From positions 5,999 to 39,975 of IMG/VR virus record IMGVR_UViG_3300010233_000085: a DNA stretch of 33,977 nt; one strand, given 5' to 3'. Shown here one piece after another: positions 1 to 33,977 of this stretch. This stretch comes from a virus. Position 1 is the first letter of the stretch. Each line of letters starts with the position of its first letter. Below the pieces are notes generated by a model. It was not told the origin of the DNA. It did not search any database and saw nothing but the letters and a program-made list of their open reading frames with translations. A program made the translations under genes and the position numbers.

Positions 1-376
1 CCTGCAAAACATCGTCCATGACAGCTTTGATGTCTGGCCTGATGATTCCAAGCTCGGTTTCAATCACGACTAAGCACTTATCCCAGAACTTGGAAAATGC
101 CTCTTGGTCCATGGCTGCGAACGATATCGAAAGCGGGATCTCGACTGTCCCAGACTTTGTTTTTACTTCCCGAACGTGGCCAGTTCTGATCTTGAGAATG
201 TGCGCAATATCTTCGCTGTCGCAGCCTATAGCATCAGCAATGCGGGTAGTTAAGACCCAAAATAGCCTATGATGCCGTCCGCGTCTTGGCCTCTTAACCT
301 CGCATTGCAGCAATGCGTCAAGCGGTAACTTTCCCAGCGCATGCGCGCTCTCCTGGCCATAAGGCCGGAGGTTCAT
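1..376 (-). CDS. DUF1367-like protein (partial)
   Basis: This is an open frame of 125 codons from an ATG at 376 that runs off the left edge of the window, so the C-terminus is missing. The N-terminal half carries a CEVKRPRRGRHHRLFW segment, which matches my memory of DUF1367 proteins (E. coli YbcN type), where a VKRPRN..HHRKFW block is typical. Those proteins sit beside recombination genes in lambdoid phages. It lies 31 nt downstream of the ERF gene on the same strand and is probably cotranscribed with it. The start has only a weak ribosome-binding site (GGGA). The role is unknown; involvement in replication or recombination is inferred from its neighbours. Confidence 0.7.
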   Translation of the reverse strand, partial: MNLRPYGQESAHALGKLPLDALLQCEVKRPRRGRHHRLFWVLTTRIADAIGCDSEDIAHILKIRTGHVREVKTKSGTVEIPLSISFAAMDQEAFSKFWDKCLVVIETELGIIRPDIKAVMDDVLQ

Positions 377-407
377 TCCATCCCGTTTGCACCAAAACAA
401 GGCCAAG

Positions 408-1064
408 TTACTTCTCCGTCGATGCTATTTCAGACAGTTGGTTCATATATGCTTGCTTGATTTCCTCGAAAGCCTCTGGCGATTTGCGTTTCAGCCTGTC
501 CAGATTGCTCCCAGACTTTGGCCTGTCGAAAGCCTCTGTCTGTCCCTGAGCGTCGAGCCAGCCATATAGTTCTGGCATTCGCTTAGCGCCCATGATTGTG
601 ATTTTATGCTTGGCTATCCAGTTTTTCACACCGTCGATAACATCTTGATCGTCTTGAGCGGGAAGAGGCTGGGATAAAGGCTTGGCGCTGGCAGCGTTTC
701 CATCATCATCTTCGTCAGCCACTACCCCAAGCATCGCTGCTATCGAATATCGACGCGCATATGTGAGAGCAGAGCCATAGCCCTGGGGATCGGGCTTGGA
801 AGGCTTCAGAGGATATTTGCTGGTCAGAAACTCACCACTGTCATGCAGAAGAGTGGTTTCCAGATAGATATTGTCTCCCTCGTATTGCGGAGATTGAATT
901 ATTCCGAAGCCATGCTTTGCCATTGGCGCGCGCACCGCTTCCCAAACTGCCGATAGATCAGCATATTTCGAGCGGAAGTGTGGGTTGGTCGCGTCCTTGA
1001 GAGCTGGCTTGATTTCGCCTTGGAGCTTGGCGAAGGCCGTGGCGAACTTAGTCGTGATAGGCAT
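408..1064 (-). CDS. erf: ERF family single-strand DNA annealing protein
   Basis: The product is a 218-residue recombinase of the ERF superfamily, which anneals complementary single strands during phage recombination and genome circularisation. Residues 1-125 form the ERF core: a FRSKYADLSAVWEAVR block near 30-45 and the hallmark GYGSALTYARRYSIAAMLG near 96-113, followed by an acidic DEDDDGN at 118-123. The C-terminal part (about 125-218) is variable, as usual in this family. The ATG at 1064 overlaps the upstream stop by one base (TAATG) and is preceded by AAGGAGA. It is the fifth gene of the leftward operon. No companion exonuclease is visible in the window, so it may work with a nuclease encoded outside. 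Confidence 0.93.
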   Translation of the reverse strand: MPITTKFATAFAKLQGEIKPALKDATNPHFRSKYADLSAVWEAVRAPMAKHGFGIIQSPQYEGDNIYLETTLLHDSGEFLTSKYPLKPSKPDPQGYGSALTYARRYSIAAMLGVVADEDDDGNAASAKPLSQPLPAQDDQDVIDGVKNWIAKHKITIMGAKRMPELYGWLDAQGQTEAFDRPKSGSNLDRLKRKSPEAFEEIKQAYMNQLSEIASTEK

Positions 1065-1222
1065 TAGTTGCTTCTCCTTGCGGCTTCGTAGCGTTCTTTC
1101 GCCTGTTCTGCTTCGATAAACAGTATTTCTAAACAGCAGTCGCAGACTCGTTCATTCGGCGCAGCATAAACGTCAAAGGCATCGCCACATATCTTGCAAT
1201 ATGTTATTGGTTCCCAGCCCAT
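1064..1222 (-). CDS. Small zinc-ribbon-like protein, 52 aa
   Basis: This is a short cysteine-rich protein with a CKIC pair at residues 9-12 and a CDCC cluster at about 28-31, spaced like a four-cysteine zinc ribbon, followed by a charged helix rich in E, A and R. A longer reading from 1300 is possible, but the ATG at 1222 overlaps the stop of the preceding 57-aa gene (TGATG) and leaves that gene its own frame, so I chose the short form. Its stop overlaps the ERF start by one base. The metal-binding role is inferred from the cysteine spacing. Proteins like this often bind nucleic acid or a protein partner, but no specific function can be given. Confidence 0.7.
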   Translation of the reverse strand: MGWEPITYCKICGDAFDVYAAPNERVCDCCLEILFIEAEQAKERYEAARRSN

Positions 1223-1395
1223 CAGAGAAAACTTGCTGCTGTGTATAGAACCGCAAACACTGAGGCGATGACCAAAGCTATCCCGATCATATATTCCCAT
1301 GCTCCCTGGATCGGCCTGCTGCGTTCCAGATCGCGCCAGCGTGCGTCACTACGGACGCGCTCGACGCAGAAATCCTTGCGATCATATGGCCTCAT
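1222..1395 (-). CDS. Small membrane protein, 57 aa
   Basis: A basic, soluble N-terminal half (MRPYDRKDFCVERVRSD, then RWRDLERSR) is followed by one hydrophobic helix, MIGIALVIASVFAVLYTAA, at about residues 36-54, ending LYTAASFL. The helix and the charged segment before it suggest a single-pass inner-membrane protein with a cytoplasmic N-terminus. The start overlaps the upstream stop by ATGA and the stop overlaps the next start by TGATG, so it fits exactly into the chain of coupled genes. That fit is the main reason to believe in so short a gene. It is partly hidden by a longer frame read from 1300. Function is unknown. Confidence 0.68.
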   Translation of the reverse strand: MRPYDRKDFCVERVRSDARWRDLERSRPIQGAWEYMIGIALVIASVFAVLYTAASFL

Positions 1396-1616
1396 TTGCA
1401 GTATGATACCTCCGCGCTATCGAACTTCAGAACGAGCTTGCGAAACTCACGCCGAATGTCGGGGCAGATCGCTTCACAAAATATTGAGTGCTTGTCACAC
1501 CCCATGTATATGAGTGTACCGGCGATGCCGTACATCTTCGCGCTTGCTGGCCAGATCTTCAACACAGCGTTGAGTATGGCCTGGCGCACAAGAAAATCTC
1601 TGCTGGGCAATGTCAT
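1392..1616 (-). CDS. Hypothetical early protein, 74 aa
   Basis: I do not recognise this protein. It reads MTLPSRDFLVRQAILNAV at the start and contains a hydrophobic stretch near KMYGIAGTLIYMG and three cysteines (CDK, FCEAIC), then a basic region ending SYCK. The ATG at 1616 has GGGA seven bases upstream and overlaps the preceding stop by ATGA; a TTG six bases earlier in the same frame is less likely. Its stop overlaps the next start by ATGA as well. The third place in the leftward operon and the perfect junctions support it as a real coding gene. Confidence 0.6.
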   Translation of the reverse strand: MTLPSRDFLVRQAILNAVLKIWPASAKMYGIAGTLIYMGCDKHSIFCEAICPDIRREFRKLVLKFDSAEVSYCK

Positions 1617-1798
1617 TTCCAAATCCCTTTATTCGCTGTCGGCAGCCGATCAACAATCTTATCCATGACGGCTACTAGATCGCCGGGATTGCGGCTGGGA
1701 CGGCGATAGTGTTTCCATTTCTGGACGGATGGTTCACGGCCGAACGGATCGTCTGCGTCCCATTCATCACGTGGAAAGTGGCCATAGCTGTTGCTCAT
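1613..1798 (-). CDS. Hypothetical early protein, 61 aa (first gene of leftward operon)
   Basis: From the ATG at 1798 the product is 61 residues beginning MSNSYGHFPRDEWDADDPFG, with an acidic N-terminal third, a basic middle (KWKHYRRPSRNPG) and a C-terminal helix-forming stretch LVAVMDKIVDRLP. A longer frame from 1882 exists, but its extra residues would run through the divergent control region. The ribosome-binding site is poor, so translation may be nearly leaderless from the predicted leftward promoter. The ATGA junction with the next gene supports the frame. Function is unknown. Confidence 0.55.
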   Translation of the reverse strand: MSNSYGHFPRDEWDADDPFGREPSVQKWKHYRRPSRNPGDLVAVMDKIVDRLPTANKGIWK

Positions 1799-1875
1799 GG
1801 GGGTAATGTAAGACGCTTGGTAAAGTCCGGTCAAGTGGCTTGACGGATTTATTTTCGTGTGGCACATATCGGAAC
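1799..1875. promoter_or_regulatory. Divergent early promoter/operator region
   Basis: This is the only intergenic space between the leftward and rightward early operons. It contains TTGACG at 1840-1845 facing right and TTGACC at 1834-1829 facing left. The two -35-like boxes overlap a palindrome, TCAAG-TGG-CTTGA, at 1831-1843. Weak -10-like elements lie 17-18 bp away on each side (CATATC near 1865 rightward, TACATT at 1810-1805 leftward). One protein bound at the palindrome would cover both -35 boxes. The match to consensus is seen; promoter activity is inferred. Confidence 0.5.
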
Positions 1876-2076
1876 ATGACAAAGATCATCGATGCGCGCC
1901 CAAAGCAAACCATGACTGGGGCTTTTGAGGCTATGAAGGTCCGGGGGCAATTATATTTCAAAGGCGCGAAGCCAACGTCCATCAAGTCGATGGCCTACGA
2001 TTTAGGCAAACGGTGGGGGCGAACTTACACGACGCGCAAGGAAAACGGCGGCGTCATGGTCTGGAGGGAAAAGTGA
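1876..2076 (+). CDS. Hypothetical early protein, 66 aa (first gene of rightward operon)
   Basis: The protein starts MTKIIDARPKQTMTGAF and ends in a basic segment, KRWGRTYTTRKENGG then VMVWREK. The middle reads KPTSIKSMAYDLGKRWGR, which could be a helix followed by a basic strand, as in small nucleic-acid-binding proteins, but I cannot assign a family. The ATG at 1876 follows the predicted promoter closely; an upstream TTG at 1840 lies inside the -35 box and is unlikely. Its stop overlaps the next start (GTGA). As the first gene after the divergent region it is a candidate early regulator by position only. Confidence 0.55.
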   Translation: MTKIIDARPKQTMTGAFEAMKVRGQLYFKGAKPTSIKSMAYDLGKRWGRTYTTRKENGGVMVWREK

Positions 2077-2393
2077 CTGGCGCTGGCATAAAGCGATCCA
2101 AGGCAGGGTATATTTATTTTGTTGATGCGCCCACTAGACACGATATCAAAATAGGCTGGTCGCGCAATCCACACAGCCGTTTCAAGGTTGTCCAGCAAGA
2201 GGCGTGTGTGAAGTTGCGCCTGCGAGGATATTTCGCAGCTCCCATCCAGCACGAAAAGGCTCTCCATAAATATCTGAATGACAGACGAATGTACGGTGAG
2301 TGGTTTGCCACAAACCAGCCTATGCACCGTTTGGTTAGAGAAATGATTGCTGAAAAACGGGTTCCGGCCTTTATCCTCGCAGAGACATGGTGA
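2073..2393 (+). CDS. T5orf172 / MUG113-type GIY-YIG-like protein
   Basis: This 106-residue protein carries the pattern of the T5orf172/MUG113 branch of the GIY-YIG superfamily: GYIYFVD at 12-18, IKIGWS at 25-30, basic residues R31 and R36, a central E61 in the QHEKALHKYL helix, and a GEWF motif at 75-78. In related domains the tyrosines, arginine and glutamate form a nuclease-like site, although many small phage members are uncharacterised. The GTG at 2073 has GGAGG six bases upstream and overlaps the previous stop by GTGA, so I prefer it to an earlier in-frame start at 2013. It fills the whole domain with no extra module, so it may be a regulator rather than a nuclease. Confidence 0.75.
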   Translation: MTGAGIKRSKAGYIYFVDAPTRHDIKIGWSRNPHSRFKVVQQEACVKLRLRGYFAAPIQHEKALHKYLNDRRMYGEWFATNQPMHRLVREMIAEKRVPAFILAETW

Positions 2394-2396
2394 CAA

Positions 2397-2549
2397 ATGG
2401 CACGCTGGTCATCAGACAGTAAATCCCGCGCTTCCAAGAAAGCCAAAGACCTTCATGCCAAACTCAAGGCTGAATTGGTCGCCAAGAAGCAGATCAAGCC
2501 CGAACAGGAAAATATTCCTAATAAACAGCCTTGGTATGTTGGCAACTGA
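2397..2549 (+). CDS. Small lysine-rich protein, 50 aa
   Basis: A 50-residue, strongly basic peptide, with SRASKKAKDLHAKLKAEL forming a likely amphipathic helix and a C-terminus NKQPWYVGN. It starts three bases after the previous stop and its own stop overlaps the GcrA-like start (TGATG), so it sits in frame between two confident genes. Charge and helix suggest nucleic-acid or protein binding, but no family is recognised. The region would otherwise be a 155-nt gap in a tightly packed operon, which supports it. Confidence 0.55.
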   Translation: MARWSSDSKSRASKKAKDLHAKLKAELVAKKQIKPEQENIPNKQPWYVGN

Positions 2550-2989
2550 TGCCTTGGCCACATGGAAAGTTCTGGGAAAACGGCGAGAAGCTAGCCCAAC
2601 TACGCGCTTTGGCCTCCGAAGGCATCTACACGGCGCAGGAACTAGCTGACAAACTTGGCTGCTCAAGGTCCTCGATAATCGGAAAAACGCATCGCGAGAA
2701 AATCCCCCTCATGTCTCTGAGCAATGCCTATATCGCTGCGCAGCCTAGGCGCATCGCATCGCGCGCAGCCAAGAAGGCTATGCTAGAGCCAAGACCAATC
2801 CCTCTAAGCCCCTCTTCTATCCCCTCCCGCAATCTGGACATGATGGAACTACGCGATGGCCTATGCCGGTATCCACGCGGAACCAATCCCCCATATTCGT
2901 TCTGTGGCTATCCTGTCGAAGCTGGTAAACCATATTGTTCCCAACATTGCGCGCTGGTGTTTCAGAAGCCAGTAGCGAGGATGCGGTGA
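2549..2989 (+). CDS. GcrA-like cell-cycle regulator
   Basis: This 146-residue protein matches the two conserved ends of GcrA. The N-terminal helix-turn-helix runs from about 9 to 52 (FWENGEKLAQLRALASEGIY, then AQELADKLGCSRSSIIGKTH). The C-terminal part has CRYPRG at 106-111, FCGYPVEAGKPYC at 118-130 and H133, corresponding to the CRWP...FCG...YC..H block of GcrA. The middle (55-100) is proline- and arginine-rich. In alphaproteobacteria GcrA binds sigma-70 and activates promoters with CcrM-methylated GANTC sites. A phage copy could redirect host cell-cycle transcription or act on phage promoters; that is inference. Normal host GcrA is about 170 residues, so this copy is slightly short. Confidence 0.8.
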   Translation: MPWPHGKFWENGEKLAQLRALASEGIYTAQELADKLGCSRSSIIGKTHREKIPLMSLSNAYIAAQPRRIASRAAKKAMLEPRPIPLSPSSIPSRNLDMMELRDGLCRYPRGTNPPYSFCGYPVEAGKPYCSQHCALVFQKPVARMR

Positions 2990-3135
2990 GGATAGGCGAC
3001 AAAATTCCGCGGCCTTGGATGCGTCCCTGTTGGCTGTGGGTAAGCGATATTGAAGGCTGGTGGTTATGCTGCGTTGCAAGGTCTGATAATTACAACCTAA
3101 TTTGGCGCGTCAAAGCCCCTTGGCCCTCCCCGTGA
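2986..3135 (+). CDS. Tryptophan-rich small protein, 49 aa
   Basis: A 49-residue peptide with seven tryptophans (RPWMRPCWLWVSDIEGWW among them) and basic ends. The GTG at 2986 overlaps the GcrA-like stop by GTGA with GAGGAT just upstream, and the gene's stop in turn overlaps the next GTG by GTGA. The double coupling supports it as real. The alternating aromatic and basic residues resemble a small beta-barrel or SH3-like fold, but I do not recognise a family. Confidence 0.5.
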   Translation: MRIGDKIPRPWMRPCWLWVSDIEGWWLCCVARSDNYNLIWRVKAPWPSP

Positions 3136-3470
3136 CTGTGGATAGATTTGGGAATAAAATCCTAGTCGCATGGGCCGATCACGAGCGCCTATGGTTGCGT
3201 GCAGCTATGGAGCTCCCACGCCGGGAACGGTTTGAAGCTTTTGCCGATATCGCCTCAATGTCTGGCCGTACTGTTGCCGCCGTCCAATCCAAAGCCTATG
3301 CGCTCCATTCGAGAGCGTTAGCCACATGGGCTGAATCCGCCACTGTGGTGGTCCCTGGCGAGAATTATCACCTGAAGGGTACTCAGCAAGCATGGCGGAT
3401 AAGCCAGCCTACTCGGGCCATGCTGATGGCTGGACGGGCGAGTTGCCGGAATCGAACTGAGGAGTTATAG
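3132..3470 (+). CDS. Myb/SANT-like DNA-binding protein
   Basis: The first half resembles a Myb/SANT or GcrA-like helix-turn-helix: WADHERLWLRAAMELPRRE at about 12-30, ERFEAFADIASMSGRT near 30-45, and VAAVQSKAYAL as the recognition helix at about 46-56. The tail is basic and less structured. The GTG at 3132 overlaps the previous stop. It follows the GcrA-like gene with one small gene between them, so two helix-turn-helix proteins sit close together in one operon. The last dozen codons look unusual, because on the opposite strand they read like a tRNA T-arm, so the true C-terminus is uncertain. Target and role are unknown. Confidence 0.55.
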   Translation: MTVDRFGNKILVAWADHERLWLRAAMELPRRERFEAFADIASMSGRTVAAVQSKAYALHSRALATWAESATVVVPGENYHLKGTQQAWRISQPTRAMLMAGRASCRNRTEEL

Positions 3471-3567
3471 TTACAGGGCCGGGACAGGTGCTCGCTACAC
3501 TTGCCCTAACCGCTCCATCGGCGGGCTTACCGGCCTACTTTTCTTGCCCATGGAAGGGGCAATTCAA

Positions 3568-4110
3568 ATGGCGCACCAGCGCAAGCCTATTAGCACCCGC
3601 ACTAGATTTAACACGTTCAAGCGCGACGGCTTTGTCTGCCAATATTGTGGCCGGCACCCTCCAGAAGTTGTCTTGGAGGTCGATCACATAAAGGCTGTTT
3701 CGCGCGGTGGCGGGGCCGAAGACTATAATCTCATCACATCTTGCTTTGACTGTAACCGAGGAAAGGCCGCCGGGACGCTGGAGGCTCACCCAGTTGATCT
3801 GTCGGAAAGGGCGGATCTCCTCAAAGAACGAATTGCCCAAGTCGCAGCATATGATCGTTTACTTAAGAAGCAAAAGTCCGCCCAACAAAATACGATAGAC
3901 GCCGTTTGTGCGATTTTTACAGAGAATTTTCCGGGATGGGCACTTAATTCCGGCGCAGCTCGGTCAATTCGTATTTTTCTCAAATCGCTTCCCCCGGATG
4001 AAATAGAAGATTCCATGCACTACGCCTGTTCTCGGGTCGGGCGGGATGCCGTTTTTAAATACTTTTGTGGCGTTTGTTGGCGGAAAATAAAACGGGATGG
4101 GGGCCAATGA
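3568..4110 (+). CDS. HNH endonuclease
   Basis: A 180-residue HNH nuclease. The compact domain covers residues 12-66, with zinc ligands C24/C27 and C59/C62, the catalytic pair D39-H40 in LEVDHIKAV, N54 in the EDYNL turn, and the closing CNRGK. The C-terminal 110 residues are helical and not recognised. The ATG at 3568 has GGAAGGGG eight bases upstream; upstream in-frame starts at 3544 and 3550 are less well placed. The gene overlaps the following DUF1376 gene by ATGA. HNH genes next to DUF1376 replication proteins are common in phages, and here the nuclease may aid replication or packaging rather than homing. Confidence 0.9.
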   Translation: MAHQRKPISTRTRFNTFKRDGFVCQYCGRHPPEVVLEVDHIKAVSRGGGAEDYNLITSCFDCNRGKAAGTLEAHPVDLSERADLLKERIAQVAAYDRLLKKQKSAQQNTIDAVCAIFTENFPGWALNSGAARSIRIFLKSLPPDEIEDSMHYACSRVGRDAVFKYFCGVCWRKIKRDGGQ

Positions 4111-4841
4111 GTCGGCCTTCATTTCAATTCTATCCAGCAGATTGGCGCAATAACGCCAAACTTAGGCGCTGCTCGGAGGCGGCGCGGGGCGCGTGGGTTG
4201 ATATTCTTTGTGTGCTGCACGATTCGGACGAATACGGGGTTGTTCGTTGGCCATTAGCCGATCTGACTAAGGCCGCCGGCGTGAAAGCAAAATCAATCGC
4301 TGAATTAGTAGAAAAGAGCGTTTTACAGGGCGCCGACGAGGGCCATCCTGGATACGGTTGGCGCCCATTTCACGCTGGAAAGTTTGGCGACGAAGTTAGG
4401 CTTGTGGATAACTTTGATGGTCCACTTTGGTATTCTTCTCGCTTAGTTCGCGATGAACATTTGAGACAGAACAAAGGGGCAAAAACCAGGTTTACAGCCG
4501 AAAACCAGCCACCAAGCCGCCGGGATGGTGAACGGCATGGTGACGGCTCTTCTACTTCTTCTCCATCTTCCCATAAGGAAGTAAGTAAGAATCTTTTAAA
4601 TGGGTTCGTTGTTGGGAAGAATGGGGATGGGGGAAGTGTCACCATCCTAGACCCGCAAGAGCGGCTTAATCGCTTCCAAGCCTGGTTGGCTAAGAGCCTA
4701 GGTCCTAGTGGCTGGGAAATGGTGATTGCTGCTGCGGACCCGAAAAACCCTGAGCACCGCGCAATGCTCACGCGGTGCAAAGAGCAGGCTAGGAAAATGG
4801 GCAAGGGCTGGCCGCGACAATGGGCCAACGGGGAGATTTAA
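4107..4841 (+). CDS. DUF1376 family replication-type protein
   Basis: The N-terminus matches the DUF1376 signature: FQFYPADWRNNAKLRRCS at 6-23, then AARGAWVDILCVLHDSDEYG at about 25-44, followed by a winged-helix-like region to about residue 110. The middle (about 135-175) is polar and low complexity, rich in S and G, and the C-terminus holds LNRFQAWLAKSLGP and basic, tryptophan-containing segments. DUF1376 proteins in phages resemble replication-initiation proteins and usually sit near helicase loaders; no such partner is visible here. The ATG at 4107 overlaps the HNH stop by ATGA and has a G-rich ribosome-binding site. The replication role is inferred from family context. Confidence 0.85.
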   Translation: MSRPSFQFYPADWRNNAKLRRCSEAARGAWVDILCVLHDSDEYGVVRWPLADLTKAAGVKAKSIAELVEKSVLQGADEGHPGYGWRPFHAGKFGDEVRLVDNFDGPLWYSSRLVRDEHLRQNKGAKTRFTAENQPPSRRDGERHGDGSSTSSPSSHKEVSKNLLNGFVVGKNGDGGSVTILDPQERLNRFQAWLAKSLGPSGWEMVIAAADPKNPEHRAMLTRCKEQARKMGKGWPRQWANGEI

Positions 4842-4842
4842 G

Positions 4843-4929
4843 ATGCAGAACGCATCCATGTGGGCTGTCTTTGCCGGCAATATTACGTTCTGGGCTTTGG
4901 TGATTATTGCGGCGCATTATTGGCTCTGA
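4843..4929 (+). CDS. Tiny membrane peptide, 28 aa
   Basis: A 28-residue peptide, MQNASMWAVFAGNITFWALV plus IIAAHYWL, that is almost one hydrophobic helix from about residue 7 to 24. The ATG lies one base after the DUF1376 stop and has GGGGAG eight bases upstream, an unusually good site for so small a frame. It precedes two further genes with membrane segments. Single-helix peptides like this can be lysis or membrane-modulating factors, but the distance from the lysozyme gene argues against assigning a holin role. Confidence 0.5.
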   Translation: MQNASMWAVFAGNITFWALVIIAAHYWL

Positions 4930-4940
4930 AACCGCCTATT

Positions 4941-4972
4941 GCGCGTTCTCTGAGCATTTGAGGGAGAACCGC
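4941..4972 (+). promoter_or_regulatory. Hairpin covering the ribosome-binding site of the 49-aa membrane protein
   Basis: GTTCTC at 4945-4950 pairs with GAGAAC at 4964-4969, and GCG at 4941-4943 pairs with CGC at 4970-4972, with one bulged C. The GGGAG ribosome-binding site at 4962-4966 lies in the loop edge and right arm, and the start codon follows at 4974. The pairing would limit access of ribosomes unless upstream translation opens it. The structure is seen; the control role is inferred. Confidence 0.4.
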
Positions 4973-4973
4973 A

Positions 4974-5123
4974 ATGCTCAGTTTGATCCTATTGATTGCC
5001 GCTTTCATTCTATTCGTCTTGGCCACTTTGGGGGTGCCCGCGCCTCCGAGATTCAATCTCATGGCCGGCGGTTTGGCTTGCTGGGTTTTGTCGCTGATTA
5101 TTGTTGGGCACCCGCTCACCTGA
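4974..5123 (+). CDS. Small two-helix membrane protein, 49 aa
   Basis: Two hydrophobic helices are visible: LSLILLIAAFILFVLATLGV at 2-21 and LMAGGLACWVLSLIIVG at about 29-45, joined by a short PAPPRFN turn. I recall similar 45-50 residue phage proteins of the form LLL.AF.LF.LA..GV followed by GLA.WVLSLL; they have no known function. The ATG at 4974 is set behind GGGAG within a small hairpin. The topology is hairpin-like with both ends on the same side. A holin role is possible from size and topology alone but is not supported by position. Confidence 0.6.
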   Translation: MLSLILLIAAFILFVLATLGVPAPPRFNLMAGGLACWVLSLIIVGHPLT

Positions 5124-5159
5124 CTTGATTTTGTAACTTTCCGAGAGCAATCATAGCTA

Positions 5160-5429
5160 ATGGATTTCGCCGTGGGCATTCTGTTCGGGCTGCTGACGGC
5201 CGCACTAGCCGTGATCACAATGGCCCTTTTCACCATCCACAAGGACATCCACAAAATGGCAATTGCAGTTTCCGATCTCCTCACTCAGGTAGCGACGATC
5301 TCAACGGACGTTGATGCTCTCGTTGCCCGTTCCGTCCCCACTCCGCCGGTTGATTTGCAGCCTGTTGCGGATGCGCTGACGGCCTTGGACGCGAAGGTCA
5401 CCGCCGCTAACCCGGCGCCCGCTCCGTAA
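5160..5429 (+). CDS. Membrane-anchored helical protein, 89 aa
   Basis: One N-terminal hydrophobic helix at about 3-25 (FAVGILFGLLTAALAVITMA) is followed by a helical segment HKDIHKMAIAVSDLLTQVAT with heptad-like spacing and a proline/alanine-rich tail (PTPPVDLQPV...NPAPAP). This arrangement suits a protein anchored in the inner membrane with a coiled-coil domain outside or inside. The start at 5160 has only a weak GAGAG upstream, and the stop overlaps the next ATG (TAATG). No family is recognised. Confidence 0.6.
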   Translation: MDFAVGILFGLLTAALAVITMALFTIHKDIHKMAIAVSDLLTQVATISTDVDALVARSVPTPPVDLQPVADALTALDAKVTAANPAPAP

Positions 5430-5590
5430 TGGACTGGCATCTCAGATTTACATTCCGAGGCAAGCCAGACTGCTCCACGGGCAAATTGATCTACGGCCTG
5501 TGCATGAGTAGGAAGGTTGGAGAAGCCCGCCAGTGGCGACGGCTGTCTCTCTCAGAGCAGGATGATTATTTGTCAGTTGAGGCTTGGTGA
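5429..5590 (+). CDS. Hypothetical protein, 53 aa
   Basis: A 53-residue product beginning MDWHLRFTFRGKPDCSTGKL, with two further conserved-looking elements, YGLCMSRKVG and RQWRRLSLSEQDDYL. The start overlaps the previous stop (TAATG) and the stop overlaps the next start (TGATG). The mix of basic and aromatic residues is typical of small soluble phage proteins. I cannot assign a function. Confidence 0.5.
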   Translation: MDWHLRFTFRGKPDCSTGKLIYGLCMSRKVGEARQWRRLSLSEQDDYLSVEAW

Positions 5591-5919
5591 TGGAATATCT
5601 GGCGCAAATCCAAGAAATTGACCGCTCCGGCGTTTTTCGCGCAGAGGGTCTTAACTTCGGCCACGGTGTCCAGAGCCGCGATCCCGAACATCAGCTTTGC
5701 CACCTGATGGTTTCAACGGGCTTAGAGGACGGTCCGATTAAGTTCTTCCGGGCCGGCCAACACGCTTTGACCATCGCTTCAGTCCACCGGGCCGCGAAAT
5801 ACCGTCTCCCGGCCGAATGCTTCCCAGCCAAGGTCAAACGTTCAGAGCCTATGTCTGATGACGCCAAGTCAAAACTCGCCGCCAGGAAGTCGGCCGCGCG
5901 AGCGAATACGGAGGGATAA
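5590..5919 (+). CDS. Hypothetical protein, 109 aa
   Basis: The product starts MEYLAQIQEIDRSGVFRAEG and has a central alternating hydrophobic pattern (CHLMVSTGLEDGPIKFFRAG) suggesting beta strands, then a helix and a basic, alanine/lysine-rich tail (KSKLAARKSAARAN). I do not recognise it. The ATG at 5590 overlaps the previous stop by TGATG. An in-frame TTG at 5584 is an alternative start but has no better ribosome-binding site. Confidence 0.55.
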   Translation: MEYLAQIQEIDRSGVFRAEGLNFGHGVQSRDPEHQLCHLMVSTGLEDGPIKFFRAGQHALTIASVHRAAKYRLPAECFPAKVKRSEPMSDDAKSKLAARKSAARANTEG

Positions 5920-6111
5920 TTGCAATCCATCCTTCCCAAGCAATGGCTTTCCCCAGCAGCACAAACTGTTCAAGAGCTTCTGCTCAAGATGCAGGAGTGT
6001 GTTAAGGACGAGAGCCAGGCCAAGGCTTGGGATCTGTCGTGTGATATCCTAACCCAGGTGATGGTAGCGAGTCCGCCGGATATTCCGCAGTTGGTGCGCA
6101 GACATGGTTAA
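5920..6111 (+). CDS. Hypothetical helical protein, 63 aa
   Basis: From a TTG at 5920, six bases after GGAGG and directly after the previous stop, the frame gives a 63-residue protein that is mostly helical (AAQTVQELLLKMQECVKDES, AKAWDLSCDILTQVM). It overlaps the next gene by eight bases. The strong ribosome-binding site is the main reason to accept the TTG start. No family is recognised. Confidence 0.5.
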   Translation: MQSILPKQWLSPAAQTVQELLLKMQECVKDESQAKAWDLSCDILTQVMVASPPDIPQLVRRHG

Positions 6112-6340
6112 GACCCAACTTAGCGATATTATTGCTGAAACGCTCCGTTCGCGCGCGGGCGCACTATGCAAGAATGTGACGCAGACCAACGCGCTGTTAA
6201 ATCGGCTTATGGCGAACCAGCCGAAGCCACGGCCCTTAACGGCGGCAGAAAAGCGCGAACGTGCTCATCGGGAAGCTTTAGGCCGCAAATATCTGAAAAT
6301 GGCGCATGAGCTGGGCGTTTATGACGACGATGACTATTAA
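6104..6340 (+). CDS. Hypothetical helical protein, 78 aa
   Basis: A 78-residue, mostly helical protein: MVKTQLSDIIAETLRSRAGA at the N-terminus, a basic middle (AAEKRERAHREALGRKYLKM) and an acidic end DDDDY. The strong N-to-C charge gradient and predicted long helices suggest a coiled-coil or binding protein. It overlaps the previous gene by eight bases. I cannot name a family. Confidence 0.5.
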   Translation: MVKTQLSDIIAETLRSRAGALCKNVTQTNALLNRLMANQPKPRPLTAAEKRERAHREALGRKYLKMAHELGVYDDDDY

Positions 6341-6539
6341 TCCTTACATCCTCAAGGATTTTGCTGACGCTCTTGGCCTAAAACCCCGTTCCAAGCCCCT
6401 TACTTACCCACAAGCCAAAAAGGTAGTAGACAAGCTCTATAGGGCTCGGTGGACAAACAATGTTGGCTTGGCATTGCATATGCACAAAACCTCAATCCGA
6501 ACCAAGAGCGGCCGTCGAAATCGCCAATCAGGGCTTTGA
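6330..6539 (+). CDS. Possible small protein upstream of NusG-like gene, 69 aa
   Basis: From an ATG at 6330 the frame encodes 69 residues starting MTINPYILKDFADALGLKPR and ending in a basic stretch. It fills the otherwise empty 6341-6459 interval, but its last 80 bases overlap the NusG-like gene in another frame, and that part (after about residue 43) reads as basic, low-plausibility protein. It could be a real small gene whose 3' end overlaps the NusG-like gene, or chance. There is no clear ribosome-binding site. Confidence 0.33.
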   Translation: MTINPYILKDFADALGLKPRSKPLTYPQAKKVVDKLYRARWTNNVGLALHMHKTSIRTKSGRRNRQSGL

Positions 6540-6948
6540 AATTTGTCTCCCCCTCGACCGACGCCAACGCATAAAACGGGGCATGTTGATACAGGAAACA
6601 ACCCCTTTATTTCCAAGATACATCTTCGCCAGATTCGATAGAGAACAGGATGGTTGGCAGCCTATTCGCAATACAAGAGGCGTTAGCTATATCATCAGCA
6701 CTCCGGACAATCGTCCCATCCCAATCCATGATGAGATCATGACCGTAATCCGCGATTATAAGCCTCACGAGACGCCCCCACAGGCAAATCAAGAGTTCAA
6801 GGCCGGGGATAGGGTAAAGATAGCCGAAGGTGTTCTTGCCGGCCTGGAGGGCCTTTTCGTCGAAGACCAGAACAAGCGCGTCTATGCGCTGCTCGATGTA
6901 ATGGGCAAATCAATCAAAGTCCCCCTGAAATCTATAGTTGCGGCCTAA
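6460..6948 (+). CDS. NusG-like transcription elongation/antitermination protein
   Basis: A 162-residue NusG paralog. The NGN domain covers about 1-102: AWHCICTKPQSE at 3-14, GFEICLP at 25-31, TPLFPRYIFARFD at 48-60, and TRGVSYII at 72-79. The KOW domain covers about 112-160, with FKAGDRVKIAEGVLAGLEG at 113-131. NusG bridges RNA polymerase to its partners, while specialised paralogs (RfaH, LoaP) promote readthrough of chosen operons. The ATG at 6460 has GGTGGA upstream. It lies directly before a 136-nt hairpin-rich leader and the late genes, so antitermination of the late operon is a reasonable inference. Host NusG is near 175-190 residues, so the length is close to normal. Confidence 0.9.
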   Translation: MLAWHCICTKPQSEPRAAVEIANQGFEICLPLDRRQRIKRGMLIQETTPLFPRYIFARFDREQDGWQPIRNTRGVSYIISTPDNRPIPIHDEIMTVIRDYKPHETPPQANQEFKAGDRVKIAEGVLAGLEGLFVEDQNKRVYALLDVMGKSIKVPLKSIVAA

Positions 6949-7084
6949 ACGCATATCGGGTAATTTTGTTCCCGGCTGCGTTAGCCGGAAACCGCCCGAA
7001 ACCCATTAGGGTGAGGGTGCGGTAGCCGCCTAACTATTCCGGAAGTACCTTCCCGGCCAAAACCCTCAACCACAGGAGACTCCA
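6949..7084 (+). promoter_or_regulatory. Hairpin-rich leader of the late operon
   Basis: This 136-nt gap has no gene. It contains three GC-rich hairpins: CCGGCT/AGCCGG at 6972-6988 (five-base loop), GCGG/CCGC at 7019-7029 (three-base loop) and GGAAG/CTTCC at 7041-7053 (three-base loop), plus a good AGGAGA ribosome-binding site before 7085. None of the hairpins is followed by a T-tract, so they are not classic terminators. Because the NusG-like gene adjoins it, this leader may be where the antiterminator acts. No clear -35/-10 pair was found in it. Confidence 0.4.
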
Positions 7085-7666
7085 ATGGCCGGATGGCTAA
7101 GCAATGGCGTGCCCAATCTCAACCAAAGCACGGGCAATGAAACCTTCAATGTCGATACTGAGCTTGCGTCGGGAACGTCCCCTCAGATGGGGTCTATTCC
7201 CCTTCAGCAATTGGCCAATATGGTCAATTATTACAGCTCAACTCTTTCCAAGACCATGGCGGCGGGCACTACCTATGTGGCCAATTTAAATGTCGGATTC
7301 CCTGCAACTTTTACAGGCGTGTCCATTGCAGTTGGTAGCACGGGGGGAACCGATCTTTGGGAAGTTGGTCTATTCAATAATGCAGGAACTCTTCTGGCCA
7401 ATTCGGTCACGACTGGTACCACAGCGGGTACCGCGCTGACTTGGCAACAGATCGCCTTCACCGCGACCTACACACTTCTCATTCCCGGAACCTATTGGAT
7501 TGGGCTTCAAAGCAATGGGACGACAGCCAAGTTCCTGGCCCTCAATAGTCCAACCAATCCCACCTTTACGGGCTCGCGCACGGGTTCAGCCGGGACGATC
7601 ACATTTCCCACAACGGTTCCCACGACCTACACAGCGAATCTTGGCCCAATGGCCCTGCTCTACTAA
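7085..7666 (+). CDS. Probable virion protein, 193 aa
   Basis: First gene after the leader. The N-terminal part, with TGNETFNVDTELASGTSPQM at about 17-36 followed by PLQQLANMVNYY, matches a segment I recall at the start of several phage structural proteins. The rest is beta-rich, Thr/Gly-rich and has the low-charge composition of capsid decoration or tail proteins, ending YTANLGPMALLY. The ATG at 7085 has AGGAGA upstream. A decoration or head-fibre role is a guess from composition and from its location before the packaging genes. It has no signal peptide or membrane helix. Confidence 0.6.
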   Translation: MAGWLSNGVPNLNQSTGNETFNVDTELASGTSPQMGSIPLQQLANMVNYYSSTLSKTMAAGTTYVANLNVGFPATFTGVSIAVGSTGGTDLWEVGLFNNAGTLLANSVTTGTTAGTALTWQQIAFTATYTLLIPGTYWIGLQSNGTTAKFLALNSPTNPTFTGSRTGSAGTITFPTTVPTTYTANLGPMALLY

Positions 7667-7683
7667 GGCCTGTCAAACCAACT

Positions 7684-7716
7684 AGGCCGGCTATGAAAAT
7701 ATCCGGCCTCTTTTCT
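7684..7716 (+). terminator. Terminator-like hairpin
   Basis: AGGCCGG at 7684-7690 pairs perfectly with CCGGCCT at 7703-7709 around a 12-base loop, followed by CTTTTCT. It lies between two virion-type genes, so it may act as an attenuator lowering downstream expression rather than a full stop. The stem is clear; the T-tract is short. Confidence 0.5.
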
Positions 7717-7726
7717 GGAGAAATTT

Positions 7727-8026
7727 ATGACAGCCCCAAGTGCGGTTAGGCCTGCAACTGCCATCGCGGATCCTAATGACCCCACCAATACTCTAAGTCC
7801 TAGCTGGACGAATGCGGTAACAGTAGGGCTTACTCAGACCCAGGCCTTTTCGCCACCCCTCAAAGCCATCTATATTGGCACTAGCGGAAATCTAAAGGTC
7901 GATATGGTGGGAACTGGCACCGGAATAATTTTTCATGCCGTTACAAAAGGCACTTGGCTCGCCATTCGCATCGCCAAAGTTTATACCTCTGGCACAACTG
8001 CCGGCCTGCTCACTGGTGTTTATTAG
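7727..8026 (+). CDS. Spike-base-like virion protein, 99 aa
   Basis: A 99-residue beta-rich protein: FSPPLKAIYIGTSGNLKVDM at about 41-60, TGTGIIFHAVTKGTWLAIRI near 63-82 and a VYTSGTTAGLLTGVY end. This layout (aromatic-containing YIGTSGNLKV, then GT.L.IR...V...GTTA) is like the small spike base proteins of the RCAP_rcc01079 type found in alphaproteobacterial gene transfer agents and phages, as I remember them. The ATG at 7727 has GGAG seven bases upstream. In those systems the protein forms a small knob on the head. Here the location between a virion-type gene and the terminase is compatible with such a role. Confidence 0.55.
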   Translation: MTAPSAVRPATAIADPNDPTNTLSPSWTNAVTVGLTQTQAFSPPLKAIYIGTSGNLKVDMVGTGTGIIFHAVTKGTWLAIRIAKVYTSGTTAGLLTGVY

Positions 8027-8043
8027 CCCAAGGAACCCATTCC

Positions 8044-8226
8044 ATGAAACACGAAATGAAATCGGCCATGGCCCATCTGGCCTCACACCACAAAGGTCAT
8101 GAGGACCATAATCGCGCTCATGGCAATAAGGTGCATTTCTCGGGCGGTAAGCCCGGCAAAGGCAAGAATGAAACACCTGGTTCATCCAAAGAAGGCAAGA
8201 AGCTCACACGCGAGGAAGAGGACTGA
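8044..8226 (+). CDS. Small histidine/lysine-rich protein, 60 aa
   Basis: A 60-residue highly charged protein, rich in H and K (HLASHHKGHEDHNRAHGNKV) with a GGKPGKGKNETPGSS linker and an acidic end EEED. The composition suggests an unstructured or metal/nucleic-acid-interacting peptide. AAGGAA lies upstream and the stop overlaps the next ATG (TGATG). No family can be assigned; the placement among packaging genes suggests a head-associated role. Confidence 0.5.
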   Translation: MKHEMKSAMAHLASHHKGHEDHNRAHGNKVHFSGGKPGKGKNETPGSSKEGKKLTREEED

Positions 8227-8357
8227 TGCCTCTCGAGAAATCCAAATCCAAGAAAGCCTTCAAACACAATATCAAAGCCGAAGTGAGGGCTGGAAAGCCA
8301 GTTAAGCAAGCTGTCGCAATCGCTTATAGCGATAAGCGCCGAGCGAAGAAGAAATAG
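8226..8357 (+). CDS. Small basic phage protein, 43 aa
   Basis: This 43-residue basic protein contains KSKSKKAFKHNIKAEVRAGK followed by PVKQAVAIAYSDKRRAKKK. The block N-I-K-x-E-x-x-A-G-K-P-x-K-Q-A-V-A-I-A is one I recall in many short phage proteins, some near head genes, with no known function. Its start overlaps the previous stop by one base. Conservation of that block is the reason for believing in so short a gene. Confidence 0.65.
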   Translation: MPLEKSKSKKAFKHNIKAEVRAGKPVKQAVAIAYSDKRRAKKK

Positions 8358-8368
8358 CTTCGCGCGCC

Positions 8369-8629
8369 ATGCCAAAGGGACAAAGAGGCGTCCGACTGGA
8401 CCCAAGGGCCACAGAATATACGCGGACCAAAATCCAAACCACTCAGATTGTTAAGCGGCTGAATTCGTTAATAAACGGCGAAATTGAAATGGCCCCTCAC
8501 CATGTCACTGCCGCTCTTGGCCTTTTACGCAAAACCCTTCCCGATCTGAGCGCCACGGAACACGATGCAACAGACGGTCTTAAAGAAGCCCTCCAGGGCA
8601 TCACAGTCACGTTCGGGACTTCAGGTTGA
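8369..8629 (+). CDS. terS: Small terminase subunit
   Basis: An 86-residue protein directly before and overlapping the large terminase gene, as small subunits usually are. The central region, IVKRLNSLINGEIEMAPHHV at about 27-46 followed by TAALGLLRKTLPDLSATEH, matches a segment I remember from short alphaproteobacterial phage small terminases (QV.AA..LLRKTLPDLS). TerS binds the packaging site and stimulates TerL. At 86 residues it is much shorter than P22 gp3 (162 residues), so only part of the usual ring-forming core is present. The assignment depends mainly on context and this motif. Confidence 0.72.
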   Translation: MPKGQRGVRLDPRATEYTRTKIQTTQIVKRLNSLINGEIEMAPHHVTAALGLLRKTLPDLSATEHDATDGLKEALQGITVTFGTSG

Positions 8630-9884
8630 GGCGAAATTCCCGCCTAAACTAAAGCCTCTGTTCGAACCTAAACGCTACAAGGTTTTATATGGGGGCCGGG
8701 GTGGTGCGAAGTCGTGGGGCATAGCCCGCGCATTGCTTATTGAGGGTATACGCCAACCCCTTCGCATCCTCTGTGCCCGTGAAGTCCAAAACTCGATCCA
8801 AGACAGCGTTTATCAGCTTCTTAAGGACCAAATAGTAAGCCTCCACCTCGAGAGTTTCTACACTTTCACGCTGAGCGAAATACGCGGCCTTAATGGCACA
8901 CTCTTTGTATTTGCCGGCCTGAAGCACAACATAGGCTCAATCAGATCCAAAGAGGGCCTAGACCGTGTTTGGGTTGAGGAAGCTGATGGCGTATCGAATA
9001 GCTCGTGGGATGCGCTAATACCCACGATCCGCAAGGAAAACAGTGAGATCTGGATCAGCTTTAATCCTCAGCTTGATACCGATCCCACCTATAAGAGATT
9101 TGTCGCCTCCCCGCCCACCAATGCTTGGGTTGAAAAGATAGGATGGCAGGACAATCCTTGGTTCCCCGATGTTCTCAGGCAGGAAAAGGATGACCTCGAA
9201 GCTAGAGACACAGACGCATTCCTTAACGTCTGGGAAGGCCACTGTCGTCAGACTTTGGAGGGGGCTATCTATGCCCGAGAATTACGCCAGGCCACCGCAG
9301 AAAACAGAATCACCCGCGTTCCTTACGACAGTCTCAAACCCGTTGAAGTGTTCTGTGACCTCGGATGGGCAGATAGTACATCGCTGTGGTATGCGCAAAG
9401 AGTAGGCTTTGAATACAGGCTCTTAGAGAGCTACCAGAACTCGCAGCGGCCTTGGGATCATTACCTGAAGCATATTCAATCCAGGGGGTATGTCTTAGGC
9501 ACCATATGGCTTCCACACGACGCCAAGGCCAAGTCCTTAGCTACGGGTAGAACCATCCATGAAATCACGATCGCAGCGGGTTTCAGGGTTGAAATCACGC
9601 CTAATATCTCTGTTGAGGATGGGATTAATGCTCTCAGGACCCTCTTCGGGTCATGCTGGTTCGACGCTGATAAATGCGCGGACGGCCTCCAAGCTCTTAG
9701 ACGTTATCGATATGATGTCGACCCAGATACGAAACAGTTCTCTCGCAAGCCCGAGCACGATGAAAACTCTCATTATGCGGATGCAGCCAGGTATTTTGCC
9801 GTGGCTATGAGCGATGGCCGCAAGAAACAGCCCTCATTGCCACGTATGCCACAGCCTGGGGCTAGCGCGTGGATGGCAAGATGA
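8565..9884 (+). CDS. terL: Large terminase subunit (ATPase/nuclease)
   Basis: A 439-residue DNA-packaging motor of the Terminase_3 type. The ATPase domain has Walker A GGRGGAKS at 43-50, Walker B RVWVEEAD at 134-141 and a coupling motif SFNP at 165-168. The nuclease domain has three acidic positions in expected places: D265 and D270 in VFCDLGWAD, D319 in LPHDAKAK, and D406 in YADAARY near the end. It cleaves and translocates DNA into the prohead through the portal. The ATG at 8565 overlaps terS by 65 bases; no later in-frame start precedes the conserved region. A 20-codon frame and the portal gene follow directly. Confidence 0.97.
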   Translation: MQQTVLKKPSRASQSRSGLQVEAKFPPKLKPLFEPKRYKVLYGGRGGAKSWGIARALLIEGIRQPLRILCAREVQNSIQDSVYQLLKDQIVSLHLESFYTFTLSEIRGLNGTLFVFAGLKHNIGSIRSKEGLDRVWVEEADGVSNSSWDALIPTIRKENSEIWISFNPQLDTDPTYKRFVASPPTNAWVEKIGWQDNPWFPDVLRQEKDDLEARDTDAFLNVWEGHCRQTLEGAIYARELRQATAENRITRVPYDSLKPVEVFCDLGWADSTSLWYAQRVGFEYRLLESYQNSQRPWDHYLKHIQSRGYVLGTIWLPHDAKAKSLATGRTIHEITIAAGFRVEITPNISVEDGINALRTLFGSCWFDADKCADGLQALRRYRYDVDPDTKQFSRKPEHDENSHYADAARYFAVAMSDGRKKQPSLPRMPQPGASAWMAR

Positions 9885-9943
9885 GCAATTTTATGTCCCG
9901 CGCTCGCCGGACGAAAGTAAGAAAGTTGCGCATTGGCTACTGA
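9881..9943 (+). CDS. 20-residue basic leader-type ORF before portal
   Basis: From an ATG overlapping the terL stop by ATGA, this frame encodes MSNFMSRARRTKVRKLRIGY, twenty residues with eight basic ones. It overlaps the portal TTG start at 9933 by 11 bases, ending at 9943. It could be a coupling ORF that delivers ribosomes to the weak TTG start, or a chance frame. Confidence 0.35.
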   Translation: MSNFMSRARRTKVRKLRIGY

Positions 9944-12125
9944 AGACACCATCCATTCCAGCAAAGAAGATACCGGGGGCACGCCAGACGAACGGATCGT
10001 CCGTGAGGCTATGCGCCGGTTCAACATCTGTGCCACTGTGGAAAACGATTGCCGGCTTCGGTTCATCGAAGACGTTAAGTTCGCCAATGGTGACGCTGAC
10101 AATCTTTATCAATGGGATGAAACCACACGAAACGCGCGTGGATATGGGACGCTTGATGAACGCCCCTGCTTGACCATTAACAAAATCCGGCAGCATAATC
10201 TTAATATCATCAACGACGCCAAGCAGAACAAGCCGAGCGTCAAGGTGAAGCCGGTTGGGAATGGAGCTACCTATGATGCTGCTCAGGTATTTGAAGGTAT
10301 TGTCCGCCACATTGAGTATATCTCAAACGCGCAGGTTGCTTATGACACAGCAACCTCCTTCCAGGTTCAGGGCGGAATTGGCTGGCTTAGGCTTGTCACG
10401 GACTACCCAGACTACACTGATCAATCGTTTGACCAGGATATCTTTATACGGAGGGTCAAGGACCCGCTCACTGTTTACCTAGACCCAGATATCAAAGAAG
10501 CTGACGGGTCAGATGCCCGGTTTGGCTTTGTCTTTGATGACATGAGCAGGGAAGTCTTTGAGGACGTTTATCCCCGCCACAAGGATCTGGCTACCAAGTC
10601 ACCGTTGGATGTTTCCGGGGACTGGCTCAGGGACGATCAGGTCCGTGTTGCAGAGTATTATAGGGTGGTGGAATCCGACGATAAGCTCATTTCCTATATC
10701 GATCCCCAGACCGGCCAACGCCAATCCATCGCCAAATCCAAGATGGAAGATGAGCTTTTTAAATCCACAATAGACGATCCACAGACCAAAACCCGGAACA
10801 TCATAGATCGTAAGGTTGAGTGGTATCTCGTAGCTGGGGATAGGATTATCGAGCGCTCGACATGGGCAGGTCGCTACATTCCTTTGATCCGTGTCATAGG
10901 CGAAGAAACCAATATTAATGGCCAACTTGATCGCAAAGGTCATACCCGAGCGATGAAAGACCCGCAACGCCTAGCCAATTATTGGTATTCCGCAGCTACC
11001 GAGCATGTCGCCCTCCAATCAAAGACCCCTTATATTGGGCCTATGGAGGCATTCTCCAATCTGGAAACCTATTGGGACAGCGCAAACACGATCAATCACG
11101 CCTGGCTTCCCTTCAACGCCTACGACGACAAGGGCCAGAAGCTAGAAGCCCCCCAAAGGCAACCGCCGCCCATCATGGCCCAAGCTTATATCGAGGGGCT
11201 TAAGATGGCCTCTGACGAGATCATGCAAGTATCGGGGCAGTTTCAATCCGATATGGGCATGGAGGGGAACGAAAAGTCCGGGGTGGCTATCCAACAAAGG
11301 CAGCGCCAAGGCGATAACGCGACCTATCACTATATTGATAATCTCGCCATCGCGATCAGATTCATAGGCAAACAGCTCATCGATCTCATTCCCAAGATTT
11401 ACGATACCAAGCGCATTGTGAAGATCATGGCCGAGGATGGGGTTGAGCATGAGATTCAGGTCGACCCACAAGCCCAGCAGGCATATGTCCAGCAGCAACA
11501 GCAGACTGCGGATGTCATTCAATCGATATTCAACCCGAATGTGGGCAGGTATGATGTTGAGGCTGACATTGGCCCTGCATATGCTACGAGGCGCCAGGAA
11601 GCGTTCGAAGCCCTTACGGCCATCATGAAGGCCGATCCAGCCCTAATGCAGGTGGCCGGAGATCTATTGTTCAAGGCGGCCGACTTCCCGATGGCAAACG
11701 AGATTGCAGAGCGGCTTAAGCCCAAGCAGGGGCCGAGCCCGCAGCAGTTGGAAATGCAGAAGCAAATGCAATCTCAGGCTGAATTGCTTCAGAAGCTTTC
11801 CGGCGAGATTACACGCCTCAAGGCCGACAAATCGATTGAGGAACAGCAGAAAGACATTGACCGCTATAAGGCTATTACGGATCGGATGAAGGTCTTATTG
11901 CCCCTGGATCCGAGCCCCAAAGATCACATGAATATGATTCACGATTTGAATCTGGCCGAGCAGGCCAATAGTCATTCCATGATGCAGAATGAGCATCAGG
12001 CCATGTTGGATAGTCTCCAATCAGGCCAAGACCATTCCCAAGCCCTTGAGCAGGGCCAGCAAGGACACGCACAGGCCCTAGATCTTCAGGACCAAGCGCC
12101 ACAGCCCCAACAGGCAGCGGCATGA
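9933..12125 (+). CDS. Portal protein (P22 gp1-like)
   Basis: At 730 residues this matches P22-type portal proteins, which form the dodecameric channel at one head vertex. Recognisable segments include the N-terminal RRFNICATVENDCRLRFIED near 29-48 and LYQW near 58-61, RPCLTINKIRQHNLNIINDA at about 77-96, and the KPSVKVKPVG block near 101. The C-terminal third contains a Q-rich run (QAYVQQQQQ near 514), a coiled-coil at about 605-650 and a Gln/His-rich tail, consistent with a portal barrel. The start is a TTG at 9933; the next in-frame ATG would remove 27 residues. It overlaps the next gene by ATGA. Confidence 0.93.
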   Translation: MATEDTIHSSKEDTGGTPDERIVREAMRRFNICATVENDCRLRFIEDVKFANGDADNLYQWDETTRNARGYGTLDERPCLTINKIRQHNLNIINDAKQNKPSVKVKPVGNGATYDAAQVFEGIVRHIEYISNAQVAYDTATSFQVQGGIGWLRLVTDYPDYTDQSFDQDIFIRRVKDPLTVYLDPDIKEADGSDARFGFVFDDMSREVFEDVYPRHKDLATKSPLDVSGDWLRDDQVRVAEYYRVVESDDKLISYIDPQTGQRQSIAKSKMEDELFKSTIDDPQTKTRNIIDRKVEWYLVAGDRIIERSTWAGRYIPLIRVIGEETNINGQLDRKGHTRAMKDPQRLANYWYSAATEHVALQSKTPYIGPMEAFSNLETYWDSANTINHAWLPFNAYDDKGQKLEAPQRQPPPIMAQAYIEGLKMASDEIMQVSGQFQSDMGMEGNEKSGVAIQQRQRQGDNATYHYIDNLAIAIRFIGKQLIDLIPKIYDTKRIVKIMAEDGVEHEIQVDPQAQQAYVQQQQQTADVIQSIFNPNVGRYDVEADIGPAYATRRQEAFEALTAIMKADPALMQVAGDLLFKAADFPMANEIAERLKPKQGPSPQQLEMQKQMQSQAELLQKLSGEITRLKADKSIEEQQKDIDRYKAITDRMKVLLPLDPSPKDHMNMIHDLNLAEQANSHSMMQNEHQAMLDSLQSGQDHSQALEQGQQGHAQALDLQDQAPQPQQAAA

Positions 12126-12367
12126 CCACTTGGCCTGAAATTAATATATTAGATAATGAATCTCCTGGATTAGTAACACAGTTCCCCACCTGGAATGATC
12201 ATGGCTGGGATATACCGGAAAAGGTTGAAGTTCGGCGCTACATACTTAACGGTGTTGATATTATTGTATTTTGGGATGGGCACCGCCATGTTAGCGCCCC
12301 CTTAAAGGCTTTTCAGGAGTCGGAAGGATGGAAAGTTGCTCTGCGAAATTTAGGTATTTCTAAATGA
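12122..12367 (+). CDS. Hypothetical protein after portal, 81 aa
   Basis: An 81-residue protein with TWPEINILDNESPGLVTQFP early, then WDIPEKVEVRRYILNGVDII and VFWDGHRHVSAPLKAFQE. The alternating hydrophobic strands, with aromatic WNDHGW and FWDGHRH turns, suggest a small beta domain. It overlaps the portal stop by ATGA and the next ATG by four bases. The AT content appears somewhat higher than in its neighbours. I do not recognise it. Confidence 0.55.
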   Translation: MTTWPEINILDNESPGLVTQFPTWNDHGWDIPEKVEVRRYILNGVDIIVFWDGHRHVSAPLKAFQESEGWKVALRNLGISK

Positions 12368-12687
12368 GCCGGGTGCGCAAAGATGGGCGTATGGTCCATA
12401 AGACCATCAAGAAAGTGGCTCAGGAAATGGCCGGGTCCTACTATGAACATGCCGCTTCGCATAAAAAGCACGGTGACGAGTTCTATAAAGCGTTCCCTAG
12501 CCAAAAAGCTTTTATGAAATCGGAATGGCGCAAATTTGTGCAGACGGCCAAAGAGTGCATGACGCAAATGCTGGCGAATCCATTGACACCTGAGGCATAT
12601 AAGCAGGACATCTATCACGCGCTCTTGCTCGACGCGACACTGCCCTATTCCCAGCAAGAGACGCAGATCGTTAATATCCCTCATTAA
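12364..12687 (+). CDS. Hypothetical helical protein, 107 aa
   Basis: A 107-residue basic, mostly helical protein with HKTIKKVAQEMAGSYYEHAA at about 12-31, HKKHGDEFYKAFPSQKAFMK at 33-52, and a C-terminal LTPEAYKQDIYHALLLDATL near 74-93. I recall similar small proteins encoded between portal and scaffold genes in podoviruses, with no assigned function. The start overlaps the previous stop by ATGA. It may take part in head assembly, but that is only by position. Confidence 0.6.
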   Translation: MSRVRKDGRMVHKTIKKVAQEMAGSYYEHAASHKKHGDEFYKAFPSQKAFMKSEWRKFVQTAKECMTQMLANPLTPEAYKQDIYHALLLDATLPYSQQETQIVNIPH

Positions 12688-12729
12688 CGCTAGCGGCGGC
12701 GAACACCGTGTAAATTGTCAAGGTTAACC

Positions 12730-13527
12730 ATGTCCGATCCCGGCACCGTCGAATCCCCCAAGCCAGAACCTACCCTCATTGAACAAACTGGCGATCTCCC
12801 CGAAGCTACGCAGCTTCCCATAGCGGCCGAAGCGCTGGCAGAGACGCCAGATGTCAAACCCGAGCCTGAAAAGGCTGCCGAAGCTAAGCCCAAGCGCACA
12901 CCTTGGTATCAAGAGCGCATTAACGAACTTACGGCCCAGAAAACACGGGAAAAGACGGCTAGGGAGGCTGCTGAGGCTAAATTAGCCGCTCTCGCTCCCA
13001 AGCCCGATGGGACAGATCCGGCCCCCGTCCAGTTCAAGCCTGAGCAGTTCGAGCAACTCATCGACCAACGCGCCCAAGCCCTATTAGCCGCCAAAGAGAC
13101 AGAAAAGCGGGCCAAGGGGTTTCTGGAGGCGGGTGAGAAAGAGTTCGGCCGGGAGGGATTCCAGGAGAAATGTAACGAGGTCGCGGCCCTTGGGGCCGGT
13201 GACAGCCGCGAGTTCATGGCCTTGGTCACAGATCCCGACGTTCTGCCTGATGGGCATAAGATTGTCGCCGCGTTGGCTGATAATCCTGATGAAGCTCAAC
13301 GCATCCTGGCCCTTGAGCCCATGAAAATGGCCGCTGCTCTTACAAGATTCGCAACCACGGTTAAGCCGGTGGAACAGAAGATTTCCAATGCACCGGCACC
13401 TATCAGACCTGTAGGCGGTACAGCCAAGCAATCCGAGCCTACCGACAATGAAGACATAAAATCTTGGATGGCTAAACGTAATGCACAGGCCAGGGTATCG
13501 GCCGGTGGAAAGCCTAACAGTCGCTAA
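12730..13527 (+). CDS. Scaffolding protein
   Basis: A 265-residue, charged, Ala/Glu/Lys-rich protein between the portal cluster and the coat gene, the position of scaffold genes in P22-like phages. The N-terminal 60 residues are acidic and proline-rich (ESPKPEPTLIEQTG, TPDVKPEPEKAA). A long coiled-coil candidate follows (PWYQERINELTAQKTREKTA and onward to about 95), and the basic C-terminus (about 235-265, NEDIKSWMAKRNAQAR) resembles the helix-turn-helix tail by which P22 scaffold binds coat. There is no clear protease motif. The ATG at 12730 is preceded by AAGG; an in-frame TTG at 12715 is an alternative. Confidence 0.8.
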   Translation: MSDPGTVESPKPEPTLIEQTGDLPEATQLPIAAEALAETPDVKPEPEKAAEAKPKRTPWYQERINELTAQKTREKTAREAAEAKLAALAPKPDGTDPAPVQFKPEQFEQLIDQRAQALLAAKETEKRAKGFLEAGEKEFGREGFQEKCNEVAALGAGDSREFMALVTDPDVLPDGHKIVAALADNPDEAQRILALEPMKMAAALTRFATTVKPVEQKISNAPAPIRPVGGTAKQSEPTDNEDIKSWMAKRNAQARVSAGGKPNSR

Positions 13528-13710
13528 CCGTCTGGGCCGGTCAAAGCCCTGCATCGTGTAAGTGGTTTCACGATCCACAAACCCCGACTCTAAGCTGCGC
13601 GGCCTAGCCGCTCCGTTTTTCCTCTGCTTGGTCGGCAATGAGGTCTTAGGGCACTCCCTCAAAGCCCTTTCCCACATCGCCAAACTTCAACCCAGCCAAA
13701 GGAGAAAACC
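13528..13710 (+). promoter_or_regulatory. Leader between scaffold and coat genes
   Basis: The longest gap in the head region (183 nt) has no gene on either strand that I would accept. It holds a 6-bp hairpin, ATCGTG/CACGAT, at 13553-13574, a terminator-like hairpin at 13599-13620, two copies of TCAAAGCCCT (13540-13549 and 13659-13668), and AGGAG before the coat GTG. No convincing -35/-10 pair is visible. It probably sets the coat-to-scaffold ratio. Confidence 0.4.
13599..13620 (+). terminator. Terminator-like hairpin upstream of coat gene
   Basis: GCGGC at 13599-13603 and GCCGC at 13607-13611 form a 5-bp stem with a CTA loop, followed four bases later by TTTTT (13616-13620). The stem is short, so termination would be partial at best. 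Confidence 0.4.
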
Positions 13711-14964
13711 GTGGCTAATACCCTTCTTACTATTGGGGGGATCACTCGCGAAGCGATCCGCCTCTTCATGAACTCCAATGCCTTCATCGGCAACATCGAG
13801 AAGCAATACGACTCGCAATTCGCCCGCAATGGCGCAAAGATTGGTCAACAGCTTCGTATCCGCCTGCCTAACGATTATGTGGTTTCGGACGGGCCTGCTC
13901 TAAGCGTTCAGGACACCAATGAGCAACAGACCACTATTACTGTTGCTACCCAGCGCCATGTCGATACCTCGTTCAACTCCGTCGATATGACCATGAGCTT
14001 GGATGATTATTCCGAGATCATCCTAGCCCCCAAAATCAACAATCTGGCTGGTAATGTCGCAGCTACGATTATGTCTGGGGTGACGGTTGCTCAAGGTCCG
14101 TTCGCTGGGACCGTGGTGAATGGTGCGAGTGGTGGTATCTGCAATTTCGTCAGCAATCTGGATTCCAGCAGCAATATCATCTCCCCGACTGCTGACACAT
14201 GGCTTAGTGCCGGGGCGACCTTGGATAGCAATTCGGCTCAGGTCATGGACCGCAAGGCTATTCTAAGCCCATTCACGATGGCTAGAACGGTTTCGAGCCT
14301 GTCGGGCCTATTTAATCCCGCCACCGAAATCAGCCGGCAATATCGTAATGCCCGTATGTACGACGCCCTGAACTTTGAATGGTTCATGGATCAAACTACT
14401 CTCAATCATACGATGGGTACTTACTCGGCGGGTAATGTCTCTGGTGGATCCCAGACCGGAACGACCCTCACTGTCTCTGCCATCACAGGCACACTCAATG
14501 TTGGCGATATTTTCACCATCTCAGGTGTGAATGCCGTTAACCGCGTGACCAAGACTAGCACGGGACAGCTTCGCCAGTTTGTGGTGACGACACCCGCCGC
14601 ATCGGGAGCTACGACGATCTCGATCTACCCGGCCATTGTTCCTGCCAGTGCTGGTAATGCCGTTCAGTATCAGACCGTGGACGTTTCGCCGCTCAATAAC
14701 GCGACGATTACCCTGGCTGCGGCTGCCAGTGCAACCTACCGGCAGAACTTCGTCTATGCCAAGCAGGCCGTGACGATGGTTACCGCGGATCTGGAAATGC
14801 CGCCCAATGTTAAGGGCGCGCGTGATCAGATGGATGGCATCTCCATGAGAGCAGTAAGCCAGTATGTGATTGGCACAGACCAGACAGCAGATCGTCTGGA
14901 CATCCTCTTCGGGTGGTTATTCGTGCGCCCAGAATGGGCGTGCGTGGTTGCTGATAAGGTCTGA
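13711..14964 (+). CDS. Major capsid protein (P22 coat-like)
   Basis: A 417-residue coat protein of the P22 family. The N-terminal arm reads LLTIGGITREAIRLFMNSNA at 5-24 with NIEKQYDSQFARNGAKIGQQ at 28-47, then RLPNDYVVSDGPA, all typical of P22_CoatProtein members. Residues about 233-320 (SGGSQTGTTLTVSAITGTLN onward) are a beta-rich insertion equivalent to the P22 I-domain. The C-terminus LDILFGWLFVRPEWACVVAD matches the usual end. It builds the icosahedral shell with the scaffold protein encoded upstream. The GTG at 13711 has AGGAG seven bases before it. A 65-nt gap with a hairpin separates it from a nuclease gene. Confidence 0.93.
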   Translation: MANTLLTIGGITREAIRLFMNSNAFIGNIEKQYDSQFARNGAKIGQQLRIRLPNDYVVSDGPALSVQDTNEQQTTITVATQRHVDTSFNSVDMTMSLDDYSEIILAPKINNLAGNVAATIMSGVTVAQGPFAGTVVNGASGGICNFVSNLDSSSNIISPTADTWLSAGATLDSNSAQVMDRKAILSPFTMARTVSSLSGLFNPATEISRQYRNARMYDALNFEWFMDQTTLNHTMGTYSAGNVSGGSQTGTTLTVSAITGTLNVGDIFTISGVNAVNRVTKTSTGQLRQFVVTTPAASGATTISIYPAIVPASAGNAVQYQTVDVSPLNNATITLAAAASATYRQNFVYAKQAVTMVTADLEMPPNVKGARDQMDGISMRAVSQYVIGTDQTADRLDILFGWLFVRPEWACVVADKV

Positions 14965-14980
14965 TTAAGTTTGATGTTTT

Positions 14981-15019
14981 CGCTGTGATGTGGCATTCTT
15001 TGTGCGCCATATCACAGCG
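14981..15019 (+). promoter_or_regulatory. 14-bp hairpin over the endonuclease ribosome-binding site
   Basis: CGCTGTGATGTGGC at 14981-14994 pairs with GCCATATCACAGCG at 15006-15019, all 14 positions pairing with one G-T wobble, around an 11-base loop. The GGAG ribosome-binding site (15019-15022) begins at the foot of the stem and the nuclease ATG is at 15030. No T-run follows, so this is not a standard terminator. It may stabilise the coat mRNA end and restrict translation of the nuclease. Confidence 0.6.
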
Positions 15020-15029
15020 GAGATATCAA

Positions 15030-15713
15030 ATGCCTCGGAAGAAATTTGAAGGGTTTTGTAAAGTTGAGGGCTGCGGTAAGCCACTTAAAAGCCTCGGTCT
15101 TTGCGAAAATCATTATCAACTTCAATGGAAATATGGGCGCACTCATAAGGTCAACACGGGTGATAAAAGATGTCACCCATTTTACCACCTTTGGTTTGAG
15201 CGCAAACAAACGAACTCGTTGGCAGACATATGGCGAGATGATTTTTGGAAATTTGTTTCCGATATAGGCATCAGACCTTCTCGTAGCCACCTTCTGAGCC
15301 GATTCACTATCGAACCGTATGGACCAGGAAATTTTCATTGGAAAGAAACCCTCAAAAGAAGGCCCGACGAAAGTAAAAAAGATTGGCATGCAAGAAAATG
15401 GGCATCTCAGCAAATATTACATCCTGGCCGGGAGCGCCGTCGTGATTTGTACCGCCGATTTGGCCTGAGTATCAAAGAATACGACGCAATGCTGTCTAAC
15501 CAAGGCGGTGTTTGTGCCATCTGCAAAAGGGATGAAACTGCAATAGATGGTAAACTCGGCTCAAAAAAGCGTCTTGCTGTCGATCATTGTCATAACAGAG
15601 GCCAAGTGCGCGGCCTTTTATGCTGGAACTGCAATAGCGCTTTAGGAAAAATAGAAGATTCAATCACAACACTTAAATCAATGATCGCCTATCTGGAGAA
15701 ACACCGAAGATGA
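15030..15713 (+). CDS. Endonuclease VII-type HNH nuclease (probable homing endonuclease)
   Basis: A 227-residue protein with two parts. The N-terminal 100 residues have a small zinc-binding segment (CKVEGCGKPLKSLGLCENHY at 9-28) and a YGPGNFHW motif, typical of phage HNH proteins that contact DNA. The C-terminal domain (about 140-225) is Recombination endonuclease VII-like: YRRFGLSIKEYDAML, CAICKRDE, LAVDHCHNRGQVRGLLCWNC, then ALGKIED. Zinc ligands are two CxxC pairs (CAIC and CWNC), and DHCH holds the catalytic histidine. The family resolves branched DNA, but free-standing copies between late genes are usually mobile. The ATG at 15030 has GGAG beside a hairpin. Base composition looks more AT-rich than the coat gene, suggesting acquisition. 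Confidence 0.88.
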   Translation: MPRKKFEGFCKVEGCGKPLKSLGLCENHYQLQWKYGRTHKVNTGDKRCHPFYHLWFERKQTNSLADIWRDDFWKFVSDIGIRPSRSHLLSRFTIEPYGPGNFHWKETLKRRPDESKKDWHARKWASQQILHPGRERRRDLYRRFGLSIKEYDAMLSNQGGVCAICKRDETAIDGKLGSKKRLAVDHCHNRGQVRGLLCWNCNSALGKIEDSITTLKSMIAYLEKHRR

Positions 15714-15907
15714 AGGCCATCGGCATGAAAATCACCAATTTCCATTACAGCAATACCGCCTTCGATAAAGGCGAATATGTGGAATACCCCAAGTGGGTCC
15801 ACATCGAAGGTCAGCCTAGCGTTATCGTTGAGAGCGCTGAGGCAGAGGCCAAATTGCTGGCCCAGAATACCAAGCGCATCCAAGGCACTATCAAGATCAA
15901 TGCGTAA
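15710..15907 (+). CDS. KITNFHY/VEYPKWV protein 1, 65 aa
   Basis: A 65-residue protein with KITNFHYSNTAFDKGEYVEY at 7-26, PKWVHI at 27-32, and then an acidic helical stretch ESAEAEAKLLAQ. VEYPKWV.. followed by an acidic EAE-type helix is something I remember from short phage head-neck region proteins, with no known function. It overlaps the nuclease stop by ATGA and the next gene by eight bases. The next gene carries the same two motifs, so they are probably duplicates. Confidence 0.6.
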   Translation: MKAIGMKITNFHYSNTAFDKGEYVEYPKWVHIEGQPSVIVESAEAEAKLLAQNTKRIQGTIKINA

Positions 15908-16274
15908 AGCCCCTGCTGCCGGTTCATTTATTGTATCGAACGGAGCCGATGGCATCGGGCAAAAGATTACGAACTTTCATTATCCATATATGAACTTCAC
16001 GCCCCCAGAATTTGTCGAATACCCCAAATGGGTGCAGATGACGGGATACCCGGACGCCATTGCTCAGAATGAAGGCGAGGAATTGGAGTTGAGGGTGCGT
16101 CCACCACGTCTTCCTCCATCCAAGCGGCCTATAGTTTCGTCCCATCTTATCCAGATCAACAATGGCGTCGTGGCTCCGACTATACCGGCTCAAATTCCCG
16201 CGCCCACATTGAATTGGTGGCAGAAAACTATGGCTTGGTTCAAACGAGTTGCTAAGGCTATGGGGATCACATGA
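15900..16274 (+). CDS. KITNFHY/VEYPKWV protein 2, 124 aa
   Basis: Paralog of the preceding gene: KITNFHYPYMNFTPPEFVEY at about 23-42, then PKWVQM, and an EGEELELR acidic patch. It has an extra N-terminal segment (about 22 residues) and a longer C-terminus with a proline-rich linker (PTIPAQIPAPTLNWW) and a basic amphipathic end, KTMAWFKRVAKAMG. I chose the ATG at 15900, which overlaps the previous gene by eight bases; an earlier in-frame ATG at 15777 would put most of the extra residues inside the first paralog. Function unknown. Confidence 0.6.
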   Translation: MRKAPAAGSFIVSNGADGIGQKITNFHYPYMNFTPPEFVEYPKWVQMTGYPDAIAQNEGEELELRVRPPRLPPSKRPIVSSHLIQINNGVVAPTIPAQIPAPTLNWWQKTMAWFKRVAKAMGIT

Positions 16275-17152
16275 CAGCGGATCCCTTAGTTCGTAATTCC
16301 GTAGCGGTCGCAGACCCAACCCATCCAGATCATTTCATCCAGCCAAATGCTGATGGGTCTATTAATATTACAGGATCGATCTCGGCTACGAGCGCGGCAG
16401 TCGCTACAGCAGCGTCCCCAACTTATTCCGAAGGCGTTTCCGAGCCTCTCAGCCAGGATTTAAGTGGTAATCTGCGTGCTCTCGTGGCGTTTCCTGCCAC
16501 ATTAGCGGTTACCCAATCTGGTACATGGACAGTTGGGATTTCGGCATCCCAAACTATAGCTGTCACCAATACCGGGACTTTCGCAGTCCAAGCCGCACAA
16601 ACTGGAACTTGGACTGTCGGTATTAGTGCGGCTCAAAGCGTAGCAGTTACAAACGCTGGAACGTTTGCAGTTCAAGCGGCTGGTCCAACTGCTTCAGGAT
16701 CGAGTCTTACCGCAAGCCCCCTGACTGTCGGTGCTAGAGCCGCCACAGCCAATCCAACCGCTGTTACGGATGGGCAAGTCGTCAATTTGATGGCCGATAA
16801 GGAAGGGCATCAAGTTATCGTTATCGGCAATGTGCGTGATCTCAAAGCCAATCAATATACAGCCCTTTCAAGTGCTTCGGAAACCACAATCGTCACCCAG
16901 ATCGGGTCCACCTTTAACGATCTTTATGGAATAATTGCTGCAAACACGACAGCAAGCGCAGTAACACTTACCTTCAAGGATTCTACAGCCGGAACGACAC
17001 AGTTTTCGCTCTATGTTCCTGCTAATGATACGCGCGGATTTATACTTCCATCCAGCGACGGATTTAAGCAAGGCACCGTTAACACCAATTGGACATGTAC
17101 CGGTGGCGCTAGTGGAGTAAACATCTCAGCCCTTTATGTGAAGAACATCTAG
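16271..17152 (+). CDS. Virion-type protein with 28-residue repeats, 293 aa
   Basis: A Thr/Ala/Gly-rich protein of 293 residues. It begins VRNSVAVADPTHPDHFIQPN, then has two near-identical 28-residue units at 82-109 and 110-137 (GTWTVGIS...VTN.GTFAVQAA), 23 of 28 positions identical, which look like short beta-strand repeats of a fibre shaft. The C-terminal half (about 180-293) is a separate beta-rich domain ending NWTCTGGASGVNISALYVKN. Such repeats occur in phage fibres and head decorations. The ATG overlaps the previous stop by ATGA. Location after the coat gene fits a virion component; function is not known. Confidence 0.65.
   Translation: MTADPLVRNSVAVADPTHPDHFIQPNADGSINITGSISATSAAVATAASPTYSEGVSEPLSQDLSGNLRALVAFPATLAVTQSGTWTVGISASQTIAVTNTGTFAVQAAQTGTWTVGISAAQSVAVTNAGTFAVQAAGPTASGSSLTASPLTVGARAATANPTAVTDGQVVNLMADKEGHQVIVIGNVRDLKANQYTALSSASETTIVTQIGSTFNDLYGIIAANTTASAVTLTFKDSTAGTTQFSLYVPANDTRGFILPSSDGFKQGTVNTNWTCTGGASGVNISALYVKNI
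16514..16681 (+). repeat. Tandem repeat, 2 x 84 nt
   Basis: Two adjacent 84-nt units (16514-16597 and 16598-16681) encode the 28-residue protein repeats described in the gene above. Identity is higher in protein than in DNA, so the repeat is old and maintained by selection on the protein. Unit number is a likely site of variation between related phages. Confidence 0.7.
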
Positions 17153-18969
17153 TGGCGAATATCCGGTCAACCGTCTGGTATGTGAATTATGGAAACGGCA
17201 CATCGACCGGCTACTATGCCGTCTCGCAATGGGCGGTGGCGACGTACACGGTAGGTCAACTCGTAATCCCGAAAACCGCTCCAGCCGTTGGGAACGAGCG
17301 CGTGTATGTCTGCACGGCCCCAGGTCTTTCAGTCGGAGAGCCATCTTGGACCTTTACTAAAGGCGCTAAGCAGACTGATAGTAGCACGGGTCTAGAGACG
17401 TTTCAGGAATGCACGGGGCAGCCCGGCGTCTGCGGCGATGCGACCAACACGCCAATCTGGACCGTCAGCAGCACTTGGACACTCGGCCAGGTCATCACCA
17501 ACATCGCCGGCACTGGCTGGTTCATCTGTGCGACGGCCGGAACGAACGCTGGCGGCGTCGGCGCTCAGCCAGCTGGGCTGGCCACGCCAGTGCTCGGCGT
17601 GACCACCACTGACGCATCAACCACATGGACTTGCATTGCGACGGCTAGCGCGGGTGGGCCGTCGAATGCAGGTGGACCGTATGCCAAATGGAATGCGCCG
17701 CAAGCGCGGCTTGCAAACGCTGTTGCTACCAATTGGGGTGCTATTGGCGATACGTATTATGTCGGCGATAATCACGCCGAGACACAATCAACAGCGATGA
17801 CTATTTCCGTTCCAAGTATCAATGTATTTACAGTACCAAACTATATCTTTTGCATAGACCACACGGCGGCGCTCCCGCCCACGGGAAGCAGTTTAGCGAC
17901 GACCGCAACGGTAACGACAACAGGAACATCGGCTCTCATTTTAGCTGGCAGCTTCTACAATTACGGAGTGAGTTATTTTGCTGGGACAGGCGCGGGGACT
18001 TCATCTTTGAGTTGCGGGGGTAGTGCCGTAGGAAATTCAGATCACCAATTCTATGAAGCGTGTTCTTTAAATTCCCTAGGCACTGCGTCGGTTGGTGGCG
18101 CTGGAATATTTTTCCAAGGAACGGCCTCCGTAGACCGCGACATATCATTCACCCTCAAAAATGTGACGGTCTCGTTCGGAAATGTCGCGCAAGGGCTGAA
18201 GCCCATTGTAGGAAATATTTTTTGGAGCAATACAGCGGGCGCCATTACTGGCACGCCGCCGACTATCTTGTTCCCAACGACGAGCGGAGCAACGGCCAAT
18301 GTTTATTTAGATGGCGTTGATCTTTCAGCATTGACGAGCGGATTTACAATATTCGGTGCGCATGGCAGCATTTATTCGCGGGCATTAAATTGCAGATTGG
18401 GCGCTTCAGTAACAGTGGCGACTACACCTAGCTCTCCAGGAAGCCGCAGCGATCTAATCATCTCGGACTCAGGTGCGCACGGCTATCGCCAAGAGAGTTA
18501 TCAGTTCGGCGGCACACTTACGACATCTACGACTGTTTATAACAATGCCAGCGACGGGGTGACGCCGATTAGCTGGCAAGTGGTCACCAACGCGAACAAT
18601 ACGCGCGCGTTTCCTTTTGAGTGTTTCCAGATCGTGCAATGGGCAGCGGCTGGAACTTATGCGGCCACACTCATTCAATGCACAAGCGCAACAGCATCTC
18701 TGCTCACATCGGATATATGGGTTGATGTTGAATATCTAGGTAATGCGAGTTTCCCGATTGCGTCTTTGGCAACTACGTCTCCTGCAAATCTATTAACAGC
18801 GGGATCATCGCTTGCAGCGGGAACGTGGGCCACTGGTGGACTGGGAAATAATTATCAACTCGCGGTGCCCAGTTTCACAACCAATTTGGCCGGCTACGTT
18901 CGCTTCACCGTGAAAGTCGCCAAACCATCCTTGACCATAAACATCGATCCAGCCGTAACCATCGCGTGA
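17152..18969 (+). CDS. Large virion-type protein with two Cys/Trp repeat modules, 605 aa
   Basis: A 605-residue protein starting with a GTG that overlaps the previous stop by one base. The N-terminal part holds two modules, about 27-88 (WAVATYTVGQLVIP, YVCTAPGLSVGEPSW, then a D and closing ECTG) and about 103-162 (WTVSSTWTLGQVIT, FICATAGTNAGG, closing TTTDASTTWTCIA). These resemble the small carbohydrate-binding-like modules I know from phage tail proteins (W...Y..G..V...YxC...G.S...P.W...G....D....W.C). The rest is beta-rich and may form a helix or adhesin. It might bind host surface polysaccharide; this is inference. It may also be a minor head or tail-tube protein. Confidence 0.62.
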   Translation: MANIRSTVWYVNYGNGTSTGYYAVSQWAVATYTVGQLVIPKTAPAVGNERVYVCTAPGLSVGEPSWTFTKGAKQTDSSTGLETFQECTGQPGVCGDATNTPIWTVSSTWTLGQVITNIAGTGWFICATAGTNAGGVGAQPAGLATPVLGVTTTDASTTWTCIATASAGGPSNAGGPYAKWNAPQARLANAVATNWGAIGDTYYVGDNHAETQSTAMTISVPSINVFTVPNYIFCIDHTAALPPTGSSLATTATVTTTGTSALILAGSFYNYGVSYFAGTGAGTSSLSCGGSAVGNSDHQFYEACSLNSLGTASVGGAGIFFQGTASVDRDISFTLKNVTVSFGNVAQGLKPIVGNIFWSNTAGAITGTPPTILFPTTSGATANVYLDGVDLSALTSGFTIFGAHGSIYSRALNCRLGASVTVATTPSSPGSRSDLIISDSGAHGYRQESYQFGGTLTTSTTVYNNASDGVTPISWQVVTNANNTRAFPFECFQIVQWAAAGTYAATLIQCTSATASLLTSDIWVDVEYLGNASFPIASLATTSPANLLTAGSSLAAGTWATGGLGNNYQLAVPSFTTNLAGYVRFTVKVAKPSLTINIDPAVTIA

Positions 18970-18972
18970 GAC

Positions 18973-19128
18973 ATGGCTAACACAAAACAGAGAATAGCTG
19001 CAGGGTTTCCATTTCCAATCTATGTCAATGAGACACAGACCAAGCAGCGTATTGCGCCTGGTACTTATGTGAATGAAACGGTTAAAACAGCATCAGCCTC
19101 GACGCTGCCAATGATGGGAGTTGGTTAA
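18973..19128 (+). CDS. Small protein with duplicated QRIA...YVNET motif, 51 aa
   Basis: A 51-residue peptide in the 158-nt interval between two larger genes. It contains an internal duplication: QRIAAGFPFPIYVNETQT at 6-23 and QRIAPGTYVNETVK at 25-38. The pattern Q-R-I-A-x-G-x(n)-Y-V-N-E-T is one I associate with short phage structural peptides, although I cannot name a function. Its TAA shares a base with the next ATG (TAATG), which supports it as coding. Confidence 0.58.
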   Translation: MANTKQRIAAGFPFPIYVNETQTKQRIAPGTYVNETVKTASASTLPMMGVG

Positions 19129-19592
19129 TGGGTTCAATTACTACGGCGTTTCCAACCAGTTTCAAGGCTGAATTAGCTCAGGCAATCCATAACTTCACGA
19201 CCACGAGCGGCAATGTATTCAAGGTGGCGTTGATAATTCCATCACCAACCGGAACCTACGGCGCTACGTCAATAAACTATAGCGACATCACGGGCAATTC
19301 CGACGAGGTTCCGAACGGATCTGGATATACCACAGGCGGCTTTGCCTTTACCGCGGCGCAAAACATAACGCCGACCACGACCAGCACAACGGCATTCTGG
19401 TCATGGAGTGTCAACCCGAATTGGACAAGCGCCACATTTTCAGCGGCCGGCTGCATGATCTACAATTCCAGCGCCTCGAATAAGGCAGTTTATGTTGGTT
19501 CATTCGGTGGAACCGTGAGTGTCACGGCCGGAACTCTTACCCTTACGCTCCCGACAAATAATAGCAGTTCCGCCATCCTACGAATTGCCTAA
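19128..19592 (+). CDS. Virion-type protein, 154 aa
   Basis: A 154-residue, Ser/Thr-rich, low-charge protein, starting MGSITTAFPTSFKAELAQAI and containing GNVFKVALIIPSPTGTYGA near 29-47 and FWSWSVNPNWTSATFSAAGC at about 88-107, followed by beta-rich repeats of V-T-L-T. I remember phage proteins of this shape (an N-terminal helix FK.EL..A.H.F, then beta sandwich) in tail or head regions, with unknown function. The ATG overlaps the previous stop by one base. Confidence 0.6.
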   Translation: MGSITTAFPTSFKAELAQAIHNFTTTSGNVFKVALIIPSPTGTYGATSINYSDITGNSDEVPNGSGYTTGGFAFTAAQNITPTTTSTTAFWSWSVNPNWTSATFSAAGCMIYNSSASNKAVYVGSFGGTVSVTAGTLTLTLPTNNSSSAILRIA

Positions 19593-19595
19593 TCA

Positions 19596-20609
19596 ATGGC
19601 TATCGTTCTTGTAGCTCATGCAGCGGTTTCGCCGGGAGGAACCACGGGCGCCGTTAATACAACGGGCGCCAATCTTATCGTCATCGCTGCAACGGATTCC
19701 AATGGCGCGCCGCCGACCGTCACCGATAATCAAAGCAATACTTATACGTCGATCACAACCAAGGCCGATGGCAGTACTCAGCAAATTAATCTCTGGTATT
19801 GTCTCAATCCGACAGTTAACGCCAGCCACACATTCACGGTCAGTGGGTCATTTCCAAGCCTTACAGCTGCGGCGTTTTCCGGGGTTAAGGCCAGCGGCGC
19901 ACTTGATCAGCACAATAATACCGGCAATACGGCCGCCAGCACGACCGTCCAGCCTGGATCCATAACTCCGACCTCTGATAACAGCCTGGTCATCACGGCG
20001 GCAGGCATCGCCGGGGCGGCGGGAGCCACTTTATCCGTCAATAACAGTCTTTCCATAACCGACCAGAAACCGTTTACGGCCGGGACAAATTACGGAACTG
20101 GTCTTGCATGGATTGTCCAAGGGGCAGCGGCGGCTATAAACCCGACATGGACACTTAGCGCAACGCCAATCACGCTTGTATCCGTCATCGCCTCGTTTCT
20201 TCCAGTTCCAACCGCTTCTACAGTCTTGCCGGGCGCGGCCGCGACTGGAACACCGGGGAGTTTGGCCCCGTCCAATAGCAGTACCATAGCTCTTTCTGGC
20301 GCTGCCGCCACTTCTCATGTAGGCCAGTTTTCAGCCTCGGCGGCTACAATGCTCACTCTTTTGGGAGCATACGCGACTGGATTTGTCGGGTCGCTGTTCT
20401 CGATAGCGAACTATCTCAATATCCCGATAACCACCATCATGAATATGAATCCCATTCCCATGACCGGAGCGTTGACTTCAGCGAGCGTGCCGATGGTGGC
20501 GGCTCTTCCGGGCCAAGTTCCGCTGGACGCAATCATAACCCTTAATCCCATTCCCATGAGTGGCGCGATGATCAATCCCCCCATTCCAGGTCAGGTAGTG
20601 TTCCCATGA
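19596..20609 (+). CDS. Virion-type protein with C-terminal NPIPM repeats, 337 aa
   Basis: A 337-residue beta-rich protein. Residues 1-205 form a Thr/Ser/Gly-rich domain (VSPGGTTGAVNTTGANLIVI, TFTVSGSFPSLTAAAFSGVK and so on), resembling bacterial and phage surface beta-sandwich domains. Residues 205-270 are alanine-rich, and the last 55 residues include two copies of LNPIPM(T/S)GA-type motif. A 16-nt sequence, AATCCCATTCCCATGA, is repeated exactly at 20448-20463 and 20544-20559, underlying that duplication. Probably a tail or decoration protein; the exact part is unknown. Confidence 0.58.
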   Translation: MAIVLVAHAAVSPGGTTGAVNTTGANLIVIAATDSNGAPPTVTDNQSNTYTSITTKADGSTQQINLWYCLNPTVNASHTFTVSGSFPSLTAAAFSGVKASGALDQHNNTGNTAASTTVQPGSITPTSDNSLVITAAGIAGAAGATLSVNNSLSITDQKPFTAGTNYGTGLAWIVQGAAAAINPTWTLSATPITLVSVIASFLPVPTASTVLPGAAATGTPGSLAPSNSSTIALSGAAATSHVGQFSASAATMLTLLGAYATGFVGSLFSIANYLNIPITTIMNMNPIPMTGALTSASVPMVAALPGQVPLDAIITLNPIPMSGAMINPPIPGQVVFP

Positions 20610-20950
20610 CAGCCGTTATCACCGTCAATGAAAACACCTACGGCGTGCCGGCGGTATTCAATACATCGTTCGATCTGAGCGCCTTCACGACATTGAGCAT
20701 TGTATTCACCCGTCCGGATGGAACGATACTCACGAAAACCAGCGCGGCCGGCGTGACCGCCCCGAATGTCAATGTTGCAACGGCCCTTGGGACATTCCTG
20801 GCCAACCAATATGCGCAGTACTACTTCGTGGCCGGGGACCTGAACCAGTTGGGGACTTGGTACGCCTATGTGATCTATGACAATAGCGGCGCTAGTCCTT
20901 CCCAGCACATCCTTTCCAATCAAAGTAGTTTCACGGTGACGGCGCCATGA
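20606..20950 (+). CDS. Ig-like/BppU-type virion protein, 114 aa
   Basis: A 114-residue beta-sandwich candidate starting VITVNENTYGVPAVFNTSFD, with FTTLSIVFTRPDGTILTKTS near 27-46 and GDLNQLGTWYAYVIYDNSGA at about 77-96, ending with SSFTVTAP. The order of short strands with DGT and GTWY turns resembles BppU N-terminal or related baseplate Ig-like domains, though no single motif is decisive. The start overlaps the previous stop by ATGA and the stop overlaps the gp4-like start. It sits directly before the neck genes, so an adaptor role is plausible. Confidence 0.55.
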   Translation: MTAVITVNENTYGVPAVFNTSFDLSAFTTLSIVFTRPDGTILTKTSAAGVTAPNVNVATALGTFLANQYAQYYFVAGDLNQLGTWYAYVIYDNSGASPSQHILSNQSSFTVTAP

Positions 20951-21687
20951 CGGTTACAACCCCGGCCGACATCATCCGGTTGGTTCTCAAGGATACTGGT
21001 GTTTTGGGTGTTGGCCAGACAGCTACAGCCGAGGACACCAACGATGTTTTTGACACCATGAACATGATGCTTGGGGAATGGGCTTCCAAGCGTTGGCTGC
21101 TTTATCACTTGCTAGACCTATCCGTTGTTTCCACCGGGAATATGACCTATACGATTGGCCCCGGTGGAAATATCGACACTGGTTCTATGCAGCGCCCAGA
21201 TCGCATGGAAGATGGGTGCTACTTCCGCCAGATAGTGTCTGCATCTTCGCCTAATCAGATTGATTATCCACTTCAGTTGCTCTCCAGCAGGGAAGATTAT
21301 TCCCGCATCGGTCTGAAGCAACTCACCACGATTCCGCAGTATCTATTCTATGATCCAGTTTATCCGTTGGGCGTGCTTTATCCATGGCCCGTGATCCAAC
21401 CAAGCCAATACGAGCTTCATGTTTTGGTCAAAGCCCAGTTGGCGCAGTTCGCAAATCTTGCGGACGAGATCAATCTTCCAAGTCAATATTATGGGGCGCT
21501 GCGCTATAATTTGGGATGTAGGGTGAGGCCCATGTATCAACTACAGCCTGATCCAAGCCTAGTTGCTCTTGCGGAAGATGCCCTATCAACAATCCGCAAT
21601 ATGAATGCAGCAGTTCCAAGACTTAGGATGCCGGTCGGGATCGGGCGCGGAAACAAATATAATATCTTTTCTGATACTACTTATTAA
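20947..21687 (+). CDS. Tail accessory factor / DNA stabilisation protein (P22 gp4-like)
   Basis: A 246-residue protein resembling P22 gp4, the first neck protein bound to the portal, which closes the head after packaging. The N-terminal helix-rich segment (ADIIRLVLKDTGVLGVGQTA, EDTNDVFDTMNMMLGEWASK, RWLLYHLLDL) is the recognisable part, as are PQYLFYDPVYPLGVLYPWPV near 149-168 and the helical end with ALRYNLGCRVRPMYQ. Typical gp4 proteins are around 160-200 residues, so this one is on the long side. The ATG overlaps the previous stop by ATGA. It is separated by an 18-nt gap and a good AAGGAG site from the next gene. Confidence 0.82.
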   Translation: MTVTTPADIIRLVLKDTGVLGVGQTATAEDTNDVFDTMNMMLGEWASKRWLLYHLLDLSVVSTGNMTYTIGPGGNIDTGSMQRPDRMEDGCYFRQIVSASSPNQIDYPLQLLSSREDYSRIGLKQLTTIPQYLFYDPVYPLGVLYPWPVIQPSQYELHVLVKAQLAQFANLADEINLPSQYYGALRYNLGCRVRPMYQLQPDPSLVALAEDALSTIRNMNAAVPRLRMPVGIGRGNKYNIFSDTTY

Positions 21688-21705
21688 CAAGCAAAGGAGA
21701 GAGAC

Positions 21706-22170
21706 ATGGCCGCTTTAAGCAAAACGCCTTCTGGTAACTATAAGGGCGTATTCACTAGCCAGCCCATAGATACGCTGGTGGATGCATACAACAATATGAG
21801 TGGAAATGGCACGCCGGCACCGGCATTCGTATCAAACTTGACGTTGTCTGGAACGGCCACTTTGGTTCCCCAGATTATCACTGCGGCTGGGTCTACGCAG
21901 GGTAGTGCGGTCCCTATCACCAAAACGCTTGCCATTGTCACCGTTGCCACCACAGTTTCGACCAAGGGTGTGCAATTGCCAGCCGCTTCTACCGGGTTAC
22001 AGGTCATCGTGGGCAATGCCGCGACGTTCGGTGTTAAAGTCTACCCTGCTACAGGTGGGAAAATTGGCGCGGCGTCCACGAATGTTGCGGATACCACGTT
22101 GGCCATCAACAAGGCCAATCAATATATCGCCGTTAACAAAACCTTTTGGGTCGTTCAACGTGGGGCATGA
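21706..22170 (+). CDS. Hypothetical neck-region protein, 154 aa
   Basis: A 154-residue protein between the gp4-like and DUF115 genes. It starts SKTPSGNYKGVFTSQPIDTL and continues as an alternating beta pattern (TLSGTATLVPQIITAAGSTQ, STGLQVIVGNAATFGVKVYP), ending KTFWVVQRGA. It has the low-charge, Thr/Ala/Val-rich composition of small virion beta-barrel proteins. Strong AAGGAG precedes the ATG at 21706. No family recognised. Confidence 0.58.
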   Translation: MAALSKTPSGNYKGVFTSQPIDTLVDAYNNMSGNGTPAPAFVSNLTLSGTATLVPQIITAAGSTQGSAVPITKTLAIVTVATTVSTKGVQLPAASTGLQVIVGNAATFGVKVYPATGGKIGAASTNVADTTLAINKANQYIAVNKTFWVVQRGA

Positions 22171-22942
22171 AGACATCGAGCCCGGCTCATTAATAACCGG
22201 GTTCGATCACCTTGCTCCCGTCGATGATAAAACCTGCCAAGCGCAGGTTGAAATCAATCTTCAGGCTAATATTCCTGACATCATATCGCGCAGGACATTG
22301 GCGGTCATAGCCAATGGGCCATCGGCAAAGAGCGCAGATCTGAAGATGATTTATCCGACTTTGGCTCTCAACGGCAGCATGGAGATGTTTACCGATCTTG
22401 GGCTTGCCCCAACCTATTGGGCGGTCTGCGATCCACAAGAACGGGTGGCTGATCTATTGCCCGACAATCCGCCGAAAGAGACGGTTTACCTCGTAGCCTC
22501 TAAATGCCATCCGGCAGTCATGAAAAAACTCAAAGGGCGTAAAGTCTATCTCTGGCATATCAGTGACCATATGGCTCTGGGCAAATCCCATGTTGCTCCA
22601 TGCTGCTCGGTCACCATGTCGGTTTGCTGGCTCATGTTTCGGCTTGGATATACAGACTTCGAGTTCTGGGGCTGGGATGGGTGCTTTATCGACGGAAAGC
22701 ATCATGCGGGGGCGAGCGAATGGGGAGATGCACCCATACTTCACATGAATTTCGGTGGCAAAGTGGAAGATGGAGAAGTCATAGGGGGAAAGACCTTTAC
22801 CACCACTCGCAGTTGGGCCGCAGAAGCCAAGGGGGCGGAGCAATTCTTTCAGCTCGCGAAATATTTTGATATCGGAATCAAGATACATGGGGACGGGATG
22901 TTCGAATGCGCCCGTAAAGTCCTAATGGATGAGGCCGCTTGA
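22160..22942 (+). CDS. DUF115-like protein (MptE / motility-accessory-factor superfamily)
   Basis: A 260-residue protein with a nucleotide-binding-type layout: TLAVIANGPSAKSADLKMIY at about 46-65, ALNGSMEMFTDLGLAPTYWA near 69-88 with D91, and, near 149-175, CCSVTMSVCWLMFRLGYTDF followed by EFWGWDGC. This series (an xANGPS loop, NG..E.F...G..P...V..D, then GWDG) matches the DUF115 superfamily, which includes 6-hydroxymethylpterin pyrophosphokinase-like enzymes and flagellin-modifying Maf proteins. Which reaction it performs here is not clear. I place the start at a GTG at 22160, which overlaps the previous gene by 11 bases. It lies between gp4- and gp10-like genes. Confidence 0.75.
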   Translation: MGHEDIEPGSLITGFDHLAPVDDKTCQAQVEINLQANIPDIISRRTLAVIANGPSAKSADLKMIYPTLALNGSMEMFTDLGLAPTYWAVCDPQERVADLLPDNPPKETVYLVASKCHPAVMKKLKGRKVYLWHISDHMALGKSHVAPCCSVTMSVCWLMFRLGYTDFEFWGWDGCFIDGKHHAGASEWGDAPILHMNFGGKVEDGEVIGGKTFTTTRSWAAEAKGAEQFFQLAKYFDIGIKIHGDGMFECARKVLMDEAA

Positions 22943-24402
22943 AAATTCCTCTTACCGAAGGTGCATATGAAGCCAGATCTGCCATCGCAGATGCCCAAAA
23001 GTGCGTCAATCTCTACATCGAGAAAAATCCAGAGGATTCACCCTTTCCTGCCACACATTATCCCACTCCTGGCACGCCCATTCTGACAACAGCCCCTGTC
23101 ATGGGAGAAGTCAGGGCTTCATATGCGGCCTCAAATGGCAATCTGTATGTCGTAGTCGCGGATACCGTCTATTACGTTTCGCCCGCTTATGTGTGGACTA
23201 GTCTCGGTACTCTCACCACAAATACCGGCTTTGTCTCAGTTAAGGACAATACCTTCGCGGTTGTGTTTGTAGATGGAACCGCCTTCGCCTTCTGCGCCAA
23301 TCTCGCGGACAATTCTTGGAACGCAGTATCGGGCACTAATTTCTATGCCACTTCTATGGTGGACTACATTGATGGGTTTCTACTCTTCACAGTTGTTGGA
23401 ACCAATCAATTCTTCTTCACGCTCGAAAATGCCACCTTCGCGATGTTAGTAGGTGGTTTAGCCTTTGATCCTCTCGACATAGCCGGGAAGAATGGTGGGA
23501 ATGATAATCTCATCGGATTAAAGGTCATGCACCGAGAGATTTGGCTGATTGGGGCGGAAACATCTGAGGTTTGGTACGATGCAGGAGCGGCGGATTTTGC
23601 CTTCCAAGCGATGCCTGGCGCTTTCGTTGAACATGGATGTACTGCGGTAGGCTCCATCGCCAAATATGACCTGTCTGTCTATTGGCTGGGACAGGATGCG
23701 GGAGGTGCAAATGTTGTATTCGAGGGTGCACAATACCGGGTAAAACAGATTTCGACCAAGCCCATAGATCGGGAATTAGCCACTTATACTAATCCTCAAG
23801 CAGCCTTGGGATTTACCTATCTCCAAGAGGGACATGTTTTCTATGTCCTGACTTTCCCCGAAGACGATGTGACTTGGGTTTATGATATTGGGGAACAGCG
23901 TTGGCATAAGAGAGCATGGACAGGTCCAGAAGGTGAACTACACCGTTGGAGACCCAATTGCTTCAGTGCCTATAATGGACTTTTGGTCTGCGGAGATTTC
24001 GCAAACGGCAATCTCTACACATTGGATTTAGATACATATTTAGACCAATGGGATGGAACTACAGGCGATCCCATAGTTCGCGTTCGGTCTTTTCCTCATG
24101 TCACCAATGAGAACAAACGCCTTGTCCATCGTAATTTGATTGCAGCGATGGAAGTTGGCAACGAAATGACCGGGGCCACGAATGACAATGATTATGTGTC
24201 TCTAAGATGGTCGGATAATGCTGGACGGTCCTATGGAAATGCAGTCCTTCAGCCCTTGGGACCAGAAGGATTTTATCAGGGTTCGGTGCAATGGAATCGC
24301 TTAGGATTGGCGCGCGACCGGGTTTATGAGATGTCTTGGTCCGCTCCAGTTAAGACCTCTATCCAAGGTGTTTACCTCGATGTGGTTGAGAGCGCATCTT
24401 GA
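22939..24402 (+). CDS. DNA stabilisation protein (P22 gp10-like)
   Basis: A 487-residue neck protein of the P22 gp10 type, which binds below gp4 and provides the platform for tailspikes and the needle. The N-terminus (KIPLTEGAYEARSAIADAQK, then CVNLYIEKNPED) is the family signature, followed by repeated beta-propeller-like strands (YASNGNLYVVVADTVYYVSP, WYDAGAADFAF, VEHGCTAVGSIAKYDLSVYW, LGQDAGGANVVFE). The TTG at 22939 overlaps the previous stop by TTGA; the alignment with family N-termini at the first residue supports this start. P22 gp10 is 472 residues, so the length is as expected. Confidence 0.88.
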   Translation: MKIPLTEGAYEARSAIADAQKCVNLYIEKNPEDSPFPATHYPTPGTPILTTAPVMGEVRASYAASNGNLYVVVADTVYYVSPAYVWTSLGTLTTNTGFVSVKDNTFAVVFVDGTAFAFCANLADNSWNAVSGTNFYATSMVDYIDGFLLFTVVGTNQFFFTLENATFAMLVGGLAFDPLDIAGKNGGNDNLIGLKVMHREIWLIGAETSEVWYDAGAADFAFQAMPGAFVEHGCTAVGSIAKYDLSVYWLGQDAGGANVVFEGAQYRVKQISTKPIDRELATYTNPQAALGFTYLQEGHVFYVLTFPEDDVTWVYDIGEQRWHKRAWTGPEGELHRWRPNCFSAYNGLLVCGDFANGNLYTLDLDTYLDQWDGTTGDPIVRVRSFPHVTNENKRLVHRNLIAAMEVGNEMTGATNDNDYVSLRWSDNAGRSYGNAVLQPLGPEGFYQGSVQWNRLGLARDRVYEMSWSAPVKTSIQGVYLDVVESAS

Positions 24403-25031
24403 GCAGCGTAGGTGCGCCAAACCCAAACCAAGGCTTTCCCCAGAATAGTTCTCCAGTTGTTGATCCAAATAACAACTTCCAATGGACGACATTCTGGCTG
24501 AGATTTATGATGAGCCTGTGGGCTCGCACGGGAGCGGCTCAAGGTAGTGCAGTAAGCCCTACTGGGATGATAACGGCTTTCGGGTCTTCCACCCCTCCAA
24601 CTGGTTGGCTTCTCTGTAACGGTGCGGCAGTAGATCGTACAATCTATGCGGCGCTCTATACTGTGATAGGAACTACATGGGGCGCTGGGGATGGATCGAC
24701 CACTTTTAATGTTCCTGACTTAACGAATAGAACGGCGTTAGGGGCCGGAGTGATTACGATAGGTACACGAGGCGGAGTTTCGAGTGTTACGCTTTCGACT
24801 GCCAATCTTCCCGCTCATAGTCACTCCATCACTGATCCGGGCCACAATCATACAACTGTAGCCCCCGATAGCATCGGGACCACGGGGACGAATGTTGGGG
24901 CGATTGATGCGACTGGCGGGACTACTGGAACGTCTACGACGGGTATCACCACGACAAATACGACTGGTTCCGGTGCTTCATTCTCAATCCTGCCGCCGTA
25001 TGCTGCTGTTTCTTATATCGTGAAAACGTGA
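24399..25031 (+). CDS. Tail collar domain protein
   Basis: A 210-residue protein with a tail-collar domain at about 55-113: GMITAFGSSTPPTGWLLCNG at 56-75 and FNVPDLTNRTALGAG around 103-117. It is followed by a histidine-rich segment LPAHSHSITDPGHNHT at about 137-152 and a glycine/threonine-rich shaft, ending in PPYAAVSYIVKT, the usual end of collar fibre proteins. HxH motifs in such fibres often bind metal ions. The N-terminal 50 residues probably attach it to the neck. The TTG at 24399 overlaps the gp10-like stop. It is likely a short fibre or adaptor. Confidence 0.9.
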   Translation: MSSVGAPNPNQGFPQNSSPVVDPNNNFQWTTFWLRFMMSLWARTGAAQGSAVSPTGMITAFGSSTPPTGWLLCNGAAVDRTIYAALYTVIGTTWGAGDGSTTFNVPDLTNRTALGAGVITIGTRGGVSSVTLSTANLPAHSHSITDPGHNHTTVAPDSIGTTGTNVGAIDATGGTTGTSTTGITTTNTTGSGASFSILPPYAAVSYIVKT

Positions 25032-26080
25032 GTTTTATTGTCTATGCTCTTCCTCGCTCTAGAACAGCATGGCTCTCGCAGTTTCTATCCTATCGGGATT
25101 GGCATTGTGGGCATGAGCAACTCCGCTATATGCGGACGCTGGACGACGTAAGAACTTGGCTATCGCTTGAGAATACCGGGACTTGTGAAACTGGCGCCGC
25201 ACCATTCTGGCGGCTACTCGCGAAATACAAACCTGATCTAAAGGTTGTGACTATTCGCCGCCCTGTCGAGGAAGTGGTTGAGAGCCTGGTCAAGGTTGGT
25301 GTTCCAGCTCCTTCATCCGATATCCGTAAGATCATGATCGGGCTCGATCATAAGCTGGATCAAATAGAAGGGCGCTTGCAAGCTTATACCGTTCGCTTCG
25401 CGGATCTAGCCGATGAAGATGTTTGCGGCGATCTCTTTGAATATTGCACGCCCTATAAGCGTGATTCCGGTTGGTGGAATGTATGGAGCCAGGTCAACGT
25501 CCAGATCAATTTCCAGGCTCTGAGGCGTTATCTTCTAGCTCATATGCCAGCCATCAATATGCTCAGAGCCCAAGCCAGACTGGCAATGCTCAAAGATCTA
25601 GCGGTCAAACCAGTCGAAATGGCTGGCGTCGTTATCAAAGAAGAACCGTTCATCAACTGGATCAGGGATTGCCAGGAATTATTTCAGCAGCATTGTTCCG
25701 ACATTGGCGAGCATCCCGACAATTGGAAGAACAAGAACTTACCCCTCATGGGCCAGATGTATGACAGCGGATTGTTGCAGGTGATGGTGGGGCGTTCCAA
25801 CGGAAGACCTTTTGGATATTTGGTCACCATGATCGTTCCCTCCATGGAATTGCATGACACGCAGACATCGCAACACACGGCTTTCTATGCCTCTCCTGCT
25901 TTCCCCGGCCTGGGTCTGAAACTTCAGCGCGCTGCTTTGGCATCTCTCAAGCAAAAGGGCGTCCATGAGACTTTCATGAGGGCGGGTATCAGAGGCGATG
26001 GGGAGAGGATGGGCAGTCTTTATAAACGTCTGGGCGCACAGGATTTCGGGAAAATGTACCGCGTAGGATTGGAGAACTAG
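25028..26080 (+). CDS. Sulfotransferase-like / GNAT acetyltransferase-like fusion protein
   Basis: A 350-residue protein of two parts. The first half resembles a sulfotransferase: YALPRSRTAWLSQFLS at 6-21 forms the PAPS-binding loop and VVTIRRPVEEVVESLVKVG at 73-91 fits the 3'-phosphate-binding segment. The second half (about 205-350) looks like a GNAT domain, with strands LLQVMVGRSNGRPFGYLVTM at 249-268, an acetyl-CoA loop PAFPGLGLKLQRAALASLKQ at 290-309, and SLYKRLGAQDFGKMYRVGL at the end. Fusion of these two activities is unusual. The GTG at 25028 overlaps the collar stop by GTGA. It may modify a virion protein or a host surface molecule; neither is shown by the sequence. Confidence 0.75.
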   Translation: MSFIVYALPRSRTAWLSQFLSYRDWHCGHEQLRYMRTLDDVRTWLSLENTGTCETGAAPFWRLLAKYKPDLKVVTIRRPVEEVVESLVKVGVPAPSSDIRKIMIGLDHKLDQIEGRLQAYTVRFADLADEDVCGDLFEYCTPYKRDSGWWNVWSQVNVQINFQALRRYLLAHMPAINMLRAQARLAMLKDLAVKPVEMAGVVIKEEPFINWIRDCQELFQQHCSDIGEHPDNWKNKNLPLMGQMYDSGLLQVMVGRSNGRPFGYLVTMIVPSMELHDTQTSQHTAFYASPAFPGLGLKLQRAALASLKQKGVHETFMRAGIRGDGERMGSLYKRLGAQDFGKMYRVGLEN

Positions 26081-26743
26081 ATGGGCATTGCTGGGGCGCT
26101 AATCGGGGCCGCTGGAATTTCCGCTGTTGCGGGAGTGGGTAGTTCAATTATTGGATCAAACGCCCAGCAAAATGCTGCCAATACTGCTGCAAACACACAA
26201 CAGAATATCTACAGCCAGAACCAACAGCTTTTAAACCCATATGTTCAAGGTGGGCTAGGAGCCTATAGCACCCTCAATAGCCTCTTGGGCGTTGGCGGAA
26301 ACTCTCAGACTATGCAGGACACACTATCGAATCTTCCGGGCTATCAATTCACCCTTAATCAGGGCCTTAAGTCCGTCCAGAATAGCGCAGCAGCTAGAGG
26401 CTTAGGTGACAGCGGCGCAGCTCTAAAGGGCGCAGCTAATTATGCAACTGGTCTAGCTCAATCGAACTTCGGCAATTACGCGAGCCTATTGCAGGGGTCA
26501 GCCAATACTGGAATGTCGGCCGGATCGGCTATTGCCGGCGTAGGCCAAGCCACGGGCGCGAACATTGGTGCCTCCCAGGTTTCAGCAGGGAACGCGGCTG
26601 CATCTGGAGCTATCGGAGCAGGAAATTCAATATCGAATGCAGCCAATAGCATTCCCGGCAATCTATTATTGGCGCAGTATCTTGGTGGTAGTGGGTCCGG
26701 TGCTGGCACAGGGGGTGCTGGTTATTCTATTTTGGGTGATTAG
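26081..26743 (+). CDS. DNA ejection protein, Gly/Ala/Gln-rich (pilot protein 1)
   Basis: A 220-residue protein with a hydrophobic glycine-rich N-terminal segment (GIAGALIGAAGISAVAGVGS, 2-21) and long Q/N/A-rich helices (AQQNAANTAANTQQNIYSQN, LLNPYVQGGLGAYSTLNSLL), then glycine-rich C-terminus. This matches the ejection proteins of P22-like phages (gp7 type), which leave the virion with the DNA and help form a channel across the cell envelope. I recall the motif QQLLNPYVQGG..A...L. in these proteins. It starts immediately after the preceding stop. Assignment is by composition, motif and position. Confidence 0.75.
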   Translation: MGIAGALIGAAGISAVAGVGSSIIGSNAQQNAANTAANTQQNIYSQNQQLLNPYVQGGLGAYSTLNSLLGVGGNSQTMQDTLSNLPGYQFTLNQGLKSVQNSAAARGLGDSGAALKGAANYATGLAQSNFGNYASLLQGSANTGMSAGSAIAGVGQATGANIGASQVSAGNAAASGAIGAGNSISNAANSIPGNLLLAQYLGGSGSGAGTGGAGYSILGD

Positions 26744-26745
26744 AA

Positions 26746-28170
26746 ATGTCTGAGATCGGCTCTCCACAATACCCACAACAGAATCCCAGTTCGTCTCCCA
26801 TTCAGACATTGGGAAGCATTGCGGCTATTCAGAACGCGATGAACCAAAACAAGCTGTTCCAACAGGAATATCAATCCAAACTTGGGCTTGGACAGATTTA
26901 TAAGGACGCGGTTGATCCTCAAACGGGCCAATTAGACCCATCCAAAATCCCAGGCCTACTCGCCGGCCCCAATGGTGCTGGAGTTACCCTTGGTCTTCCC
27001 CAAGCCATTCAGAACTCGCAGGAAGCCCAATCGCGCAATATCGGGATTGATGTTGCCAAGGTCCAACAGGCCCAAGCACATTTACAGGCAGTTGCAGGGT
27101 ATCTAGCCCCCCTCGTAAAACCCGGTTCGACTTCGGCTGATGTCGCCGCTGCATTGGCTCATGCCACAACGAATGGTCTGGCTGATACTAATATGGCCGC
27201 GAAGATTTGGTCTTCCTTGCCTCGTAATCAGCAGGGGCAGATTGATGATTCGCAAATCCCTGCCTGGGCACAGCAGCAACAATTACAGGTTATGAATGCC
27301 GGAGAGCGCCTTAAGGCCCTATCGCCCGAGCCGCAACAGGTCGATATGGGCAATGCGATTGGCCTGATTCGCACCCCGCAAATGGGTGCGCCATCTTTGG
27401 CTGGTACAATCCAAAAGGGTCTGCCGCCGACAACGCCGGTCTTCAATCAGCAGGCTGGCCAAATGCAATATGCAGGCGGCGGTGGTGGAACCGGAGCGGG
27501 CGGAGGTCAAGGTGGTGGTATAGGCGCTGCGCCGCCCTTGGGCGCTCCTGAAGCCGCAGCAACTTCAGCAACCTTCCAAGCCAATCAGGGCAATACACTT
27601 TCTGCTCGCGCGGATCGCGTGATGGATAATAAAGCCACTCTTGGAAATCTCGAGGCTGAGTTGGGAGATTTCACGTCTGGTCCGGGTACCGAAAGCATTG
27701 CTCATATGCTCAAGCTTGTTAATGCAAATGTTCCAGGTGCTAATTTCAATGCCCAAGGTCTTTCATCCCGAGAGCAGTTCAACAAATTGGCTGGGATGCT
27801 GGCACAATCTCAATTCCAAGCCTTGGGCGGAACCGGCACAGATGCAAAGCTGGACGCAACTACTCTGACTAGCCCAAATTCCGAGCTTTCCAAGCTAGGT
27901 AATAAAGGGATCATCTCGATGCTCAAGGGGAATGAGGATGCGATCTCTGCCAAGAACCAGGCATGGCAGGCATATGCCCAACAGAATGGTCCTGGCTCTT
28001 ATGCTTCCTTCGCCAAACAGTTCAATCAGAAGTATGACCCTCGCGTATTCCAAGCCCAATACATGAACCCTCAGGATCAGAAGAAAATGCTTTCCGGCAT
28101 GACGCAATCCGAGAAAAACCAACTCTTCCAGAGCGCACAGTTCGCACGGCAAAATGGCTGGATCAAGTGA
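26746..28170 (+). CDS. DNA ejection protein, Gln-rich (pilot protein 2)
   Basis: A 474-residue protein, rich in Q, A, G and N, in the same series as its neighbour. The N-terminal segment SPIQTLGSIAAIQNAMNQNK at about 17-36 and LFQQEYQSKLGLGQIYKDA just after are typical of virion ejection proteins, followed by a glycine-rich linker (GGGGGTGAGGGQGGGIG near 244-260) and an alpha-helical C-terminal half. The stop overlaps the peptidase gene by 17 bases. Probable partner of the genes on either side in forming the DNA-ejection channel. Confidence 0.72.
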   Translation: MSEIGSPQYPQQNPSSSPIQTLGSIAAIQNAMNQNKLFQQEYQSKLGLGQIYKDAVDPQTGQLDPSKIPGLLAGPNGAGVTLGLPQAIQNSQEAQSRNIGIDVAKVQQAQAHLQAVAGYLAPLVKPGSTSADVAAALAHATTNGLADTNMAAKIWSSLPRNQQGQIDDSQIPAWAQQQQLQVMNAGERLKALSPEPQQVDMGNAIGLIRTPQMGAPSLAGTIQKGLPPTTPVFNQQAGQMQYAGGGGGTGAGGGQGGGIGAAPPLGAPEAAATSATFQANQGNTLSARADRVMDNKATLGNLEAELGDFTSGPGTESIAHMLKLVNANVPGANFNAQGLSSREQFNKLAGMLAQSQFQALGGTGTDAKLDATTLTSPNSELSKLGNKGIISMLKGNEDAISAKNQAWQAYAQQNGPGSYASFAKQFNQKYDPRVFQAQYMNPQDQKKMLSGMTQSEKNQLFQSAQFARQNGWIK

Positions 28171-28438
28171 TTATGATCCCTCTGGCTTATTGGGCCAGTT
28201 GGTTGGTGCGCCAGTTACCATTACGAGTGGCTATAGAACTCCACAGCAAAATGCTGCGGTTGGCGGCGTACCCAACTCGGCGCATCTTGTTCCAGGCGAA
28301 GCATATGATTTTATCCCTAAGGGCATTAGCAATGCAGATGCTATTCAGAGAATTACACAATCAGGTATGCCATTCGATCAGGTTATTGATGAAGGCAACC
28401 ACGTTCATCTTTCCTTCGCCCCTTCAAATCGCAAATAG
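28154..28438 (+). CDS. M15-type peptidase (virion-associated murein hydrolase)
   Basis: A 94-residue zinc peptidase of the M15 family (D-Ala-D-Ala carboxypeptidase-like). It contains SGYRTPQQNAAVGGVPNSAH at 25-44, the SxH...GxAxD motif from S42 to D52 (SAHLVPGEAYD), and NHVHLSF at 82-88, giving likely zinc ligands H44, D52 and H85. Such domains cut peptidoglycan cross-links during DNA entry. It overlaps the previous ejection gene by 17 bases and precedes the third one, which suggests a particle-associated enzyme rather than a lysis enzyme. It is close to the minimum length for this domain. Confidence 0.88.
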   Translation: MAGSSDYDPSGLLGQLVGAPVTITSGYRTPQQNAAVGGVPNSAHLVPGEAYDFIPKGISNADAIQRITQSGMPFDQVIDEGNHVHLSFAPSNRK

Positions 28439-28453
28439 GTAATCCAGTCCAAG

Positions 28454-30310
28454 ATGGGACAGAACGTTTCCGACGATGATCTATTGAGTGCATTGGGCGG
28501 GAGCAATTCCGCGCCTCAGTCGTCGGGAGCAAATGTCTCGGATGAACAACTTTTGGGGGCGCTGGGGGGCACAGCGGCCCCATCCTCAGGAATACCCGCC
28601 CCATCTACAAAGACATCTGGCGCGCAGCCCTCCATGCTGGAATCCGCCTCTGCGGGCGTTCGCCAAGGGCTTCAGGATGTCATATCCAGCATCGACCCAA
28701 TCCAGCAATGGGTGGACAAGAAGATTGGCCCAATCACCCTTGGTGGACTCCTACCAAGCGGTAACCAGGCAGCGGCTTATCATGCCCAGGCCCGAAACCA
28801 ATTCCAGGGTCAATATGGGGATAGCGGGGCTGCAACTATAGGTAGAATAGGTGGTCAAATCGCGGGCTCACTCCCTGCCATGGCGGCGGGTGGGGAAGTT
28901 CTAGGTCCGGCACTCGCTGGAATTAGCCGTGCAGCCCCTACAGTAGCTCCTGCCGTCGATTTCCTGACCGGGGCAACCAAGGGCAACAAGTTGCTGCAAT
29001 TGGCCTCCAAGGGTGCGGCTGGGGCTGGCCAAGGCGCTGCGGCAGCTGCCCTAACCTCCGGTGGCTCGGATCAACCTGTAGGACAGCAAATCCAGCAAGG
29101 GGCCGAACTTGGGGCTACCTTAAATACAGCCCTACCGGCCGCGAAAGCCCTCGGGGGCAAGTTGTTCGATATTCTCCATAGCAGCGATATTGACCCGGAT
29201 CGTGCAGCCTTGGCGTCGGCCGCCATTAATAAATATGGCGTAAATCTTAGAGGGAGTCAGATCAGCGAATCTCCCTTTTCCCACTTCGCCGATTCGGCCA
29301 CCTCGAAACTACCCTTTAGCGGGCTGTCCGCTCAGAATGCGGAACAGAATGCGGCGATTACTAAGGCCGCCGCCAATCTCATGGGTGAAGATGCTCCTAA
29401 CCTTAAACCCGCCGTCATGGCCGCTGCCAAGACTCGCATCGGAAGTGTCTATAATGATGTCGCTGCTCGAACAAACCTTCAAGATAGCGATTCCATCCTA
29501 GCGGCTTTGGGTGATGTTGTTTCCAAAGTTTCTAATTATGCCACGGAAGGGGAACTTAAGCCCATTCAAAACATGGTGGCGCAGATTGCCAGCACTGTTG
29601 ACCCGGCGACAAAGACAATTCCCGGCGCCGCGTTCAAGTCACTTACGTCCCAAGATGGAATGCTTTCGAGCGCCGCCACGACTGGCTCTCCACCTATAAG
29701 GGCGGCGGCAAAGCTCATGAAGGGAGTTCTTAATCAGGCGTTGGAAAACTCTGCCGCTCCTCAAGACATTGCCGCCCTGAAACAGGCTGATCAACAATAC
29801 AAGGTTATGAAAACCATCGAACCGTTGGCGGCAAAATCCGGGCCTACGGGAATGCTTTCCCCCGCCCTTCTTCAAGGCGTTGTCAACAAATCCTATAAAC
29901 AAAGAGCTTATATGGGCGCGGGCGATCTTGGAGAATTGTCCGACATCAGCCAAGCATTTCTCAAGGAAACAACTAATAGCACAACCGCAGAGCGCAGTTT
30001 GTATTACAAAATGCTGTTGGGGGGCGCGGAAGGCGGGGGCGCGCTCTTGGCCTTTACCCATCCTGGCGTTTTGGCTCCCGTCGCTGGCGCATTGGCGACC
30101 GGAAAAATCGCCGGCGCTGCCCTCAGAAGCAAAGTCTATCAAAGAGCAATCTTAGGCGCCGCTACGAAAGGACAAGGCACGCTGAACTCTGTCCTCGGCT
30201 CTCGCGGCAATTCCTTGATGAGTGGCATTAACCCATATGCGCTGCCATCGTCCGTCATCGGAGCTAGACAACTCCAACTCAACCAGCCGCCAGAATCTGG
30301 CTCGCAGTGA
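28454..30310 (+). CDS. DNA ejection protein, 618 aa (pilot protein 3)
   Basis: A 618-residue Ala/Gly/Ser-rich protein in the position of the large ejection protein. The N-terminus has a duplicated short motif, VSDDDLLSALGG at 5-16 and VSDEQLLGALGG at 28-39, with proline-rich linkers. Residues about 125-215 hold hydrophobic small-residue segments (GGQIAGSLPAMAAGGEVLGP, AGAGQGAAAAALTSGGS) that could insert in a membrane, and another lies near 525-560 (GGAEGGGALLAFTHPGVLAP). The remainder is helical. It likely enters the periplasm with the DNA, like P22 gp16/gp20. No lysozyme domain is visible. Confidence 0.7.
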   Translation: MGQNVSDDDLLSALGGSNSAPQSSGANVSDEQLLGALGGTAAPSSGIPAPSTKTSGAQPSMLESASAGVRQGLQDVISSIDPIQQWVDKKIGPITLGGLLPSGNQAAAYHAQARNQFQGQYGDSGAATIGRIGGQIAGSLPAMAAGGEVLGPALAGISRAAPTVAPAVDFLTGATKGNKLLQLASKGAAGAGQGAAAAALTSGGSDQPVGQQIQQGAELGATLNTALPAAKALGGKLFDILHSSDIDPDRAALASAAINKYGVNLRGSQISESPFSHFADSATSKLPFSGLSAQNAEQNAAITKAAANLMGEDAPNLKPAVMAAAKTRIGSVYNDVAARTNLQDSDSILAALGDVVSKVSNYATEGELKPIQNMVAQIASTVDPATKTIPGAAFKSLTSQDGMLSSAATTGSPPIRAAAKLMKGVLNQALENSAAPQDIAALKQADQQYKVMKTIEPLAAKSGPTGMLSPALLQGVVNKSYKQRAYMGAGDLGELSDISQAFLKETTNSTTAERSLYYKMLLGGAEGGGALLAFTHPGVLAPVAGALATGKIAGAALRSKVYQRAILGAATKGQGTLNSVLGSRGNSLMSGINPYALPSSVIGARQLQLNQPPESGSQ

Positions 30311-30380
30311 AGCTTCCCGATATCCCTTGATGAAATTGTAAATCACCAATATCCCGATTATCGCCCAAGCATGAGACCAC

Positions 30381-31388
30381 ATGACCGCCAATATTCTCCC
30401 TAATGCCGTCAATCAATTCGTGGACATAAATGGCGCGCCACTCGTAGGCGGCGCTGTTTATTTTTATGAACCTGGTACTTTAGTTCCAGCAAATACTTGG
30501 CAAGATTCCGCCCAAACCATCCTTAACACAAACCCGATTATTCTGGATAGCCGAGGCCAAGCCATCATCTATGGCCAAGGAAGCTATCGCCAAATCGTTA
30601 ATGATAGCTTAGGCAATACGATCTGGGATGGGGAAATAGATCAGGTTGGTGAAGGCGTATTTGGTACCCAACAATCCATCGTTGGAGCTGCTACTACCGA
30701 TTTGGGCACAGTCGGGTCTAACAATATCCTAATTACTGGGACCCCAACAATAACGAGCTTTGGTGCTTCGGCAGTCCTCGACAATCCCACTTATCTAGTC
30801 GAGTTCGCCGGGATATGCACGCTCACTTATAACGCCTCAACTTTGGTCATTCCGGGCGCGGCTAATCTTGTCACCCAGGCAGGTTCCTACGCTCTCTTGG
30901 AATTTATCAATACAGCGGGTTGGTGGCAGGTTATTGCCTATTTTCCTTCTGCTGCAATTGGCGCATCGGGAACGGCTTCGACCTATAATATTGGTACGTC
31001 AGGAACCACTATCCCGCTTCTCAATGGGAACAATATCTACAGCGGTATAAGCAATTTCACGGCGCAGACCTATGGCACCGAATCTCCATTGACAGTTACC
31101 TCGAATGCCTCAATCCCGGATTTTTCGCTGGCCAATTATTTTACAGTCACAATCTCATCTAGCTACACACTCAGTAACCCTATCAATGTCCAACCAGGAC
31201 AATCTGGACTATTCCGCATTGCGCAGTCTTCAGGTTCTCTCGCAATAACGTGGGGTACTGCCTACAAATCAGCCGGAGGTATCGCAACAGTCAATCTGAG
31301 CGGAATTAGTAGCGGCGTGGATTATTTCGCCTTTTATGCCCATTCATCTTCCGAGATTGTCATCTCCCCTATGTTGAACATCTCATGA
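30381..31388 (+). CDS. Tail protein with P22 tailspike-type head-binding domain (1)
   Basis: A 335-residue protein whose first 84 residues form a P22 tailspike-like head-binding domain: VNQFVDINGAPLVGGAVYFY at 10-29, EPGTLVPANTWQDSAQT near 30-46, NTNPIILDSRGQAIIYG near 49-65 and NTIWDGE near 79-85. This part docks to the gp10-like neck. The remainder (about 90-335) is beta-rich, with no recognisable catalytic domain; normal tailspikes are over 600 residues, so it is probably a short fibre or adaptor. Two genes further on, the head-binding domain is repeated. The ATG at 30381 follows a 70-nt gap. Confidence 0.82.
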   Translation: MTANILPNAVNQFVDINGAPLVGGAVYFYEPGTLVPANTWQDSAQTILNTNPIILDSRGQAIIYGQGSYRQIVNDSLGNTIWDGEIDQVGEGVFGTQQSIVGAATTDLGTVGSNNILITGTPTITSFGASAVLDNPTYLVEFAGICTLTYNASTLVIPGAANLVTQAGSYALLEFINTAGWWQVIAYFPSAAIGASGTASTYNIGTSGTTIPLLNGNNIYSGISNFTAQTYGTESPLTVTSNASIPDFSLANYFTVTISSSYTLSNPINVQPGQSGLFRIAQSSGSLAITWGTAYKSAGGIATVNLSGISSGVDYFAFYAHSSSEIVISPMLNIS

Positions 31389-31729
31389 TTGGGCTATGCC
31401 CCGTCTTCTATGCGGGCCAGCACTCAGTTGGCGGGTTTCAATCCAACGCCACCCCGACCTATTCCGGCAATATAGGAATGGGCTCTGTCACTTCTGGTTC
31501 TCTCACCGCAGGACATTTAGGAGGGACCAGTGCATATACTTATGCGTGGTCACAAGTCCTCGGCCCTCCTGGGATTACGATAAATTCTCCAACGGCTTCC
31601 TCCACAACGACAACGGCACATCTATCTAGCGGAGATAACCTCATAGCCTATTTGCGTTGTACTGTGACGGACGGAGCATCAGTAGTCGTAAAATCCAATC
31701 AGATAACCCTTCAGTTCACATACGGGTAA
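31385..31729 (+). CDS. Small tail-region Ig/PKD-like protein, 114 aa
   Basis: A 114-residue protein between the two head-binding-domain genes, containing TSAYTYAWSQVLGPPGITIN at about 49-68 and LIAYLRCTVTDGASVVVKSN near 87-106, followed by a strand ending QFTYG. The Y-x-Y-x-W...G, C-x-V-T-D pattern resembles PKD/Ig-like domains used in extracellular adhesins. The start overlaps the previous stop by ATGA. It may be a fibre tip or a chaperone for the adjacent fibre; neither is certain. Confidence 0.55.
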   Translation: MIGLCPVFYAGQHSVGGFQSNATPTYSGNIGMGSVTSGSLTAGHLGGTSAYTYAWSQVLGPPGITINSPTASSTTTTAHLSSGDNLIAYLRCTVTDGASVVVKSNQITLQFTYG

Positions 31730-31730
31730 T

Positions 31731-32375
31731 ATGGTCACAGCATCAATCCTGCCAAACGGCGTTAATCAGTTCATCGATATCAATGGTAATCCATTGGTGG
31801 CTGGTAGCGTGGCTTTCTACGAGCCCGGCACTCTTGTCCCGATGGATACCTGGCAGGATTCCGGGCAGACGACTCTCAATACCAATCCCATCATTCTAGA
31901 TGCGCGCGGGCAGGCCATAATCTATGGGTCTGGGATATATCGTCAGCGGGTCAAGGATCAACTTGGAAACCTTATTTGGGATGCGCTTACAGCATCTCCC
32001 TATAGTCCGGCAAACCCGCCCCCGAGCGTTACATCTTTCTATGACATGCCGATCTATATGGAGGGTAAACCTGCTGCGGGCGAAGTTTATCCCGTTGTGA
32101 ACATCGTCCGCGATCTTAGTCTGCCCATAGCCTTGGCGGGCAGCATCATAACGATTTCATCGGGAACGCTACCAACTAGCAGTATTACCATCACACTTTA
32201 TAAGAACTCATCTTCGATCGGCACTATGGCGATTGACACTCTCGGCAATGTGGTTGTGACATTTTCCACCGAGATTTTCTTTGTGCCGCGAGATCAGTTT
32301 TCGATTACGTGGCCAGGATCGCAGGATGCAACAGCAGCAAATATAGCCATCACGCTTGTTTGGTCCGTTACCTAA
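31731..32375 (+). CDS. Tail protein with P22 tailspike-type head-binding domain (2)
   Basis: A 214-residue protein whose first 84 residues repeat the head-binding domain found 1.35 kb upstream. Counted by eye from ILPN to IWD, 62 of 79 positions are identical. The remaining 130 residues are a different beta-rich region (SLPIALAGSIITISSGTLPT, SSITITLYKNSSSIGT...IFFVPRDQFSITWPG). No enzymatic motif is seen. The stop shares a base with the next ATG (TAATG). The short length suggests an adaptor carrying the protein encoded next. Confidence 0.82.
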   Translation: MVTASILPNGVNQFIDINGNPLVAGSVAFYEPGTLVPMDTWQDSGQTTLNTNPIILDARGQAIIYGSGIYRQRVKDQLGNLIWDALTASPYSPANPPPSVTSFYDMPIYMEGKPAAGEVYPVVNIVRDLSLPIALAGSIITISSGTLPTSSITITLYKNSSSIGTMAIDTLGNVVVTFSTEIFFVPRDQFSITWPGSQDATAANIAITLVWSVT

Positions 32376-33571
32376 TGTCATTTTTCCCTTCGCTCCAGGC
32401 CCTCATTGGCTCGCATACCAGTAGCGGAGGCGCTGCCCATCAATGCGCGGTCGATTGGGTCAACAGGAACGTCTATATCATCGGTGGCGTATCACCGTCA
32501 GGCGATAATTACCTGGCCTCAGTTGGGTTGATTAGCGGGACCGAGCAAGTCTATGCGTTGCTCACCACTTACACGATCCCCATGGGAACGGTCGGGTTTC
32601 TTTCGGGGACATCCCCTGTGGGTCTCGACGCATTACAGCAAGTATATATTACATGGTTTGGCGGTAATGGCGGCGGCTTGGTTCAAGTCCAAGGCTCGAC
32701 GCTCGCCCAAATCGGTTCTGTCGGCAATAACGCACCGCCTCCCAGTTCATATATTCTTGCGGGCGGCACAATCTCCACCGTTACAGCATCCGGCATTCAA
32801 TATCTGCTAGGGACAGGACCGGGCAGCGGCGCGTCACTGCATGAAGTCCCGGTCTATAATCAAATCACGCTTACAAGTGTCGCATGGACCTATGGAACCG
32901 GAATAACAGGATCATTCGGCGCGCTGTCCTGTCCCGGCAAGACCGGAACAAATAATGCCTATGTGATTTATGGGCCAACCGGCTCGACCGACACGCAAAA
33001 GATTTACTTCAACAGAACTGATGTAACTGTCGGGAATACTGCCGTCGCCTCCTTTATCCCAACGGACATTAATGCGGGGTGGAGTTTTATATATCCGGTC
33101 GGCGTCTGCACCGATCAGACAGACGGCAACATTTTGATGTGGTGTCAGAACAGCCCCACCGCAACACTGGGGCAGGGCGCAATTGTCAAGTTAAACGCCA
33201 CAACAGGGATTATTATCTGGAATTGCTCCATCCCCGGCAATGCGCAGCCATACAATGCACAGTTCGCATTTTCAAATATTGTTCACCAAAAACTTGCCAT
33301 CGTCACGGGCGGTGTTGGTGGAACCATCACCACAATTGATACGTCTGCGGGGAGTTCGTCCACGTCCACCACTGGAATGGCCGGCCTTCAAGTAAATGGC
33401 TATCAATGCTACAATGACGATATTGGCGGCATTGTTTGCAATGCGAACTTCTCCAACACAACCGGCTCTCCCATTGCCCATAAGGCAATTTCGGCATTGC
33501 GCCGATTAACCAAGCCTTGGAGTTTCTTGCCACCAGCATTGACAAACTTAGCCATTTCCAAAGGGACTTGA
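32375..33571 (+). CDS. Probable receptor-binding/tailspike-type protein, 398 aa
   Basis: A 398-residue protein without a head-binding domain, in line with an adaptor gene just before it. It starts FFPSLQALIGSHTSSGGAAH and has repeated strand-turn patterns, including VYIIGGVSPSGDNY, YILAGGTISTVT, AYVIYGPTGSTDTQKIYF and LAIVTGGVGGTITTI, suggesting a beta-propeller or beta-solenoid. An in-frame TTG at 32309 gives a longer form but overlaps the previous gene; the ATG at 32375 shares a base with that stop. The last 163 bases overlap the lysozyme gene on the opposite strand, and its last 35 residues are of a different, basic composition, so its C-terminus may be the product of a recombination. Confidence 0.62.
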   Translation: MSFFPSLQALIGSHTSSGGAAHQCAVDWVNRNVYIIGGVSPSGDNYLASVGLISGTEQVYALLTTYTIPMGTVGFLSGTSPVGLDALQQVYITWFGGNGGGLVQVQGSTLAQIGSVGNNAPPPSSYILAGGTISTVTASGIQYLLGTGPGSGASLHEVPVYNQITLTSVAWTYGTGITGSFGALSCPGKTGTNNAYVIYGPTGSTDTQKIYFNRTDVTVGNTAVASFIPTDINAGWSFIYPVGVCTDQTDGNILMWCQNSPTATLGQGAIVKLNATTGIIIWNCSIPGNAQPYNAQFAFSNIVHQKLAIVTGGVGGTITTIDTSAGSSSTSTTGMAGLQVNGYQCYNDDIGGIVCNANFSNTTGSPIAHKAISALRRLTKPWSFLPPALTNLAISKGT

Positions 33572-33906
33572 TCGAACTGCTTTGAGGATACACGCTTCCA
33601 GATCGTCCACTTCGGATCGCAACCAAGGTTGAACACAAAGTCCAAGAGTGCAGAATATTGGTTGTCCGTGAGGCTTTCAGTTGCCCCGTCTATCTGCTTG
33701 CAAAGACGCTCCGCTGCTGTTTCCATATCATCCATCAGCCAAGAATCGGCCTGGACCTGAGTACATGTTTCGCCGTCCGCAACGATCAGATCCGTATGGC
33801 CGTAGCCGATTGTAAGGACACCACCGCTATCCCGGTAGGCAGTCAACACGCAACTTTCCTGCTCCTTCACCAAGTCTATTGCGGCTGAAGGAATGGCGCG
33901 GATCAT
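33409..33906 (-). CDS. Endolysin, GH24 phage lysozyme
   Basis: A 165-residue lysozyme with the GH24 catalytic triad at the spacing of T4 lysozyme: E17 in KEQESC, D26 in AYRDSGG and T32 in LTIGYGH. The domain continues through LTDNQYSALLDFVFNLGC and a conserved RRNAEIALWAMGE near the end. Its last 20 or so residues extend past the usual domain end and overlap the tail gene. The ATG at 33906 overlaps an upstream stop by ATGA; an in-frame ATG at 33930 and an open frame to the window edge mean a longer N-terminus cannot be ruled out. There is no clear signal anchor in the short form, so a holin would be needed. Confidence 0.93.
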   Translation of the reverse strand: MIRAIPSAAIDLVKEQESCVLTAYRDSGGVLTIGYGHTDLIVADGETCTQVQADSWLMDDMETAAERLCKQIDGATESLTDNQYSALLDFVFNLGCDPKWTIWKRVSSKQFDQVPLEMAKFVNAGGKKLQGLVNRRNAEIALWAMGEPVVLEKFALQTMPPISSL

Positions 33907-33977
33907 GCTGTTTGCCTTATAGGGCCGCATTCGGCCAGGAATCTTCGGCTTGTCCCGCCGGGTGGCGCGAATGCCGG
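33903..33977 (-). CDS. C-terminal fragment of an upstream minus-strand gene
   Basis: A frame entering from the right edge ends PGGTSRRFLAECGPIRQTA and stops at 33903-33905, overlapping the lysozyme ATG by four bases (ATGA). This kind of junction is general in this genome, so it may be the end of a lysis-cassette gene such as a holin or spanin. Only 24 codons are visible and the other two frames are also open for part of the interval, so identification is not possible. Confidence 0.3.
   Translation of the reverse strand, partial: PAFAPPGGTSRRFLAECGPIRQTA

Follow-up and report, generated by a model that had tools for sequence, protein, structure and literature searches.

Phages appear to have borrowed the RfaH–ops system, in which RfaH serves bacteria as an activator of silenced, horizontally acquired operons, for the control of their late genes, since the same pairing of an RfaH-type NusG paralog with an ops-like element recurs in unrelated phages. 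The sequence studied here (the window; 33,977 nt) covers positions 5,999-39,975 of the 39,975-base IMG/VR record IMGVR_UViG_3300010233_000085. We consider it probable (about 0.7) that in this phage RNA polymerase takes up an RfaH paralog while paused at an ops-like site of the late leader, and that the paralog keeps it processive through the late operon. For promoter use, pausing, binding, NusG exclusion and readthrough in the window phage, we infer the following course. Host RNA polymerase would leave the late promoter and pause at the ops-like core GCGGTAGC (7019-7026) of the non-template strand, presented right behind a nascent RNA hairpin. The phage paralog would then load onto the paused host enzyme, exclude host NusG, and suppress pausing and termination, both Rho-dependent and at a stem-loop at 7684-7716, whereby transcription would run through the long late operon. 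Underneath this course are a protein family and fold, an enriched ops core, a hairpin before the core, a leader element and a terminator-like stem, all of which are observed. The original prediction of processive antitermination of the late operon by a NusG paralog of the phage is supported by sequence analysis, in which the leader next to the gene proves conserved; action at the head of the late operon is the likeliest function of the paralog, presumably by antitermination.

The NusG paralog and the late gene series

A complete NGN-KOW protein followed by a leader of 136 nt (6949-7084) and then by a long late gene series had been predicted, and each part is present; the late genes are P22-like and include terminase, P22-like portal and P22-like coat genes.

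6460-6948, + strand: RfaH-type NusG paralog (NGN and KOW), 162 aa; PF02357, phrog_6386, TIGR01955
7085-7666, + strand: first late gene, 193 aa, no known family, kept after the leader in relatives
7684-7716, + strand: intrinsic-terminator-like stem-loop with a T-rich tail, between the first and second late genes
8565-9884, + strand: terminase large subunit (PF04466, 3e-38)
9933-12125, + strand: P22-like portal (PF16510, 9e-163)
13711-14964: P22-like coat (profile match)

The protein belongs to the NusG/Spt5 family, defined by an NGN and a C-terminal KOW domain, as judged from its match to Pfam NusG (PF02357, 9e-18) and from its AlphaFold2 model. It also matches PHROG 6386 (transcription antiterminator; 4e-19), and its best-scoring family is NCBIfam RfaH (TIGR01955; 2.7e-36), with 124.9 bits where the curated cut-off is 144.5; the LoaP model gives 49.6 bits, where its cut-off is 125. 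Sequence matches in the PDB are headed by E. coli RfaH (5e-14). The AlphaFold2 model, built from 38 sequences, has a pLDDT of 87 with a high-confidence NGN and a beta KOW, and contains no alpha-helical autoinhibited state; AlphaFold2 may show one state only. In Foldseek the model's best two matches are an integrative model of NusG with RpoB and a structure of the ops-paused complex with RfaH fully recruited (8phk), and the recruited NGN of 8pen superposes on it with a TMt of 0.88.

Substitutions of K10, R16, H20, T72 and R73 weaken ops recognition by E. coli RfaH (PMC2871177); four of these five contact residues are kept in the window protein, and H20, which contributes to the T6 pocket in E. 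coli, is replaced by E. RfaH autoinhibition requires E48, I93 and F130 (PMC7593976). Since E48 is T and I93 is M in the window protein and only F130 is kept, its autoinhibition is uncertain, and we class it on sequence as an RfaH-type NusG paralog, neither an RfaH equivalog nor LoaP-type.

Relatives of the protein came from terminase-based and alignment-based searches, a single-sequence protein scan of viral contigs having returned none. They share the gene order of the window and keep its leader. In each of the ten sequences read (the window and nine relatives) the first late gene ends ahead of a strong stem-loop, mostly of different sequence; five of these stem-loops (window, L002, L009, L208 and L209) have a T-run. 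Terminase, portal and coat would thus be placed behind a possible terminator or processing stem. The original prediction had named two hairpins as sites of readthrough. The one at 7684-7716 is present with its T-rich tail; that at 13599-13620 is a listed stem, and terminator-like matches over 1-16000 are at chance frequency (16 vs 16.1 in shuffled sequence).

A phage-encoded GcrA-like cell-cycle regulator (2531-2989; PF07750, 3e-16) and a lysozyme (33409-33930) whose closest model is the gene-transfer-agent endolysin BgtA point to an alphaproteobacterial host. The neighbouring ORFs 30381-31388 and 31731-32375 have very similar N-termini (ILPN.VNQF.DINGxPLVxGxVxFYEPGTLVP) and are probably a duplicated tail-fibre anchor. 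Two possible homing endonucleases are an endonuclease VII-type ORF just 3' of the coat gene (14985-15713) and, among the early genes, an HNH endonuclease (3544-4110).

The ops-like core at viral and bacterial loci

Two features of the leader enter into the proposed loading.

6994-7018, + strand: hairpin ending directly before the ops-like core (comparative folding)
7019-7026, + strand: ops-like core GCGGTAGC, proposed RfaH loading and pause signal in non-template DNA (identity with E. coli ops)

The core matches E. coli ops, GGCGGTAGCGTG (PMC5995543), exactly over positions 2-9, and occurs once in the 39,975-base record, in the leader. The ops element expected in the leader of an RfaH target is thus represented by GCGGTAGC and its enrichment, with the flanking TG (ops positions 11-12) unmatched in the window outside the 8-mer; the relaxed ops consensus with two mismatches is at chance level in the window. 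In E. coli, the features of the ops DNA hairpin that RfaH recognises are its C3:G8 pair and its G4-A7 loop, with T6 flipped. As an identity of this kind in a single leader could be chance, only a comparative test over RfaH-type loci is informative.

RfaH-type relatives were gathered from viral and bacterial contigs by a conserved motif, and all 8-mers were counted in the 250 nt downstream of representatives below 80% identity (62 viral and 72 bacterial). The commonest 8-mer in both sets is GCGGTAGC, found at 17/62 viral and 35/72 bacterial loci; about 0.6 and 0.7 are expected from other positions of the same loci, and the opposite strand has none. Seven more viral loci carry the core within 150 nt upstream of the gene, which brings the viral total to 24/62 and leaves 38/62 viral RfaH-type genes with no adjacent exact copy. 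At L246, L250, L256, L261, L270, L274 and L276, the core lies about 20-70 nt before the nusG-like gene, an arrangement that suggests a regulator heading the very operon on which it acts.

The hairpin before the core is likewise common to both sets (mean z in viral loci -2.05, with +0.33 in the downstream control; in bacterial loci -2.24, with +0.47), and the median gap from hairpin to core is 1 nt in viral and 2 nt in bacterial loci. Many alphaproteobacterial copies consist of a complementary arm followed by TTCACCCGGACTGCGGTAGCRTG. At L331, L303, L315, L367 and about 30 other bacterial loci, mostly alphaproteobacterial, a hairpin-ACT-GCGGTAGC-RTG arrangement with a conserved TTCACCCGG arm stands 47-221 nt after the RfaH-type gene and is likely a linked ops/JUMPstart signal.

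The pairing extends across phage lineages. A tree of 132 proteins groups the window protein, with support of 100/98, in a clade of nine from phages and requires at least four changes of viral label, a number made unsure by long branches and unsettled bootstrap values. Among the ORFs downstream of the ops-bearing viral loci are terminases of four family groups:

phrog_38 terminase: L224, L277, L265, L268
phrog_15 terminase: L238, L256
phrog_2 terminase: L243, L244
phrog_9 terminase: L286

Two loci of the viral count, L232 and L258, precede sugar/LPS genes and were left out of the argument for late control. Among P22-like terminase relatives, 4/5 with the close paralog vs 5/44 without it carry the core no more than 2.6 kb before the terminase (p = 0.003, which is optimistic as the rows share ancestry). 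In the cultured Bradyrhizobium phage ppBjS10J-1, which has an RfaH-like gene, GCGGTAGC is not on that strand.

The leader and its conserved hairpin element

Folding of the leader (6949-7084) gives -52 kcal/mol against -42.3 in shuffles (z -2.57), and 4 of 200 shuffles are as stable. Three hairpins had been drawn in it; hairpins are indeed there, if not quite those three. A large one lies within 6980-7034 and a small one near 7041-7053, and pairing of 7053-7059 with 7086-7092 forms another around the Shine-Dalgarno sequence and start codon. Four features can be listed.

6937-6966 (approximate), + strand: possible weak promoter TTGCGG-17-TAATTT, corresponding in position to CTTGAC of relatives
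6974-7040, + strand: conserved element GGCTGC - hairpin - TATTCC, in nine distinct phages with invariant flanks
6980-6984/7030-7034, + strand: P1 closing stem of the element, same fold in 9/9 with covariation
7053-7092, + strand: hairpin whose loop contains the Shine-Dalgarno AGGAG (7074-7078) and whose 3' arm contains the start codon, from ten leader folds

Relatives with the leader were located by way of two genes, the terminase and the first late gene, and the nine phages with the element include the window. Between its flanks, each of the nine copies forms a single hairpin closed by the first and last inner base, a pair formed by 0-3.5% of shuffled interiors. In P1, 92.9% of cells are paired and three of the five pairs are changed on both sides across nine sequences; 29/500 shuffles reach this covariation score, which amounts to moderate support. 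The covariance model of the element finds no copy outside this phage group, Rfam gives no match to the leader (JUMPstart RNA RF01707 included), and a nucleotide search of the leader in the phage collection gave none. In six of the nine phages CTTGAC lies about 35 nt before GGCTGC, which suggests a transcript start at the element or close to it; at this position the window has TTGCGG, and under generic sigma-70 scoring the promoter in the window itself is not significant. The Shine-Dalgarno/start-codon hairpin (GGCCA/TGGCC stem), also found in relatives, may regulate translation of the first late gene. L007 and L008 have about 1.3 kb extra between the nusG-like gene and the element (L007:1139-2430), and the element remains joined to the first late gene.

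Several candidate copies were rejected. The broad element pattern in IMG/VR gave mostly chance matches, and tighter patterns gave L375, L378 and L380, chance matches with neither the paralog nor the neighbouring genes. Weak covariance-model matches in L201 (2118) and L354 were discarded after inspection; that in L241 was weak itself but pointed to a GCGGTAGC leader there.

A leader conserved in relatives that have the gene had been set as a test, and eight of the nine members of the protein's clade show it; the exception, L220, has neither the hairpin element nor GCGGTAGC. L002 and L208, two of the nine phages, keep the element and lack the exact core, and L209 carries the core about 30 nt before the element, not inside it. 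Judged from these exceptions, hairpin element and ops core can occur apart from each other, and the former may serve a separate function. We tentatively raise a two-part loading platform, not described before and on balance rather unlikely, in which an ops-like DNA core for the RfaH paralog would be joined in the close phage group by a new leader RNA element, GGCUGC-hairpin-UAUUCC, with its own recognition by the paralog, by polymerase or by some other factor. L209 has the two parts at separate places, and in most other close phages they overlap.

The original prediction favoured a LoaP-like mode. In the form considered here, the leader RNA hairpin (GGCUGC-P1-UAUUCC) would recruit the protein and GCGGTAGC would be only the 3' arm of that hairpin. 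LoaP requires a leader hairpin (PMC12691694), and the element with its invariant flanks and P1 covariation in nine phages, retained by L002 and L208 without the exact core, speaks for such loading. We nevertheless judge it improbable, as GCGGTAGC is invariant at differing registers to P1 and in many lineages accompanies RfaH-type genes whose hairpins are unrelated, and the RNA element was not found outside the clade by the covariance model. The signal that crosses lineages is the non-template ops core; neither the leader sequence nor its predicted fold has a C-G-closed UNCG loop, and the protein scores 49.6 bits as LoaP vs 124.9 as RfaH. In close relatives, which carry the RNA hairpin as a second element, leader RNA may contribute.

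The leader RNA could also work without a NusG paralog, directly on polymerase like HK022 put or as a translation-controlling leader, as a promoter-proximal structured RNA of about 65 nt and a separate hairpin with the start codon in its stem would allow. This is very improbable: the paralog gene is present in 8/8 distinct element-bearing phages whose contig spans the paralog locus (L207 and L206 fall outside this count, the contig being too short or the paralog absent within it), the covariance model finds no copy in terminase relatives without the paralog, and there is one hairpin, against the two stems of putRNA (PMC9378689). Least credence goes to a protein that acts mainly on host transcription, in competition with host NusG/Rho, with its adjacency to the leader incidental; the 38/62 viral genes without an adjacent exact core fit this, but the enrichment, strand bias and position of GCGGTAGC and its single copy in the record do not. 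Taken together, family and fold, residues, enrichment, hairpin, terminase diversity and the terminator-like stem make RfaH–ops loading the best reading.

Known systems and significance

The closest parallel is E. coli RfaH with ops/JUMPstart, likewise a 162-aa NGN-KOW paralog with the non-template core GCGGTAGC, a hairpin upstream of that core, as reported for JUMPstart (PMC2864571), and a long, horizontally acquired target operon. The window protein differs in being phage-encoded and adjoining its target, a phage late operon, in scoring below the equivalog cut-off and in not keeping H20 and E48; the flanks of the core differ from those of E. coli ops, and the window leader has an extra conserved RNA hairpin. 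LoaP of Bacillus is likewise a NusG paralog whose long operon is preceded by a structured leader RNA, but it binds a UNCG RNA hairpin, a loop not seen in the window leader, and its model scores far lower.

Lambda Q, Xp10 p7 and HK022 put resemble the proposed system in processive antitermination of phage operons from a promoter-proximal site, but use unrelated proteins or RNA alone (comparison drawn partly from PMC4513864 and PMC9378689). The two stem-loops of put RNA bind the beta' zinc-binding domain; the element here has one closing hairpin in 9/9 phages. None of these three systems is known to pair a NusG paralog with an ops element. The papers searched mention rfaH-like genes on prophages, and we found in them no account of phage late control by RfaH–ops.

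TaA, UpxY and plasmid tra NusG paralogs share with the window a regulator gene that adjoins a long operon, and their recruitment mode beside their targets has been called unknown (PMC7593976). The difference is that here, and at 35/72 bacterial loci, an ops core follows the gene, and that the phage target is virion genes. A core placed right after the gene offers a testable answer to the question of paralog recruitment in both bacteria and phages, and suggests that phages of several lineages use RfaH–ops, rather than Q- or N-type factors, to activate their virion genes.
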